From Chthoniobacter flavus (lineage in GTDB: Bacteria > Verrucomicrobiota > Verrucomicrobiia > Chthoniobacterales > Chthoniobacteraceae): a stretch of 58,812 nucleotides of DNA. The stretch's first letter is position 1; every line of letters begins with the position of its first letter. The notes beneath the pieces were generated by a model, which was given only the letters and a program-made list of their open reading frames with translations, ran no database searches and was not told the origin of the DNA. The stretch covers positions 1-58,812 of the forward strand of contig CAMAUX010000032.1 in NCBI GenBank assembly GCA_945861435.1. Direction: 5' to 3'. Positions 1-58,812 of the stretch are shown one piece after another. A program made the position numbers and the translations under genes.

Positions 1-270
1 GTTCGCCTCCCGCCGCTTTTTCTCCAGCTCTGTGAGGATCAGGTATTTGCAAGTCACGCACAGCCACACGCCAAACTCCTCCTCCGCCCGAAACTCCGCC
101 AGCCGTTGATAAGCTCGGATGAACGTCAACTGCACCACCTCCTCCGCCAGCGTCCAATCATTCAGCCGCCGCAGCGCATAACCCAGCACCATGTCCTGAT
201 GCTCCCGCACGACCTCGCCATAAGCGTCGAGATCGCCATCCAGGATTCGCTGTTGAGTGAATGGGCTCAT
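1..270 (-). CDS. ECF-type RNA polymerase sigma factor, partial (C-terminus outside window)
   Basis: The first 90 residues of a sigma-70 family factor; the rest lies beyond position 1. The protein opens MSPFTQQRILDGDLDAYGEV and shows sigma region 2: a helix with HQDMVLGYALRRL (core binding), then AEEVVQLTFIRAYQRL, the -10 recognition helix with the usual 'E-x-F-I-R-A-Y' pattern, then FGVWLCVTCKYLIL. Factors of this family bind RNA polymerase core and redirect it to a small regulon. The ATG at 270 sits in an ATGA overlap with an upstream 68-codon frame that I do not trust as a gene. Region 4 and any anti-sigma partner are not visible. Confidence 0.8.
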   Translation of the reverse strand, partial: MSPFTQQRILDGDLDAYGEVVREHQDMVLGYALRRLNDWTLAEEVVQLTFIRAYQRLAEFRAEEEFGVWLCVTCKYLILTELEKKRREAN

Positions 271-473
271 GCCGCCTCCGAGGTAGGGGCCGGAGTGAAC
301 TCAGTCACAAGAAAGGTTTCTGAATCTCGCACGTCCTCGTAGCCAAAATCTTCGGCAGCTTGCAGCGCGACCAGCGGCGCGAGCAGTAGGGATGTATTAA
401 CGCGCCGCGGCAATGCAGCCTTCCCCCCCCCGTACGTACGTAAAAAGGAAATTCCTGCTATGAGGTTGGTCAA

Positions 474-860
474 GCTTGAGCTGGAAGTTTCCGCTAGGGT
501 TTGTGTGTTTTAATGACCGACTACTGCTTTTTTTTCGGGTGAATGGTTTTCGGGGGGCTGGGTTAGTCCAAATGTCTTCCTTGCCGGGTAAGCGCCGTTG
601 GGTTTCAACGATCGCAGCCTGCTATCCGCGCGTTTACTTTTGGCTTTCGCCTGCAAAGCGCCAAATGACTGATTCGGGTCGAGGAAAGGAAATGGGGTCT
701 CATCTATCAATCGGACGTTTCGAGAACGCCCAAGGAATTTTCCAGACGCGCGACATTCGGAGGGGAAAGTTTATACGAAAAATCCAAGTGTCTTGGGATC
801 TCGTTTTGGGAGGTGGACTCTCGTGGGCGGGTTCATTCCAGGGGTGCTCCGATTTCCGTC
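474..860. other. No gene recognised
   Basis: About 390 nt between the sigma-factor side and the transposase remnant. Short frames exist on both strands, but none has family resemblance or a credible ribosome binding site. It may hold the outer end of the IS110-type element; I could not recognise its boundary. Confidence 0.5.
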
Positions 861-1717
861 TCACGCCGCTTCTGGCAGGTACACCAACCCGAATTTCTCC
901 GCTTCCACTTGTCCCGAGAACACTCTCCACAAATCCACGGCTAATTGCCGTGCTATCGCCACAACGGCTTTCTTCTTCGCCGCTGGATTGGGCGTGGGAC
1001 TGTTCAACACGGGGGCCCATTTCTGGAGTGCCGTGTACCCAGGTTGCCACCGGATCATTCGCCACACCATCTCCACAAGCATCGCTCGCACTCGCGGATT
1101 CCCGCTCTTGCTGACGCTTCCGGCTCGGCGTTTACCTCCGCTACTGTGTTGATGCCCTCGCTCCACTCGCTCGGGCACCCTTCGGGCTTCGCTCCGCTAC
1201 GTCTATCTCGCCAGATGCCTCCGGCTCGATTCCCGAAGACACAACCCCGTGTAACTCGATACCTGCCGCCGGTTATTAAACCGACTCCAGTCCCCCACCT
1301 CTCGCCTCAGGATCTCAAACGTCAACGGCCCAACTCCTCTTGGAATCTTCTGCTCTTGGGCCGCTTCCTGAATCGCGTTTGTCAACTTCGCATCCTGTTC
1401 CTCCAACGGGCCCAAGATCACGATGAACACCTCCAGCCGTTCAATTACCCACGCAGGAGCCATTATTTTGAGCGCGATCCACGCCTTTCCTTTCCACCAT
1501 TCCCCTGTGACATGGATGTTGTGCATCGCAAGGAGACTCAGCCCCATCGCCGCCAGTCGTTGGCGTTCCCGCACCAGTTGCTGCCGCTGCCGGGTAATGG
1601 CGCGTTCCCCCTCTTCGTCCACCGTCGGAATACCTACCACACTGAACGCTTTTTTGTTTCCACGTTCATACCGATCCAGACGTTGGCATAACTCTGCGGC
1701 ATCGAGCCGTGGTCAAC
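861..1717 (-). pseudogene. IS110-family transposase, 5'-truncated and interrupted by in-frame stops
   Basis: The minus strand encodes the C-terminal two thirds of an IS110/IS1111-type transposase. Homology starts near 1717 with RLDAAELCQRLDRYERGNKK and runs through RQQLVRERQRLAAMGLSLL to the Transposase_20 signature GVGPLTFEILRREVGDWSRF and NNRRQVSSYTGLCLRES. After an insertion (1146-1220) the same frame resumes with SSGGKRRAGSVSKSGNPRVR and ends at 861. The N-terminal DEDD (RuvC-like) catalytic domain is missing: an in-frame TGA lies just upstream of the homology. Two in-frame TAG codons (1203-1205, 1197-1199) lie in the insertion. It cannot make an active recombinase. Confidence 0.85.
1146..1220. 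repeat. About 75-nt insertion inside the IS110 transposase remnant
   Basis: The conserved '...LRES / SSGGKRR...' join of IS110 transposases is split by about 75 nt. The length is a multiple of three, so the frame is kept, but the segment brings two TAG stops. On the minus strand it reads like a purine-rich small repeat with iterated 'gagcga', 'cgaag' and 'gagcgaggg' blocks. The boundaries are approximate because short sequence (agccgga / agcgga) is similar on both sides. Confidence 0.55.
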
Positions 1718-1749
1718 GACAATTAGAATTCCCTTCGGCGACAATTAAA

Positions 1750-2145
1750 ATGACCCACGGAATGGGCTCGATTTTTGGGCTCGAAAATCCCGGGAGTTTG
1801 GTGAGGGGCTATCTGATGAAACGGCGGCCAGAGGAAATTTTTAGCTGTTCCATTGTTCGAGCGGAATTGATGCACGGGGCTTTGAAATATGGAGTTCCCG
1901 AACGCAGGCAACTTATTGTTCAAAACGTCTTGGCGCCCTTTTCATCCTACGCTTTTGACGATGAGGCCGCCCAAAAGTACGCGACAATCCGCCACGAACT
2001 AGAGCAGCACGGGCAACGGATTGGTCCACACGACTTAATGATTGCAGTAATTTGTGTGGCACATGATTGCATTCTGGTTACTGCGAATGAATCCGAGTTC
2101 GAACGCGTTCCCGGCTTAAAAATTGTGAACTGGCAGAAAAACTAA
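1750..2145 (+). pseudogene. VapC-like PIN-domain toxin lacking its first catalytic Asp
   Basis: A 131-codon frame with clear PIN/VapC features: the second acidic site in IVRAELMHGALKYG, the third in GPHDLMIAVICVA, and the terminal TANESEFERVPGLKIVNW. Intact VapC proteins begin M-x-D-T-N, and that Asp binds the catalytic Mg2+. Here the matching stretch reads MTHGMGSIFGLENPGS, with no Asp. The defect lies about 35 nt from the broken end of the IS110 remnant, and no vapB is found upstream. I infer that the IS event removed the antitoxin and replaced the toxin N-terminus, leaving an inactive RNase. Confidence 0.7.
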
Positions 2146-2662
2146 GAAGGCCAAGGGATTCGACGGACCAGCCGGCCAACATGCATGGCAGCCGATTGAG
2201 CCGGCCAAGGAAACGGACCACGGAGCCCCATGGAAGGCGGCAACTCAGGGTGACGGTGCATGCGTTGTTTTCCTTTCTGAAGGTGACAAAGCCGCGCTCC
2301 AGAGGGTCATCCAGCTTCAGGAGCTCGACAAAATGCGACCAGCTCAATAGTTGCGAAGGCTTCGCGACTTTTGGGTAAGCCAGATAGAATTGCTTGAAGC
2401 GAAACACATTACTCCGGCTGAACCCTTTCCCGTGCCGCAGGGTCAGATCGCGGCTGAGCTTGGTGACGAGGTTCTTCCCGTACTCCGCCCGCGCTTTTCC
2501 GCCCTGTTCAAACTCCACGATATCCCGTCCAATTTGCCAGTAGGTTTCGGTGATGTGCGCATTGACGGCTTGGGTTGCCCGGGTTTGACCCGCGACATAC
2601 GCCTCTGAGATGCGGCCCAGCAGTTCGGTGTACGCTGGTTCTGCTGTGATTTCTTCACTCAT
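2078..2662 (-). pseudogene. DUF1016 (YhcG-type) N-terminal fragment, nuclease domain lost
   Basis: Residues 1-125 match the DUF1016_N helical domain: AVNAHITETYWQIGRDIVEF, EQGGKARAEYGK, LSRDLTLRHGKGFSRSN and QLLSWSHFVELLKLDDPLER. Full-length members run past 330 residues and end in a PD-(D/E)XK nuclease domain. Here the homology stops at about position 2287. The remaining residues to the stop at 2078 are unrelated and overlap the tail of the vapC remnant. The start ATG at 2662 and the N-terminus look intact, so the break is a 3' deletion. Such proteins are often found with restriction or phage-defence genes; this copy should have no nuclease activity. Confidence 0.75.
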
Positions 2663-2737
2663 TTGGAAACCTCCTTCGACCCGAACCTGTGAATTGTCTC
2701 AGCATTGCGCCCGCACCGGGCGGTTTGTCACCGGTTT

Positions 2738-3901
2738 TCACAAAGGTTGTCCTCCTTCATTGAGGACGGCGAGGTAGGCGTCGTACACGAAGACGCGGTT
2801 GCGGCGTTGACCGGTCAGTTCACGAACGATGCCGGCCGAGAGAAGGGTTTGCACCGCCTTGGAGGCCGTGGGGAAGGTCATGCCGTGCACGTCGCGCAGG
2901 TGCTTGAGCGTGAGCGCGGGGCGTTGACGCAGGGCGGCAAGCACCCGCAGTGCACTGGCCGCAGCCCGGCCAGATTGCTGGATGCAGCGGGTGTCGGCAT
3001 CGAAGAGACTCACCAATCGGCGGGCGGTCTGCACCGCGTCCCGGGCGGTCTGCTCGACGCCTTCGAGAAAGAAATCCACCCACGCCTCCCAGTCCCCGGC
3101 GCTCCGCACCCGGTCGAGCAAATCGTAGTAGGCGGAACGGTTCTCTTTGAAAAAGAGCGACAGATAGAGCAGGGGCTCGGCGAGCAGGCCGCCGTGGTGC
3201 AGGAGCAGGGCAATTAGAAGACGCCCAAGACGACCGTTCCCGTCCAAAAAAGGATGTATGGTCTCAAACTGGACGTGGGCGAGCGCGGCCCGGAGCAGTA
3301 CGGGCAAGCCGCTCGTTTCGCTATGGAGAAACCGCTCCAGATCTCCCATACACCGCTCCACTTCGTCCGGAGGCGGAGGCACAAAGCGCGCATTGCCCGG
3401 GCGGGTGCCACCGATCCAGTTCTGGCTGCGGCGGAATTCGCCGGGCTGCTTGTCGCTGCCACGCCCCTTGGCCATCAGCGCGGCATGCATTTCCCGGAGA
3501 AGCCGATTCGAGAGCGGGAAGCCTTCGCGGAGCCGGGCCATTCCGTGCTCGAGTGCAGCGATGTAGTTGGAGACCTCCACCACATCGTCCAGCGGGGTTC
3601 CGGGAGCCTCTTCCATCTCGAAAAGAAGGAGGTCCGAGAGGGACGATTGTGTGCCCTCGATTTGCGAGGAAAGCACGGCTTCACGCCGTACATACGAGTA
3701 GAGGAAAAGCTGCGGATCAGGCAGGAGCGTGCTGATGCTGTCCAGCCGCCCCACCGCCAGAGTCGCACGCTCGAGGAGCCACTGCCGCTCACCCGTGATC
3801 TCCAGCGGCGGCACCGGAGGCAGCGGGAGCGGCACAAAGGCACGCACCTGCTCGCCCGCGGTGGCGGTCATCCGGTAGGTGCCTGTGGCTGCGCGGTTCA
3901 T
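2738..3901 (-). CDS. Fic family protein (adenylyltransferase-type) with winged-helix C-terminus
   Basis: A 387-residue protein with an N-terminal Fic_N-type region, a central Fic domain and a C-terminal winged helix. The catalytic motif HPFLDGNGRLGR is canonical, at about residues 214-225; Fic enzymes use its His to transfer AMP, or another phosphate-linked group, to a target hydroxyl. The N-terminal stretch LSSQIEGTQSSLSDLL (about residues 77-92) matches the S-x-x-I-E-G inhibitory helix of self-inhibited (class II) Fic proteins. The C-terminal part, LTLKHLRDVHGMTFPTASKA, looks like a HTH, as in related proteins that may control their own gene. No separate antitoxin gene is visible. The target is unknown. 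Confidence 0.92.
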   Translation of the reverse strand: MNRAATGTYRMTATAGEQVRAFVPLPLPPVPPLEITGERQWLLERATLAVGRLDSISTLLPDPQLFLYSYVRREAVLSSQIEGTQSSLSDLLLFEMEEAPGTPLDDVVEVSNYIAALEHGMARLREGFPLSNRLLREMHAALMAKGRGSDKQPGEFRRSQNWIGGTRPGNARFVPPPPDEVERCMGDLERFLHSETSGLPVLLRAALAHVQFETIHPFLDGNGRLGRLLIALLLHHGGLLAEPLLYLSLFFKENRSAYYDLLDRVRSAGDWEAWVDFFLEGVEQTARDAVQTARRLVSLFDADTRCIQQSGRAAASALRVLAALRQRPALTLKHLRDVHGMTFPTASKAVQTLLSAGIVRELTGQRRNRVFVYDAYLAVLNEGGQPL

Positions 3902-4327
3902 TGCGGGAAACTTGAATAAGAGAAGACGCTATTAAAGAAACGACCTCAAATCTTTAATTGCGGAAGGAGTGCCCCATCTGCTTGGGATGCACCTCCACCT
4001 TTGGGCTCAACGCCTCCACTTCCGGTTCCAGTTCCGGCATCGGGGGGGCCACTCCTTCTCATCTTCACTGAGGCCCAAAATTGATGACCGACTCCAAGCT
4101 CGCCCCTGAATCGGAAAGGCCTCCCATTGTCTGCCGGGGGGGATACCGGGGGTGTGGGCTGCAGGGTGACTAGGGTGGTCCGAGACGATCGCGTTGAGGG
4201 GGGAGCGGATCGGGTTTTTGTGGTCTTCAGTGGCGGTCGGAAAACGTGGCTTACACGGGTGGAAGTGTTCGCACTTTTGTTTGCAAAACGGGCTTTCCGG
4301 GAGGGTGTCGCGGTGTGTGGAAAAGCA
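3902..4327. other. No gene recognised
   Basis: About 425 nt upstream of the Fic gene and before the tRNA-derived repeat. It should hold the Fic promoter (minus strand). Short frames here have no recognisable content. Confidence 0.5.
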
Positions 4328-4352
4328 AAAACCCCTCTTGTGGAGGGGTTTG
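4328..4352 (-). terminator. Rho-independent terminator, probably the original one of the tRNA-Gly gene
   Basis: On the minus strand AAACCCCTCcacaaGAGGGGTTTTTG forms an 8-bp GC-rich stem followed by a T run. It lies a few nt past the displaced 3' end of the tRNA-Gly gene (4359-4390), where a tRNA terminator belongs. The integrative element has separated it from the intact tRNA by 16.5 kb. Confidence 0.75.
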
Positions 4353-4358
4353 TGGGAG

Positions 4359-4390
4359 AGTGGAGCGGGTGAAGGGAATCGAACCCTCGT
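4359..4390. repeat. Left attachment repeat (duplicated tRNA-Gly 3' end)
   Basis: 32 nt identical to 20827-20858, corresponding to the T-arm, acceptor stem and CCA of the tRNA-Gly gene. Identity ends sharply on the inner side (4391 onward reads ttcgattcac; the tRNA continues atgcagcttg), as expected for a tyrosine-recombinase crossover core. Confidence 0.9.
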
Positions 4391-4464
4391 TTCGATTCAC
4401 CCCTTCTGTAAGTACCTGCCAACAGTGTACATGGACATTCGGAGACACCCCTTTACAAGGTGGG

Positions 4465-4486
4465 ATTGTCACGTTATTTGTCACGT
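4465..4486. promoter_or_regulatory. Candidate integrase arm-type site, left end
   Basis: Contains GTCACGttatttGTCACGT, a directly repeated GTCACG with about helical-turn spacing. A close copy, GTCACGatttgtGTCACGT, lies at 20757-20775 near the other end in the same orientation. Short direct repeats inside both ends are typical of arm-type binding sites of lambda-like integrases. It also overlaps the likely promoter or leader of the integrase gene. Confidence 0.45.
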
Positions 4487-4487
4487 C

Positions 4488-5642
4488 ATGGCGCACCTGA
4501 TCCAACGGCCCGATTCCAACGTGTGGTGGGGAAGTTTCACGGGGGCGGATGGCCGCCGGGTGCGGCGCTCGTGCGGCACCTCCAACCGCACGGAGGCCAT
4601 GACCATCCTCCTCGCATGGGAACGGACCGCGAAGGAGGCGCGTCAGGGAATCCTCACCGAAGCACGGGTGCGCAGGGTGCTGAGCGATACTCTTGAGCAG
4701 GCAACAGGAGCGCCCCTGCCAGGGGGAAGTGTGCGCGAATACTTCCACGAATGGGTTGGAGCCAAGCAGAAGGAGAAGGCCACGCGTACCGGTATGAAAT
4801 ACGCGCAGGTCGCCGAACACTTTCTCGCCTCTCTCGGTTCACGGGCGAACCTGCCCCTCGAAGCCATCGTGACGGCGGATGTTAGCAAATGGCGCGATCT
4901 CCTCACCGCAGAAGGCCGCTCCGGAACCACCACCAATGACTCGGTGAAGATCGTCGCTTCTGTCTTTGAGAAGGCGAAACGCGGAGGGCGGATTCAGGTG
5001 AACCCTTGTCACGAACTGGGGAATCTCAGGGACGAAGAAAAAGGGGAACGGGACACATTTACCTCGGAGCAAGTGCGGGCTCTCTTGAACGCCACAAAGG
5101 GGACGGACTGGGAGGGGGCTACCCTCGTCGGATTTTTCACGGGCCTCCGACTGCGGGATGTCACCGGGCTGACCTGGGGCGCGGTGGACACAACAAACCA
5201 CGAACGCTGGTTTCTGAGAGTCATCCCCCTCAAGACTCTCAAAACAAACCGCGGAGTTGCCGTTCCCGTCCACCCAGAGCTCCGGAACTGGCTGGAATCC
5301 CGCCATCGGGGGATCGGCAAGGCCCCTGTATTTCCCTCGCTTGCAAACAAGAGTGGAGCCGGCAAAAGCGGGCTTTCGATGCAGTTCAAGCGGATCATGG
5401 AGAAGGCAGGGATTGTCGGAAAAGCGCTCAGGATCGGTAAGGGCGCCGGGCGGAGCACTTCCAGCCTGTCGTTCCACTCTCTGCGGCACTCCTTCACTTC
5501 GACGATGACCGCGGCCGGGGTGCCGGAAGAAGTCCGGATGCTCCTGACCGGCCATTCCACAAAGAAGGCCCACAAGGTGTACACGCACCATGAAGAGACG
5601 CAGGTCTGGGGAGCGATTTCCGCCCTGCCCGGAGTGTTGTAA
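4488..5642 (+). CDS. Tyrosine recombinase / integrase
   Basis: A 384-residue site-specific recombinase, beginning MAHLIQRPDSNVWWGSF. It has an N-terminal arm-binding region, a SAM-like core-binding domain (about residues 80-175) and a C-terminal catalytic domain. Catalytic residues are visible: Arg in FFTGLRLRDVTGL (about 220), Lys in LKTLKTNRG, H-x-x-R in LSFHSLRHSF (about 330), His in LLTGHSTKK and the nucleophile Tyr in HKVYTHHE (about 364). It should cleave at the 32-nt tRNA-Gly core and integrate or excise the element. An in-frame ATG at 4431 is an alternative start; I chose 4488 because MAHLIQ begins the conserved N-terminus. Confidence 0.93.
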   Translation: MAHLIQRPDSNVWWGSFTGADGRRVRRSCGTSNRTEAMTILLAWERTAKEARQGILTEARVRRVLSDTLEQATGAPLPGGSVREYFHEWVGAKQKEKATRTGMKYAQVAEHFLASLGSRANLPLEAIVTADVSKWRDLLTAEGRSGTTTNDSVKIVASVFEKAKRGGRIQVNPCHELGNLRDEEKGERDTFTSEQVRALLNATKGTDWEGATLVGFFTGLRLRDVTGLTWGAVDTTNHERWFLRVIPLKTLKTNRGVAVPVHPELRNWLESRHRGIGKAPVFPSLANKSGAGKSGLSMQFKRIMEKAGIVGKALRIGKGAGRSTSSLSFHSLRHSFTSTMTAAGVPEEVRMLLTGHSTKKAHKVYTHHEETQVWGAISALPGVL

Positions 5643-5761
5643 ACCGTCGGGAGCAAGTCTTCCAAGGCCCGCAGGAAGGGCTGCTCAAGGCCGCTCTCTA
5701 ATGAGGGAGATTACCATCGGCCTTGTGCCTACACCCTAGGCGGCGCTGAGAGGCGATTCTC

Positions 5762-6850
5762 ATGAGATACCTTATGAGACATCAGCAGACTTCCCGTACC
5801 CCTTCGAGCTCTTCACCCATCACAACCGCTCCCACCGATGAAGCGTCGCCCTCCCTGCACCCCCAAGTCGGAGCGGCTGTCGAGGAGTCGGAGCGCCCCG
5901 GGGGCGCACTTCAGTTTTCGACCGCCCAACCGGAACTGCGCCGGGAAGAGTGGGACTTCACCCAGCTCGCAGCGAAGGACGTCCTCGACTGCTGGAAATG
6001 GGAGTTTCAGCGCGAAATGTACCGCACCGACGAAAATGTGCGCCTGGCGGTCGACGCACTTCGACAAGGCCACTCCCTCAACGAGGAAAGCCTCCATGCG
6101 GATCCCAGCAACGAGGAAACCGTATTCCCCTGGCTTGTCGATGGCCTGGCACATTACCCCCAGTCCGTCTGGCCCGAGACTCCCTATCAGTGCGTTGATC
6201 CGGAGTATCGCAGGCGGGTCTTTGGCGTGCTCAAGGAAGACGGTCCGCTGGAAGTCGTATCCACTGCCGGACGAGTGCAGGAACAGCCCTTGGAACAAGT
6301 CTGCCTTGAGAAGGTTGTGAAGGGTTCTGGGCGTCTTGGCAAATGGACCCACTGGCCGGCGGGTGCGGTATACGACTCCGGCATCGGCACGCTTGATCTC
6401 ATTGGTTCGGCCATCCATCGCGAACCCATTCAGATTCAGTGTACTGTGGTCGCGCTGTCCATAGACTGGAGCCGGACGGACACCGAGCTGAAGGCCTCTT
6501 TTGCCCAGTTTCTGCAGGCACACCGCGGTACCGATCGCGTCTTGCCCAACCCGGAGAGGCGGGGGCGTGAAAAGAGCGAATCCCTCATGCGTACGGAGTT
6601 GAAAGCGCTCGCCGCTTTACGATTGTGGCGGCATTGCGGCTCCATTGAAAAAGCCATGAACTTCACCCGGAAAAGCAGGCCTGCCCTTTCTTTTTATCAA
6701 AACGAACGCGATTGGAGTGCGGCAAAGCAACGGGTCGAGGAAGTCGTTGCTCATCTTTTTGATTACGAGGAAATCACTTCTAAGCAGATACTTGGAATCC
6801 AAAGGGAACCTGTGGCCAAAAGATTTTCTTTTGAGCACATGGGGAAATAG
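5762..6850 (+). CDS. Unknown protein of the integrative element
   Basis: A 362-residue protein that I do not recognise. The N-terminal 50 residues are Ser/Thr/Pro-rich and probably disordered. The core has Trp-rich motifs (REEWDFTQLAAKDVLDCWKW, then EFQREMYRTDENVRLAVD), and the C-terminal half is basic and helical (LKALAALRLWRHCGSIEKAM). A second ATG four codons downstream (5774) could be the start. It lies between the integrase and the HTH gene on the same strand, which suggests a role in element maintenance or gene control, but this is only context. Codon use and the lack of stops support a real gene. Confidence 0.6.
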   Translation: MRYLMRHQQTSRTPSSSSPITTAPTDEASPSLHPQVGAAVEESERPGGALQFSTAQPELRREEWDFTQLAAKDVLDCWKWEFQREMYRTDENVRLAVDALRQGHSLNEESLHADPSNEETVFPWLVDGLAHYPQSVWPETPYQCVDPEYRRRVFGVLKEDGPLEVVSTAGRVQEQPLEQVCLEKVVKGSGRLGKWTHWPAGAVYDSGIGTLDLIGSAIHREPIQIQCTVVALSIDWSRTDTELKASFAQFLQAHRGTDRVLPNPERRGREKSESLMRTELKALAALRLWRHCGSIEKAMNFTRKSRPALSFYQNERDWSAAKQRVEEVVAHLFDYEEITSKQILGIQREPVAKRFSFEHMGK

Positions 6851-6876
6851 GGCGCGTTCTGGGACAACGGGGGCGG

Positions 6877-7254
6877 ATGCGAAATATCCGTCACCACAAC
6901 ACCGGGGCTCCTCGCAAGAGCGAGCCGCAACACACCACCCAAACACCAACCCTCGCAGCACTCCCCACGGTTCACGCCGGTGCGGAGTTCTGCGGGCACA
7001 AGGAAGCCAGAGCCCTCTTCGGCATCAGCCGGTCGCACCTCTACCGGTTGCACGACGAGGGGCTGATCCGCTCCGTGTCGCTGCGCACCCGCGGCCGGTT
7101 GCGGGGGCGCCGCCTCTTCGAGGTGGCCAGCATCCGGGAGTTGCTCTACCGCAACCTCCCCCAAACAACCGCCGAGGAAAACAACACCCCCGGCGCAACC
7201 CACGCAGCCGCGCCGCACGCAGCCGCTGCAAACCCAAACCAAGCCGCGCGCTAA
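6877..7254 (+). CDS. Small HTH protein, excisionase / AlpA-like
   Basis: A 125-residue protein. Residues about 45-90 read AEFCGHKEARALFGISRSHL followed by YRLHDEGLIRSVSLRTRGR and LFEVASIRELL. This matches MerR-like winged HTH modules of the excisionase/AlpA (HTH_17) type, in which 'FGISRSHLYRL' is the recognition region. The ends are low-complexity Thr/Ala/Pro. A G-rich stretch (gggggcgg) just upstream of ATG 6877 can serve as ribosome binding site. In such elements these proteins bend DNA for excision or activate integrase or replication genes. It sits directly upstream of the primase and helicase genes, so it may also control replication. Confidence 0.7.
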   Translation: MRNIRHHNTGAPRKSEPQHTTQTPTLAALPTVHAGAEFCGHKEARALFGISRSHLYRLHDEGLIRSVSLRTRGRLRGRRLFEVASIRELLYRNLPQTTAEENNTPGATHAAAPHAAAANPNQAAR

Positions 7255-7262
7255 AAAGCAAA

Positions 7263-7346
7263 GCCCCTGCACCCCCGGAGGGACACAAGGGCAGTTGCTT
7301 GGACGCGACTACACCTTAATCGTTTCTCCGGCGGGTGCAAGGGGCG
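7263..7346. repeat. Long-armed imperfect inverted repeat upstream of the primase
   Basis: Arms gcccctgcacccccggag (7263-7280) and ctccggcgggtgcaaggggc (7327-7346) are near-complementary and enclose about 45 nt. The hairpin would lie in the leader of the primase gene, whose ATG is at 7360. It could be a terminator-like attenuator, a protein-binding site or a plasmid-type control RNA region. No T run follows it, which argues against a simple terminator. Confidence 0.45.
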
Positions 7347-7359
7347 CATTCAACGCCCT

Positions 7360-8247
7360 ATGAAGAGCACCGTTTATCTGGCTCCACCGCCCCATACCGG
7401 GATCCACACCGCGATCATGAGCCGGGCTGTCAAACTCTGGCACTCCGGCTTCACCCTCGAAAGCGCAACCAACGCCCTCCACTCCTGGCGAGGCGCCTAC
7501 TCGTTCCGCCGCCCCGTCACGGACCGCGAACTTCTCGACGCCATCTCCAAAGCCTACCGGCAGCCGCAGGCGTCTTTCGGCGCTCCCCGCCTCCCGCGAG
7601 GTGCGAGAGCCAAACAGCCATCGTGGCCTGCACCCGATCCGCAAAAACGCGCACGCCTCGTTCCAGACGGCTTCTGCCTTTACGACCTGTGGGAGCTGAG
7701 CCCGTGGAAGCCCACGGATTCCGCGCAATACACGCACTTCCTTTTGGAAAGGCTGTTCCCAGGGGATCCGCTGCTCTGCATCGGACACACGATGTCACAC
7801 TTTGACACGCGCCCCCTTTCGCAATGGTCCGAGCTTCACCGCGCACAGTTCCTCGTGCCCTCACCCATGCGGGCGCCCCGGGGAATGAAGCGCGACGGCT
7901 CGGGCGAATCCGCCCACACCCTCGACAACACCGGCCCACGTCGGTTTCTGGTTGTCGACTTCGACGATCACCACGGGCTCAACACCCATGCTGCCGCGGC
8001 GTGGTTCCTCGCAGAAAAGCTGCCCCTTGCGCTTGTGCTCCACTCGGGTGGCAAAGGCCTCCATGCGTGGTTTCTGGCCGAAGGCCGCTCCGAGCAGGAG
8101 TTGCGCGCCTTCTTTTCACTGGCAGTGGAATGCGGGGGCGATCCCGTGCTCTGGGGGCGCTCCCAGTTTGTGCGGATGCCCGACGGTCGGCGCGAGAACG
8201 GTGTGATCCAGCGCGCCTACTACTTCAACAAGGAGGTGCTCTCTTGA
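7360..8247 (+). CDS. AEP-superfamily primase-like protein
   Basis: A 295-residue protein with hallmarks of the archaeo-eukaryotic primase (AEP / prim-pol) fold: the metal-binding h-h-D-h-D motif in FLVVDFDDHHG (about residues 195-202), the S-G-G-x-G-x-H motif in LHSGGKGLHAWF (about 227-238) and a following basic/acidic segment, QFVRMPDGRRENG. The N-terminal 150 residues include a region often seen in replicon primases (MSRAVKLWHSGFTLESATNAL). It should synthesise primers for replication of the element. The stop overlaps the TTG start of the helicase gene by 3 nt, so the two are translationally coupled, and an iteron-like cluster follows the pair. Confidence 0.8.
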   Translation: MKSTVYLAPPPHTGIHTAIMSRAVKLWHSGFTLESATNALHSWRGAYSFRRPVTDRELLDAISKAYRQPQASFGAPRLPRGARAKQPSWPAPDPQKRARLVPDGFCLYDLWELSPWKPTDSAQYTHFLLERLFPGDPLLCIGHTMSHFDTRPLSQWSELHRAQFLVPSPMRAPRGMKRDGSGESAHTLDNTGPRRFLVVDFDDHHGLNTHAAAAWFLAEKLPLALVLHSGGKGLHAWFLAEGRSEQELRAFFSLAVECGGDPVLWGRSQFVRMPDGRRENGVIQRAYYFNKEVLS

Positions 8248-9227
8248 ACTTCGAAGGAGAACTCAGAGAGGAGGCTGTGTCCCAGCACGCCGAACGGCTG
8301 CAACTCCTGGAGGCGGGCTCCATCCCCTCCAACCGGCTCTCGGAGCTGGCATTGCCGCAGCGGGTTCGCGTCGTGGGTGATTGGCTCTGTGAGGCTGACC
8401 TTGTGTTTGTCTTTGCCCGGCGTGGGCTTGGCAAGACGTGGTTCAGCCTCGCGCTGGCCTGCGCTATTGCCTCCAAAAAACACATTGGCCCGTGGCCGGT
8501 GCATGTGAACCTGCCCGTGCTGTATGTAGACGGAGAGATGCCGTACGAGACCATCCAGCAACGCACCGCGGGGCTTGGCGCTTCCGACGCGCTTGCGGTG
8601 TTAAACCACGAGGCGCTGTTTCATAAAACGGGCGCGGTGCTGAACCTGACCGATACAGCCTGGCAGAACGCCGTGACCCGCCATTGCCTGAATAACGGCT
8701 TCAAAGTGTTGGTGCTCGACAACCTGTCCTGCCTGTTTTCGGGCGTGAAAGAGAACGACGCCGACGCCTGGGAAGCGGTGCTGCCCTGGTTGCTGGAACT
8801 CAGACGGCACCGCATCGCCGTGGTGATTGTCGCTCACTCGGGCCGGGACGGAAAAAACATGCGGGGCACGAGCCGGCGCGAAGACGCTGCCTTTTCGGTG
8901 ATCCGCCTCGACGACCCTCAGGAAACGGGTGAACCGCGCAACGGAGCCCGCTTCTTGATGCGCTTCACCAAGGATCGCAACAGCTCGGCGGAGCAGGCAG
9001 TGAGGGAATGGCTGTTCCAAACCCAGCCAGACGGTGGCGTGGAGATCTCCACCAAGCAGGCGGACGGAATCGAGATAGTCTTCCAATGGGTGCAGGACGG
9101 GCTGACCAGTTGCTCGGAGATCGCCGAAGAAATGGGCATCAGCAAGGGCACCGTCTCCAGAATGGCCAAAAAGCTGGTCGGAGTCGGGCGGTTGAAGGCG
9201 AACGGCAGACATTACGCCCTGCCGTAA
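8244..9227 (+). CDS. RecA-like / AAA_25-type replicative helicase (RepA-like)
   Basis: A 327-residue P-loop ATPase. I place the start at TTG 8244 (LNFEGELREE), which overlaps the primase stop; an AGGAGGT ribosome binding site lies at 8231-8237, an ideal distance. Walker A is FARRGLGKTWF (about residue 60), Walker B is KVLVLDNLSCLF (about 155), and IAVVIVAHSGRDGKN carries the following sensor His. The C-terminus is a winged HTH: SEIAEEMGISKGTVSRMAKK. RepA/AAA_25 proteins are hexameric helicases of plasmids and integrative elements. The HTH may bind the GGAAACG iterons that begin 11 nt after its stop. Confidence 0.87.
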   Translation: MNFEGELREEAVSQHAERLQLLEAGSIPSNRLSELALPQRVRVVGDWLCEADLVFVFARRGLGKTWFSLALACAIASKKHIGPWPVHVNLPVLYVDGEMPYETIQQRTAGLGASDALAVLNHEALFHKTGAVLNLTDTAWQNAVTRHCLNNGFKVLVLDNLSCLFSGVKENDADAWEAVLPWLLELRRHRIAVVIVAHSGRDGKNMRGTSRREDAAFSVIRLDDPQETGEPRNGARFLMRFTKDRNSSAEQAVREWLFQTQPDGGVEISTKQADGIEIVFQWVQDGLTSCSEIAEEMGISKGTVSRMAKKLVGVGRLKANGRHYALP

Positions 9228-9237
9228 CGCCGCGCTT

Positions 9238-9405
9238 CGTTTCCCGTTTCCGTGCCTAGGGCGGAAACGGGGAAACGAAGGGAAACGAAAGTGGAAACGG
9301 GCCGGAAACGAAACCGCTTTTACATTGTAAAAACGGAAACGGGCAGGAAACGAAAGTCTTCAAAACTGGAAACGAAACGCCCCCTTTTTTGAAGCGCTCG
9401 TTTCC
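9238..9405. promoter_or_regulatory. Iteron cluster, candidate replication origin
   Basis: Eight direct copies of GGAAACG start at 9263, 9271, 9281, 9293, 9304, 9335, 9346 and 9368. Three inverted copies (CGTTTCC) start at 9238, 9245 and 9399. Between the fifth and sixth direct copies lies the perfect AT-rich palindrome TTTTACAtTGTAAAA (9318-9332), a possible melting site. The cluster lies directly behind the primase-helicase pair and before the convergent defence operon. This is the layout of iteron-type origins in plasmids and in P4-like satellites. Confidence 0.75.
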
Positions 9406-9442
9406 ACCTTTTGCACCAACCGGGGCAACGCCTCGGAGGCGC

Positions 9443-10723
9443 TCAGCTGAAGCTCACCGCGCTCCCGTCGAAACACCTGCGGCAACGCCGACACACATCC
9501 GTGATGTCGTCCTTTCCGTTCAGCGGACACACCACCTCACGCCGGTACTTCCGGACATCACCTGTGGGCTTGTAGCTGTCGAAGAAAAGAACGGCGATCC
9601 CCTCCAGCCCTTCAGCGTCCGGCACCTCGTCCCTGTCGCATTGGTAGGAAAAGAAGTGGTTCTGGCTCCTCGGCTTTTGTTTCAGGAAATCCGCCCGGCG
9701 CCCGAGTGAATGCTTATCCAGGCTGAAATGGATGAACACATTCGGCGCCTGCTCGATTTGAGCCGCCCAGTCGGGCAACCGGGTCACCACCCAGATCGGA
9801 ATATCCGGCCGGATCTTACCCAGATGATTAATCGCCTCCACATTCTCCTTAAACAGGTCGCCGCCCCCGTTCCACCGGATGAATGTCAACCCGAGCCGGT
9901 CGTACTCCATCGCAACCCGCTCCGCAAAGGCCGCAGGGTTGGCCTGCATCGTTGCCATGACCTTCCACTGGTGACGGAGCGAGTTCGACCAACTCGGGGC
10001 GCCCACCGCGAAATAACATGTCTTCATGCAGACCGCCGTCGGCCGGCAGGTCGCTCCAATCGGCACATTCACGCTGTAGCCAGTCACCTTGTTGAACGAG
10101 AGGGCGTTCTCGTACGAACCAAGCAGCTCGGTTTGCCCAGACTCCATGATGCCGCGAGTCTTCTCCATCACGCGCCCCACACGGACACTCCGCGGAAGGG
10201 CCTTCCGGAGGGCGCCATGCCGCTCCTCCACGGCTTCGTGCGGCTGCCCGGTCTGGCCGGACGCAATGGTTCGAACCTTTGCTGCTACCGCCTCAACCAC
10301 GGTACGCGCATCCGCAGGCGTCCACCGTCTCGGGGAGGAACGCACATGAATGGTCCAGCCCGTCCCCGGTTTCATGAAACTGAGCTTCTCGGCCAGGGTA
10401 CGGATCGGGATCGCATGGGATAGGGGCAACTCCTCCACGATCTTCACAGGCAACCGCACGGGGAAAATCCCGTCGCTCCAGATCTTCGCCGTGTCCCAGT
10501 AGGCGGGGCCGGTCACCTCCATGACCCCGACAAAGGTAGACACCTTGCTGACATAACACAGGATCTTGTCGCCCGGCTTCAGTCGGCCGGCCATCAGCTT
10601 CTTCTTCTCGGTGAACCCCATCACCCGCCCGCCGTGCGCCTTGAACTCCCGCCACGATTCAATGGTGAACAGTCCGAGGTAATGCTCGGGAGGCAGGGAG
10701 GACTGTGCGTTCGGTGCGCTCAC
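9443..10723 (-). CDS. EVE-domain / GP88-like fusion protein
   Basis: A 426-residue protein from GTG 10723, 6 nt after the hsdR stop, with AAGGG in the hsdR tail as ribosome binding site. Residues about 13-125 resemble an EVE (PUA-like) domain: HYLGLFTIESWREF, KPGDKILCYVSKVSTFVGVM, TGPAYWD and FPVRLPVKIVEELP. EVE domains read modified bases in DNA or RNA. Residues about 165-426 resemble the phage GP88 domain: a Cys cluster, CRPTAVCMKTCYF (about 230), FIRWNGGGDLF, and a final CPLNGKDDITDVCRRCRRC with four more Cys. The Cys sets suggest a metal cluster and a radical-SAM-like fold (inference). As last gene of the Type I operon it is a likely accessory of restriction or base modification. Confidence 0.7.
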   Translation of the reverse strand: MSAPNAQSSLPPEHYLGLFTIESWREFKAHGGRVMGFTEKKKLMAGRLKPGDKILCYVSKVSTFVGVMEVTGPAYWDTAKIWSDGIFPVRLPVKIVEELPLSHAIPIRTLAEKLSFMKPGTGWTIHVRSSPRRWTPADARTVVEAVAAKVRTIASGQTGQPHEAVEERHGALRKALPRSVRVGRVMEKTRGIMESGQTELLGSYENALSFNKVTGYSVNVPIGATCRPTAVCMKTCYFAVGAPSWSNSLRHQWKVMATMQANPAAFAERVAMEYDRLGLTFIRWNGGGDLFKENVEAINHLGKIRPDIPIWVVTRLPDWAAQIEQAPNVFIHFSLDKHSLGRRADFLKQKPRSQNHFFSYQCDRDEVPDAEGLEGIAVLFFDSYKPTGDVRKYRREVVCPLNGKDDITDVCRRCRRCFDGSAVSFS

Positions 10724-10729
10724 TTCTGC

Positions 10730-13705
10730 TTATCCCTTCGCCGCAGGTGATTTTGAGCGTCCCGCCAGATACCACTCAAAAAGCCGGTTAAAGAACTCCT
10801 TCGACACCTCCGCGTCGTCGCTCACCTTTTTGTAAAACGCGAAGTTCTCGTTGATGAGGTCTTCGAACGCGTTTTCCGCAACCTGCCGGAAGGTCGCCTC
10901 CACGGCGTGCCGCGCGCCGTTCTTGAGCTGTTGCCGGAGCGCCTCGTCTTCGCCGATCTTCTTTTCGAGCTGCTTGATGACCATCACCTCATCATCCGTG
11001 AACGAGGTGTTGAACCGCGTATTGAGGTCTTCGATGATCTTCGACAGCGCTTCGTGGTCCTCTTCGTTCAATGCCGCGCCCCCGCCGTACTTGAGCGGGT
11101 CCTCCCTCACCTCGCCCCGTTGCAGCGCTATGTCCTTTTTCTCGTTCTTGCGCACCGCGAGCTTTTCCATGTCGACCATGCCGAGCACTTCCAGCGGCAG
11201 CGCGCCCGTCTTTCCCGGCAGTTTCGGCAACAAAAACCGCAGAAACACGAAGAGCTTCTCCAGCCCCGGGTCATGGATGGAAACAAGCCCGGACAGGAAG
11301 GCGTAGAGCTTCACAAAATCCCGCGCCTTGGATTTGTAGTCCACCTGCGCCTCCTCGGGCTCCGCCAGCCAGCGCTTGGCCACCGGATCCGCCGCCGCAT
11401 GGAGCTTTTCCACACTCCGCTTCGACGCAAACCAAAGCCCGGCAAACGCCTCCACCTCCGACTCCTCGTGGACGCCGAACTTTTCGAGGTCGGTGCGGAT
11501 GTTGTACAGCTCGTTGGGATCCGTCCCCTTGGAGAGCGTGACGCGGTCGTAGAACGGCTGGAAACTTTTCTCGATGTCTTCGGCGCTGTTTTCGAAATCC
11601 AGGACAAAGGTCTCCTCCTTGCCCACCATGGTGCGGTTCAGGCGCGAGAGCGTTTGCACGCAGGTGACCCCGCTCAGCTTTTTGTCCACATACATCGCCA
11701 CCAGCTTCGGCTGGTCGAACCCCGTCTGAAACTTGCTCGCCACAATCAGGATCCGGTATTCATCGCCCTCAAACCGGTCGCCCGTCGCCGCCTCGGGGAA
11801 GCCGTTCATCCTGGCTTCGGTATATTCCTGCCCGTCCTTGGAATCCTTCACCACATCCGTGAACGCCACCAGTGCCTTGAACGGGTTCCCGAGGGATTGC
11901 AGATGCGCGTCCATGGCCAGCCGGTAGCGCACGGCGTGCAACCGCGACGAAGTGACGATCATCGCCTTGGCTTTCCCACCCAGTTTGCCGCTGACCGTGC
12001 TCTGAAAATGCTCCACCATGAGTGCGACTTTCTTGGCGATCGTCCGTTCGTTGCTGCTCACAAACCGCCGCAGCAGTGACTTGGCCTTGGTGCCGTCGAA
12101 GGTGGGATCGTCCTCCACCTTTTTCAGCAACGCCCAGTACTGGTCGTAGGTCGTGTAGTTGCGGAGCACATCCAAAATGAAGCCCTCCTCGATCGCCTGC
12201 CGCATCGTGTACAGGCTGAAGGGGCGGAACGATCCGTCCGCCTGCCTTGTCCCAAACTGCTGGAGCGTTTCCGGCTTGGGCGTCGCGGTGAAGGCGAAAT
12301 AGCTCACATTCCGTTGCGGCCCGCGCGTCTTCAACTCCTCCAAAATCCGGTCCTCGGTGGTCTTTTCCTCCTCGTCCTTCTGGTCGTCCTCGGAGGAATA
12401 CGACAATACCTTCTGCACCGCCTTGGCGCTCTCGCCCGCCTGGGAGGAATGCGCTTCATCCACGATCACCGCAAAGCGTTCGCCCGGCAGTTCGCCCATG
12501 CTGTCCATGATCACCCCAAACTTTTGCAGCGTGGTGACGATGATGCGTTTGCCATCCTCCAGCGCCGATTTAAGGTCCTTGGAGGTCATTCCGTCCTCGG
12601 AGGCGATGTTGACCAGCATGCCCTTGGTCTCGATCACCTGGGTCAGCGTGCGCTGCAACTGGCGGTCGATCACACGCCGGTCGGAGATGACGACCACCGA
12701 ACTGAACACCGGCTTGCCTTCCGCTGTGTGCAGGGTGGCGAGACTGTTCGCCAGCCACGCGATGCAGTTGGTCTTGCCGCTGCCGGCGCTGTGCTGGTTG
12801 AGGTAACGCCTGCCCGCTCCGTGCTTCTGGGCGTCGGCCCCCAGTTCGCGCACGCAGGCCAGTTGGTGAAACCGCGGGAAGATCTGCCGCTGTTTGTCGG
12901 TCTTCCGGCCCTTGTCATCCAGCACATCCACCACGCGGATGAAGCGTTGGATGAGGTCGAGGATGCGCGGCTTTTGCCAGATTTCCTGCCACAGATAACC
13001 TGTCGCGTACCCGGTCTGACATGGCGGATTGCCCGCGCCCCCGTCCGCGCCCCGGTTGAAGGGGAGGAACTGGGTTTTGGCTCCGGCCAGTTCGGTGGCC
13101 ACATAGACAAGATCGTTGTCCACGGCGAAGTGGGCAAGGCAGCGCCGGAACCGGAACAGCGGTTCCTTGGGGTCGCGCGTCTCCTTGTACTGCTTCATCG
13201 CGTGGCCGACATTCTGGCCCGAGATCTGGTTTTTCAGTTCGCTGGTGAAGATGGGCAGCCCGTTCAGGAAGAGAACCAGGTCGAGCGACTTTTCGTCCGT
13301 CTCGGAAAACTTCAGCTGCCGCTGCACATGCAGAAGGTTCTCCTGATACAGCCGGCGGCTTTCCTCGGCCACCGGGTTGGTGGGTTCGAAGTAGCAAAGG
13401 TCGAAATGGCCGCCGCCGATGATGTCGAAGCCGCGGCGCAGGGCGTGCAGCGTGCCTTCCTTGTCCACGACCTCCTTGATGCGCTTGAGCAGGTTGCGGC
13501 GGGCCTCGTCCAGGTCGCCGATCAACTTGCAGTAGCCTTCCCATTTCTTGGGCTGGGTGGCGCGGAGGAAGGAGAGGACCGTGTCGGGGCGCAGGCACAG
13601 GGCTTTGTCGTAATCCTCCTGTTGCGCGGGAAAGAAGCCATGCCGGGTGAGCAGGACCTCTTCAATATGGGCTTCAAACGCGGCTTCGGAGGTGACTTTG
13701 GCCAT
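10730..13705 (-). CDS. hsdR: Type I restriction enzyme, R (restriction/translocase) subunit
   Basis: A 991-residue HsdR. The N-terminal PD-(D/E)XK nuclease is visible as SLDLVLFLNGLPIFTSELKN (Asp and E-x-K), about residues 145-165. The SF2 translocase follows: Walker A in NQHSAGSGKTNCIAW (about 302), DEAH box in FAVIVDEAHSSQAGES (about 413), YFAFTATPKPETL (motif III) and KFQTGFDQPKLVAMYVD (motif V). The C-terminal helical region would dock on HsdM/HsdS. It pumps unmodified DNA past the bound complex and cuts at a distance. Start ATG 13705 lies 3 nt after the hsdS stop, so it is co-translated with hsdS. Confidence 0.96.
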   Translation of the reverse strand: MAKVTSEAAFEAHIEEVLLTRHGFFPAQQEDYDKALCLRPDTVLSFLRATQPKKWEGYCKLIGDLDEARRNLLKRIKEVVDKEGTLHALRRGFDIIGGGHFDLCYFEPTNPVAEESRRLYQENLLHVQRQLKFSETDEKSLDLVLFLNGLPIFTSELKNQISGQNVGHAMKQYKETRDPKEPLFRFRRCLAHFAVDNDLVYVATELAGAKTQFLPFNRGADGGAGNPPCQTGYATGYLWQEIWQKPRILDLIQRFIRVVDVLDDKGRKTDKQRQIFPRFHQLACVRELGADAQKHGAGRRYLNQHSAGSGKTNCIAWLANSLATLHTAEGKPVFSSVVVISDRRVIDRQLQRTLTQVIETKGMLVNIASEDGMTSKDLKSALEDGKRIIVTTLQKFGVIMDSMGELPGERFAVIVDEAHSSQAGESAKAVQKVLSYSSEDDQKDEEEKTTEDRILEELKTRGPQRNVSYFAFTATPKPETLQQFGTRQADGSFRPFSLYTMRQAIEEGFILDVLRNYTTYDQYWALLKKVEDDPTFDGTKAKSLLRRFVSSNERTIAKKVALMVEHFQSTVSGKLGGKAKAMIVTSSRLHAVRYRLAMDAHLQSLGNPFKALVAFTDVVKDSKDGQEYTEARMNGFPEAATGDRFEGDEYRILIVASKFQTGFDQPKLVAMYVDKKLSGVTCVQTLSRLNRTMVGKEETFVLDFENSAEDIEKSFQPFYDRVTLSKGTDPNELYNIRTDLEKFGVHEESEVEAFAGLWFASKRSVEKLHAAADPVAKRWLAEPEEAQVDYKSKARDFVKLYAFLSGLVSIHDPGLEKLFVFLRFLLPKLPGKTGALPLEVLGMVDMEKLAVRKNEKKDIALQRGEVREDPLKYGGGAALNEEDHEALSKIIEDLNTRFNTSFTDDEVMVIKQLEKKIGEDEALRQQLKNGARHAVEATFRQVAENAFEDLINENFAFYKKVSDDAEVSKEFFNRLFEWYLAGRSKSPAAKG

Positions 13706-13708
13706 GGG

Positions 13709-15031
13709 TCAGTTTGCGGGGTGTTGGCGCACATCAATCTGGCCCGTGACGGCGGCGGAGATGAGGGCGGTGCGGCGTTCGTGCAGCAGGTCGATGGCGC
13801 GCTCGGCCTCGGCTGTCAGTTCGTCGAATCGGGCGAGTTCGGTGTCTAGGTAAGCGACGATGTCTTTCTGTTCATGGATGTCTGGTAACGGTAGAAGTGT
13901 TTGGGCCAAATAATTATGCTCGATGCTTTCGACCGTTGCGCCCTGCTTGGCCCAATCAAATAAAAGTTGTTCATTGTTGCCTTGCACCCAGCGGAGGAAA
14001 AACTGAGGCACACATTTCTTTGTTTCGAATGACAGCGCCTTCATGTCTTGGTTCAGCGCGACGGCGGTTTCATTAATAGCAATAGGAATTGTGTGTTTTA
14101 GGATTCCCGATCTAACAACGATCAACACTCTTCCGGGCTTTAATAAGTTCGACGCGCTGTTTCGGAGTCCCTCTTCTGAAATTGATTCTTCTGCACCATC
14201 GATGCGATCTGCCTTCATGTCCTTGGGAGATACCCAAGGGATGTTCCCGTTCCAATAAGCGGGATTATCTCGGCTTGGCGTTCCTCCGCCCGAAAAAGTT
14301 GCTACGCTTTTTAGCCGTTTCACCTCCCAATGCGCCGGGACATCGCCGAGCCAAGGGATGCCGGAAGGCTTGGTGGGAGCGTTTGGGTGGAGGCCTTTGG
14401 TGACGGCGTGGGAGATGACGGCCTGGCGTTTTTCTTTGAGCAGTGCGATGAGCCGCCGCTGCTCCGCCACCAGCCCATCGATCTTCGCCGTCTCCCGGTC
14501 CAGAAACTCCGCGATGGCGGTTTGCTCGGCGAGAGGGGGGAAGGCGCCCCAGAAGCGGTAAATATCCGCAGGGCTTGCTCGTTGATGGCTGTTCGTGACA
14601 GACGTAACAGTGGATTCGAGCTTTTGTCGAAATCCCTCCGTCCTTACCAGATAGTGGAGGTATTGGATCTCACAATTAAATGGTTCGAGTGCTACGAATT
14701 CGGTAGAACACAAAGTCAACGCTTGTTGAGAATCTGCAATGCAAATAGTTCCTTTACGGGGATTTAGTTTTGAAACAAGGACGACCCTCCTTTTTATTAC
14801 TTGTTTGCCGCTCGCAATTTCACTCCCGTTTTCCAATTGACCCGTGCCGGTTTCTTGAACGACTGGAATCGAATAGTGAAAGACCTCCAATCCCTTAAAC
14901 TCGCTTGGGTCAAGTTGAGCGCGGGAATAGGACAGACAACTGTCTGACCGTTTCACCTCCCAGTGCTCTGGCACGTCACCGAGCCATTCCACGCCGCTGG
15001 CCTTGTATTTGGGATAACGCGGGAAGCTCAT
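13709..15031 (-). CDS. hsdS: Type I restriction enzyme, S (specificity) subunit
   Basis: A 440-residue HsdS with two target-recognition domains separated by conserved helices. Each half opens with the typical motif: [20 protein letters not shown] near the N-terminus and [19 protein letters not shown] near the middle. The helical spacers include [19 protein letters not shown] and a matching C-terminal [20 protein letters not shown]. It sets the bipartite sequence methylated by HsdM and cut by HsdR. I start at ATG 15031, in an ATGA overlap with the abi stop; a longer upstream frame reads through abi and is not the protein. Confidence 0.95.
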
Positions 15032-15930
15032 GCCTTTTTTTCTTTCCAGAGTGGTTGATGCCGCCAGTTCCCGGGGAACCCCATGGCTGTTACCGGAACC
15101 GTGTATTCTTCGAGGAGCCCCAGAAGCCGTTTTCGCCACTGGTGGCGGGGGGCAATCTGATCCATACAATGCAAAAGAATGAGGAGGGAGTTATAGAGTT
15201 TGCGGGAGCCCTGTGCAAATTGCGGCGCGAGGATCGCCGGTTTGTGGGGGTGCTTCGGGGTCACGGAAAACTCACGGTTCCAGAGCCGACTGTGGTGGGC
15301 ACACACATTCCGAACCACTGTCAGGTGGTGGAGCCATGATTGGAGAACGCCTTGATCGAGGCCATAAACGGATGCAATGGCGGACCGTGTAGGCATCGGC
15401 TTTAGGTTGGCATACCAGCGCGATAACAAACCCAGCGACATCACCTCGCATACCGCCCAGACAGGGGGAAGGGCTTCGGAGTATGTGTTCGTCAGATGCT
15501 GGATGAAGGTTTCATCGGACCGCCCAACCTCTTTCTCCAGCGACTCCCGGTTGGAACTCCATTTGTCCGGGTGGAAAGCGAGGGAGGCATCCATGTGCGC
15601 ATGGGGGCCGTGCCGGTGTGCGAGTTGATACGCCCACTGGGTCCGAACGGAGACCTCGATGCGTTCCAGTGCGTCGAGCACAAGCAATCGCAGTTCCCGG
15701 TCGAACTTGTAGAGATTTAGAACCTCCCGAAAATCGGTTCCCGGTCGAAACTGATGGGTGCTGTGATCGGATTCAAAAGGCAACCAGTAGGCCCCAAGCC
15801 GGTAGTAGTTCAGGTGCTGGAGGTAAAACTCGGCCTCGGCTTGATCCTCCACGAGCATCCCCCGGGAGCGCAGCAATTCAACCTGCTGCCCAAATGTGAT
15901 GGGAGGCTTCGGGTAGGGGCGCCTGCTCAC
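15028..15930 (-). CDS. Abi family (Abi_2 / AbiD-AbiF type) HEPN protein
   Basis: A 300-residue abortive-infection-type protein. Typical Abi_2 features: [18 protein letters not shown] at the start, [47 protein letters not shown], and the HEPN RNase motif R-x4-6-H in [16 protein letters not shown] (about residue 206). Such proteins are thought to cleave RNA when phage infect. I start at GTG 15930 because GGAGGG lies at ribosome-binding distance; upstream residues of the open frame are not conserved. It ends in an ATGA overlap with hsdS, so it is a built-in member of the restriction operon, placed between hsdM and hsdS. Confidence 0.88.
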
Positions 15931-16226
15931 AGGCTGATTCCCTCCATGAGTTTTTCCCGCGTGATGGGTAAAAACAAGTGACCCGCCGGTTTGAGGAACG
16001 CTTTCGCGTCTAGCCTTGGCGGGTTCTGTTGGGCACAAAGTGTTCCAAAAAACAGCGGGGCGCAAGGGGGAAGCTGTAACTTTTTCCAAACGACTGGCAA
16101 CCGGTCTGCTGGCGAAAATACGGAAGTTCGACCGCAACCCGTAGCCCGGAGCTCGGAGGCGAATTGTCCAGAGATTCCAGATGGTTTACCTCTGAAAAAA
16201 GCGTGCATCGGTGGACTGACACTCAT
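15927..16226 (-). CDS. Possible 99-residue coupling ORF between hsdM and abi
   Basis: The frame starts [17 protein letters not shown] at an ATG in an ATGA overlap with the hsdM stop (16226-16223) and ends MEGISL at a TGA that overlaps the abi GTG start (GTGA, 15930-15927). It thus bridges the 292-nt gap in a chain of overlapping genes. I do not recognise the product. Composition is against a strong protein-coding call: third-position GC is lower than in neighbours, and there is no domain pattern. It may be a leader-type frame that keeps ribosomes moving into abi, or chance. Confidence 0.35.
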
Positions 16227-18283
16227 TGGGTGAGCCCTCCAATCATGCTGAGGATGCGGTCGGTAACGGTTTTCAGGTCGGCGTCTATCTCGCTCAGGGG
16301 GCGCGGCGGTTGAAACACATAAAAATGCCGGTTGAACGGGATCTCGTAACCGACCTTGCCCACCTGGTTGTCCTTGCCATCGCGGCAGTCCGAGTCGATC
16401 CACGCATCGGGCACATGCGGGGTCACCTCGCGCGCGAAGTAGGCGTCGATGGATTCCTTGAGCGGCACATTCTCGGTGTCGTTGAGGTCGGTGTCCGGCT
16501 CGGGACGGCCGCTGCTGTCGCGGCAGATCTCTGCGGAGTCATCGCGTTCGCCGATGCCGGCGAGGAGGGCTTTGAGCACGGGCGCCTTGAGCTTGAGACC
16601 GGCCTTCTTCAGGGCGGCCTCCAGCGCGGCGGTGAACCGCTCGCGGTTGTTGTAGGTCTGGCCGGTGAGGGCGTGCAGGGCGGCGCGGATTTCCTCCTGC
16701 TGGGCGCGGCCGTCCTGTTCCTCGCGCTTTTGTTCGGCGGGGTCTTTCTTCTTGCTGAGGGCGAGGTTTTTGAACCCGGACTGGGTGTCGAGCCGCGCGA
16801 GCGACTCGGCGTTGACCTCGAATCGCAGTTTGAGCGGACGCAGAACCTTGATCTCGCGGTAGCCGAAATCGGTGGTGTCGAACACCTTCACATGCGGGCC
16901 GGGCTTGCGTTCGCGGACCAGCTGGAGGATGGCCTGCCGGTGGGCGTCGGTGATTTCGCGGCGTTTGCTGCCGAGGCTCTTGGACATGCCGGACCAGAAC
17001 TCCTCGCCCGAGGCATCCACGAGGAGGACCTTGCCCTTGTGTGCGGCGGGCTTGCGGTTGCTCAGCAGCCAGATGTAGGTGCCGATGCCGGTGTTGTAGA
17101 AGATCTGCTGCGGCAGGGCGACGATGGCTTCCAGCCAGTCGTTCTCCAGAATCCAGCGGCGGATCTCCGATTCCCCCGAACCGGCCCCGCCCGTGAAGAG
17201 GGGCGAGCCGTTCATGATGATCCCGATGTAGCTCTGGGACTCCTTGGGATCGTTCATTCGGGCGATGAAATGCTGGAGAAAGAGCATCTGCCCATCCGAC
17301 TTGCGCGGGAGGCCGGCGCCGAAACGGCCGGCGGGACCGCGCGCAGCCTCGGCGCTGACGGCGTCGAAGTCCTTGCTCCACTCATAGCCGTAGGGCGGAT
17401 TGACGAACTGGAGGTCAAAGCGCATCTGTGCCAGCTGGTCGTCGGAGAGGGTGCTGCCGAGTTTGATGTTTTCGGCGTCCTTGCCTTCAGGCTCCAGGAT
17501 GAGCATGTCGGCGCGGGCGATGGCCCAGGTGAAGGGGTTCAGCTCCTGGCCGAAGAGGTGGACTCTGGCCTGGGGATTCACCCTGAGGATGTGTTCCTTG
17601 CTGATGGAGAGGATGCCTCCGGTGCCGCAGCAGCAGTCGTTGACGGTGCGGGCCACGCCTTCGCCGGTGCCCAGCTCGGTATCCAGCATGAGGACGAGGT
17701 CCACCATGAGCCGGATGGCGTCGCGCGGGGTGAAGTGTTCGCCGGGATTTTCGTTGAGGGCTTCGTTGAACTTGCGGAGGAGATGTTCGAAGACATAGCC
17801 CATCTCGTGGTTGGAGAGGGCGGAGGGGCGGAGGTCCACCTTGCTCTTCTCGTTGAACCGCTCCATGAGGAGGTAGAGCAGGTTGACCCGGTCCAGGTCG
17901 CGGATGGAGTCGTCGAAATTGAAGGCTGCGAAGATCTCGCGGACATTGGGGGAGAACCCCATCACATACTGGCGCAGGTTGAGGGCCAGATTGGCGTCGT
18001 CGTGGAGGAGGCTTTCGTAGGTGAACTTGGAGGTGTTGTAGAAAGCGTATCCTGCCGCGCGGCAGAGCTGGCCGTGGCGGTTTTCGAGGCCCTTTTCCTT
18101 GAGCGTGCGTTCGGTTTCGAGAACCTTCGCCTTGGTGTGCTCCAACGCGTAGTCGAGCCGGCGCAGCACGGTGAAGGGCAGTACGATTTTCTGGAACTCG
18201 CTCTTTTTGAACGCGCCGTTGAGCAGGTCGGCGATCGACCAGAGGAAGCTGACGACGGAGTTGAATTTGGAGGTGTCGGACAT
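16223..18283 (-). CDS. hsdM: Type I restriction enzyme, M (N6-adenine methyltransferase) subunit
   Basis: A 686-residue HsdM. The N-terminal helical domain (FLWSIADLLNGAFKKSEFQK, VLPFTVLRRLDYALE) contacts HsdS. The SAM-binding motif I is NDCCCGTGGIL (about residue 213); catalytic motif IV is the N6-adenine type, LQFVNPPYGYEW (about 293). ENPGEHFTPRDAIRLMVDLV is the usual segment before motif I. It methylates adenine in the target set by HsdS and protects host DNA. It is longer than the common 500-residue HsdM and carries a C-terminal extension with a Lys/Glu-rich helix (KKKDPAEQKREEQDGRAQQE). It is the first gene of the hsdM-abi-hsdS-hsdR run. Confidence 0.96.
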   Translation of the reverse strand: MSDTSKFNSVVSFLWSIADLLNGAFKKSEFQKIVLPFTVLRRLDYALEHTKAKVLETERTLKEKGLENRHGQLCRAAGYAFYNTSKFTYESLLHDDANLALNLRQYVMGFSPNVREIFAAFNFDDSIRDLDRVNLLYLLMERFNEKSKVDLRPSALSNHEMGYVFEHLLRKFNEALNENPGEHFTPRDAIRLMVDLVLMLDTELGTGEGVARTVNDCCCGTGGILSISKEHILRVNPQARVHLFGQELNPFTWAIARADMLILEPEGKDAENIKLGSTLSDDQLAQMRFDLQFVNPPYGYEWSKDFDAVSAEAARGPAGRFGAGLPRKSDGQMLFLQHFIARMNDPKESQSYIGIIMNGSPLFTGGAGSGESEIRRWILENDWLEAIVALPQQIFYNTGIGTYIWLLSNRKPAAHKGKVLLVDASGEEFWSGMSKSLGSKRREITDAHRQAILQLVRERKPGPHVKVFDTTDFGYREIKVLRPLKLRFEVNAESLARLDTQSGFKNLALSKKKDPAEQKREEQDGRAQQEEIRAALHALTGQTYNNRERFTAALEAALKKAGLKLKAPVLKALLAGIGERDDSAEICRDSSGRPEPDTDLNDTENVPLKESIDAYFAREVTPHVPDAWIDSDCRDGKDNQVGKVGYEIPFNRHFYVFQPPRPLSEIDADLKTVTDRILSMIGGLTQ

Positions 18284-18490
18284 GCGAGGGGTGGAAAAGG
18301 GGGCGGGAATCCGCGTGCCGCTAAGTTAACACAAGCGGGCACCTCCGCACGGGGTAACGGCCTGCGCTTTGCGCTGGGGCGGCGTCAGGTTGCCGGATGG
18401 TAGCGGATGGTGTGAATGCGTTTGGATCCGGCGGGGGCGCAAACCGCAGGTGTGGTGCGTGCGCGTCCGGTTGGAAAGCCGGGGCGGCGT

Positions 18491-19543
18491 TCATATGCCG
18501 GGTTCCTCGTGGACGAGCATCCAGACGCGTTTGAGGGGCAGCTCTGCTTGGATTTCAGCGGGCAGGCGTTCGTAGTTGCGGTAGATTGCCTCCACCAGAT
18601 CGCGGCTCTCCCAGAGGCGGACGGTAAAATGCCCCTGGCGGGATTCCGCGACGACGGTCTTTTTGAAACCGCCCCAGGCGACCAGCAGTCCCTGTTTGGC
18701 ATTAAAACTCTGCATCGAGCCGAGCAGGGTGCGGTACACCTGCACATCGACGGGGCCGGATTCCGACTTCACCTGCACGCACAACCGCGGTTCATCGAGG
18801 CCGAGCGAGCCGCGCCCCGCGAGGATGTCCACCCCGCCGTCGGCGCCGGGAGGGGAGAGTTTGGTCACCCAGCCGTCGGCGGTGAGAACGGCATCCACCA
18901 GACGGGACAGGCCGTGGCCGTTGAAGCGGGACTGAATATGGGCGACGATCTGGTCATGGGCCGCCTGCGCCAGGTCGATGGGGGTTTCTTCAGCATCCTC
19001 CGCAGCGGGCTGTTCCTTGTTGGAAGAGGCTCCCGGGACAGGAACGAAGCCGGGGTCTGGCTTGCCCTCCAGAACGGCGAGGACGCGTTTTTCAGCATGG
19101 TTGCGCGTGATGCTGCACACGGTCAGGAAGGCGCCGAAGGAGTACAACAGGTCCTGCGAGAAGATCGAGCGTGGCACATCGGGACGCCCCCATTCGACGG
19201 GGCGCGTGTGCCGGTCTTGACCGTTGACCTTGGCATAGCGGTAAGGGCCGGTCACGCGTCCGAGGGCTACCTGTGAAGTGAGTTTGCGGGGGAGCACAAC
19301 GATGTCGCCCTGCTGCATCCCAAAGGCAAAAGTCCAGAGCTGCCGCGCGTGGTTGAGGCGCGCCCGGGGTTTCAAATCCAGCGGAACAGCCTTGGCCAGA
19401 TCGTGGACATCCTCAAAGCGTCTGGCATCCGCCAGCGAGGGAATCTCACGGAACCCGATGACCGCCATGTTGTGGTCGAGAGCGAAAGGCTCGTCCTCAC
19501 CATTGCCGCACGCGCGGGCGATTAAAACCTTGGGCCGGCTCAT
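18491..19543 (-). CDS. Mrr-like restriction endonuclease with PUA-like N-terminal domain
   Basis: A 350-residue protein. The C-terminal half is a Mrr_cat/PD-(D/E)XK nuclease: GLSRLVDAVLTADGWVTKLS, the acidic site in GADGGVDILAG (about 232), and the Q-x-K site in RLCVQVKSESGPVDV (about 256), then LLVAWGGFKKT. The N-terminal half, with GDIVVLPRKLTSQVALGRV and TGPYRY, looks like a PUA/EVE-like sensor domain. This layout is that of Type IV enzymes that cut modified foreign DNA. It lies 207 nt upstream of hsdM on the same strand and may share its transcript. It could give the element an attack on modified phage DNA next to the Type I attack on unmodified DNA. Confidence 0.82.
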   Translation of the reverse strand: MSRPKVLIARACGNGEDEPFALDHNMAVIGFREIPSLADARRFEDVHDLAKAVPLDLKPRARLNHARQLWTFAFGMQQGDIVVLPRKLTSQVALGRVTGPYRYAKVNGQDRHTRPVEWGRPDVPRSIFSQDLLYSFGAFLTVCSITRNHAEKRVLAVLEGKPDPGFVPVPGASSNKEQPAAEDAEETPIDLAQAAHDQIVAHIQSRFNGHGLSRLVDAVLTADGWVTKLSPPGADGGVDILAGRGSLGLDEPRLCVQVKSESGPVDVQVYRTLLGSMQSFNAKQGLLVAWGGFKKTVVAESRQGHFTVRLWESRDLVEAIYRNYERLPAEIQAELPLKRVWMLVHEEPGI

Positions 19544-20307
19544 TGGGTGCCTAAGGATTGGATGTCAGCACACTGAACCGCCGGGATTTCATGCGCTGGC
19601 GCACGCGTTCCACATGAGCGCGCCGGAGCGAGATCTGGTTTGGAGCAGAGGGCGGTTTTCTGAAGGGGCATACTGGGTGGCTGTGGGGGGTGCGTGGAGG
19701 GCTCCGGCGAAACCTTATCGACCATGAGGATTATGCCTACGATTGCAGGCGCTTCAAGTGCGGGCGAGATTCGAGGACGCCGCACTGGCCTGAAGGCACC
19801 CGCCCGGATGGAGGGGCGCTTGGCAGGATGAGCGTAGAGGCATACGGAAGGAAGGTGTGGAGGATTGTTCCAGTGGTGTGTCTCTCGGGTACCGTTGGAC
19901 GGCTTGGGTGTAGCCCTTCCACGCCGGTGATACTCCCCGAGTGGTGGCATGGATTTGGGCGCGGGAAATTAGGTTGCCAGCCGGTAACTTCGTGCGAGTT
20001 TTGGGGTCAACTTCTCGCAATTGCGATGGGGTGATCCGGAAGGGTTCCCCCGCTTTTCTCTTCGGCAGCCCGCAAAACAGGTTTTGCTCTTCTGTTTTTG
20101 GAGTTTCAAAGCCGGCCATCCATGTAACGGCAGCAATGAAAGCCCCGGGCACTTTTCTTTCCAAGGCGGCTGACACTCCTGAGCGGCACCCGATCTCGGA
20201 TAACTCGTTGACCTCAGGTTTGCTTGGGCAGACAGCCCCCGTGGGAAATGCGAGGTCTTTTCAAACTCCGCCTCGCTTCCTGGCTAAAGTAGTGGAGAAA
20301 TAGGGGT
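19544..20307. other. No gene recognised
   Basis: 764 nt between the Mrr-like gene start and the small DUF5681-like gene. Several short frames exist (for example 19754-20176 on the minus strand), but none shows domain patterns or a good start site. The promoter for the minus-strand defence genes should lie in its left part. Confidence 0.5.
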
Positions 20308-20646
20308 ATGACATCCGATGTCCAATGCCTACCTGACTTCGCCGCAGCTGCAATCGCGCCGTCCGGTCCGCTCGCTGCGCCCACTCCTTCCGGCCCAGCA
20401 ATCCCGCCCAGGCCTCCCAAGGGAACGCGCTGGGGCGGACGGGCGAAAGGCACACCGAACAAGGTGAACCAGTCGATCCGGGAGGCGATCCAGATGGCGT
20501 TCGAGCAGGTGGGGGGAGTGGATTACCTGGTGCGGTTGGCGCAGGAGGATCCGAAGACGTTCGTGCCGCTGCTCATCAAGACGATGCCTCCGGAGCCGAA
20601 GTTGCCGCAGGAGGGCGGCCTGAACATCGTGATCGACCTGACATAG
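20308..20646 (+). CDS. Small phage-type protein, DUF5681-like
   Basis: A 112-residue protein, the last gene before the right attachment repeat. It has a Pro/Ala-rich N-terminus and the motif WGGRAKGTPNKVNQSIREAI, then YLVRLAQEDPKTFVPLLIKT. The 'G-x-x-K-G-T-P-N-K' pattern followed by a helix with 'FVPLLxK' is typical of DUF5681-type and terminase-small-subunit-like phage proteins that may bind DNA near packaging genes. No large terminase follows. A phage or satellite origin of this end is plausible but not shown. AGGGG just upstream of the ATG can act as ribosome binding site. Confidence 0.6.
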   Translation: MTSDVQCLPDFAAAAIAPSGPLAAPTPSGPAIPPRPPKGTRWGGRAKGTPNKVNQSIREAIQMAFEQVGGVDYLVRLAQEDPKTFVPLLIKTMPPEPKLPQEGGLNIVIDLT

Positions 20647-20756
20647 GCTCTCCTGCGTGTTGGAGAGCGCCAGTTATCCGGAGGAAAAGTGGCACTCAGC
20701 GGAGGTGGTAACCCTCGGGAAACACGCTGGAACAGTGTGAGATTACAGGGGACATT

Positions 20757-20775
20757 GTCACGATTTGTGTCACGT
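20757..20775. promoter_or_regulatory. Candidate integrase arm-type site, right end
   Basis: GTCACGatttgtGTCACGT, nearly identical to the site at 4465-4486 and in the same orientation, 52 nt inside the right attachment repeat. Nearby 'aacagtgt' also recurs at both ends (4421 and 20731). See the left-end entry for the interpretation. Confidence 0.45.
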
Positions 20776-20826
20776 TTACCCTGTTTTGGGGTCCCCTAAT
20801 CTGCGTAACTCTCTGTCAGAGAGGAA

Positions 20827-20858
20827 AGTGGAGCGGGTGAAGGGAATCGAACCCTCGT
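20827..20858. repeat. Right attachment repeat within tRNA-Gly
   Basis: Identical to 4359-4390. It makes up the 3' third of the intact tRNA-Gly gene, so integration rebuilt a functional tRNA at this end and left the old 3' end on the far side of the element. Confidence 0.9.
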
Positions 20859-20902
20859 ATGCAGCTTGGGAAGCTGCCGTTCTACCATTGAACTACACCC
20901 GC
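20829..20902 (-). tRNA. trnG: tRNA-Gly (anticodon CCC), target of the integrative element
   Basis: A 74-nt tRNA with encoded CCA. Acceptor stem GCGGGTG/CACCCGC, short D-loop (TAGTTCAATGGTAGAA), anticodon stem GCAGC/GCTGC around the loop TTCCCAA (anticodon CCC), and T-arm GAGGGTTCGATTCCCTT. Its 5' end is only 29 nt from the stop of the pseudopilin gene on the same strand. Its original terminator is now at 4328-4352, on the far side of the element; between 20757 and 20826 only small hairpins (CTCTCTGACAGAGAG, GGGGACCCC) could end transcription. Confidence 0.95.
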
Positions 20903-20931
20903 AGAGGGGACGGTCCGTGGGTTGGGACGCG

Positions 20932-21642
20932 TTATTGCCACGAAATAACGTCGTCGGAGACGCCCTGTCGAGGCTTATAAACGCCCTTGCCATTTTTGGC
21001 GTCGCCGAGGACGCCGTCCTTGCCCGCAGAGAAGACGCCGACGCCGGTTTTTGGGCGGTCATCGGGGGAACTGAAGTCGGAGTAGGCCTGGCCCATGTCG
21101 AGTTCGTTGTCGCCGTTGGAGTCGAGCATGATGAAGTACTGGGTGCCCCAGGGATCGTAGAGGGAGCCCATGGAGCCTGTGCCGCCGGATTTGTCGTTGA
21201 AGCCGCTCTTTGGGGCTGCGGGATCGGAGGCGGCTTTGCGTTCGAAGAAACCGATTTTTTTGGGGTTGAGCTTGTGGTCTGAATTGGCGCCTTTGCCGAT
21301 GGCGCGCAGGGTGTAGAAGAGAGCGTTGTTGTCGGCTTTCGGGGATGCGCCGGCTTTGCGGTCGCCGACGAGGACGTCGCTCCCGCCGCTGTTGGAGGAA
21401 TCGATGGCGGGATATTTGCCGTATTCGGTGTTGTAGTGTTTGACGGCGGTGACGATTTGGAGGGCGTCGTTTTTGGCCTCTGTCTTACGGGCGGCATTTT
21501 TCCCCTTATCCAAGACTGGGAAGAGGAGGCCCATGAGGATGACCATGATGAGCATGACGACGAGGAGTTCGACGAGGGTGAAGGCGGCCGCCGAACGCTG
21601 ACGCATTGGGGAGAGTGGGTGGAAAGATTTCTCGTGGTGCAT
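20932..21642 (-). CDS. Type II secretion / type IV pilin-like pseudopilin
   Basis: A 236-residue prepilin-like protein. The N-terminal class III signal AAAFTLVELLVVMLIMVILM has Phe+1 and Glu+5; position -1 is Ala rather than the more common Gly. After the hydrophobic helix come a Gly/Asp-rich globular part (LYDPWGTQYFIMLDSNGDNELDMG) and a C-terminal GKDGVLGDAKNG of the kind found in GspG-like major pseudopilins, where it binds calcium. PVC bacteria encode many solitary proteins of this type. It is on the inner membrane, processed by prepilin peptidase. An in-frame ATG at 21606 (MRQRSAAAF) is an alternative start. Confidence 0.87.
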   Translation of the reverse strand: MHHEKSFHPLSPMRQRSAAAFTLVELLVVMLIMVILMGLLFPVLDKGKNAARKTEAKNDALQIVTAVKHYNTEYGKYPAIDSSNSGGSDVLVGDRKAGASPKADNNALFYTLRAIGKGANSDHKLNPKKIGFFERKAASDPAAPKSGFNDKSGGTGSMGSLYDPWGTQYFIMLDSNGDNELDMGQAYSDFSSPDDRPKTGVGVFSAGKDGVLGDAKNGKGVYKPRQGVSDDVISWQ

Positions 21643-21842
21643 GGGGGTGAGGGGTGTGCTGGGAATGAGAGGGGGGATGGTGTGCTCGAAGCTAATGGAG
21701 CGGGACTGCTTGACAACCGAATTTCAGGGGTGGGTTCGGGGTGATGCGAAGGGGAGGGGGGTGTGCGAGTGATGCGGGAGGATGGGCGGGCGCGGCCGCT
21801 TTTTGAGTGGAAGTTTGGTCTTTCCAGATTGCGATGGGCGAA

Positions 21843-21848
21843 TATAAT
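21843..21848 (+). promoter_or_regulatory. Probable -10 element for the small basic protein gene
   Basis: A perfect TATAAT, about 93 nt before the ATG of the small basic protein gene. I see no convincing -35 hexamer at 17 nt. The leader that follows has a CCGGC/GCCGG hairpin (21850-21869). Confidence 0.45.
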
Positions 21849-21941
21849 TCCGGCCCTTTTCCTGCCGGGGAGTTGTTCGGTGGGGATTGATTAAACCCAT
21901 CCCAAACTGGATTTCAACCGGCGCAAAACTGGATACTGATT

Positions 21942-22097
21942 ATGTCGCAACATCCCAGCCTCAAAGGCACCACCACCATCACGGCCAAGCGTAACGTGCT
22001 CAAGCGTTTTGAGCGCGTGGAACTGCTCAAGAAGCGCGGTCAGTTCAAGGACGGGGACAATGTTCTCGGCCTTCGCAAGACCAAGCCGGACGCGTAG
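21942..22097 (+). CDS. PVC small basic protein (TIGR04137 type)
   Basis: A 51-residue, very basic peptide: MSQHPSLKGTTTITAKRNVL followed by KRFERVELLKKRGQFKDGDN and VLGLRKTKPDA. It matches closely the short 'small basic protein' family found only in Planctomycetes, Verrucomicrobia and Chlamydiae. The family function is not settled; size, charge and conservation suggest a ribosome or nucleic-acid partner. The gene is single, with a TATAAT upstream. It is the strongest taxonomic marker in the window. Confidence 0.9.
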   Translation: MSQHPSLKGTTTITAKRNVLKRFERVELLKKRGQFKDGDNVLGLRKTKPDA

Positions 22098-22175
22098 GCG
22101 GTTCGGGCCCCTTTCGGTAGGGGAGAATGGCGGGTGAGAAGACCGGCTAGGGTGCGCACGCATCCGGCTTGGTTG

Positions 22176-22250
22176 GACGACATGGACGACATGGACGACA
22201 TGGACGACATGGACGACATGGACGACATGGACGACATGGACGACATGGAC
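22176..22250. repeat. 9-nt tandem array, unit GACGACATG x 8
   Basis: Eight perfect copies of GACGACATG and a partial ninth, 79 nt after the small basic protein gene. Both strands stay open through the array (Asp-Asp-Met or Ser-Ser-Met repeats), but no credible gene includes it. Perfect identity implies recent slippage. Confidence 0.95.
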
Positions 22251-22994
22251 GCGGTTTTGTTCATCAGCGCTTTTCGCGCGTTGTCGTGGACGGGTGTGGC
22301 GGTGGTGAGTGAGTAAGGTCTAACGGCTGGTGGGTTTGCGCTGGGTTGGACGCTCGGTTCGGCGGTGGTGCGTTGATGGTGGGTGGCTGATTCCCGTTTT
22401 GGCAGACGTGCGCTGAATCTCTACGGAGGGTTTGAGCTGGAGGATGGGGGCCAGGGCTTCAGCCAGTTTTTGATGTGACCGGGATGTGGCGATCGGTGAG
22501 GGAGCGGGGGTTTTTCGGGAGGAGATTGGGAGGAGTTTGAGGAAGCCATTGCGCGCGCTCGGGTGGGCCGGTGAAACTTTGGGTGGCACCGCGGATCGGA
22601 ATGTGTGTGGGACCGCACCGTCTTGCTCACATGGGACGATGCCGTCAAAAGACACCGCCGTTTTCCTGAGGGAGCGGAGGAGCACGGTCATGCTGAGCAG
22701 GGGGATCACCGTGGGCGGGTTCGCCTTCCCCATCTGATCGGTGGCTGCGTGGCGGGGGACGTGGAGGCGGTGAGGGATTGAGCCATTGGGATTGGAAGTT
22801 GGTGGAGGATGCGAGAGGTCGTGGAGGGCGTGGGTTTGGTTGGGGGTTGCATGGCGCAATAAAGATGGGTGTCTGTGGAGTGGTTGTGCGCGGGTTGGTA
22901 GCGCGTGGAGTGAGCGGGATTTTGGTGCGTGTGTGCGCGAGGGGAGACTTTTTCTCGACGCTCGGGGCGTGCGCACGCAGAAGAGGGGAATCGC
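22251..22994. other. No gene recognised upstream of mgtE
   Basis: About 740 nt. Long minus-strand frames are His/Arg/Pro-rich shadows of biased composition. The mgtE promoter and leader must lie here; I could not make out a Mg-sensing riboswitch by eye. Confidence 0.5.
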
Positions 22995-24374
22995 ATGATC
23001 GGGAACATCATCGGTCCGGAAATCAGGGAGCTCATCGAGGCGCGCAATTTTGCGGCGCTGCGCGGGGTGCTTGAGGATTTTTCGCCTGCGGATGTGGCGG
23101 AGTTGATCACGGACGTGGCCGAGGACGAGCAGGCGATCGTGTTTCGGCTGCTGCCGCATCAGCAGGCTACGGAGGTGATGGAGTATCTGGAGCCCGATGC
23201 GCAGCAGACGGTGCTGAGGGCGATGGGGCGGGAGGAGGCGGCGCGGATTCTGAACGAGATGTCTGCGGACGATCGGACGGCGCTGTTGGAGGAGCTTCCT
23301 GGGGCGGCGGTGGCGCAGATGCTGACGCTGCTTTCACCGCAGGAGCGTGCGATTGCGCAGAGTCTGCTCAATTATCCGGAGGGGAGCGTGGGGCGGCTGA
23401 TGACGCCGGATTTTGTGAGTGTGCGGGCGCATTGGAATGTGCAGCAGGTGCTTGATCACATCCGGGAGCATGGGAGGGATTCGGAGACGCTCAACGTGAT
23501 TTACGTGACGGACGAGCGTGGGCGTCTGATTGATGACCTGAGGATCCGTGAGATTTTGCTGAGGCCTGTGAGCACGCCGGTGCGTGAGATTCACGACAGT
23601 TCGGCGCTGTCGCTGCGGGCGAGTGATGAAGCGGAGGTGGCGCTGGAGTTGTTTAAGAAGTACGACCGCAACACGCTGCCGGTGGTGGATTTTGAGGAGA
23701 AGCTGCTCGGGATCGTGACGGTGGACGACATGCTCGACGTGCAGGAGGAGGAGGCGACGGAGGACATTCAGAAGATGGGAGCGGTGGAGGCGCTGGACGA
23801 GCCCTACCTTGCGGCGACGTTGGGGGAGATGGTGAAGAAGCGGGCGACGTGGCTGGTGGTGCTTTTTGTGGGGGAACTGTTCACGGCGACGGCGATGCGG
23901 CACTACCAGAGTGAGATTGACCGTGCGACGATCCTCGCGGTTTTTCTGCCGCTGATCATTTCCAGCGGTGGCAATTCGGGATCTCAGGCGTCGACGTTGA
24001 TCATCCGTGCGCTTGCGGTGGGAGAGCTGGCGCTGAGCGACTGGTGGACGGTGGTGCGCAAGGAGTTCTTTTCCGGGGTGTTGCTGGGGGGGATTCTTGG
24101 GGTGATTGGATTTCTGCGGATTGAGTTGTGGGCGATGTTTATGCCGGACTATGGGGAGCATCACCTGCGTCTTGCTCTGACGGTGGCGCTTTCTCTTGTG
24201 GGGGTGGTGTTGTGGGGGACGATGAGCGGATCGATGCTGCCGCTGATCCTGCGGCGTGTGGGGCTGGATCCGGCGAGTTCGTCGGCGCCGTTTGTTGCGA
24301 CGCTGGTGGATGTCACTGGCTTGGTCATTTACTTCAACATGGCGACGGTTCTGCTGCGGGGCACGATGCTCTGA
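22995..24374 (+). CDS. mgtE: Magnesium transporter MgtE
   Basis: A 459-residue Mg2+ channel/transporter. Residues 1-135 form the MgtE N domain (FSPADVAELITDVAEDEQA, LEELPGAAVAQMLTLLSPQE). Next are two CBS domains (YPEGSVGRLMTPDFVSVRAH ... YDRNTLPVVDFEEKLLGIVT, VDDMLDVQEEEATED), then about five membrane helices with the conserved pore region LPLIISSGGNSGSQASTLII and the end motif VDVTGLVIYFNMATVLL. The CBS and N domains close the channel when internal Mg2+ is high. Start ATG 22995 follows AGAGGGG at good spacing; the longer upstream frame is not conserved. Length is normal for the family. Confidence 0.96.
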   Translation: MIGNIIGPEIRELIEARNFAALRGVLEDFSPADVAELITDVAEDEQAIVFRLLPHQQATEVMEYLEPDAQQTVLRAMGREEAARILNEMSADDRTALLEELPGAAVAQMLTLLSPQERAIAQSLLNYPEGSVGRLMTPDFVSVRAHWNVQQVLDHIREHGRDSETLNVIYVTDERGRLIDDLRIREILLRPVSTPVREIHDSSALSLRASDEAEVALELFKKYDRNTLPVVDFEEKLLGIVTVDDMLDVQEEEATEDIQKMGAVEALDEPYLAATLGEMVKKRATWLVVLFVGELFTATAMRHYQSEIDRATILAVFLPLIISSGGNSGSQASTLIIRALAVGELALSDWWTVVRKEFFSGVLLGGILGVIGFLRIELWAMFMPDYGEHHLRLALTVALSLVGVVLWGTMSGSMLPLILRRVGLDPASSSAPFVATLVDVTGLVIYFNMATVLLRGTML

Positions 24375-24486
24375 GGAGTGCTCTGAGGGGGTGGGGTGGT
24401 GATCGGGGTGGAGGTGGGTGCGGGGGTCATCTTTTCGAATCCGTGGGGTTGAGCGGGTGCTGTTTTGTGTGCGAGGGTGTGCAGTT

Positions 24487-25623
24487 GTGAAACCGTCCCA
24501 CCCGTCCACTGAGCCAGTTCAGGAGGCCTCTTCCTCCGTTGAAGGAACCGCGCGTGGGCAGGAGCCCGGCAGGGAAGATCTGGGGGATCGAGGGGATCGA
24601 GGGGATGAGGGGCTTGGTAATTTGCGGCGCGGGGTGTTGCTTCTCGTGGCCGCGGTGGTCGCCGGATTTTTTTCCAGCGCCGTGGCTGGTGCGCGGATTT
24701 TGGAGTGGCTGGTGCCGTGTCTGGTGACTTTTGTTGTGGTGTGGGTGAATGACAGGCTGCGGATCTGGCGTAAGCCTCACGGGGTGTTTTTCACGTTTGG
24801 CGTGGTGGCGCTGATCGGGTCTTCGATGGCCGGCTTTGATTGGGCCTACGATTCCTTGAAGACGAGGATGCGTCCGGGTTCTGAGGGCAGTGTGCAGCGG
24901 AAAGAGGGGGTGGCGGGCGCTGAGGTTTCTGGGGTGGGGGGAGAGGGTGTGGCGCCCGTGCCGGCGGTGGAGGAGTTGGTGCGCTTGAACGAGGCGCTCA
25001 ATGTGCAGGCGCCTCCTGCCTCAGTGAGGCGGGTGCGGGTGGTGCGCGAGGGGGAGGTGTTGATCGGGAACAGGAAGTTTCGTGTGGCGGCGGGGGATGT
25101 GTTTGCCTTGGAGCAGGTGGATGGGGAGCGTGTGTTTTTCCGGGTCGACGAGTTTGTGTTCGCGCTGGCGCGCGGCTCGGTGGAGGTGTTGGAGGCGGAG
25201 GGCGGGGCGGGGAAGCAGGCGGATCGGCAGGGAGGCCCGGGCGGCCAAGGGGTGCAAGGAGCTTCCAACGGGCAAGGGCGGCCGGTGAATGGGATCGAGA
25301 TGGTGCGTGCGCGTGCGATTGAGGAGGCGCGGCGTCGGTATCCGAAGATCTGGGTGGAGGGTTCGCCGGAGAACAGAATTTTTGTGGAGCACGCGCGCGA
25401 CTTGCAGAAGTTCAGCAAGGAGTTGATGCGGGAGCCGGACTGGGTGTTGCGCCTGGCGGATTCGATTGCGCAGCAGGAGGGATGGAATGCGGTGCCGCAG
25501 ACTGGTGGTGCGTCCCTGCCTTCTCCATCTGCCCAGGCTCCGATGGGGGCGCCGGCGGTGGAGGGGGGATCGCCGCCCGGAGGGGTTCCTGGATTAGAGG
25601 AGCCTGTGTTGAAGGTTCCTTAG
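24487..25623 (+). CDS. Unknown membrane protein
   Basis: About 378 residues from GTG 24487 (VKPSHPSTEPVQE); the start is uncertain. A Gly/Asp-rich N-terminal tail precedes three predicted membrane helices (RGVLLLVAAVVAGFFSSAVA, WLVPCLVTFVVVWV, VFFTFGVVALIGSSMAGF). A soluble part follows with a small beta-rich section (VREGEVLIGNRKFRVAAGDV, FRVDEFVFALARGSVEVLE), low-complexity Gln/Gly linkers and a Pro-rich end. I recognise no family. The gene follows mgtE on the same strand after 112 nt, but nothing links their roles. Confidence 0.6.
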   Translation: MKPSHPSTEPVQEASSSVEGTARGQEPGREDLGDRGDRGDEGLGNLRRGVLLLVAAVVAGFFSSAVAGARILEWLVPCLVTFVVVWVNDRLRIWRKPHGVFFTFGVVALIGSSMAGFDWAYDSLKTRMRPGSEGSVQRKEGVAGAEVSGVGGEGVAPVPAVEELVRLNEALNVQAPPASVRRVRVVREGEVLIGNRKFRVAAGDVFALEQVDGERVFFRVDEFVFALARGSVEVLEAEGGAGKQADRQGGPGGQGVQGASNGQGRPVNGIEMVRARAIEEARRRYPKIWVEGSPENRIFVEHARDLQKFSKELMREPDWVLRLADSIAQQEGWNAVPQTGGASLPSPSAQAPMGAPAVEGGSPPGGVPGLEEPVLKVP

Positions 25624-25648
25624 AGCGGCGAGGGGCGAGGTCTTTTGA

Positions 25649-25979
25649 ACCTAAAAACGTGAATGGACGGCCCACGGAATCCAGGGATGGCATGGAAGGA
25701 ATGGGGGGAATGAGGGGGCTGAGAGTCTGTTGCGTGGTCCGTGCATTCAGTGCGTTCCGTGGGCCATTGGGAACTCTCCGGGTTCAGTCTACTGCTGAGT
25801 TCTATGGGTGCCTGTGTACTTGAGGGTAACAGCCATGTCGTTACCGACTTTGAAGATCGCTCAAAGAGACTCACCCAACGGGTGCGCCTGAAACGGGATG
25901 ATTTTAAGCTGCAAACTCCGTTTCAAAAGAAACTCACATCAGATCCGACAAACTTGCATCGCTGCATTGAGGTTGAATC
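25649..25979 (+). repeat. Dispersed structured repeat, copy A
   Basis: About 330 nt with close copies at 31108-31523 (opposite strand), 34537-34875 and 58305-58601 (opposite strand). An 11-bp perfect inverted repeat, GGCCCACGGAA (25669-25679) / TTCCGTGGGCC (25755-25765), encloses a purine-rich loop. Smaller inverted repeats follow (GGTAAC..GTTACC; CACCCaacGGGTG). It fills the gap between two convergent genes (unknown membrane protein and phrB). Confidence 0.9.
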
Positions 25980-25993
25980 GGCGGTGTGGCGGC

Positions 25994-27385
25994 TTAGCGG
26001 CGGTACATGTCGAGGGTGACGTCGCGTTCGTGCGCGTGGTCGACGATGGGAAGGGGATAGTTTTTTGCGAGTCGGAGGCCCGTGGCGGGTGGGGTGCAGA
26101 GGCTTTTGGCGGAGGCGTCGCGGAGTTCGGGGACCCAGTGTTTGATGTAGGTGCCTTCGGGGTCGAAGCGTGATGTCTGGCTCCAGGGGTTTTGGATGCG
26201 GAAGTAGGGTGCGGCGTCAGTGCCTGTGCCGGCGCTCCACTGCCAGCCGCCGTTGTTGCTGGCGATTTCGCCATCGAGGAGCTGCTGCATGAACCACTGT
26301 TCGCCGGTCTTCCATGAGATGTGGAGGTCTTTGACGAGGAACATGGCGGTGATCATGCGGACGCGGTTGTGCATGAAGCCTGTGGTGCGGAGCTGGCGCA
26401 TGCCGGCGTCGATGATGGGGAAGCCGGTTTGGCCTTCGCACCAGCGGGTGAAGGCGTCGCCCGGAGGGTGCCATGAAAGGGAGCGGAATTTTTCCTGGAA
26501 CTCGTGGTCGAGGACGGAGGGCCAGTGCCAGAGGACTTGGAAGTAGAATTCGCGCCAGATGAGTTCGTTGCGGTAGATGGCGGCGTTCTGGCGTTGGGGA
26601 GCGGTGGCGTTTGCGGCGGCGGCGTCGCAGCGTGCGAGCACTTCGCGGATGGAGAGGAGGCCGTAGCGGAGGTCTTGGGAAAGGCGTGAGGTGCCTGGGA
26701 GTGAGGGGATGTCGCGTTGATTGCCGTATGCGAGCAGGGGGCCGTTGAGGAAGTGCTGGAGGCGTTTGCGCGCGGCGGCCTCGCCTGGATCGAGGGAGAG
26801 GGCGTGTGGTGTGGGAAGTCCCCAGTGCGCGAGGGTGGGGATCGGCAGGCTGGCGAGGTTGGGCGGTGGTGGCGGGATGTGCTGGGGGGAGGTGCCTTGA
26901 GGCGTCTTGGGTTGTTTGAGCCAGGCGCGTGAGTAGGGGGTGAAGACGCGGAAGGGGGTGCCTGTTGCGGTGAGCACCTCGTCGCGTTCGTGCATGGCGT
27001 GGTCCTTGTGGGCATGGACGGTGACGCCGAGGCGGGCTGCCATTTCGGTGACTTTGAGTTCGGTGGCGCGGCCGAAGGGATCTGGATCGCGGTTGAAGTG
27101 GATTTCTGTGGCGCCGCTTTCCTTGATGAGAGCTTCGAGGGTGTCGACGGCGTTGCCAGCGCGGATGAGGAGGCGGCCGCCCTTGGCTTCAACATTGGCG
27201 GCGAGAGAGTCGAGGCAGCCGCAGAGGAATTGCTGGCGTGCGGGGCCGGTCCAGTGGTGGTGGTTTTTCCATTGGCTGAGGATGTAGACGGGAACGAGGG
27301 GTCTGCCGGAGGCGATGGCGGCGTTGAGGGAGGTGTTGTCTGTGAGGCGCAGGTCGCGCCGGAACCAGTGGATGACTGCGCTCAT
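25994..27385 (-). CDS. phrB: Deoxyribodipyrimidine photolyase (class I cryptochrome/photolyase family)
   Basis: A 463-residue flavoprotein that repairs UV cyclobutane dimers with blue light. The N-terminal antenna domain starts MSAVIHWFRRDLRLTDNTSL. The FAD-binding domain has RNELIWREFYFQVLWHWPSV, DAGMRQLRTTGFMHNRVRMI, FLVKDLHISWKTGEQWF and LDGEIASNNGGWQWSAGTGT ending in APYFRIQNPWSQTSRFDPEG. These include the Trp residues of the electron-transfer triad and the Asn near the flavin N5. The length is as in E. coli PhrB. The ATG overlaps the recR stop (ATGA), so the two repair genes are co-translated. Confidence 0.95.
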   Translation of the reverse strand: MSAVIHWFRRDLRLTDNTSLNAAIASGRPLVPVYILSQWKNHHHWTGPARQQFLCGCLDSLAANVEAKGGRLLIRAGNAVDTLEALIKESGATEIHFNRDPDPFGRATELKVTEMAARLGVTVHAHKDHAMHERDEVLTATGTPFRVFTPYSRAWLKQPKTPQGTSPQHIPPPPPNLASLPIPTLAHWGLPTPHALSLDPGEAAARKRLQHFLNGPLLAYGNQRDIPSLPGTSRLSQDLRYGLLSIREVLARCDAAAANATAPQRQNAAIYRNELIWREFYFQVLWHWPSVLDHEFQEKFRSLSWHPPGDAFTRWCEGQTGFPIIDAGMRQLRTTGFMHNRVRMITAMFLVKDLHISWKTGEQWFMQQLLDGEIASNNGGWQWSAGTGTDAAPYFRIQNPWSQTSRFDPEGTYIKHWVPELRDASAKSLCTPPATGLRLAKNYPLPIVDHAHERDVTLDMYRR

Positions 27386-28002
27386 AGGGAATGTGGGGCG
27401 ATGCGGGTGCGTCCGCTGAGGGCGCGTTGGATGGTGAGTTCGTCTGCGTGGTCGAGGCCGGCGCCTGCGGGGAGTCCTTGGGCGAGGCGCGTGACGGTGA
27501 CGTGCATGGCATTGAGGATCTCGGCGAGGTAGTTGGCGGTGGCTTCGCCTTCGACGTCTGCCCCGAGGGCGAGGATGACTTCGCTGAATTTCTCCTCGCG
27601 CGTGCGTTCAATCAGGGAGCCGATGCGGAGGTCGTCCGGGCCGACGTGGTCGAGGGGGGAGATGCGGCCTCCGAGGGTGTGGTAGCGGCCGCGGAAGCCG
27701 CCTGTACGCTCGAGCGGGAGCACATCGGTGGGTTGTTCCACCACGCACAACACGGAGGGATCGCGTGAGGGATCGGCGCAGATGTCGCAAAGGGGTTCGG
27801 TGGAGAAGAAGCCGCAGCGTTCGCAGGGGTGGACCTGGGTGGTGACTTCGCTGATGGCGCGAGCGACGGCGTCTGCGCGTGCGTCGCGGGATTGGACCAG
27901 CCAGAGGGCGATGCGTTCGGCGCTGCGCGGGCCGATGCCTGGGAGGCGTTTGAGTTCTCCGATGACGGTCCTGAGGGCTGTGGGGTAGTCGGCGCGCTTC
28001 AT
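27382..28002 (-). CDS. recR: Recombination protein RecR
   Basis: A 206-residue RecR, acting with RecO (and RecF) in loading RecA at gaps. An N-terminal helix-hairpin-helix reads LKRLPGIGPRSAERIALWL; a C4 zinc finger reads CERCGFFSTEPLCDIC; the Toprim domain has LCVVEQPTDVLPLERTGGFR and GGRISPLDHVGPDDLRI. I start at ATG 28002 (MKRADYP); the longer frame upstream is unrelated. It is the first gene of a two-gene unit with phrB. Confidence 0.95.
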   Translation of the reverse strand: MKRADYPTALRTVIGELKRLPGIGPRSAERIALWLVQSRDARADAVARAISEVTTQVHPCERCGFFSTEPLCDICADPSRDPSVLCVVEQPTDVLPLERTGGFRGRYHTLGGRISPLDHVGPDDLRIGSLIERTREEKFSEVILALGADVEGEATANYLAEILNAMHVTVTRLAQGLPAGAGLDHADELTIQRALSGRTRIAPHSL

Positions 28003-28103
28003 GCGGGGTGGCGGGCGGGACCCTAGCAGTTCGCTGGCAAAGGCCAAGGCGCGCATGTGTGCGCTTGCGTGGAGGGCCGTGGAGGGCCGTGGAGGGCCTG
28101 CGA

Positions 28104-28904
28104 CTAGTTGGGCCAGGAGCGCCGCTCGAAGGCGACTTCCTCTGGCCAGTGCCAGCAGTGGAGGCGGAAGCGGGGCGAATGGACGGCCACCGCTGCGATG
28201 AAGTCGAGTGCGGGGATGAGGAGGCGCACGCCCCATGTGGCGGCTTCCTCGCGGCGGCCTTTGATGCTGAGGACGCGGGTTTCCCGGGAGGTGCGCAGGG
28301 AGAGTTCGACGGATTGTGGGCGGGGAGCCGAGCGTTGGCCGACGGCTTTGAGGAGGGCCTGTTTCTGGGTCCAGAGTTGCAGGAAGCGGCGGGCTTGGAG
28401 TCTTGGGTGGAGGTGTTCCCAGTGGCGTTTTTCGCGGGCCGAGAAGAACTGGGCGGAGAGCATGGGGATGTGTTTGAGGGGGCGCACGCGTTCGAGGTCG
28501 GCGCCGGTTTCTGGGTGCCGTGAGACGGCGAGCAGGCCGAGTTCTCCGCAGTGAGCGAGGCTGAAGCAGAGGTTTTCTGTGCCGCAGCTTCGGGCGAGGC
28601 CGGGTTTGCCGCCGCGGCCTTGGGTGAAGCGCAGTTCCTGCGGGGCGTGGCCGGTGTAGGAGCCGAGGATCATGCGTAGCTGGCTGTGTGCTGCGATGTA
28701 GCGTTTACACTGGAGATCGGAGCACAGGGTCATGGCATGGCGCTGTTCTGCGGGGCTCAGGAGGCGCGCGGCCCGTTCCATCAGCATGGGTTCGGCTTCC
28801 AGACAGAGGGACCAGACGTGCACGTCCTCAGGCCCCAGAGGAACCGGGTGCGGTGGCGTTTTCCAGAGCGGGGCGAAGAGTGGCGTTTCCCACGGGTACT
28901 TCAT
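28104..28904 (-). CDS. 4'-phosphopantetheinyl transferase superfamily protein
   Basis: A 266-residue Sfp-like protein that would move phosphopantetheine from CoA to a carrier-protein Ser. The core is visible: LRFTQGRGGKPGLA, CFSLAHCGELGLLAVSRHPE, the Mg-binding GADLERVRPLK, FFSAREKRHWEHL and FLQLWTQKQALLKAVGQ. In most members the last motif is W-T-x-K-E-A; here the metal-binding Glu is Gln (WTQKQA), which may alter metal use. A secondary-metabolite or fatty-acid carrier target is not evident nearby. It is divergent from the wecG-like gene with about 100 nt between them. Confidence 0.85.
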   Translation of the reverse strand: MKYPWETPLFAPLWKTPPHPVPLGPEDVHVWSLCLEAEPMLMERAARLLSPAEQRHAMTLCSDLQCKRYIAAHSQLRMILGSYTGHAPQELRFTQGRGGKPGLARSCGTENLCFSLAHCGELGLLAVSRHPETGADLERVRPLKHIPMLSAQFFSAREKRHWEHLHPRLQARRFLQLWTQKQALLKAVGQRSAPRPQSVELSLRTSRETRVLSIKGRREEAATWGVRLLIPALDFIAAVAVHSPRFRLHCWHWPEEVAFERRSWPN

Positions 28905-29004
28905 GGCGGGTTGATTCAAGCATTCGGCGCGGCGATGGGGAACGGGGTGAACGCCCCGCGGTGGGGGAGGGTGAACTACGCCGCGTGTTGGCGTTGCTCG
29001 CCCC

Positions 29005-29889
29005 ATGGGGATGCGCGCGTTTCCATGCTTTGGTGGAAGGGTGAATGCGACGGAGGGCGTGGAATGCGAGGGAGGGGCGGGCTCGCCCGGGGATCGGGTC
29101 TGCGTGCTGCGCGGGGTGCCTTTTGCCGCGCTGCGCTTTGGTGAGGCATTGGAGTGTCTGGACCGGATGCTTTGTGAGGAGCGCTTCCATCATGTGGTGA
29201 CGGCCAACACGGATTTCCTCTTCCACGCGCGGTGCGATCCGGCGTTTGCGGAGTTGCTCCGGCGCGCCGATCTGGTGCTGTGCGACGGGGCACCGCTGGT
29301 ATGGCTTTCGCGTCTGCGCAGCGTGCACATTCCCGAGCGGGTGGCGGGTGCGGATCTTGTTCCGTTTCTTTTGGAGGGTGCGCGCGCTCGGGGATTGCGC
29401 GTGTTCTGGCTGGGGGGGAGCAGGGAGGTGGCGCGTGCGGCGGCGGAAGCCATCGGGCTTCGTTATCCGGGGCTCGATTTCCACTGGTACGCGCCGGAGG
29501 TGGGGGACGTGGACGATGCCGCGGCCATGGAGGTGGTGGAGCGTGTGCGAAAGGTCGCACCGGCACTGCTGCTGGTTTCTTTTGGAGCCCCGAAGGCGGA
29601 GCGGTGGATTGCGGCGCACGGGGCCGGGTTGGGGGTGCGTGTTGCGGTCGGGGTCGGGGCGGCGATCGATTTCGCGGGTGGACGGCGCAAGCGCGCACCG
29701 CGGTGGATGCGGGGTGTGGGGGCGGAGTGGTTGTTTCGACTGCTGCAGGAGCCATGGCGTCTTGGCTGCAGATATTTGAGGGATTTGTTGGTGGTTGTGC
29801 CCTGGTTGCTCGGGGAGAAAGGGCGGGGGGATGTCCGCGGTTCTGTGGAAAAGGGCGCGGCGGAGGGCAGTCGGGCCGGCATGGTATGA
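29005..29889 (+). CDS. WecG/TagA/CpsF family glycosyltransferase
   Basis: A 294-residue GT26 enzyme that adds a sugar (ManNAc(A) in known members) to a lipid-linked acceptor at the inner membrane. Family motifs: VVTANTDFLFHARCDPAFAE, LCDGAPLVWLSRL, PERVAGADLVPFLLE, LLLVSFGAPKAERWI and VAVGVGAAIDFAGGRRKRAP with WMRGVGAEWLFRLLQEPWRL. Amphipathic C-terminal helices serve membrane contact. GTG 29041 is another possible start. It is coupled by ATGA overlap to the next glycosyltransferase, so both probably build one exopolysaccharide or cell-wall glycan. Confidence 0.9.
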   Translation: MGMRAFPCFGGRVNATEGVECEGGAGSPGDRVCVLRGVPFAALRFGEALECLDRMLCEERFHHVVTANTDFLFHARCDPAFAELLRRADLVLCDGAPLVWLSRLRSVHIPERVAGADLVPFLLEGARARGLRVFWLGGSREVARAAAEAIGLRYPGLDFHWYAPEVGDVDDAAAMEVVERVRKVAPALLLVSFGAPKAERWIAAHGAGLGVRVAVGVGAAIDFAGGRRKRAPRWMRGVGAEWLFRLLQEPWRLGCRYLRDLLVVVPWLLGEKGRGDVRGSVEKGAAEGSRAGMV

Positions 29890-31070
29890 GGATCGCCCTA
29901 AGCACCTCCGTGTATGGGCCGGGCGGGATGGGACGCTACGTGCTGGAGCTCTGCCGTGCGCTTGAGCCATGGGCTGGGCGGCATGAGTTTTTCTTCTTTG
30001 CCGCGGAGGCGCACCGGACGGTGTTTGCTCCTTTCGAGGCGTGGGCGAGGGTGGTGTGGGTTCCGGGTTCTTTCCACACGCCATGGGCGGACGTGCTGTG
30101 GCATCAGTGCTGTCTGCCCGGGTGGGTGCGGCGGCTGAAGATCGATCTCTGGCATGTGCCCAGCTACCGGAGGCTCCCGCACAGTGCAGGCTGTCCGAGC
30201 GTGGCCACGGTGCACGATCTGGCGCCCTTCCACATTCCGGGAAAGTACGGGTGGGCGCGGATGCTTTTCGCCCGCTGGTGGGTGCCGCCGGTTGCGCGGC
30301 GCCAGGAGCGGATCGTGGTGCCGAGCGCCTGCACACGTGGTGATGTGCTGCGCTGGTTGAGGGTGAATCCGCAAAGGGTGCGCTTGATTCCCAATGGGGT
30401 GGACCATGCGAGGTTTCATCCGGGCGACAGGCAGGAGGCTGCCGCCCGCGTGCGCTCATGGTGGGGGATGGAGAAACCGTTTCTTCTCCACGTCGCGAGG
30501 CTGGAGCATCCAGCCAAGGGGCATTTGCGCGTGTTGGAGGCTTTCGAGCGTTTCCGCTCGATGACGGGGCTGGATTGGGAACTGGTTTTTGCGGGACCCG
30601 ATGCGCGAGGGGCTTCGCATGTGCGGCGCGCTGTGGCGGCGAGTCCGGCGCGGAGTGCGGTCAGGATTCTGGGGTGCGTGCCCGAGGCGTGTCTCCCGGA
30701 TCTTTACAGGGCGGCTCGGGCGCTGGTGTTCCCCTCGGAAGTCGAGGGTTTTGGGCTTCCGGTGCTGGAAGCCATGGCGTGTGGGAGTCCCGTGCTTGCG
30801 ACGCCCAGCGATGCGGTTTCGGAGGTGCTGGGAGAGGGATATCCCGCGATGCTCAGGGGCGGACCAAACCGCTGGGCGGAGGAGATCGCTGTGTTTGCTG
30901 CGAGTGAGACGCTTGGCGCGCAGCTTTCGAGGGCGGGCCTCCGGCGCGCTGCATGTTTCTCGTGGCAGAGGACAGCGGAGGCGATGGTGGCTCTCTATGA
31001 GGAGACTGCGGGAGACTGCGGGAGGCTGAGGAAAGGTGGGGGCGTGGAGGGGGGCGGGGTGTGTTCTTGA
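29886..31070 (+). CDS. GT4-family glycosyltransferase
   Basis: A 394-residue GT-B enzyme. The N-terminal half begins MRIALSTSVYGPGGMGRYVL with the Gly-rich acceptor loop; DLWHVPSYRRLPHSAGCPSV is in the acceptor domain. The C-terminal donor-binding domain has RLIPNGVDHARFHPG, PFLLHVARLEHPAKGHLRVL, RILGCVPEACLPDLYRAARA and the E-x7-E motif VFPSEVEGFGLPVLEAMACG. GT4 enzymes use nucleotide sugars with retention. It is probably co-translated with the WecG-like enzyme. The donor and acceptor cannot be told from sequence. Confidence 0.9.
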   Translation: MRIALSTSVYGPGGMGRYVLELCRALEPWAGRHEFFFFAAEAHRTVFAPFEAWARVVWVPGSFHTPWADVLWHQCCLPGWVRRLKIDLWHVPSYRRLPHSAGCPSVATVHDLAPFHIPGKYGWARMLFARWWVPPVARRQERIVVPSACTRGDVLRWLRVNPQRVRLIPNGVDHARFHPGDRQEAAARVRSWWGMEKPFLLHVARLEHPAKGHLRVLEAFERFRSMTGLDWELVFAGPDARGASHVRRAVAASPARSAVRILGCVPEACLPDLYRAARALVFPSEVEGFGLPVLEAMACGSPVLATPSDAVSEVLGEGYPAMLRGGPNRWAEEIAVFAASETLGAQLSRAGLRRAACFSWQRTAEAMVALYEETAGDCGRLRKGGGVEGGGVCS

Positions 31071-31107
31071 TGGATGTTCGCGCATCAATGCGAAACGGGC
31101 AGGAGTA

Positions 31108-31523
31108 AACCTCAATGCGGCGATGAAAACTTGTCGGATCTGATATGAGTTTCTGTGGAAACGGAATTTGCAGCTTGTTGGGCATCGTACATTACGGTGA
31201 CACCCGGAATGCCCATCCTCTGGACGCTGCTCGGTCACCCTATTTCGCGATCCTCAATAAAATCATCCCGTTTCAGTCTCACCCGTTGGGTGAGACTCTT
31301 TGAGCGATCTTCAAAGTGGGTAACGACATGGCTGTCACCCTCAAGCACACAGGCACCCATAGGACTCAGCAGTAGCCTGAACCCGGAGAGTTCCCAATGG
31401 CCCACGGAACGCACTGAATGCACGGACCACGCAACAGACTCTCACCCCCCTCATCCCCCTCATTTCCCCCCTTCCTTCCGTGCGGTCCCTGGATTCCGTG
31501 GGCCGTCCATTCACGTTTTTAGG
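31108..31523 (-). repeat. Dispersed structured repeat, copy B (with nested 85-nt insertion)
   Basis: A minus-strand copy of the 330-nt repeat, longer because a MITE-like element (31175-31260) lies inside it. Both arms of the GGCCCACGGAA/TTCCGTGGGCC inverted repeat are intact. It fills the gap between two convergent genes (glycosyltransferase and response regulator). Confidence 0.9.
31175..31260. mobile_element. MITE-like element, copy 1, nested in repeat copy B
   Basis: About 85 nt beginning ttgttgggcatcgtac and ending cgcgatcctcaataa, with an internal GGTGAC/GGTCACC inverted pair. It interrupts the repeat exactly between 'gcagctt' and 'aaaatcatc'; the other repeat copies show the uninterrupted sequence. 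Two more copies are at 34900-34984 and 35303-35388. Confidence 0.85.
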
Positions 31524-31567
31524 GTAAATGTCTCCTGCCCGCCGCCTGCGATTTTCCGATGGCCGCT

Positions 31568-32377
31568 TCAGCAAAGAGGCGGCTGGGTGATCTGGGCGCG
31601 GCTCTCGATGATGCCGTGTTCCATGGCATAGCGGGTGAGGCCCGCGGTCTGGTGGATGTCGAGTTTGTCCATGATGCGCTGCCTGTGTTTCTCGACGGTC
31701 TTGATGCTGATGGAGAGTTCAGCGGCGATCTGTTTGTTCGCGAAGCCCTCGGCGATGAGTTGGAGCACTTCGGTCTCGCGCGAGGTGAGTTGCATACGGC
31801 CGTTTTGCGCAGGGGTGCCGTTGGTGAAGTTTTTTCGGCAGTTGTCCCGGAGACGTTTGGCGATTTCGGGGCTGAACACGGCGTTTCCGCGGTGGGCATC
31901 GAGGATTGCGAGGAGGAGTTCGGCGGCGGCCGATTGTTTCATGAGATACCCGGCTGCGCCGGCTTCGAGGACACGCTGGACGTTGTCTTCGTCGCCGTAG
32001 GAGGAGAGCACCAGCACGCGTGTGCCGGGCACCTCGCGCATGATCTGCCTGGTGGCCTCCAGTCCGTTGAGTGAAGGCATGGCGAGGTCCATGAGGATCA
32101 CGTCGGGTTTGAGTTCGCGTGCGAGCTGGAGGGCGGCGCGGCCTGTGTCGGCCTCGCCCACGATGCGGATGCGGGGGTCCGTTTGAAGGAGCGCGCGAAG
32201 GCCCTCGCGGACGACTGTGTGGTCTTCGGCGAGGAGCACACCCACGGTTCCGCGCAGTGCATCGCCCAGTGCTGGCCGGGATTCCGCCTTGGCGTTGTGT
32301 GGCGTTGTTGAGGAAAGCGTGTGGAGCGCTCCCGGGTTTTTCGCCGTTTGCACTGTGGTTGAGATGGTGTTTTGCAT
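31568..32377 (-). CDS. NarL/FixJ-type response regulator
   Basis: A 269-residue two-component regulator. A 40-residue Thr/Ala-rich N-terminal extension precedes the receiver domain: VGVLLAEDHTVVREGLRALL, phospho-acceptor Asp in DVILMDLAMPSLNGLEATRQ (about residue 94), VLVLSSYGDEDNV and the Lys of AGYLMKQSA. The LuxR-type HTH follows: LTSRETEVLQLIAEGFANKQ, IAAELSISIKTVEKHRQRIM. On phosphorylation by the adjacent kinase it should bind DNA. GAGGAAGA lies just upstream of the ATG. The kinase gene ends 109 nt upstream on the same strand. Confidence 0.94.
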   Translation of the reverse strand: MQNTISTTVQTAKNPGALHTLSSTTPHNAKAESRPALGDALRGTVGVLLAEDHTVVREGLRALLQTDPRIRIVGEADTGRAALQLARELKPDVILMDLAMPSLNGLEATRQIMREVPGTRVLVLSSYGDEDNVQRVLEAGAAGYLMKQSAAAELLLAILDAHRGNAVFSPEIAKRLRDNCRKNFTNGTPAQNGRMQLTSRETEVLQLIAEGFANKQIAAELSISIKTVEKHRQRIMDKLDIHQTAGLTRYAMEHGIIESRAQITQPPLC

Positions 32378-32486
32378 GGGTCTTCCTCGGTTGATTCTCT
32401 CGTGTCCTTTGAAGGTGTGTATTCTGGAGATTGCTGGGGACTGTGGGTACGGGGTGTTTCCCCTCGGGGCGGTGCCGTGTGTTTTT

Positions 32487-33566
32487 TCAGAGGTCAGCCG
32501 TTGCCTGCGATGGCCACGTACAAGCCACCATGGTGCCGCCCCTCTGCCGTCGGCTGATGCGCAGGTGCGCGCCGATGGCGCCTGCGTGGAAGTGCATCAT
32601 CTCGATGCCTGCGCGTCTGCAGCCCTTGCGTCCGGCGGGGCGACCGTCGTCTTCCACGTTGAGGAACAGGCGGGCGCCCTCTTTTCGCCAATTGACGAAA
32701 ACCCTTTCGGCTCTGGAGTGAGTGACCGCGTTGCGGAATGCCTCCTGAACCACGCGGTAAAGGTGCCGGCAGGCGCGAGTGTCCTTGATGCGGAGGTCGT
32801 CGGATGCGGGCGGTTCAAAGTGGAAAATGGTTCGGTGCAGGCTCTGGGCGCGGCTGCAGAGGGACTGGAGCGCCCGGCCGAGGTCGCCTGAATCGAGTTC
32901 ATGCGGGTCGATCGAGCGGGCGAGTTCCCGGCTCTGGCAGAGGGCTTCGCTCAGCAGGGTGCACATCTCCCGGGCTTGAATGCTCTCGGGGGTGTAATTG
33001 AGTGAGTGGAGTTGCCTTGAAAGACCTTCCGCGCGGAAGGAGAGGGCAGCCAGTTGCTGGCCCAGTCCGTCGTGGAGGGCTTCTGCGAGCCGTGCCTGCT
33101 CGCGTTCGCTCACCAGCAGCAGTTCGCGTTGGAGGCGCAGGGGTGTGGTCATGTCGCGTCCGAGGGCTATGACTCCCGTTCCCTGATTGTCCGGCCCCTG
33201 TAAACGGCGTGCGACCCAGGAGATCTGGCGTGTGCCGAGTCGTCGATCCCAGCGGATTTCCTCAGGGCCGCCGCTCAGCAGTTCGTCAAAGCGGAGGCGT
33301 TCCTCTTTCAGGGTTCCCTTGGGGACGAGGGTGAAGAAGTCCCGGCCGAGGGCCGCATGCCGCGGACAATGGAAGACTTGTTCTGCGCGGGGGTTCCACT
33401 CGAGAACCTGTCGATTGGGTCCGAGGACTAAAACGATCTCATCCGTCAGGGCGAGATGAGCAGCCCAGAATGGAGTGGAAGGAGGGTTGGAGTGCGTGGC
33501 CATGGGCATCGCCTGCATGGGGTCCCCGCAGTCGTGTCTTACCTCGCCTCCCTGCCTTACAGCCAT
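32487..33566 (-). CDS. PAS-domain sensor histidine kinase (HisKA_3 / NarX-like)
   Basis: A soluble kinase of about 359 residues with no membrane helix. An N-terminal PAS domain (LTDEIVLVLGPNRQVLEWNP, AALGRDFFTLVPKG) is followed by the HisKA_3 dimer helix with phospho-His in ARLAEALHDGLGQQLAALSF (about residue 160) and an HATPase with N box HLYRVVQEAFRNAVTHSRAE and LFLNVEDDGRPAG. It should phosphorylate the response regulator encoded just downstream. The start is uncertain: I chose ATG 33566, which has AAGGGTG at ribosome-binding distance. GTG 33602 and ATG 33518 are alternatives. The signal is unknown and probably cytoplasmic. Confidence 0.9.
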   Translation of the reverse strand: MAVRQGGEVRHDCGDPMQAMPMATHSNPPSTPFWAAHLALTDEIVLVLGPNRQVLEWNPRAEQVFHCPRHAALGRDFFTLVPKGTLKEERLRFDELLSGGPEEIRWDRRLGTRQISWVARRLQGPDNQGTGVIALGRDMTTPLRLQRELLLVSEREQARLAEALHDGLGQQLAALSFRAEGLSRQLHSLNYTPESIQAREMCTLLSEALCQSRELARSIDPHELDSGDLGRALQSLCSRAQSLHRTIFHFEPPASDDLRIKDTRACRHLYRVVQEAFRNAVTHSRAERVFVNWRKEGARLFLNVEDDGRPAGRKGCRRAGIEMMHFHAGAIGAHLRISRRQRGGTMVACTWPSQATADL

Positions 33567-33727
33567 TGTCTGCACCCTTGCTCCACCTCCGCTTGTAACC
33601 ACCTGTACCGTTCGGTGACTTTGGGGGTGGGTGGCGGAGGGCGCTACCCGCGATGGGGTTCGGGGAGCGTTGGATCAGTGATGACGAGGAGCATGGAGGG
33701 GGCCGCGTCCATCGCTGTCGTCCGTGC

Positions 33728-33785
33728 TCCTACTCGTACTCGTACTCCTTCTCCTACTCGTACTTGTGCTTGTACTCGTACTTTC
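33728..33785. repeat. Degenerate hexanucleotide repeat (TACTCG)n
   Basis: About 58 nt of imperfect TACTCG/TACTCC/TACTTG units in the gap behind the kinase gene. Read in frame on the plus strand it gives Leu-Val runs. No gene is credible here. Unlike the 9- and 10-nt arrays it is degenerate and so looks older. Confidence 0.85.
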
Positions 33786-33962
33786 GACCTCCACGCCCGC
33801 GAGATTGCCGGGCGTGTGTGTGTGTTGTCGGTTTTTGGTTGGAGTGGTTGGGAAGCCTGATGGGGCGTCCGCACTGGAGCCGGTGTGCGATTCATGGTTG
33901 GTGGGGGTAGTGGGTGTGAACAAGAGACAATGGAAAGATCAAAGAAAGGAGCGAGAGAGCTT

Positions 33963-34439
33963 ATGATTGCAGACGTGATGGGTGGCGGGCTTCAAGAGGG
34001 ACTCCGGCAGGGGTCGCAGGAGATGCAGGAGATGCAGGAGATGCAGGAGATGCAGGAGATGCAGGAGTCGGAGGGGGAGTTGGGGGGACTGCATCCTGGT
34101 GGGGAGTCTGGGGATGCGTTGTGCAGCAAGGGAGTGATGCGGCGGCAGCGTTCTGAGAAGGGGCGGTTGGGATGGAGGGGGCTTGGTGTGCCTTCGGATG
34201 AGTTGTTTTTTGCGGGTGCCTTGGGAGCGGTTGGAGCGGCGCTTTGTCTGAGGATCTTGGGGCGGCGTCAGGATGCGCTTTTTGTGGGGCAGTGGGCGCC
34301 GACGTTGCTGCTGGTGGGGCTGTATCGGTGGGCCGTGCAGGAGCGAGAGGAGAAGCGTTGTGCGCAGGAATTGGGTCGATCGCAGTCGCAGGGGCATGGG
34401 CAGTCCCAGTCGCAGGGGCAGACTGGGGAGGGGAGTTGA
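33963..34439 (+). CDS. Unknown small membrane protein with Glu-Met-Gln repeats
   Basis: 158 residues from ATG 33963 (MIADVMGGG), preceded by AGGAG in aaaggagcgagag; an ATG at 33930 is an alternative. The N-terminal tail contains five Glu-Met-Gln units from a perfect 9-nt tandem array. The C-terminal part is conserved-looking: PSDELFFAGALGAVGAALCL then GRRQDALFVGQWAPTLLLVG LYRW, giving two membrane helices, followed by a Gln/Ser/Gly tail. Small proteins with 'VGQWAPT-LLLG-LY' occur in various bacteria without known function. Copy number of the array would change the length of the cytoplasmic tail in steps of three residues. Confidence 0.6.
   Translation: MIADVMGGGLQEGLRQGSQEMQEMQEMQEMQEMQESEGELGGLHPGGESGDALCSKGVMRRQRSEKGRLGWRGLGVPSDELFFAGALGAVGAALCLRILGRRQDALFVGQWAPTLLLVGLYRWAVQEREEKRCAQELGRSQSQGHGQSQSQGQTGEGS
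34020..34064. repeat. 9-nt tandem array, unit GAGATGCAG x 5, inside a coding region
   Basis: Five perfect units within the preceding gene; each adds Glu-Met-Gln in frame. Changes in copy number would not break the frame. Confidence 0.95.
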
Positions 34440-34536
34440 GGGGTGGCGTTGGAGATGGAGAGTGACGTTGGTTGCCGAGTAGGCCTTGGCGGTGGCGTGG
34501 GAAGTCTCTCTGGTTGGCGCGCGTTCAACCTGGTTG

Positions 34537-34875
34537 AACCTAAAACTGTGAATGGACGGCCCACGGAATCCACTGACCGCACGGAAGGAAGGGGGGAAAT
34601 GAAGGGAATGAGGAGGGTGAGAGTCTGTTGCGTGGTCCGTGCATTGAGTGCGTTCCGTGGGCCATTAGGAATTCTCCAGGTTCAGGCGACTGCGGAGTCC
34701 TATTGGTGCATGGGTACTTGAGGGTAACAGCCTTGTTGTTACCGACTTTGAAGATCGCTCAAAGAGACTCACCCAACGGGTGAGCCTGAAACGGGGTGAT
34801 TTTAAGCTGCAAATTCCGTTTCCACAGAAACTCACATCAGATCCGACAAGTTTTCAGCGCTGCATTGAGGTTGAA
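34537..34875 (+). repeat. Dispersed structured repeat, copy C
   Basis: A plus-strand copy. Relative to A, B and D it has stops in the frame starting at the conserved 'gtgcat', which argues that the repeat is not protein-coding. It lies between convergent genes (small membrane protein, 110-residue protein), just before a MITE-like copy. Confidence 0.9.
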
Positions 34876-34899
34876 TGTACGGGAGCGGAGCCGGGGGGC

Positions 34900-34984
34900 T
34901 TATTGGGCGTCGTACACTACGGTGACACCCGGAATGCTCCTCCTCTGGACGCTGCTGGGTCACCCTATTTCGCGATCCTCAATA
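34900..34984. mobile_element. MITE-like element, copy 2
   Basis: Begins ttattgggcgtcgtac and ends cgcgatcctcaata; same orientation as the other two copies. The ends form a TTATTG/CAATA(A) inverted repeat, and the internal GGTGAC/GGTCACC pair would fold the whole element into a hairpin. Confidence 0.85.
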
Positions 34985-35302
34985 GAAGCGCGAATGGAGA
35001 GAGCGGCCGGAATGGATTTTGAGGGAAGAGGGTCGTTCGTGTTTTTTGGGACGACGATGGCGGGCAGATGTGTGCGAGTAGTGGAGCCGATCGGGACGGC
35101 CAAAACTTTCTCGGATCATCGCCCTTCTTGCGCCCGCTGCCGGGGCGCGGCGCGTGGGAAACGGCGATCCGGTGGTTCCCAGCGTTCGCGATGCGAACTG
35201 CGGTCACCGACCGGCTTGGGCTTCCATGCCTCCGGCATGCTGAAGTTGGGAGTGCCTTTTGCTTGCTCGGACTCCGTCAACACGGCACGACCGATGCCCT
35301 TA
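34985..35302. other. No gene recognised between two MITE-like copies
   Basis: About 320 nt with no credible frame. It has a short palindrome (atgcctccggcatgc near 35225) but no family resemblance. Two element copies in the same orientation flank it. Confidence 0.5.
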
Positions 35303-35388
35303 TTATTGGGCGTCGTACGTTACGGTGACATCCGGAAGGCCCATTCTCTGGGCGCGGCGCGGTCACCCTATTTCGCGATCTTCAATAA
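35303..35388. mobile_element. MITE-like element, copy 3
   Basis: Begins ttattgggcgtcgtac and ends cgcgatcttcaataa, with complete TTATTG/CAATAA ends. It is the most diverged copy (for example gacatccggaaggccc in place of gacacccggaatgc), so the three copies were not all made at once. Confidence 0.85.
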
Positions 35389-35419
35389 TGGCCGGATAAA
35401 TAACTCAGTGCCATCCGGG

Positions 35420-35752
35420 TCAGGGGAGGTGGTCCACGATCTCACGCAGGGTCTGGAGTCCGCGCGGTTGCAGGGGGCCCATGGCGGAGCCGGGCAGGAA
35501 CCATATACCGATCTCGCGATCGCGGCAGTAGAGGACGTGGACGCGGTCGTGGGTGGAGGCGTGGTAGAATGTGGCGCTGGGGTTTTGAGCGAGGAATTCG
35601 AAGTAGGTCTGACGCCACGGTTGTTCGACGGAGGGGAAGAGGCTTTCTCCGAGTGCTTTCAATTCCTCGTGCGTGATGGGGTGGATGGAGGCGGTGATGG
35701 AGCTTTTGCGGAGTCCTTGGATTTCGTCCATGCTGAGGGTTTCGGTGGGCAT
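35420..35752 (-). CDS. Unknown 110-residue protein
   Basis: A small soluble protein: MPTETLSMDEIQGLRKSSIT, then HPITHEELKALGESLFPSVE, TYFEFLAQNPSATFYHASTH and a beta-rich end VLYCRDREIGIWFLPGSAMG. It has a balanced composition and no signal peptide. I do not recognise the family. It is the last of four minus-strand genes (39363 to 35420) that may form one unit, 83 nt behind the DUF4239-like gene. No strong ribosome binding site precedes the ATG; ATG at MDEIQG is an alternative. Confidence 0.65.
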   Translation of the reverse strand: MPTETLSMDEIQGLRKSSITASIHPITHEELKALGESLFPSVEQPWRQTYFEFLAQNPSATFYHASTHDRVHVLYCRDREIGIWFLPGSAMGPLQPRGLQTLREIVDHLP

Positions 35753-35835
35753 ATGGTGGGATTGGTAAATGGAGTGACGTTGGGTTGTTTTGATCTGTGG
35801 CGTTGAGTGGTGGCCGGCGCGAGGGCACCGGATTT

Positions 35836-36615
35836 TCAGGGGTTTATCGATTTGCGCAGATCGACGAGCGCATGGTCGGAGTCGGTGACTTGGATGAGGC
35901 CGAGGCGCGGGAACTCGAGGTCGACGATGACGTAGACGGTGACGGCGAGCACGAGCGCAAAGCCTGCGGAGTGCAGGGGGCTGAGGCGGCGACGTCCGGC
36001 CATGTCGTATCCGGCGAAGAGCGCGCAGGCGAGGGTGAGGGTGCCGAGCATGGCGAAGATGACGCCTGGGGGATGGATGCGCGCGGCTTCTGTGCGGGTG
36101 GTTCTGATGTCGAACATGGCGTTGAGTGCCGGGAGTAGAAGCATGGGGGCCGGAGTGGATGCGGGATCGCGGGATGCGGCGATGGCGGCCTCCCAGATCT
36201 CGCTTTGAAGGGCGTCGCTGCGTGCGAGTTCGGCGGTCGTGGCGTCGCGGTTGGGGATGTTTTGGTAAAGGGTGATGCGGGAGTCGAGGTAGGTGCGCAG
36301 GAGGGCTTGGAGGGGCGCGCGGTTTTCTGGCGGAAGAAGATCGAGGCGCAGCCACGCGGTGCCGATCCTGTTGGTTTCCTCGACGACGAGGTGTCTGCGC
36401 GCATCGAAGCGGGCGAGTGCGCCTGAGAAGGAGAAGGCGAGGATGAGGCCGAGAAGACCGAAGATGGCACCTTCGATCGCACCGAAGCCCTTGGCGGCGG
36501 ATTCGCCTTCACGCGCGAGGCGACTGGTGCCGATGCGTCGGCCGAGGTCCAGAAGGACCATGATGCCGAACATGAGAGCGATGGCGGCGATTGCGCCAAT
36601 GACGACAGGGTTCAA
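35836..36615 (-). CDS. DUF4239-like (bestrophin-like) membrane protein
   Basis: A 259-residue inner-membrane protein with four predicted helices: two at the N-terminus (VVIGAIAAIALMFGIMVLLD and AIEGAIFGLLGLILAFSFSG) and two at the C-terminus (GVIFAMLGTLTLACALFAGY, LHSAGFALVLAVTVYVIVDL). The loop VEETNRIGTAWLRLDLLPPE and the helix ending DLEFPRLGLIQV fit DUF4239 proteins, which are sometimes compared with bestrophin channels. The start is TTG 36615, chosen because it keeps the first helix complete. Transport function is an inference. Confidence 0.8.
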   Translation of the reverse strand: MNPVVIGAIAAIALMFGIMVLLDLGRRIGTSRLAREGESAAKGFGAIEGAIFGLLGLILAFSFSGALARFDARRHLVVEETNRIGTAWLRLDLLPPENRAPLQALLRTYLDSRITLYQNIPNRDATTAELARSDALQSEIWEAAIAASRDPASTPAPMLLLPALNAMFDIRTTRTEAARIHPPGVIFAMLGTLTLACALFAGYDMAGRRRLSPLHSAGFALVLAVTVYVIVDLEFPRLGLIQVTDSDHALVDLRKSINP

Positions 36616-36651
36616 TGCGGTGGAGTTTTTGTGCGGGCCGCTTCGACGGGT

Positions 36652-38460
36652 TCACGGTGTTTTCGGGGGAAGCGGTGGCGGGGTTTTGGGGGCGGAGGGA
36701 AGATTTTGAGGTTTGTCGGCAGGAGCGGGCTCCGGCATGCGGACGAGGAGCCATGTCTGGGTGTTGGTGGTGCCGAAGTGAACGGCGGCCGGGGAGACGT
36801 CGAGTGTGAGGTTTGCGAGTGTGGTCTCGAAGATCGTCTCCTTGTTCTCGCCGATGCGCCATGCGACGCGCTGCGTGGCTTTGTCGACCTGGCCCGCGAC
36901 GGGGCGTTGTTCGCCACCAAGGGTGTTTCTGTAGGCGCCGCTGATGAGGCCGGAGCGGCTCACGGAGAGTTGGAAGAACATGAAGGGGTCGCCTTTTTCC
37001 TCCTGTGCGAGGGCGAAGACGCCGAGGGGCATCCATTCTTCTGCTGAAGCGGCGGGCGCGGCGGGAGGCGCGGGGATGCTGGAAGGAGCTGGAGTCGGTG
37101 ATGGAGCGGAGGCGGGCATGGGCGGAGGGGGTTGCTCGGCACTGGTTGCCTGTGCAAGCAGTGGTGCGGTGTAGGTGGCGGCGTCGACGGGCTGGCCGTT
37201 GACGTAGGTGGCTTCGTCCTCGTAGGTGACCGTGACGCCGTAATCGATGTAGAGCGGTTCGGAGTAAGTCTCGGTGACGAAGGTGGAGACGCTTGTCCAC
37301 GGAGCTTGGGTCCACCACCACCAAGGATTGACGATGCCGGATGCGATGCGACCGGCGGCCCATCCACAGGCGCCCCACCAGCGGTCGTCGAAGAGGTCGT
37401 CGTAACGGTCGCGGGTTCTGTCCCAGACTTCCTCAGCGCGGTCGCCGCGATAGCTCCAGAGGTCTTCGCGATGCTTCTGCCAGTCTTCGCGGTTTTGATC
37501 GCGCCAGCCCTGACGATCCTGCTGTGCGCTCTGGAGGCTGTTCCAGCGCTGGTCGCGCGTGGACTGGAACTGGTCGCGTGCCTGTGTGCGTGCGTTGTCG
37601 CGCTGGGTCCATGCGTCGTGCCGTTGGTCGACGCGCTGGGTCCACTGATCGTTGCGGCCCTGCGAGCGGGCACTCCAGTCGGGTCTTTGTTCGGGGCGAG
37701 GTTGGGCGATGGGTGAGCCGGGACGCTGCGCGAAGGCTGGGCGCTCGGACGTTCCCGGGCGGTCCGCTGGGAGTTGGGTCGGTCGGTTCGCGAGTGCGGA
37801 GCCGGCTGCTGCTCCGCCGGCGATGCCGAGAAAATTGCCGAGATCAGACGCGCCCGGACGCTGTGCGGTGCCCGAGCCGGGGATGTTGGATGGGCGGTCT
37901 TTGGTTGCGGGTTTCGTTCCGGGTTTTGCGGGGAGTTGCGATGGGCGGGGAGGTGGCGCGTTGTCCGGGCGTGCGGGAGTTTGCGAGGGGCGGTCGATGC
38001 CGCCGGGGCGGTTGCCGGAAGGCAGTTGCGAGGAGCTGGGTCGGTTGGCGGGTTGAGGGGATGGGCGGCTGGCTGGGCGCTCCGGTGCAGTGGCGGGGCG
38101 CTGTGCCGGGGCCTGTTGGCGCGGGGGTGCCTGTTGGCGCGGCGGCGGCGCGGAGGTGCGTGGGGCTGGTGCCGCCGGCCTCGGAGCGGGGGCGGATGGC
38201 ATGGAGGGCGGGATACGGCTTCCACCCGTGGAGGGGCGTTGGCCGGGAGTGGAAGGCATGGAGGGGCGGGAGAAGCTGCTGCCCGCGAAGCCGCCTCCAC
38301 CGCCGCCTCCCCCTGGGCGCGAGAAGCCGCCGCCGCCACCACCACCGCCGCCACGGCCTCCTCCTCCTCCGCGTCCGGCGAGTGCGCTGAATGGGGCAAG
38401 GGCGAGGAGGATGGAGCCGGCGGATGCGGCTGCGAGGGAGAGAGGGAATGGAGAGCGCAT
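36652..38460 (-). CDS. Secreted Gly/Pro-rich low-complexity protein
   Basis: A 602-residue exported protein. The signal peptide FPLSLAAASAGSILLALAPF ends near ALAG; poly-Gly blocks with GFSRPG follow, then a Pro/Ala/Gln/Arg-rich region. The middle is rich in Arg, Gln and Trp (QRVDQRHDAWTQRDNARTQA, WNSLQSAQQDRQGWRDQNRE). A Trp-rich, folded segment (WWGACGWAAGRIASGIVNPW) and a Thr/Tyr beta region come before a C-terminal domain (PLGVFALAQEEKGDPFMFFQ ... RPVAGQVDKATQRVAWRIGE). Proteins of this look are often called mu-protocadherin-like in PVC genomes; the name says nothing about function. It starts 3 nt after the preceding gene, so the pair is co-translated. Confidence 0.8.
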   Translation of the reverse strand: MRSPFPLSLAAASAGSILLALAPFSALAGRGGGGGRGGGGGGGGGFSRPGGGGGGGGFAGSSFSRPSMPSTPGQRPSTGGSRIPPSMPSAPAPRPAAPAPRTSAPPPRQQAPPRQQAPAQRPATAPERPASRPSPQPANRPSSSQLPSGNRPGGIDRPSQTPARPDNAPPPRPSQLPAKPGTKPATKDRPSNIPGSGTAQRPGASDLGNFLGIAGGAAAGSALANRPTQLPADRPGTSERPAFAQRPGSPIAQPRPEQRPDWSARSQGRNDQWTQRVDQRHDAWTQRDNARTQARDQFQSTRDQRWNSLQSAQQDRQGWRDQNREDWQKHREDLWSYRGDRAEEVWDRTRDRYDDLFDDRWWGACGWAAGRIASGIVNPWWWWTQAPWTSVSTFVTETYSEPLYIDYGVTVTYEDEATYVNGQPVDAATYTAPLLAQATSAEQPPPPMPASAPSPTPAPSSIPAPPAAPAASAEEWMPLGVFALAQEEKGDPFMFFQLSVSRSGLISGAYRNTLGGEQRPVAGQVDKATQRVAWRIGENKETIFETTLANLTLDVSPAAVHFGTTNTQTWLLVRMPEPAPADKPQNLPSAPKTPPPLPPKTP

Positions 38461-38463
38461 GAT

Positions 38464-39363
38464 TCAGCGTCCTTTCACGCGAGTGATTTCGATGCGGCCG
38501 ATACCGGGTTGCGGATCGCCGTTGAGGGTGCGGTTATTGGACTCCCACGTGAAACGTTCGGGGCTGAGTTTGGTGATGGTTTGTTGAGAAGTGGTGCGAT
38601 CGCCGTCGGGGACGGTGCCGGCTTCGATGACGAGCCATCGGTCGCCCTCGCGGGTCCATGTGCCCTCGGAGAAGCCGCCTGCAGTGTCGAAGGTCCATGA
38701 GCGGATGTGACCCTGTGCGTCGTCCCATCCGATGACCTGCCAGCCTTCGTGGGTGGTTTTGCCCTCCCGTTTCACGGTGAGGTTGCGGGTGAGGAAATTG
38801 CCGCCGCGGGCCCATTGGAAGGAGCTTTCGATGGTGGTTTCGCGATCGGTGTCGAGCCAGTCGCCGACGAGCCATGCGAGTTCCTCGAGATGCTCGCGCG
38901 GAGTGGCGGGTGGGATGGAGGTTTCGATGAGCTGGGTGATTTTCCATGCGCCCTCTTTGCGCACATAGAGCGCGGAGTAGCGGGAGGTGCTGCTGGAGCC
39001 GTCCGCAGCGATGAGAGAGCTGGTTCCTTTTTCTAAGAGGACTTCCGGGGCGAGAAGGCGCACGGATTCCATGGCGATGGAGAGGCGTGCGCCCTTTGCA
39101 GCCTTGAGGCCGGTGCGCAGCGACTCCTCGATCTCCTTGCGGCCGCTGAGGACGGTGCCGTCTTCCGTTGTTTGTTCGGCATCGGTGGCGAAGAAGTTGG
39201 CGAGTGCAGCAGCATCACCCTTTGCGAAGGCGCTTTCGTACTGGCGGTCGAGGGCCTGGATCGCGGCCATTTCCGGGGTGGTGTTTTCCTGTGCGAGGAC
39301 GAGGGAGGGGATGCAGAGGGCGGTGAGGGGGCCGAGGAGTGCGTGAAAGAGGGAGGGTTTCAT
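38464..39363 (-). CDS. Secreted SnoaL/NTF2-like (DUF4440-type) protein
   Basis: A 299-residue protein with signal peptide MKPSLFHALLGPLTALCIPS ending LVLAQ. Residues about 30-150 form an NTF2-like cone: AIQALDRQYESAFAKGDAAA, LANFFATDAEQTTEDGTVLS, GRKEIEESL and a last strand WKITQLIETSIP. The second half (WLVGDWLDTDRETTIESSFQ, WQVIGWDDAQGHIRSWTFDT, EGTWTREGDRWLVIEAG) is a calycin-like beta domain often paired with this fold. The domains bind small ligands in other proteins; the role here is unknown. It is the first gene of the 39363-35420 set and divergent from the efflux operon. Confidence 0.85.
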   Translation of the reverse strand: MKPSLFHALLGPLTALCIPSLVLAQENTTPEMAAIQALDRQYESAFAKGDAAALANFFATDAEQTTEDGTVLSGRKEIEESLRTGLKAAKGARLSIAMESVRLLAPEVLLEKGTSSLIAADGSSSTSRYSALYVRKEGAWKITQLIETSIPPATPREHLEELAWLVGDWLDTDRETTIESSFQWARGGNFLTRNLTVKREGKTTHEGWQVIGWDDAQGHIRSWTFDTAGGFSEGTWTREGDRWLVIEAGTVPDGDRTTSQQTITKLSPERFTWESNNRTLNGDPQPGIGRIEITRVKGR

Positions 39364-39614
39364 TCTGCGGAAGGTTGGCTGTGGTGAACCTATGCGCAGT
39401 TGTGCGAGGCCTCCATCGGAGCGCCGACGTGTTGAGTTGTCGGGCGTTGTTGGAAGCTTTGCGAGTGGGTGCGGGAGTGCGAGGAGTGGTGGCGGAACCC
39501 AGCGTGGCTGGGCTCTCGGAGAGTACAGCGGTCGGTGATGGCAGCAGGTGAGCGCGCGGCGGAGGCGTGTCGTCCGGAGGTGATGAGGTGCGTGAATTTG
39601 CGTGTGAGAATCCA

Positions 39615-40868
39615 ATGAAAGCTGAGTTCAAACTGATGGCTGGCGGGCCCATGGGAGCGGTGTGGTTCGTCGTGTCGTTCTTGGGGATGGCGCTTGTTTT
39701 GACGCTGGCATGCGTGGTGGGCGGATGCGGCCGCGGCGGGAGTGCGCATGGCGGTGCCGCCGGGCAGGCTTCTGTGAAGGTGCTGGTGAGCACAGCGGCG
39801 AGTCGCGATGTGCCCGTGGTGCGCGAGTGGGTGGGGACGCTTGCGGGCTCGGAGAACGCGGACATCCGGGCGCGTGTCACCGGGCATTTGTTGAGCCGCG
39901 ATTATCCGGAGGGGAGTTTGGTGAAAAAGGGGGAGCTGCTTTTCGAGATTGATCCGCGGCCCTTTGAGGTGGCGCTGGCGGAGGCGCGCAGCCAGTTGGA
40001 GGAGGGGCGTGCGCGTCAGGTGGCGTCGCAGGCGGAAGCGGACCGGAGCACGGAGCTTTTTCGCAAGCGTGTGATTTCGGAGAAGGAGTTCATCAACAAG
40101 ACGCAGCTTAACAAGTCGGCGGCGTCGAAGGTGGAGGCGCTGGAGGCTGCGGTGGAGCAGGCACGGCTCAATGTGGGATTTTGTGCCGTGCGTTCACCGC
40201 TGGATGGAGTGGCGGGCGTGGCGACGGCTCAGGTGGGGGATCTTGTGGGGACGGGGGAGCGGGCGGTGCTCACGTCGGTGTCGGTGTTGGATCCGATGAA
40301 GTTGGTATTTCCGATCAGCGAGGGCGAGTACCTGATGGCTGGCGAGCGGTTGAGGGAGGGGACGGCGCAGCCGCTGAAGGAGCGTGAGGAGTCGATCGAG
40401 GTGGTCCTTGGAAACGGGGAGCGGTTTGCGCACAGGGCGCGGTTGCTGGCGGTGGATCTGAAGGTGAGTCAGACGACGGGGACGATTCTGGTGACGGCTT
40501 TGCTACGCAATCCCGGGAGTGTGTTGAGGCCCGGGCAGTTTGCGACGGCGCGTGTGATTGCGAAGACGCTGCCGGGTGCGGTGGTGGTGCCGCAGCGCGC
40601 GGTGGTGGAGGTGCAGGGAAGTCATCAACTGTGGGTGGTGGATGGGGGAGGAAAGGTGGAGGTGCGGCCGGTGAAGGTGGGTGTGAGGGATGGCGGGGAG
40701 TGGGTGATTGCGCAGGGGTTGGAGGTGGGTGAGCGGGTGGTGGTGGAGGGGACGCAGCAGTTGAAGGTGGGGATGGTGGTGGAGGCCGGCGCGTGGAAGC
40801 CGGAGGGCGGACGGAGTCTCGCCGCGGACGCGGGTGGGCGGGTGCCGCAGAAGGAGGGCAGGAGATAA
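39615..40868 (+). CDS. RND efflux adaptor (membrane fusion protein), lipoprotein
   Basis: A 417-residue AcrA-type adaptor. The N-terminal hydrophobic segment ends in a lipobox, LACVVGGCGRGG, so it is probably a lipoprotein. Next come the split biotinyl-lipoyl domain (IRARVTGHLLSRDYPEGSLV, KKGELLFEIDPRPFEVALAE), the alpha-hairpin and NVGFCAVRSPLDGVAGVATA, then beta-barrel and MP domains (TGTILVTALLRNPGSVLRPG, VVVPQRAVVEVQG). It links pump and outer-membrane factor. I start at ATG 39615 (MKAEFKL); its stop overlaps the pump ATG (TAATG). Confidence 0.93.
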   Translation: MKAEFKLMAGGPMGAVWFVVSFLGMALVLTLACVVGGCGRGGSAHGGAAGQASVKVLVSTAASRDVPVVREWVGTLAGSENADIRARVTGHLLSRDYPEGSLVKKGELLFEIDPRPFEVALAEARSQLEEGRARQVASQAEADRSTELFRKRVISEKEFINKTQLNKSAASKVEALEAAVEQARLNVGFCAVRSPLDGVAGVATAQVGDLVGTGERAVLTSVSVLDPMKLVFPISEGEYLMAGERLREGTAQPLKEREESIEVVLGNGERFAHRARLLAVDLKVSQTTGTILVTALLRNPGSVLRPGQFATARVIAKTLPGAVVVPQRAVVEVQGSHQLWVVDGGGKVEVRPVKVGVRDGGEWVIAQGLEVGERVVVEGTQQLKVGMVVEAGAWKPEGGRSLAADAGGRVPQKEGRR

Positions 40869-43800
40869 TGGCGGACTTCTTCATCCGGCGTCCGATCGTG
40901 GCGATGGTGATCGCGATCTTGATGACCATGATCGGCGCTGCGGCGTACGTGGGGCTGCCTGTGGCGCAGTTCCCGGACATTGTGCCGCCTGAGATTCAGG
41001 TGAAGGCGACGTACACGGGTGCGGATGCGCTGACGGTGGAGCAGGCGGTGGCGACGCCCATCGAGCAGCAGATGAGCGGGGTGGACAACATGAACTACCT
41101 CAGCTCGGTGAATGGGAATGACGGGACGTTGAAGCTGACGGTGAACTTCGAGGTGGGGACGGATCCGAACACGGACCAGATTTTATCGCAGATGCGCAGC
41201 AACCAGGCGTCGTCGCAGTTGCCTGAGGATGTGAACAAGTTCGGGGTGACCGTCCAGAAATCCACCTCCTCGCCGTTGCTGATGTTCGGGCTGTATTCGC
41301 CGAAGGGGACGTATGACAGCGTGTTTCTTGCGAACTACGCGAACATCAATCTGAGCGATGAGTTCACGCGGGTGAAGGGGATCGCGAGCGTGACGATCTT
41401 CGGTGCGGGGCAGTACGCGATGCGGATCTGGGTCCGGCCCGGGACGCTGGCAAAGCTGGGGGTGACGATTCCCGAGATCCTGCAGGCGATCAAGGTGCAG
41501 AACGCGGTGAATCCTGCGGGCAAGGTGGGTGGGGAGCCGTTGCCGGCCGGGCAGGAGTTTACGTATGCGGTGCGTGCGCAGGGGCGCTTGGAGACGCCGG
41601 AGGAGTTTGGAGAAGTGGTGGTGCGGGCGAATCCGGACGGGTCGATGCTGCGGGTGAAGGACGTGGCGCGCATCGAATTGGGAGCACAGAACTATGCGCT
41701 CTCCGGGCGGTTGAATGGGAAGCCTGCGGCGGTGGTGGCGCTGTATCAACTGCCGGGAACCAACGCGATTGCAGCGACGCAGGGTGCGCGGCGGAAGATG
41801 GAGGAGCTCTCGGCGCGTTTTCCACCGGACCTTGCGTATGTGGTGTCGCTGGACACGACGCAGGCGGTGATCGAGGGGATGGCGGAGATTAAGAAGACGC
41901 TGGGGGAGGCGCTGTTACTGGTGATCGTGGTGGTGTTTGTGTTCCTGCAGGGGTGGCGTGCGACGTTGATTCCGCTGCTGGCGGTGCCGGTGTCTTTGGT
42001 GGGGACGTTTGCGTTGTTCCCGCTGCTTGGGTTCACGGTGAACACGCTTTCGCTCTTTGGTCTGGTGCTGGCGATCGGGCTCGTGGTGGACGATGCGATT
42101 GTGGTGGTGGAGGCGGTGGAGCATCACATCGAGCACGGGCTTTCACCGCGGGAGGCGACGGTGCGTGCGATGCGCGAGGTGAGCGGGCCGGTGGTGGCGA
42201 TTGCGCTGATCCTTGCGGCGGTGTTTTTGCCGACGGCGTTTATTCCCGGAATCACGGGGCGGTTGTACCAGCAGTTTGCGGTGACGATCGCGGCGTCGGT
42301 GATCATCTCGGCGTTTAATGCGCTGACGCTTTCGCCGGCGCTCTCTGCGCTGTTGCTGCGGCCGCGCGTGCGGGGAACGGGGTTGATGCAGAAGTTCTTC
42401 GACGGGTTCAACCGTTGGTTTGGTGTGGCGACGGATGGGTATGTGGGCGTGTGCCGGATGCTGGTGCGCAAGTGGGGGCTGGGGCTGTTGCTGCTGGCCG
42501 GAACCACGTTGCTGACAGGCGTGCTGGGCGGGCGGCTTTCGTCGGGATTCCTGCCGGAGGAGGATCAGGGCTACTTTTATGCGCAGGTGGTACTTCCCGA
42601 TGCGGCATCGTTCGAGCGCACGGGCGTGGTGATGCGGGCTTGCGAGGACATCCTGCGGAAGACGCCCGGAGTGGAGCACGTGACTGCGGTGAACGGGCTC
42701 AACTTTCTCACCGGGGTGAACACGACTTACAGCGGCGTGTTTTTCGTCACGCTCAAGGAGTGGGGCCATCGCAAGGCTGTGAGCGAGCAGTACGCGGAGA
42801 TCCTGCGCAGCGTGAACCGTGCGTTCGCCGGGGTGCCGGGCGGGAGGGCGTTCGCGTTTTCGCCGCCGGCGATTCCCGGGATTGGGACGAGCGGGGGTGT
42901 GACGTTCCTGCTGCAGGATCGGTCGGGGCGGGATGTGGCGTTTCTCGCGGAGCAGGTGGGCAAGTATGTGGAGGCGGCGCGCGGGAGGAAGGAACTGGCC
43001 GGGGTTGCGCCGATGTTCTCGCCGGCGGTGCCTCAGGTATTCCTTGGGGTGATGAGGGAGAAGGTGCTCAAGCAGGGGGTGGAACTGTCGGCGGTGTACC
43101 AGACGCTGCAGGCGTTGATGGGTGGATACTTTGTGAACTACTTCAATCGGTTTGGGCGGCAGTGGCAGGTGTTCGTGCAGGCGGAGGGGGAGAGTCGGAA
43201 GGACATCGGGCAGGTGGGGCAGTTCTTCGTGCGCAACAAGACAGGGGAGATGGTGCCGCTGAGCACGCTGACGGAGGCGCGTCCGGTGAGCGGGCCGGAG
43301 TTCACGATGCGGTACAATCTATATCGGTCGGTGCAGATCAATGCGACGCCGGCGGCCGGGTACAGTTCGCTTCAGGCGATGAAGGCGATGGAGGAGGTGT
43401 TCGCAAAGACGATGCCCAAAGAGGTGGGGTTCGCGTACATGGGGATGAGCTATCAGGAGAAGAGGGCGAGCGAGGGGCTTTCGCCGATGGTGGTGTTCGG
43501 GGTGTCGCTGGTGTTCGTGTTCCTGATTCTCGCAGCGCAGTACGAGAGCTGGTCCTTGCCGTTCAGCGTGCTCCTAGGAACGCCGGTGGCGGTGTGCGGG
43601 GCGTTTGCGGCGTTGTTGGTCGGGCGTTACGAGAACAATGTCTATGCGCAGATCGGGCTGGTGATGCTCATCGGGCTCGCAGCCAAGAACGCGATCCTGA
43701 TCGTGGAGTTCGCAAAGATGAAGGTGGAGGAGGGGCTCCCGATCGGGGAGGCCGCGCTGGAGGGGGCGCGTTTGCGATTGCGACCGATTTTGATGACGAG

Positions 43801-44074
43801 CCTGGCGTTCATTTTGGGATGCGTGCCGCTGGCGCGCGCGACGGGTGCAGGCGGGCTGTCCCGGCAGGTGATGGGCTTCACGGTGATCGGAGGGATGTTG
43901 GCTGCGAGTTTTGCGGGGGTGTTTCTGATCCCGGTGCTTTTTTACATCGTGGAGAAAATGGGCGGGAAGCGGGGCGGTGTGGACCTATCGGGCACGCAGG
44001 GGAGTGCGGGCGGTGCAGGTGGGGCGACTGGGGCGACTGGGGAGTCCACGCATCCGGAGGCCGGGGGCGTATGA
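40868..44074 (+). CDS. RND multidrug efflux pump (AcrB/HAE1 type)
   Basis: A 1068-residue trimeric proton-driven pump of the inner membrane. The start MADFFIRRPIVAMVIAILMT and the porter domain LPVAQFPDIVPPEIQVKATY are typical. Proton-relay residues are present: two Asp in GLVVDDAIVVVE (about residues 408-409) and Lys in GLAAKNAILIVEFAK (about 939). FLPEEDQGYFYAQVVLPDAA is also typical. The Gly/Thr/Ala-rich C-terminal tail (GGAGGATGATGESTHPEAGG) contains short tandem copies of 'gggcgact'. HAE1 pumps export drugs, dyes and bile-type compounds. It overlaps both neighbours and forms a complete tripartite operon with them. Confidence 0.96.
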   Translation: MADFFIRRPIVAMVIAILMTMIGAAAYVGLPVAQFPDIVPPEIQVKATYTGADALTVEQAVATPIEQQMSGVDNMNYLSSVNGNDGTLKLTVNFEVGTDPNTDQILSQMRSNQASSQLPEDVNKFGVTVQKSTSSPLLMFGLYSPKGTYDSVFLANYANINLSDEFTRVKGIASVTIFGAGQYAMRIWVRPGTLAKLGVTIPEILQAIKVQNAVNPAGKVGGEPLPAGQEFTYAVRAQGRLETPEEFGEVVVRANPDGSMLRVKDVARIELGAQNYALSGRLNGKPAAVVALYQLPGTNAIAATQGARRKMEELSARFPPDLAYVVSLDTTQAVIEGMAEIKKTLGEALLLVIVVVFVFLQGWRATLIPLLAVPVSLVGTFALFPLLGFTVNTLSLFGLVLAIGLVVDDAIVVVEAVEHHIEHGLSPREATVRAMREVSGPVVAIALILAAVFLPTAFIPGITGRLYQQFAVTIAASVIISAFNALTLSPALSALLLRPRVRGTGLMQKFFDGFNRWFGVATDGYVGVCRMLVRKWGLGLLLLAGTTLLTGVLGGRLSSGFLPEEDQGYFYAQVVLPDAASFERTGVVMRACEDILRKTPGVEHVTAVNGLNFLTGVNTTYSGVFFVTLKEWGHRKAVSEQYAEILRSVNRAFAGVPGGRAFAFSPPAIPGIGTSGGVTFLLQDRSGRDVAFLAEQVGKYVEAARGRKELAGVAPMFSPAVPQVFLGVMREKVLKQGVELSAVYQTLQALMGGYFVNYFNRFGRQWQVFVQAEGESRKDIGQVGQFFVRNKTGEMVPLSTLTEARPVSGPEFTMRYNLYRSVQINATPAAGYSSLQAMKAMEEVFAKTMPKEVGFAYMGMSYQEKRASEGLSPMVVFGVSLVFVFLILAAQYESWSLPFSVLLGTPVAVCGAFAALLVGRYENNVYAQIGLVMLIGLAAKNAILIVEFAKMKVEEGLPIGEAALEGARLRLRPILMTSLAFILGCVPLARATGAGGLSRQVMGFTVIGGMLAASFAGVFLIPVLFYIVEKMGGKRGGVDLSGTQGSAGGAGGATGATGESTHPEAGGV

Positions 44075-45546
44075 GACTGGCACGGGTAATGGGCGTGGGG
44101 TGGTTTTGTGTGTGGGCGGTGCTGGCTTCGGTGGAGGCTGGAGTCGGGCCTGGCGGGGCTGTGAAGGAGAGGGGAGTTCTGGGCCGGCCGTTGTCGAAGG
44201 CGGAGGCATTGAATGTGGCGGTGGCTTGCAACGGTCGGTTATTGCAGGCGCGCAAGGAGGTGGAGGCTGCGGCGGGCGTGTCGGTGCAGGTGCGTGCGAT
44301 CGTGCTGCCGCAAGTTTTGCAACACGGTGAGTATCGTGCGCGACAGGATGCGTTGGTGGAGGCGAACCGCAACCGTGAGCCGTCGGTGTTTGAGGTGGAT
44401 CTGCCAGGGCTCGGGTTTGCGGAGGTGCAGGGGCCGGTGCCGCCGCATGTGAATAATCAGGCGTGGGGTGGCGACATTCGCATTGTGCAATCGGTGTATG
44501 AGGGGGGGCGGATGCGTTCGGCGGTGAGGAGTTCGCGGTTGATCCGGGAGCAGGCGCTGCTGGTGTTTCAGAGCACGGTGGCGGACGTGTTGCTTGCGGT
44601 GGGGATCGCTTACGACGACGTCCTGAGCACGGGCAAGCAGGTGGAGGTGCGCCGGGCTTCGGTGGATTTATTGAGCGAGTATGTGCGGGTGGCGAAGGCG
44701 AAGGCGGCAGCGGGCGCGGTGACGGAGTTTGAGGTGCTGCGCGAGGAGGTGGAGTTGGCAAACGCGGAAGCCGCGCTGGTGCAGGCGGTGGGGACGCACC
44801 GGGTGGCGAAGCAGCTGTTCGTCGAGTTGCTCGGGCAGGATCTCGGGCCCCATGTTTCCGATGATCTTTCGTTGAAGCTGACCAGTCGGTTGGAGGCGCG
44901 GCCTTATCCGCGGCGGCTGTCGGAGGCTTTGGGAAGTGCGCTGGCGCGTCGGACGGAGCTGGCGGCTTTGGAGAAGGAGGAGCGGATTCGGGAGGAGAAC
45001 ATCATCGTCGCGAAGGCGGGTGGGAAGCCGAGTGTGCAGGCGTTCGCGGGGTATGAGGTGACGAGCCGTGTGCAGAGTCGCAATGCGGGGGATGCGCTGC
45101 ATGGGGGCTTTGTGGGCGGGCAGGTTTCATGGCCGCTCTTTGATGGGTTCCTGACGCAGGGCCGTGTGAAGGAGGCGGTGGCGCTGCGGGGCAAGGCTGG
45201 GGAGGCGCGCGCGGAGACGGCGCGGGTGGTGGAGTTGCAGGTGCGCACGGCATGGAGCGATCTGCGCACCGCGCGCGCCGTGCTTGAGGCACAGACAAAG
45301 AACGTGGGCAAGGCGGTGCGTGCGCTGGAGTTGGTGCAGATGCGCTACGATGAGGGGGCCGCGGTGCAGGTGGAGGTGCTCAGCGCACAGACGGCGCTCA
45401 CGGATGCGCGGACGACGTTGGTGCAGGGGTTGCGCGATCACTCCGTGGCGCGGGCCCGTTTATTACGAGCCACGGGCGAGGATCTGCGGTTTGCGGCGGA
45501 TGCGGGAAGGCTGGATGGGAACGAGCGTGAGGCGAAGGCCCCATAG
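44071..45546 (+). CDS. TolC-like outer-membrane efflux protein
   Basis: A 491-residue outer-membrane factor with signal peptide MRLARVMGVGWFCVWAVLAS. Two OEP repeats follow. The first has LSKAEALNVAVACNGRLLQA, IRIVQSVYEGGRMRSAVRSS and LLAVGIAYDDVLSTGKQVEV with AAGAVTEFEVLREEVELANA; the second has QVSWPLFDGFLTQGRVKEAV and LELVQMRYDEGAAVQVEVLS with LTDARTTLVQGLRDHSVARA. It forms a trimeric tunnel docking on the adaptor. Its ATG overlaps the pump stop (ATGA). Confidence 0.94.
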   Translation: MRLARVMGVGWFCVWAVLASVEAGVGPGGAVKERGVLGRPLSKAEALNVAVACNGRLLQARKEVEAAAGVSVQVRAIVLPQVLQHGEYRARQDALVEANRNREPSVFEVDLPGLGFAEVQGPVPPHVNNQAWGGDIRIVQSVYEGGRMRSAVRSSRLIREQALLVFQSTVADVLLAVGIAYDDVLSTGKQVEVRRASVDLLSEYVRVAKAKAAAGAVTEFEVLREEVELANAEAALVQAVGTHRVAKQLFVELLGQDLGPHVSDDLSLKLTSRLEARPYPRRLSEALGSALARRTELAALEKEERIREENIIVAKAGGKPSVQAFAGYEVTSRVQSRNAGDALHGGFVGGQVSWPLFDGFLTQGRVKEAVALRGKAGEARAETARVVELQVRTAWSDLRTARAVLEAQTKNVGKAVRALELVQMRYDEGAAVQVEVLSAQTALTDARTTLVQGLRDHSVARARLLRATGEDLRFAADAGRLDGNEREAKAP

Positions 45547-45580
45547 CGAGGCAGGCGCAGGCGCAGGAGAGTAGAGATGT

Positions 45581-45985
45581 ATGGCAACGCCCAAACGCGC
45601 GCTCACCAATCATTTCAGGGACTGCAGGTTGGTGGTGCTCGACAAGAAGGAGCCGAGGAGTCCGGTGGTGGTGATGCAGGAGGGGTATGCATCGGGCGAT
45701 CCGACGTCCCGGATGCGGATGTTTTATCTGCAGCGCGACGGGATGTGGATTGACGAGGTGGCGCGCAGCACCAGGCCCGACACGGAGTTGAAGGACGTGG
45801 TGTTCGAGACTGCTGCAGAGGCGATCCAGGTGCTGTCGGGACTCTTGGGGAAGCCGCTCATCCGTGAGTTGCCGGTGAGCAATGAGGCGGTGGAGAACTA
45901 CGTGAGCCGTTTGAGAGGTGGGTCGGCGGAGGAATTGTTCAGACAATTATTGGGCCGCTACAGGGCGGTGGAGCACAAGGTGTGA
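45581..45985 (+). CDS. Unknown 134-residue protein
   Basis: A small soluble protein: MATPKRALTNHFRDCRLVVL, then PVVVMQEGYASGDPTSRMRM, FYLQRDGMWIDEVARSTRPD and a helical end AIQVLSGLLGKPLIRELPVS. Composition and an AGGAGAG site 6-10 nt before the ATG support a real gene. I do not recognise the family. It lies 34 nt behind the outer-membrane factor gene and may be co-transcribed with the efflux operon, but it has no membrane or export signal. Confidence 0.7.
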   Translation: MATPKRALTNHFRDCRLVVLDKKEPRSPVVVMQEGYASGDPTSRMRMFYLQRDGMWIDEVARSTRPDTELKDVVFETAAEAIQVLSGLLGKPLIRELPVSNEAVENYVSRLRGGSAEELFRQLLGRYRAVEHKV

Positions 45986-46084
45986 TCCCGCGCGCGGTGG
46001 GCGGGGGGCGAGGTGCATGCGGACAGCGTGGGACAGCGATGACAGCGCGGCACAGGCACTTTGTCGAAGGCCGGTCTTTTTCCG

Positions 46085-46120
46085 CCTTTGTGCCTTTGTG
46101 TCTTGGTGTGAGAACCGCCG
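46085..46120 (+). repeat. Inverted-repeat arm left of vapBC
   Basis: The stretch around cttggtgtgagaaccgccgt matches, in reverse complement, 47020-47055. The shared core is CTTGGTGTGAGAACC, with flanking identity of roughly 80 percent over 36 nt. The two arms bracket the vapBC genes. Confidence 0.7.
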
Positions 46121-46181
46121 TGCACCGGGGTTATCTGAGCTGCGGGGCGTCCCTGCGGGTCTGTTTGCTGCCGCGAGAGAT

Positions 46182-46586
46182 TCAGGCGGATGGAATGAGC
46201 AGGGGAAGTTTTGGGAAGTACGTGCGGAGGTAGCCGCGATCGATTGCGGCGAGTCGGTCGGCCTGCATCGTGGCATGCGCCGCGATGAGGAAATCCGGGA
46301 CGAGGTGTTGGCGTGGCCCTCCCTCGCGTCGGTAACGCAGGAAGATCCGGCCGGCCAGATATGCGGCAGCGGGTTGGATGGGGTCGTAGACGATGTGGAG
46401 ACGGTCCAAGTCCTCCTGAGCGGATTCCAAGGTTGGGTAAGCAATGGAATACTCGGCAAATGCGACGGGGCAGAGGAGGAGTTCGCCTTGATGGGAGGCA
46501 GTCTGGAGGCAATCGCGCCACGTCTCCCATCCGTGTTGTTTGCGGACGAGTTGGATCAGGACGGAACTGTCGAGGGCGGTGCGCAC
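46182..46586 (-). CDS. vapC: VapC-like PIN-domain toxin
   Basis: A 134-residue PIN-domain RNase from GTG 46586. All four acidic sites are visible: MRTALDSSVLIQLV (Asp), LCPVAFAEYSIAYP (Glu), VPDFLIAAHATMQ (Asp) and RLAAIDRGYLRTYF (Asp). VapC toxins cut tRNA or rRNA when freed from their antitoxin. The start lies 12 nt after the AbrB-type antitoxin stop, and an AGG site lies in that gap. Unlike the broken copy at 1750-2145, this pair looks functional. Confidence 0.9.
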   Translation of the reverse strand: MRTALDSSVLIQLVRKQHGWETWRDCLQTASHQGELLLCPVAFAEYSIAYPTLESAQEDLDRLHIVYDPIQPAAAYLAGRIFLRYRREGGPRQHLVPDFLIAAHATMQADRLAAIDRGYLRTYFPKLPLLIPSA

Positions 46587-46598
46587 CTCAGAATGCGT

Positions 46599-46853
46599 TC
46601 AGCGTTTCCCGGAGGCGGGTAGTTGAACGGGGCCGCGCAATTCTTCCATGACTTGGAGAACATTCATGCCCTTCCATGGGTCGGAGGCTTCGCTGCCGAA
46701 TTGTTCCCATGCATGGGGCGGAATGGTTTTTGTGGCCTTGAGGAAGGGGACGGAAGGGTCGAATTCGAGGACGTCGCCGGGTTTGAGGTGGAGGCGATTT
46801 CGGAGGCGGACGGGGATGGTGATCTGGCCTTTGGAGGTGAGAGTCGCCTTCAT
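46599..46853 (-). CDS. vapB: AbrB/MazE-type antitoxin
   Basis: An 84-residue antitoxin. The N-terminal swapped-hairpin DNA-binding domain reads MKATLTSKGQITIPVRLRNR then LHLKPGDVLEFD; the C-terminal tail (PWKGMNVLQVMEELRGPVQL) should bind and block the PIN toxin. It is first in the pair, as usual, and probably represses its own promoter within 46854-46990. Confidence 0.9.
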   Translation of the reverse strand: MKATLTSKGQITIPVRLRNRLHLKPGDVLEFDPSVPFLKATKTIPPHAWEQFGSEASDPWKGMNVLQVMEELRGPVQLPASGKR

Positions 46854-46992
46854 AGGCTATTTGTAATCCAAAAATGTAAGGAAAGAAAGTCGGTGTTGCG
46901 GGCCGGGATGAGCCGTATCTGGGCGAGAGAAGAGCCGAAAGGGAACAGGCGAATTGTCGAGGCTTGCGCGGCCCGCTCGGTCCGGCTTGGTT

Positions 46993-47057
46993 GCTTGTGC
47001 CTTGGTGTGACCTCCAGACGCAGGTTCTCACACCAAGGCGCAGAGGCACCAAGAAGG
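46993..47057. repeat. Inverted-repeat arm right of vapBC with internal stem
   Basis: CCTTGGTGTGA (47000-47010) and TCACACCAAGG (47028-47038) form an 11-bp stem. The outer part (about 47020-47055) is the reverse complement of the arm at 46085-46120. The hairpin could end transcription coming from the DUF4340 gene. The surrounding 46854-47257 has no gene that I can support. Confidence 0.7.
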
Positions 47058-47257
47058 AATGAGATCCGGCTTTGGGCCGGACAGGCAATTCTGCTCGCCC
47101 CAAATCGCGATTTTCAGAGCTTCTACGGTTAGGCGTCGCGATTCACCGCGATCCGTTTGATAGACCGCTCACCTCGCTGCCATTACCAAGTACGTACACC
47201 GGGGTGATCCGGGAGCGCCGTGTTTTGGTAAGTAAGACCGCGTGACTGCGGAACCGC

Positions 47258-48625
47258 TCAGGGCTTGGCGGGCACCGCTGCGGCGGGCTTTTCCGCGGGC
47301 TTGGCCTCTTCCTTCTGGGCCGGTTTGTCGGCGGCGTCGGGAGCTTTCGCGGGCTTGGGGGCTTGGGGAGCCTTGGGCTGAGCGGCGGAAGCGGGAGGGG
47401 GCGGAGGGGTTGAGGCGGGGGGGAGTGCGAACGGCAATCCGGGTGCGCCAGGAAGGGAGGGGATCTGGACGGGAGGCGTGGTGGCGGAGGCTCCAGGAGC
47501 GGCGTCCGGCTTCGCTTCGGCGAAGAGGGCGGAGCGATCCTTGAGGAACTGGTCGAAGGTGAACTTGGCCATCACGAAGGGGCGGCCCTCGAATTTTTTC
47601 TCAGCTGCGAGTTTGTCCTCGAGGGGCTTGAGTTTGGCTTTGAACTCGTCGTCGAGCTTGGTTTTGTCCTCGGGTTTTTCGTCTTTGCCCGGGGTGCGTT
47701 CCTTTTGGAGTTGAGCGGAGACTTCGACGAGGACGTGGACGTTGTCGCCGACGGGCTTGCCGATTTTGAGGGTGTAGGTGAAGTGGTCGAAGGTCTCGAG
47801 GGTGAGGACGGAGGGTTGGTCGAGGCCTGTGTCGGCGGGCTTTGCGGCGGCGTCGAGGACGTCGGAGAAGGAGGGGCTGGAGAGAGCGCCTGCGAAGGGG
47901 GTGACCTTGGATTGGTCGAGGTTTTCAGCGGCGGTGGCGCCTTCGAGTTTCCAATCGGCGGTGGAGGATTCCCGGGAGACCTTCCATGCCTGGGCCGGGG
48001 CGGCGCCCTTGAGGGTGACGCTTGCCGGGGGATCGATGTGGAGGAAGTCGCGATTGAGCCAGGATTCGGGTTTGGGCTCGGCGTCGGTGAAGGCTTCGGA
48101 GACGAGGGCGACGCGGGAGCCGCCTGCTGCCATGACGTAGCGGCCGGCGGGGAAATCGCCCATGCCGGCCATGGGGCCTTCGGATTGTTTGACGAACTGT
48201 TTGCCGAGGAGTGCGGTGGCGAGGGTTTTGCCATCCTTGTCCTTAAACTCGATGCGGACGCCTGCGCCTTGGACGGGATCGACGAGGTCGAAGCGGGAGA
48301 GTTGGGAGGCGCCGACCTTGAGTTCTTGGACGACCTTGAGGTCCCAGAGTGTGCGCAGGAGGGTGCCGACGCGTTCGAAGTTGGCGGGGTAATCGGCGCG
48401 GTCTTCGACGACCCAGACGTCCTGTTTGCGGGCGAGTTTGGTGGTGCCGGAGGCGCCTTGGAGGGTGACGGAGGTGACGGCGTTCAGGTCGAAATCGAGG
48501 ATCTTGCCGCCGGCGCGTGTCGCGGAGGCGTTCCATGAGTCGGGGCCGCTTTTTTGGAGGAGCGTGACGGAGACGCCGAGGATTGCGGCGGCCGCTACGA
48601 GGAGCGCGAGCTGCTTGCTATTCAT
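47258..48625 (-). CDS. DUF4340 domain protein of the Gld-like ABC cluster
   Basis: A 455-residue protein anchored by an N-terminal helix, MNSKQLALLVAAAAILGVSV. DUF4340-type repeats follow: ILDFDLNAVTSVTLQGASGT, TKLARKQDVWVVEDRADYPA, NFERVGTLLRTLWDLKVVQE and LSRFDLVDPVQGAGVRIEFK. A second half has LTLETFDHFTYTLKIGKPVG, and the tail is Pro/Ala/Lys-rich (KPAKAPDAADKPAQKEEAKP). DUF4340 proteins regularly sit behind GldG-like proteins and are thought to be periplasmic partners of that ABC system. It is 70 nt behind the gldG-like gene. I start at ATG 48625; the longer frame is a shadow of gldG. Confidence 0.88.
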   Translation of the reverse strand: MNSKQLALLVAAAAILGVSVTLLQKSGPDSWNASATRAGGKILDFDLNAVTSVTLQGASGTTKLARKQDVWVVEDRADYPANFERVGTLLRTLWDLKVVQELKVGASQLSRFDLVDPVQGAGVRIEFKDKDGKTLATALLGKQFVKQSEGPMAGMGDFPAGRYVMAAGGSRVALVSEAFTDAEPKPESWLNRDFLHIDPPASVTLKGAAPAQAWKVSRESSTADWKLEGATAAENLDQSKVTPFAGALSSPSFSDVLDAAAKPADTGLDQPSVLTLETFDHFTYTLKIGKPVGDNVHVLVEVSAQLQKERTPGKDEKPEDKTKLDDEFKAKLKPLEDKLAAEKKFEGRPFVMAKFTFDQFLKDRSALFAEAKPDAAPGASATTPPVQIPSLPGAPGLPFALPPASTPPPPPASAAQPKAPQAPKPAKAPDAADKPAQKEEAKPAEKPAAAVPAKP

Positions 48626-48695
48626 GGGTAGAAGGAGGTGGAGGAGGGGCTTGTTAGCAACAGATATGCGGTGGGCGCGGGGATGCGGCTCTGGG

Positions 48696-50597
48696 TTAGC
48701 GGGCCGCGCGGCGGGCCTTGCGTTGAACGGCGAGGAGGATGCCTGCGGCGACGACGAGAGCGGGCATGGCGGCGATGTTGAACCACTTGACCTTGTTCTC
48801 GAGGGAGTCGATGTCGCCGCGGAGTTTTTTGCGGACCTGCTTGAGCTCGACCTTTGCCTCGGCCTCTTTTTTGCGGAAGGCGGCGATCTCCTTCTGCTGT
48901 TCCGGGGAGAGGATGAACTTCTGGCCACCTTCGCCGGTTTTGGAGCGCTGGAGTTCGTTGAGCTTGCGCTGGGAGTCCGCGAGGCCGGCTTCGAGTTCCT
49001 TGATCTTGGTGCGGAAGTTGGATTCGGCCTGGGCCTGCATCTGGGCGACGACGGTGAAGGGGCGATCGCGGGCGGCACGGCTGCGGACGGCGATGAGGTT
49101 GTTGTCACCGGCCATCTGTTCGATGGCGCCCTGGGCGAAGGAGATGTTGCTGTTGCGCGGGATGACCATGCGCTGACCGCCGAAGGGGTTCATGGCGACA
49201 TCGACGCAGAGCTGGTCTTGGAGGAAGTCGGTGTCCCCGACGAGGAGGACGGCGCCGTCGGTGCTGGATTCCTTGAGGCCGGCGGCATCGGCGGGTTTGT
49301 CGGCGGGCTTGGGTTCGCCGGGCTTGGGTTCTTCAGAGGCCTTGGGCTTGCCGTCGGGGAAGGCAGTCTTGAACTTGCCGGTGAGGCGGAGGGCGAGGGT
49401 TTGCTGGAGGCCGGAGGGGGAGAAGTCCTTGACGATCTGTTCGCCGCCCATCTGCGCCATCATGGCTTCGACGAGTTGGGAATTGGTGGAGGACTTTACA
49501 AGGACCGTCTGCTGGAGGCCTTCGGCGGGGGTGCCGGTGAAGGCGCCCGCGAAGGCGAGGAAGAGGTTGTCGCTGCCGGCGGTGAGCACGTCGTCTTTGT
49601 TGACGGCTTGTTCATTGAGCTGGAGGACGGCGGGCATGCGACCCTGCTGGAGGCGTGCGACGTAGTTCATGTCGGCGACGACCTTGGTGGTGTCGAATGC
49701 GAGGCCCCATGCTTTGAGGAGCTTGTCGATCGAGGAGGAGCTGGGACCGCCGCCCATGCCCATGGGGCCGGCAGCTTGGGCGTCGAGGGCTGCGAGCGGG
49801 TCGAGGAAGGCGATGAGTTTGCCGCCACGGAGCACGAACTGGTCGAGGGCGTACTGAGCAGAGTCGGAGAGGCCCTTGGGATGGACGACGACGAGGACCT
49901 TCACGTTCTCCGGGATGGAGTCGGCGGTGGTGGGGATGTCGAGGACGTTGAAGGTGCGCTTGAGTTCGGAATAGAAGAACCACGGCGGTGCGCCTTGGCG
50001 TCCGCGCATCATCATCATGGGATTGGCCTGGCCGGACATGGGCAGGGAGGTCATGAGGCCGAGGGTGGGTTTCTCGGAAGTCATGACGCGGGAGATGGCG
50101 CGGGAGATCTCGTATTCGAGGAGGCGGCCGGCCTGCGGATCGAGGAAGGGGACGGTTTCCTTCTGGTCGAGGAGGGTGACGCTGAGGCCGAGGTAGAAGG
50201 GTTCGCCGACTTCGGTCATGCGGGGTTCGACGCCGTCGAGTTTGGCGGAGTCCTCGGCATCGGAATCGGGTTCGGGGTCGAGCTTTTGGATTTCGATGAG
50301 GCCCTTGGAGCGCTGGCGGAATTCGCCGAGGAGGTCCTCGACGTTCTGGGCGTGGTTCTTGAGGAAGACGGGCATGCGGCTGTCGCCCCGGGTGCAGTAG
50401 AAGCGTACGAGCACGGGGGTATCGAGCTTGGCGAGGATGCGTTTGGTGCCTTCGGAGAGGGTGTAAGCGCGCTCGGAGGTGAGGTCGACGCGGGTCTTGA
50501 CCTTGGATGCGATGCCGTTGAAGGCGACGAGCGCGACGAACATGGCCGCGACGCCGATGGTGGAGAAGAGGGTGGTTTGGAGGCCTTTGGTTTTCAT
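48696..50597 (-). CDS. GldG-like ABC-system protein
   Basis: A 633-residue protein with an N-terminal helix (LFSTIGVAAMFVALVAFNGI), a large periplasmic part and a C-terminal helix (WFNIAAMPALVVAAGILLAV). It matches the GldG / ABC_transp_aux family: RVDLTSERAYTLSEGTKRIL, LDTPVLVRFYCTRGDSRMPV, LGLMTSLPMSGQ, YALDQFVLRGGKLIAFLDPL and LLVGDTDFLQDQ. A coiled coil (FRTKIKELEAGLADSQRKLN, KEIAAFRKKEAEAKVELKQV) precedes the last helix. In Bacteroidetes GldAFG serves gliding; in PVC and other phyla the same set occurs without gliding, and its substrate is unknown. Confidence 0.9.
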   Translation of the reverse strand: MKTKGLQTTLFSTIGVAAMFVALVAFNGIASKVKTRVDLTSERAYTLSEGTKRILAKLDTPVLVRFYCTRGDSRMPVFLKNHAQNVEDLLGEFRQRSKGLIEIQKLDPEPDSDAEDSAKLDGVEPRMTEVGEPFYLGLSVTLLDQKETVPFLDPQAGRLLEYEISRAISRVMTSEKPTLGLMTSLPMSGQANPMMMMRGRQGAPPWFFYSELKRTFNVLDIPTTADSIPENVKVLVVVHPKGLSDSAQYALDQFVLRGGKLIAFLDPLAALDAQAAGPMGMGGGPSSSSIDKLLKAWGLAFDTTKVVADMNYVARLQQGRMPAVLQLNEQAVNKDDVLTAGSDNLFLAFAGAFTGTPAEGLQQTVLVKSSTNSQLVEAMMAQMGGEQIVKDFSPSGLQQTLALRLTGKFKTAFPDGKPKASEEPKPGEPKPADKPADAAGLKESSTDGAVLLVGDTDFLQDQLCVDVAMNPFGGQRMVIPRNSNISFAQGAIEQMAGDNNLIAVRSRAARDRPFTVVAQMQAQAESNFRTKIKELEAGLADSQRKLNELQRSKTGEGGQKFILSPEQQKEIAAFRKKEAEAKVELKQVRKKLRGDIDSLENKVKWFNIAAMPALVVAAGILLAVQRKARRAAR

Positions 50598-50679
50598 CGG
50601 CTCAAGGGGAGGCTGGGAGGCTGAAGGGTTTGGGGAAGGAGGCGGGTGAAGGAGCGGCGGGATTGTTTGCGAGCGAGGA

Positions 50680-51414
50680 TCAACCGGCGCGGTGGGTGCG
50701 GATGATGATGCTGGTGGTGAAGAGGCAGAAGCCGATCACGGAGAGGAAGTAGAGGATGTCGCGGGAATCGAGGACGCCCTTCTGGATGCTTTCGAAGTGG
50801 GTCATGACGCTGAAGGAGGCGATGCCATCGACGAGCCATGGGTTGGCCCAGCTCACGAGCATGTTCGTGACGGGCGGGAAGCCAGCGAGGATGAGGAAGA
50901 GGGAGAGGACGACGGCGACGATGAAGCTGACGACCTGGTTGCGTGTCATGGCGGAGGTCATAGCGGTGACGGCGAGGTAAGCGCCGGCCATGAAGAGGCT
51001 GCCGATGTAACCGCCGAGGATCACGCCGTTGTCGGGGCTTCCGAGGTAGTTGACGGTGAGGACCACGGGGAAGGTGAGGACGAGGGCGAGGGCGACGACG
51101 GCCCATGAGGCGAGGAACTTGCCGACGATAGCCTGCCACGGGGTGATGGGCATGGTGAGCAGGAGTTCGATGGTGCCGAGGCGGCGTTCCTCAGACCACA
51201 TCCGCATGCCGACGGCCGGGACGAGGAAGAGGTAGAGCCACGGATGCCATGTGAAGAAGGCTTGGAGGCTGGCTTCGCCGCGCTGGAAGAGGCCCGCCAC
51301 CATGAAGGTGAAGAAGCCGGAGAGCAGCAGGAAGATGACGATGAAGACGAAGGCTACGGGCGAGGAGAAGTAGCCGCGCAGCTCGCGTTTGGTGATGGTG
51401 AGGATGTTGTTCAT
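50680..51414 (-). CDS. ABC-2 type permease (GldF-like)
   Basis: A 244-residue membrane protein with six helices. It begins MNNILTITKRELRGYFSSPV, and the loop MRMWSEERRLGTIELLLTMP then ITPWQAIVGKFLASW is diagnostic for ABC-2 permeases. Later helices include GGYIGSLFMAGAYLAVTAMT and VVSFIVAVVLSLFLILAGFP. It pairs with the ATPase, whose stop overlaps its ATG (ATGA). It is the membrane channel of the Gld-like system. Confidence 0.93.
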   Translation of the reverse strand: MNNILTITKRELRGYFSSPVAFVFIVIFLLLSGFFTFMVAGLFQRGEASLQAFFTWHPWLYLFLVPAVGMRMWSEERRLGTIELLLTMPITPWQAIVGKFLASWAVVALALVLTFPVVLTVNYLGSPDNGVILGGYIGSLFMAGAYLAVTAMTSAMTRNQVVSFIVAVVLSLFLILAGFPPVTNMLVSWANPWLVDGIASFSVMTHFESIQKGVLDSRDILYFLSVIGFCLFTTSIIIRTHRAG

Positions 51415-52373
51415 GGCTGGGAGGCCTCTTTTTTGGTGTCGGAAAGAGTGATACGGCGGAAGACTTCGTCGAGGCGGCCTTCTTCAACCTGGAGGCCTTG
51501 GAGGGGCCAGCGTTCCTTGAAGGCGAGTTCGCCGAGGGCGCGTGCGAGGTCGTCGCTGCCGGCGTTGGCGCGAGGGAAGGCGCGCACGGCGAGGGGACGT
51601 TCGCTGACGATGGAGACGCGGTCGACACCGGCCACCTGGCGGACCTTGGCGGCGATTTCCGAGCCGTTGCCGTCGACGAGGCGGAGGGTGACTGCGCCGG
51701 CTTGTTCGGAGCGCATTTTGAGGTCGCGCGGGGTGCCGCTGGCTACGATGGAGCCGCGGTCGATGATGATGGCGCGGGAGCAGACGGCGTCGACTTCCTC
51801 GAGGATGTGGGTGGAGAAGATGATGGCCTTCTTTTCGCCCATGCGGCGGATGAGTGTGCGGACCTCGTGTTTTTGGTTGGGGTCGAGGCCGTCGGTGGGT
51901 TCGTCGAGGATGAGGACGTCCGGGTCGTGGATGATGGATTGGGCGAAGCAGGTACGGTGGCGGTAGCCCTTGGAGAGGGTTTCGACGCTTTGATGGAGGA
52001 CGCCCTCGAGGAAGCACATTTCGACGACGCGCCCGACGGCGCGTTTGCGGCCGTCGCCGGTGAGGCCGCGCATTTCGGCGCAGAAGTCGAGGAAGCCTGC
52101 GACGGTCATGTCGGCGTAGGAGGGGGCGTTTTCGGGGAGGTAACCGATGAGGCGTTTGGCGGGGATGGGGTTTTCGACCATGTCATGGCCGCCGACGGTG
52201 ATGGAGCCTTCGGTGGGGGGGATGAATCCTGTCACCATGCGCATGGTGGTGGATTTTCCGGCGCCGTTGGGTCCGAGGAAGCCGAGGACCTCGCCGCGTT
52301 CGACGGTGAAGGTGACGCCGTTGACGGCGACCTTCGGTCCGAAATTTTTTTTCAGGTCACGAACTTGGATCAT
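51411..52373 (-). CDS. ABC transporter ATP-binding protein (GldA-like)
   Basis: A 320-residue ATPase. Walker A is LGPNGAGKSTTMRM, the Q loop lies near IGYLPENAPSYADM, the signature is TLSKGYRHRTCFAQ, Walker B is DVLILDEPTDGLDPNQ and the switch His is in IIFSTHILEEVDAV. A C-terminal extension of about 100 residues is typical of ABC-2 exporters. It powers the permease encoded next. First gene of the minus-strand run ATPase, permease, GldG-like, DUF4340. Confidence 0.95.
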   Translation of the reverse strand: MIQVRDLKKNFGPKVAVNGVTFTVERGEVLGFLGPNGAGKSTTMRMVTGFIPPTEGSITVGGHDMVENPIPAKRLIGYLPENAPSYADMTVAGFLDFCAEMRGLTGDGRKRAVGRVVEMCFLEGVLHQSVETLSKGYRHRTCFAQSIIHDPDVLILDEPTDGLDPNQKHEVRTLIRRMGEKKAIIFSTHILEEVDAVCSRAIIIDRGSIVASGTPRDLKMRSEQAGAVTLRLVDGNGSEIAAKVRQVAGVDRVSIVSERPLAVRAFPRANAGSDDLARALGELAFKERWPLQGLQVEEGRLDEVFRRITLSDTKKEASQP

Positions 52374-52656
52374 GAGGGGATGGGGTTGGAGCGGATGAAA
52401 GGGGGGAATAGCGGAATCAAAATTGGGAAATTGAGTTCAAGAAAAAAATCAATCCGGTCTGGGTGGGGGCGGGGAACATCGGTAAATGGAGTATTTAGTG
52501 CAAGCCGGTATGACTGAAGAGGACGATTTGACATGGAGGTGTGCAGAGCGTTCAAAAAATTGATGGATCGCTGGTTGGGCTGGGGCCCGGTATGGGATTT
52601 CGCTCGGAGGCGTGCCGCCGGCAATCGCTCCGATTGATCGGGGGGATGCGGGGGGA

Positions 52657-54012
52657 TCAGCCCGGGGGCTGGGTCTGCGACTGTTCGAAGAGAGCGCGCC
52701 AGTAGTCGAGGCGTTCGCGCACGCGTTTTTCGAAGCCCTGTTCAGAGGGTTGGTAATAGCGGCGGCCTTCGGGGAGATAGGCTTGGGGGACGTAGGCGCC
52801 GTCGTAATCGTGACTATAAAGATAGCCGGAGTGGCCGAGTTGGTCGGCGCCCTTGTAATGCTTGTCGCGCAGGTGGCGGGGGACGGCGAGACTGACGCCT
52901 TTTTCGACTTCCTGCCGGGCGGCGAGGAGTGCGGCGTAGGCGCGGTTGCTCTTGGGTGCGGTGGCGAGGTAGACGGTGGCGTGGGCGAGGGCGATCTGGG
53001 CTTCGGGGAGACCGACGAATTCGACGGCCTGCTGTGCGGCGACTGCGAGGATGAGGGCCTGGGGATCGGCCATCCCGATGTCTTCGCTGGCGCAGATGAC
53101 GATGCGGCGCGCGATGAAGCGGATGTCTTCGCCGGCGTAGAGCATCTTGGCCAGCCAGTAGAGTGCGGCGTCGGGGTCGCTGCCGCGCATGGATTTGATG
53201 AAAGCGCTGATGGTGTCGTAATGCCCGTCGCCGTCGCCATCATAGACGAGGGCCTTGCGTTGGATGCTCTGTTCCGCGGCGGCGAGGTCGAAGTGGACGA
53301 CGCCATCGGAGTCGGGCGGCGTGGTGACGACGCCGATTTCCAGTGCGTTGAGGGCTTTGCGGGCGTCGCCGTCGGCGATGGTGGCGAGGTGAAGGAGAGC
53401 CTCTTCGGAGGCATCGACGCGGTGGTGGGCGAGTCCGCGCTCCTTGTCGGTGAGGGCTCGGCGCAGGAGTGCGAGGAGGTGGTTGGACGTGAGAGGTTCG
53501 AGTTGGAAGACCTGGGATCGTGAGACCAGGGGGCTGTTGATGTAGAAGAAGGGGTTGTGGGTGGTGGCGCCGATGAGGCGCACGCTGCCGCGTTCGACGT
53601 CGGGGAGGAGGACATCCTGCTGGGCTTTGTTCCAGCGGTGGATCTCGTCGATGAAGAGGATGGTGCGTGCGCCGTTGTTGAGGCGGCGGTTGGCGGCGGC
53701 GGCGATGACGCGGCGCAGATCGGCCACGTTGCTTTCCACGCCGCTGAGTCTTTCGAAGCGGGACTGGGTGGCGGCTGCGATGATCTCGGCGAGGCTTGTT
53801 TTGCCCGTGCCGGGGGGGCCGAAGAGGAGGATGGAGGAGATGCGGTCGGCCTCGATGGCGCGGCGCAGGAGTTTGCCTTGGGCGAGGATGTGTTCCTGCC
53901 CGACGTATTCGTCGAGGGTGCGCGGGCGCATTCGTTCGGCGAGCGGCGCCTCGGATGGCGTGGCTTGTGCGGGTGCTTGGGTGGAATCGTGGGTGGAAAA
54001 GAGGTCGGACAT
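52657..54012 (-). CDS. rarA: Replication-associated recombination protein A (RarA/MgsA)
   Basis: A 451-residue AAA+ clamp-loader-like ATPase that acts at stalled forks. LAERMRPRTLDEYVGQEHIL opens the core; Walker A is LLFGPPGTGKTSLAEI (about residue 67), Walker B is RTILFIDEIHRWNKAQQDVL, and RLIGATTHNPFFYINSPLVS RSQ carries sensor and Arg finger. The C-terminal MgsA domain has FIKSMRGSDPDAALYWLAKM, RRIVICASEDIGMADPQAL and VPRHLRDKHYKGADQLGHSG YLYSHDYDGAY. I start at ATG 54012 (MSDLFSTHD). Length is normal. Confidence 0.95.
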   Translation of the reverse strand: MSDLFSTHDSTQAPAQATPSEAPLAERMRPRTLDEYVGQEHILAQGKLLRRAIEADRISSILLFGPPGTGKTSLAEIIAAATQSRFERLSGVESNVADLRRVIAAAANRRLNNGARTILFIDEIHRWNKAQQDVLLPDVERGSVRLIGATTHNPFFYINSPLVSRSQVFQLEPLTSNHLLALLRRALTDKERGLAHHRVDASEEALLHLATIADGDARKALNALEIGVVTTPPDSDGVVHFDLAAAEQSIQRKALVYDGDGDGHYDTISAFIKSMRGSDPDAALYWLAKMLYAGEDIRFIARRIVICASEDIGMADPQALILAVAAQQAVEFVGLPEAQIALAHATVYLATAPKSNRAYAALLAARQEVEKGVSLAVPRHLRDKHYKGADQLGHSGYLYSHDYDGAYVPQAYLPEGRRYYQPSEQGFEKRVRERLDYWRALFEQSQTQPPG

Positions 54013-54201
54013 CCCGGGGGGAAGGATTGCGCGTGGGGGTGCGGGAGTCACCTGTTCTTTGGCGGTGGAGGTGAAGTGAGGGGCGATGGGCTGGAATTTG
54101 TGAGGGTTTCTTCGGCGTTGCCCGTGGGTGGGTGGCTCGGGTAGAGTGAAGTGTTCGGATCCTATTCAGCCTGAAGACGGGCTGATGGGGCCGCCACCCC
54201 G

Positions 54202-57012
54202 ATGAGCTTGCTGGTTGTTGAAATTGCCGGAGAACGGCGCTGCCTGCGCATGCAGAGCAGCCGCACTGCCCGTGTGGGGGCGCGGTCCGGTTGCGATGCG
54301 GAGTTTCCCGGATTGCCGGACGTGCTTTGCAGCGTGCGCATGGATGTCGCAGGGGTTGTTGCGGTGAGCGATGCGACTGGCAAGGTTTTGAAACAGGGAG
54401 TGCCGCCGCTTGCTGTGAAGGTGGGGGAGGTGGGGGTTGGAGTGGAACGGATTGGCTGGATTGCGGGTGGGGACGCGAAGGGGCAGGGAGGTCGGTTGCA
54501 ACTGGTGGGTGGCGGTGGAAGCCAGACCGATCGGCCGGATTCCGGCGGCTGCTTTGTGGTGGGGAGTGCGAAGGATGCGAGTTTCCGTGTGCTTGGCGAA
54601 GGAGTCCCCGGGTACGCGTGCGCTCTTTGGTGGGCTGGCGAGAACCGCGTGCGGGTGCTCAGTCTGGATGGAGGGGATCGTGTGCAGTGGCGCGGGGCGG
54701 ACGGGGGGTGGGGGCAGGCTTCCGATGCGCTGCTGCCGCTGCAGGTGCGGGTGGGGGCGCAGAGTTACGACATCGTGATGGCAGAGGAAGCTGGTTACCG
54801 AGCTCCGGGCGAACCGGTTTCCTTCCAATTGAACATGCCCCGTCCGAGCTTTTTTGACCGCGGGCTTTGGAAGTTCGGCGTTCCTGGGTTGCTGGCCTCA
54901 GTGGTGCTGGCGCTCCTCTTTAGGGCGGGGGATGGAAGGGAAGTGGCTTCTGCGTCGGGTCGGGTTTCCAAAAGCGCATTGCCGGCTTTGGTGAATCCGG
55001 TGGTTGTGGATGGTGCGGGAATGGCCCGCAAGGAGTCGTCTGGGGCGTTGGAGGCGATTCCTGCGTCGCAAGCGCAGCGGGTTTCTGGCGTTGCTTTGGA
55101 AGCGGGTGCGAAGGCGGCGGTGCCGTCGCCCACGACGTCTTCCTCGTCCGTGGCTTCCGGGGCGGGGGGTGTCGCTGCAGGTGGCGGTTCTCCCGCTGGG
55201 TTGGCGCAGCCTGCTCGTCAAGAGATCGTTGGCGTTTCGGGGGGCGCGCAGTTGTCTCCCGGGGATTCCATGGTGGTGAAGGACAACGGGCGCGCGAGGG
55301 AGGAGAAGCGGGATGTGGGGGGGGCTTCTGGGGACCAATCAATGCCGGCGGTTGTGGCTGCGGTTGGAGCGGTGAAGGGTGCCGTGTCGGGGGAGGGCAG
55401 GCAGGGGACGGTGGGGGCTGCACCTGTGCGTGTGGCGTTGCTCGAGTTTGAGAATTCATCCCCGGATCTTTCGATGGAGCCGCTGCGCAAGGGGCTTCGG
55501 GAGGCGATGCGCGGAAGTTTTGCGGGAGCGGAGCGGGCGGGATCTGTGAGTCTTGCGGAGCGGGGTCGCGTGGCGGAGGTGTTGAAGGAATTGCGGATCA
55601 ACCCGGGGTGTTATTTGGACGCTGGGGCCGCTGCACGGGTTGGTCAGAAGCTGGAGGTGGACATGGTGCTTACCGGGTCGTTCGTGGTGACGGCGGAGCA
55701 GGTCCGCTTTGAAATGCGCCTCGTGCGCAGCGGCGACGGGGAGGTGCTGCTGACTCAACAGACGGCGGGGAAACGGGCGGAATTCGCCGGTGTGCAACGG
55801 CAGTTGGTGGCAAAGAGCCTTGGTCGCATGAGTGCGGGGCCTGCGCCGGTGGAGGACGTCGGTGGGGCGGGGCCGCGATTTGAGGCGTTCCTTGGATATA
55901 GTCGCGGAGTGTTCGCGTTGGAAGCGGGGGATCCGGCGCGTGCGCGGCGCGAGTGGCGAGGGGCCTTGGAAAGCGACGATGCCTGCGTGGCTGCGCGGCG
56001 TGCAGTGGTGGAGATGGACTTGGATGGATTGGTGGCCGCCGGTGGTTTGCGCGATGCTTCCAAAGCGGCGCCCGGGGCTGCGGCGGCTCTGGCGGGGCAT
56101 CTTGGGAAAGACCACGGGGTGTTTTGCGAGGCGCGCATGGATGCAGCGTATTTTGCGGCTTTAACTTCGCTCTGCGCGCATGCCGGTCTCGCGGGGCGGT
56201 TTGAACTGGAGCGCGATCTGCTGCGGCTCTTTTGGGATGAGTTCTCGGCCCGGGTACCAGCTGCGGAATCCCGCGCAGTATTCGCTCAGGTGAAGGGGTT
56301 GCTGCGGGAAGAGGCGGCTTTCTTTGAGAGCTTGCTCATGGATCCCTCGGTGAGCAGAGAGCGGTGGGAGCGCGAGCGGGAGGTGCGGGAACAGGAATTG
56401 CGCTCCGCGAAGCCCCGGCCCGTGGAACTGGGGTTTGCTCTGGATGACCTGTTCCGCGGCCGATTCAGGGAGGAGATTCGGGATGCGGTGAGTCTGCCAA
56501 GATGCGCGCCCATTGCGCCCTTCCGTCCGGCATGGCGGGCGGCGCAGAGTTCCGGGCGGGTGGATGACGGGGTTGCGGTGCCGGAGGATCTGCTCGGGAT
56601 GCTGGAGCCGCTGATCGTGGACGGGCTCATGCAGAAGAGGTGGGCGGATGCGGTCCGTAGTTCGAGTGGTCGGTTTCCGGATTATCGGTTGTATCTGGAG
56701 GATTCGGAGGGGTTCGCGCAAAGCCGGAACCTGCGCGATGTGCTGGTGCTTTGTGCGGGGGCGGTGCGTTATCTCAGCGGCGTGCAGGAGGAGAGGGATG
56801 CTGTGCATGGGACGCCCTTTGGGATCTGCGTGGAGATATTGATGAGGGTGGGGGATTCGCGGGCGATGAGGCAGGTGCCCCGCGGGCAGGTGCTCAGTTC
56901 CGTGGAGGCGTTGCGGGCGTTGGCGACTTCCAGGGTGCCGGAGGAGGACAAGACGGAGGCGGTGAAGGTTCTGGAGAAGTTGATGCCGCTCACGAAGCTG
57001 GCGGGTCTTTAG
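54202..57012 (+). CDS. Large membrane protein with FHA-like N-terminus and CsgG-like domain
   Basis: 936 residues. The first 215 look like two FHA-like beta sandwiches (CLRMQSSRTARVGARSGCDA; GGCFVVGSAKDASFRVLGEG then LLPLQVRVGAQSYDIVM); the phosphopeptide-binding Ser/His set is not clear. A membrane helix (KFGVPGLLASVVLALLFRAG, about 223-242) and a Ser/Gly/Ala-rich linker follow. Residues about 408-550 resemble a CsgG/LpoB-type domain: PVRVALLEFENSSPDLSMEP, VSLAERGRVAEVLKELRINP, GQKLEVDMVLTGSFVVTAEQ. The last 380 residues are helical and unknown. Topology suggests a cytoplasmic sensor linked to a periplasmic assembly domain. The gene is divergent from rarA. Confidence 0.7.
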   Translation: MSLLVVEIAGERRCLRMQSSRTARVGARSGCDAEFPGLPDVLCSVRMDVAGVVAVSDATGKVLKQGVPPLAVKVGEVGVGVERIGWIAGGDAKGQGGRLQLVGGGGSQTDRPDSGGCFVVGSAKDASFRVLGEGVPGYACALWWAGENRVRVLSLDGGDRVQWRGADGGWGQASDALLPLQVRVGAQSYDIVMAEEAGYRAPGEPVSFQLNMPRPSFFDRGLWKFGVPGLLASVVLALLFRAGDGREVASASGRVSKSALPALVNPVVVDGAGMARKESSGALEAIPASQAQRVSGVALEAGAKAAVPSPTTSSSSVASGAGGVAAGGGSPAGLAQPARQEIVGVSGGAQLSPGDSMVVKDNGRAREEKRDVGGASGDQSMPAVVAAVGAVKGAVSGEGRQGTVGAAPVRVALLEFENSSPDLSMEPLRKGLREAMRGSFAGAERAGSVSLAERGRVAEVLKELRINPGCYLDAGAAARVGQKLEVDMVLTGSFVVTAEQVRFEMRLVRSGDGEVLLTQQTAGKRAEFAGVQRQLVAKSLGRMSAGPAPVEDVGGAGPRFEAFLGYSRGVFALEAGDPARARREWRGALESDDACVAARRAVVEMDLDGLVAAGGLRDASKAAPGAAAALAGHLGKDHGVFCEARMDAAYFAALTSLCAHAGLAGRFELERDLLRLFWDEFSARVPAAESRAVFAQVKGLLREEAAFFESLLMDPSVSRERWEREREVREQELRSAKPRPVELGFALDDLFRGRFREEIRDAVSLPRCAPIAPFRPAWRAAQSSGRVDDGVAVPEDLLGMLEPLIVDGLMQKRWADAVRSSSGRFPDYRLYLEDSEGFAQSRNLRDVLVLCAGAVRYLSGVQEERDAVHGTPFGICVEILMRVGDSRAMRQVPRGQVLSSVEALRALATSRVPEEDKTEAVKVLEKLMPLTKLAGL

Positions 57013-57250
57013 TGAAGGAAGGTGACGGGTCTTTAGTGGAGTTTATGGGATGGATGGGCTTTGGATCGCATGGCTGCTATGGCCTCTTCAGCCTTTGCTG
57101 AGGATTACTTAGCGGGGTGCGTGGTTGCGCTGAGATTTGAGGGCCCGGCGGGGTGACTGCCATACGCGAGGCGCAATGGGGATGGGACAAGGGGGAACTG
57201 GTGGATCGGGGACTAATTTTTGTATTGGCCCCCACTGAACGGAGCCAGTG

Positions 57251-57360
57251 CGTACCTACGCGTACCTATGCGTACCTATGCGTACCTATGCGTACCTATG
57301 CGTACCTATGCGGGCCTATGCGGGCCTATGCGGGCCTATGCGGGCCTATGCGGGCCCATC
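57251..57360. repeat. Composite 10-nt tandem array: CGTACCTATG then CGGGCCTATG
   Basis: Six units of CGTACCTAYG (57251-57310) run directly, without loss of phase, into four units of CGGGCCTATG and a variant CGGGCCCATC (57311-57360). The two unit types share CG..CCTATG. This suggests that a two-base change spread by unit turnover inside one array. Confidence 0.95.
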
Positions 57361-57523
57361 CACTGGGTTGCCCCATCCCAACCAACGGCACCTGTGCAGC
57401 GCCGCCTGAATGGCTGGCTGACCTCCATCGCCCGGACGGCCATTGGTGTGGGGTTGTTTCGAGATGATACCCCCGCTGGTGAGTTGGCGTGCGATTTAAT
57501 GGGTAAAGAAAGGACTACTTCAT

Positions 57524-57694
57524 ATGCTTTCATGGGCCATTAGTTTTCTTGTGCTTGCGCTGGTAGCGGCGGTGCTGGGGTTTGGGGGGATAGCGGGTGC
57601 CGCGGCTGGGATCGCCAAGGTGTTGTTTGTGGTGTTTTTGGTGTTGTTTGTAATCTCGCTCATTGGGGGGCGGCGGGGGCCTAGCGGGCCATAG
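57524..57694 (+). CDS. DUF1328 small membrane protein
   Basis: A 56-residue protein with two membrane helices: [51 protein letters not shown]. This is the YtjA/DUF1328 pattern (x-W-A-x-x-F...ALIAxxLGFxGIAGAAAxIAKxLF), and the gene is often induced by stress. The C-terminus (GPSGP) and the TAG stop come from the first units of the 10-nt array that starts at 57681, so the array forms the end of the gene. AAGGA lies upstream of the ATG. Confidence 0.88.
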
Positions 57695-57740
57695 CGGGCC
57701 ATAGCGGGCCATAGCGGGCCATAGCGGGCCATAGCGGGCT
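57681..57740. repeat. 10-nt tandem array, unit ATAGCGGGCC x 6
   Basis: Six units: the first is ctagcgggcc, the last atagcgggct. The first unit encodes the last residues of the DUF1328 protein and the second supplies its stop codon. Confidence 0.95.
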
Positions 57741-57780
57741 ACAGCCGGTCTCCTAGAGGGCGGTTTTCTGGCAGGCCCGG

Positions 57781-57900
57781 TTTGGCCGGTTTGGCCGGTT
57801 TGGCCGGGTGTACCGGGGTGGACCGGGGTGGACCGGGGTGGACCGGGGTGAACCGGGGTGGACCGGGGTGGACCGGGGTGGACCGGGGTGGACCGGGGTG
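57781..57900. repeat. Adjoining arrays: TTTGGCCGG x 3 then GACCGGGGTG x 9
   Basis: Three 9-nt units (57781-57807) are followed almost at once by nine 10-nt units (57811-57900; the first is taccggggtg and one is aaccggggtg). With the arrays at 57251 and 57681 this gives four unit types within 650 nt. Confidence 0.95.
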
Positions 57901-58304
57901 GGCTGTTCCTCCGGGCGGTGGTGGTTGGGGTCGAGGAGTTCTGCAAAAGAACAGGGGGAGGAAAGGGGGTTGTGGCGGAGTCGGGCGCGATCAAACAGCC
58001 TGAAACCCAAAGAAAAACATGAACTAAGAGAGCGGGAGGTCTTGGGCCTGGGGGGGGAATGCAGTGTCTGGGGCCGCTGCGGCAGATCTCTTGTGCTCGC
58101 CGCGAGTTGGAGTGATTGAGGCTGGCGTATTATGGTGGAGCGTTGCGGCGTGGGCTGGTGTCGCAGTTTGTAGAGGCCAAACGACGCAACCATGGGGGGG
58201 CAGCGTTTCTGAGCTGGTTTTCGCCGCTATGCGGCGATCTTCCCTGCATCCCCCTGCGCCAGCCGGAGGCGGAGCCGGTTGGAGCCCTTCAAGAAACTGG
58301 CCTG
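57901..58304. other. No gene recognised
   Basis: About 400 nt of GC-rich DNA between the arrays and repeat copy D. No frame has a supported product. Confidence 0.5.
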
Positions 58305-58601
58305 AACCTCAATGCGGCGATGCAAACTTGTCGGATCTGATGTGAGTTTCTGTGGAAACGGAAGTTGCAGCTTAAAACCATCCCGTTTCAGGCTCACCCG
58401 TTGGGTGAGTCTCTTTGAGCGACTTTCAAAGTCTGTAACGACATGGCCGTCACCCTCAAGTACCCAAGCACTGATAGGACTCCGCAGTCGCCTGAACCCG
58501 GAGAGTTCCCAATGGCCCACGGAACGCACTGAATGCACGGATCATGCAACAGACTCTCAGCCCCCTCATTCCCCTCATTCCCCTCATTCCTCCCGTTTCT
58601 T
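58305..58601 (-). repeat. Dispersed structured repeat, copy D (one end replaced by an array)
   Basis: A minus-strand copy of the 330-nt repeat. It matches the others up to the cccctcatt-rich segment. The end that should carry the second GGCCCACGGAA arm is replaced by the 9-nt array at 58602-58664, so the long stem cannot form here. Confidence 0.88.
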
Positions 58602-58664
58602 CCGTGCCGTCCGTGCCGTCCGTGCCGTCCGTGCCGTCCGTGCCGTCCGTGCCGTCCGTGATTC
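58602..58664. repeat. 9-nt tandem array, unit CCGTGCCGT x 7
   Basis: Seven perfect units. The sequence 'ttccgtgcggtcc' at the same place in repeat copy B is the likely seed of the expansion. Confidence 0.95.
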
Positions 58665-58676
58665 CGCCTCAATCAT

Positions 58677-58812
58677 CCTCAACTACTCCAATCGGTGCTG
58701 CAACTCCTCAATGACGAAGGTTCTGACGGCTTCGCCGAGGGCCTTCGCATCCTCGTCAACGAGGCCATGCAGGCCGAGCGCTCCCACGTGCTCCAAGCCC
58801 GCCCTTTCGAGC
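58677..58812 (+). CDS. IS256-family transposase, N-terminal part (cut by window edge)
   Basis: The frame reads NHPQLLQSVLQLLNDEGSDG then FAEGLRILVNEAMQAERSHV and LQARPFE to the last base. 'GLRILVNEAMQAERxxxLxARPFE' is the N-terminal signature of IS256/Mutator-type DDE transposases (usual form LNEAMxxERxxxLxAxPYER). A stop lies just upstream and no good ATG precedes the homology; GTG within SVLQLL is possible, so the 5' end may be damaged. The DDE residues are outside the window. The element begins only a few bases after the 9-nt array and repeat copy D. Confidence 0.75.

Follow-up and report, generated by a model that had tools for sequence, protein, structure and literature searches.

The window, that is, the whole stretch of 58,812 bases that was analysed, carries an integrated island bounded by 36-nt direct repeats, which were found by a repeat search of the window and are 97% identical. 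The features of the island are collected in Table 1. In 8 of the 10 relatives examined (11 fetched, 1.5 kb each), the tRNA-Gly(CCC) gene lies close to the gene that flanks it in the window, which indicates that the tRNA is an old neighbour and the island a newcomer. The mechanical start of the integrase ORF falls to the left of the left repeat, and the real start, guessed from the translation, is probably at about 4.49 kb. The 362-aa ORF had no match in Pfam, PHROGs, NCBIfam or PADLOC at the thresholds used. The HTH_17 match of the small protein encoded behind it is below the family cut-off, and PHROG 66 stands for both excisionase and transcriptional regulator.

Table 1. Features of the island and of the origin candidate in the window.
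Feature	Position	Strand	Evidence or remark
Tyrosine integrase ORF	4194..5642	+	Pfam Phage_integrase 9.7e-16, PHROG integrase 2.2e-41
Left attachment repeat, 36 nt	4355..4390	.	97% identity to right copy
362-aa ORF	5762..6850	+	Between integrase and HTH gene
Small HTH_17 protein, excisionase/AlpA-like	6877..7254	+	PHROG 66 5.1e-5; HTH_17 3.7e-5
Primase candidate, AEP / RepB-primase-like	7360..8247	+	AEP-TOTE 0.0084, Prim-Pol 0.012, RepB_primase 0.013
RSF1010-RepA-like helicase, C-terminal winged helix-turn-helix (about residues 276-327)	8244..9227	+	Pfam AAA_25 4.5e-24
Dyad core, two inverted box pairs around CCTAGG (CTAG 9256-9259)	9233..9282	.	Sequence
Origin candidate, 11 GGAAACG boxes, two sets	9238..9405	.	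Sequence scan and relatives
AT-rich palindrome TTTTACATTGTAAAA, TTTTACA-T-TGTAAAA, between box sets	9318..9332	.	Sequence
Cargo: GP88+EVE, type I R-M (HsdR, HsdS, HsdM), Abi_2/AbiD, Mrr-like nuclease (PADLOC PDC-S02)	9443..19543	-	
112-aa ORF, small-terminase candidate	20308..20646	+	PHROG 11043 (function unknown) 4.6e-8
Right attachment repeat, overlaps 3′ part of tRNA-Gly(CCC)	20823..20858	.	Repeat search
tRNA-Gly(CCC)	20829..20902	-	tRNA at right attachment repeat

Among the cargo proteins, the one encoded at 9443-10723 has an N-terminal EVE and a C-terminal GP88 domain and adjoins both the origin candidate and the type I R-M set; it is possibly a modified-DNA sensor. Neither Pfam nor NCBIfam matched the 112-aa ORF near the right border. 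In Sulfitobacter phage pCB2047-C, however, a homologue of it directly precedes the terminase gene, and this place suggests that the PHROG 11043 family may act as a small terminase. No phage structural genes were found among the 12 main island ORFs with Pfam, 7 of which were also searched against PHROGs, and the same 12 ORFs gave no Pfam match to relaxase or conjugation genes. Since none of these 12 ORFs matched a relaxase, a plasmid or an ICE was rejected. The helicase matched a single plasmid record (51% coverage, 33% identity) and three phage records (61-74% coverage, 27% identity).

In the helicase, Pfam AAA_25 spans residues 30-203, and several winged-helix families (MarR/HTH) match residues 278-313 weakly, below the Pfam cut-offs. 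An AlphaFold2 model built from 20 aligned relatives (mean pLDDT 90.8) shows at its end the helix-helix-helix-strand-strand order that winged helices have. The fold search placed RSF1010 RepA first (1nlf, 1olo; TM-score 0.56 over the query), with RadA, RecA and KaiC close behind, and the profile search gave 1g8y as the top match (1.7e-10), the C-terminal part being matched by MarR-type regulators. Taken together, the Pfam, model, fold and profile matches identify the protein as a RecA-fold helicase of the RepA type to which a DNA-binding domain has been added. The winged HTH that a first-pass annotation of this DNA had recognised at the helicase end is thus borne out by the weak family matches, the model and the profile matches. 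For the primase candidate, every Pfam match lies under the curated cut-off, and the single match of its profile to the PDB (0.0043, to a chain named CAP REPEAT) was not used. Its relatives at 39-42% are found in loci L016, L112, L113 and L111.

The box cluster and its dyad

Behind the helicase gene, 11 exact copies of GGAAACG, 8 direct and 3 inverted, are packed into 168 nt. The minus-strand copies are at 9238, 9245 and 9399, and the plus-strand copies at 9263, 9271, 9281, 9293, 9304, 9335, 9346 and 9368, so that seven boxes lie in 9238-9310 and four in 9335-9405. The first-pass annotation had counted the same number and orientation, and all these copies were located; it had also put the start of the cluster just past the helicase stop, from which the first copy is indeed separated by 10 nt. 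The perfect AT-rich palindrome that it saw between copies five and six, counting direct copies, has perfect arms with one base between them.

The whole window contains 25 copies of GGAAACG against 11.1 ± 3.2 in 100 dinucleotide shuffles, and at the shuffle rate about 0.03 copies would be expected in 168 nt. None of 575 other 430-nt stretches of the window reached 11 copies of any 7-mer, and one reached 10. In the 5.35 Mb assembly, a pattern of three GGAAACG with gaps of up to 30 had 7 matches, six of which overlap at the cluster and one of which is on contig C4; the control, the pattern read backwards, had 3. The shuffle counts, together with the motif-free cluster searches across loci described below, rule out a chance cluster. 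A transcription terminator was rejected by reading, as no T-run stands behind the dyad and the boxes run on for 120 nt past it. An integron attC site was likewise rejected, the boxes being at odds with the attC consensus.

Boxes one to four together make up an imperfect palindrome that is symmetrical at 36 of 50 positions around its CCTAGG centre. Farther on, the AT content rises to 0.55-0.57 at +80..+160, compared with 0.38 for the window, and the AT-rich palindrome located there between the box sets is a candidate melting site. None of the 31 other loci checked shares this palindrome; three of these (L015, L016, L044) have a different AT-rich palindrome, and in one further locus such a palindrome is formed by the boxes themselves. 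Some bacterial primases start at CTA. For 27 loci with a recognisable word, the box words being picked by the analyst, we found in 26 an inverted box pair that brackets a spacer of 9-30 nt. The spacer contains CTA or TAG in 21 of these 26 loci, compared with 10.5 in shuffles (P = 0.0002; P = 0.001 when any 3-mer was allowed to win). The preservation of the dyad centre while the boxes change suggests that the centre may have a job apart from the boxes, such as melting or priming. The number of dyads varies: locus L112 has three, with a repeated flank, and L015 has two.

The dyad by itself is unspecific, since genomes G190 and G558 have similar four-box palindromes away from any such element. 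A loose three-box dyad pattern was found in 13 of 384 genomes of the host class, 6 with a strong helicase match and 7 with none or a weak one. With a spacing of 2 nt, the four-box palindrome was present in 2 of the 384, G190 and G558, both of which carry the helicase and in both of which it is found outside the island as well; together with the difference of words within one genus, described below, this speaks against a host-encoded site. In G190, a small gene that is DUF4375-like by eye is surrounded by four orphan copies, whose word is that of the G190 island, the flanking genes being sulfatase-like and aminoacyl-tRNA synthetase-like by eye, and one array mixes GTTTCC and GTTGCC boxes. In G558 the orphan copies lie between small genes, and an array in G478 is orthologous by eye. 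The orphans of both G558 and G478 are of the GTTTCC type, while the clusters of the resident helicases have other words or none, which disfavours copying in trans in these genomes.

Four-box palindromes with CTAG-like centres were also seen outside islands in L158 (8090-8972), L179 (4900-5700), L157 (6967-8900) and L159 (7877-8896), where chromosomal genes border them and they stand in pairs or in arrays; L179 has palindromes of the GTTTCC type interleaved with those of the GTTGCC type, and L158 has two pairs with inverted centres. One could imagine that the four-box palindrome with its CTA centre is a portable origin, the orphans being hyperparasitic cassettes that the self-loading helicase of the island would copy in trans and that recombination between dyads would move. 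G190 is the clearest case for this, the GTTGCC boxes in one of its arrays count against it, and we consider the idea very improbable.

Cluster position and box word in relatives

Among the named relatives of the helicase, four records are verrucomicrobial, with 47-50% identity, and one is alphaproteobacterial, with 33%. In a survey of 384 genomes of the host class, the helicase family was found at E ≤ 1e-40 in 17 genomes, with 19 matches counting that of the window. With corrected stops, at least four GGAAAC lie within 300 nt behind the helicase in 13 of the 19 matches, a changed word stands there in three (L106, L111, L113), and three (L110, L114, L118) have no box cluster within this distance. 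The first-pass annotation had named loss of the motif from relatives keeping the genes as an argument against its own proposal; the 13 matches show the opposite.

The position of the cluster was also examined without prior choice of a motif. When the strongest 7-mer cluster was determined in each of 79 dereplicated loci from genomes and IMG/VR, it was at -20 to +330 of the helicase stop in 33 loci, compared with 3.4 expected from length. Some stops in this search were miscalled, as alignments overran them, and they were corrected in a test of 80 loci with a stricter rule, namely at least 5 copies and no equal 430-nt window elsewhere in the locus. This rule was passed by 33 of the 80 loci, with 5-13 copies per locus; over half of the loci thus fail it, some having varied copies and some none. 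Left out were L045 and L098, which have no stop, and 17 near-identical loci; the 79-locus search was run without L063 and L060 (199 and 0 nt behind the stop), and the 80-locus test without L060 (30 nt). Near relatives lacking a cluster are L110, L114, L118, L042 and L040. Three loci (L101, L016, L105) have 6-7 GGAAAC copies that are too varied for the strict 7-mer rule, and L014, from another collection, has a seven-copy cluster with the same dyad displaced 400 nt further on. L164 has two copies of the origin cluster (2978-3142 and 4441-4606) at a distance of 1.46 kb, and these flank a gene for 395 aa that is pentapeptide-like by eye.

The genes beyond the cluster largely differ among relatives, and the cluster stays behind the helicase. 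A packaging scan of 10 proteins from relatives gave five TerS matches (L101 and L013, and at 1e-5 to 1e-6 L115, L105 and L047), all encoded behind the origin cluster, and two TerL matches (L047, L038), which argues that the module also serves phage-like contigs. The gene before the helicase varies as well. The GGAAAC word is accompanied by relatives of the window-type primase in L016, L015 and L112, and by TOPRIM or CHC2 primases in L102, L104, L105, L107 and L108 (L104 and L108 just below the cut-off); upstream ORFs taken as primases had no Pfam match in L013, L103, L109, L117, L115, L016 and L111. As the primase class varies while the word stays, the primase is an unlikely reader of the boxes. 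In L107, L108, L043 and L047 the helicase shares one ORF with some 300 additional N-terminal residues, which match a CHC2 zinc finger in L107 and L108, are BT4734-like in L043 and have no match in L047. These fused helicases, with the same cluster downstream, indicate that the primase part was fused or swapped more than once.

The place of the cluster is kept, and its word changes between clades. We found TGCAACG in L038, TGCAAGA in L043 and L087, CTAAACG in L046, GTAAACG in L044 and in fewer copies in L041, TGAACGA in L111, GCAATGAA in L113, TGGGACA in L048, L049, L052, L059 and L064, AGTTGCG in L050 and L061, TGGACCA in L057, TGAATCA in L072, L075 and L076, and further words elsewhere. The words differ even among L111, L112 and L113, all of which belong to one genus, g211.

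The recognition helix of the winged helix follows the word in part. KGT or KGQ goes with GGAAAC, even in L047 with 32% identity, and KGY or AGY goes with xTAAACG in L041, L044 and L046. As counterexamples to a residue code, SAGT goes with GGAAACGA in L104 but with GCAATGAA in L113, and no cluster accompanies AGY in L040 or KGR/KGS in L110 and L114. Partial Mantel tests over 40 loci gave a correlation of the word with the winged helix, given the ATPase domain, of 0.31 (p = 0.0005), and with the ATPase domain, given the winged helix, of 0.17 (p = 0.0025). Column-wise covariation was higher in the winged helix than in the ATPase part (p = 0.003), and the 15 top covarying columns, 4 of which lie in the winged helix, showed no enrichment there (p = 0.23). 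Boxes accompany 30 of 67 helicases with a winged helix, 37 failing the strict cluster rule, and 3 of 13 without one (Fisher p = 0.22). Shared ancestry may explain much of this, since the word tracks the ATPase domain too and the top columns are not enriched. The covariation is thus supportive but not decisive and only moderately specific, and the winged helix of the helicase is the likely reader of the boxes, as judged from these comparisons.

Proposed origin function and its alternatives

Taken together, the data make it quite probable that 9233-9405 is the replication origin of a 16.5-kb satellite-like island integrated at tRNA-Gly and driven by its own RepA-type helicase. The first-pass annotation had proposed an origin recognised by the helicase or the HTH protein of the element. 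In favour of the helicase are the kept position, the word switching, the dyad and the primase swaps, while the covariation that points to the winged helix as reader is only moderately specific and the presence of this domain is not significantly associated with the boxes. From what was obtained by computation, namely the boxes with their place, conservation and word switching, the helicase fold class and the att repeats, we infer a possible course of replication. The island would excise first, and the helicase would then bind the GGAAACG boxes via the winged helix at its C-terminus. Two helicase rings that face apart may be loaded by the inverted pairs of the dyad, melting may be aided by the later boxes and by the AT-rich stretch between the sets, and the primase candidate may prime at or near the melted dyad, whereupon a polymerase of the host or of a putative helper would extend the primers. 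By binding and loading itself, the helicase would act as its own initiator and so do alone what RSF1010 divides between RepA and RepC.

Alternatively, the boxes could be an operator array through which the HTH_17 protein or the helicase winged helix controls transcription, with no part in replication. Winged helices and HTH_17 proteins are often regulators, and the families matching the helicase are largely MarR-type regulators, but the helicase gene (plus strand) and the gene at 9443-10723 (minus strand) both end at the cluster, so that neither has its promoter there. Moreover, the cluster stays behind the helicase in relatives whose following genes largely differ, and it comprises 5-13 copies, often with a dyad, in loci that pass the strict rule; we therefore regard an operator array as unlikely. 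The small-terminase genes behind the cluster in five relatives, and the resemblance of four-box palindromes to recombination sites, would fit a site at which the island is packaged (pac/cos) or recombined. The att repeats, however, sit elsewhere, at tRNA-Gly, and in the scans made the cluster also stands behind the helicase where the next genes are not terminase-like, which leaves such a function extremely improbable.

It is quite unlikely that the origin is real but read by the primase or by a host protein instead of the helicase winged helix. The non-significant presence test and the covariation of the word with the ATPase domain would agree with another reader, and in SCCmec the primase-polymerase likewise prefers origin repeats, according to the excerpted part of PMC7581432. 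Against the primase, its class differs under one and the same word, and a shared host protein would leave unexplained the different words of L111, L112 and L113 within one genus.

If the reading as an origin recognised by the island helicase is correct, one protein would join an RSF1010-type helicase with the origin recognition of a separate initiator, and several bacterial groups would have such proteins in their islands and phage contigs. The recognition word would have been re-specified many times at a fixed place, thus offering a natural series for the choice of DNA words by winged helices and for the evolution of initiator specificity. The pairing of protein and DNA is directly testable, because related islands and viruses often keep the spot of the cluster and change its letters. 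A helicase stop followed by a box cluster may also serve as a computational handle for origins and satellite-like islands in phyla for which the literature searches brought up none.

Comparison with known replicons and satellites

RSF1010 (IncQ) provides, in RepA, the nearest solved relative of the island helicase by both profile and fold. As far as the excerpts of PMC8965321 and PMC4538821 go, it further resembles the island in its iterons and in the possible AEP-type primase gene that precedes the island helicase. According to the excerpted PMC8965321, a separate protein, RepC, melts the RSF1010 origin at which the helicase is then loaded, and RepA, like GP46 of phage F13, is reported to move in the 5′-to-3′ direction. 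In the island, by contrast, the 12 ORFs gave no Pfam match to RepC, the winged helix is fused to the helicase, the iterons lie behind the helicase gene, and the whole is an integrated island rather than a plasmid. The dyad core is a candidate for a priming site of the ssiA/ssiB kind.

Satellite P4 is replicated by its own helicase protein and has a second cluster away from the origin. Both properties have a likeness here, the first in the presumed role of the island helicase and the second in the one relative with two box clusters, L164. The difference is that the island has two separate genes, a RepA-like helicase and one cluster, while alpha, named along with its origin in the excerpts of PMC6092414 and PMC7145576, is a single primase-helicase protein (PMC8965321, in excerpt).

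Closer in layout are the staphylococcal elements as described in the excerpted text of PMC7581432. For both SaPI Rep and SCCmec Cch2, the origin is directly downstream of the helicase gene, and the iterons are read by the C-terminal domain. Cch2 thus binds direct repeats just past its own gene, with inverted repeats alongside them, and Rep apparently binds as two hexamers. Unlike the island helicase, Cch2 is of the Primase_Cterm/D5 type, moves 3′-to-5′ and has a 5-nt iteron, AAGTG, and an A-family polymerase with a partner serves as the SCCmec primase (same excerpts). PICI origins consist of two iteron sets that flank an AT-rich region immediately 3′ of rep (PMC6092414, in the part consulted).

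Just as in SaPI/PICI, so far as these excerpts describe them, the primase, the initiator helicase and the origin of the island follow each other in one direction, the origin directly 3′ of the helicase gene. The window has two box sets flanking an AT-rich stretch, with a weak primase assignment and a predicted origin, and the C-terminal domain of the helicase is expected to read the iterons. The island also has an integrase, a tRNA att site, accessory genes and a possible TerS. Of the features of PICIs, we found the integrase, the specific tRNA-Gly attachment site and the lack of own phage structural genes in the ORFs scanned. A phage satellite would agree with the size and the tRNA att site, with the integrase and the excisionase-like HTH, with the primase candidate, the helicase and the predicted origin, and also with the defence cargo and the ORF whose phage homologue neighbours a terminase gene. 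The differences are the verrucomicrobial host relatives, the dyad with its CTA centre, the fact that no helper phage is known for the island, and the helicase class, which is AAA_25/RepA-like with a RecA fold versus the DUF927 or D5/Primase_Cterm types. The last difference holds for the SaPI and SCCmec helicases named in the excerpts of PMC7581432 and does not extend to the Pri-Rep proteins of Gram-negative PICIs. We do not claim PICI membership, because the initiator class is unlike the SaPI types named there and the links to packaging and a helper are candidates.

Among the papers listed by literature searches on verrucomicrobial and planctomycete groups, we found no described origin of this kind. 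The first-pass annotation had likewise taken such an origin to be undescribed; this seems to hold for the helicase class and the host group, while the layout itself is published for SaPI/PICI and SCCmec, as the excerpts of PMC6092414 and PMC7581432 show. As far as sequence comparison can tell, that annotation was probably mostly right about the function, the layout appears less new, and the phenomenon seems wider than it claimed. In other words, the locus is best read as a putative PICI-type, self-recognised origin with a different class of helicase, and what would be new relative to the published PICI layout is this class and the host group.
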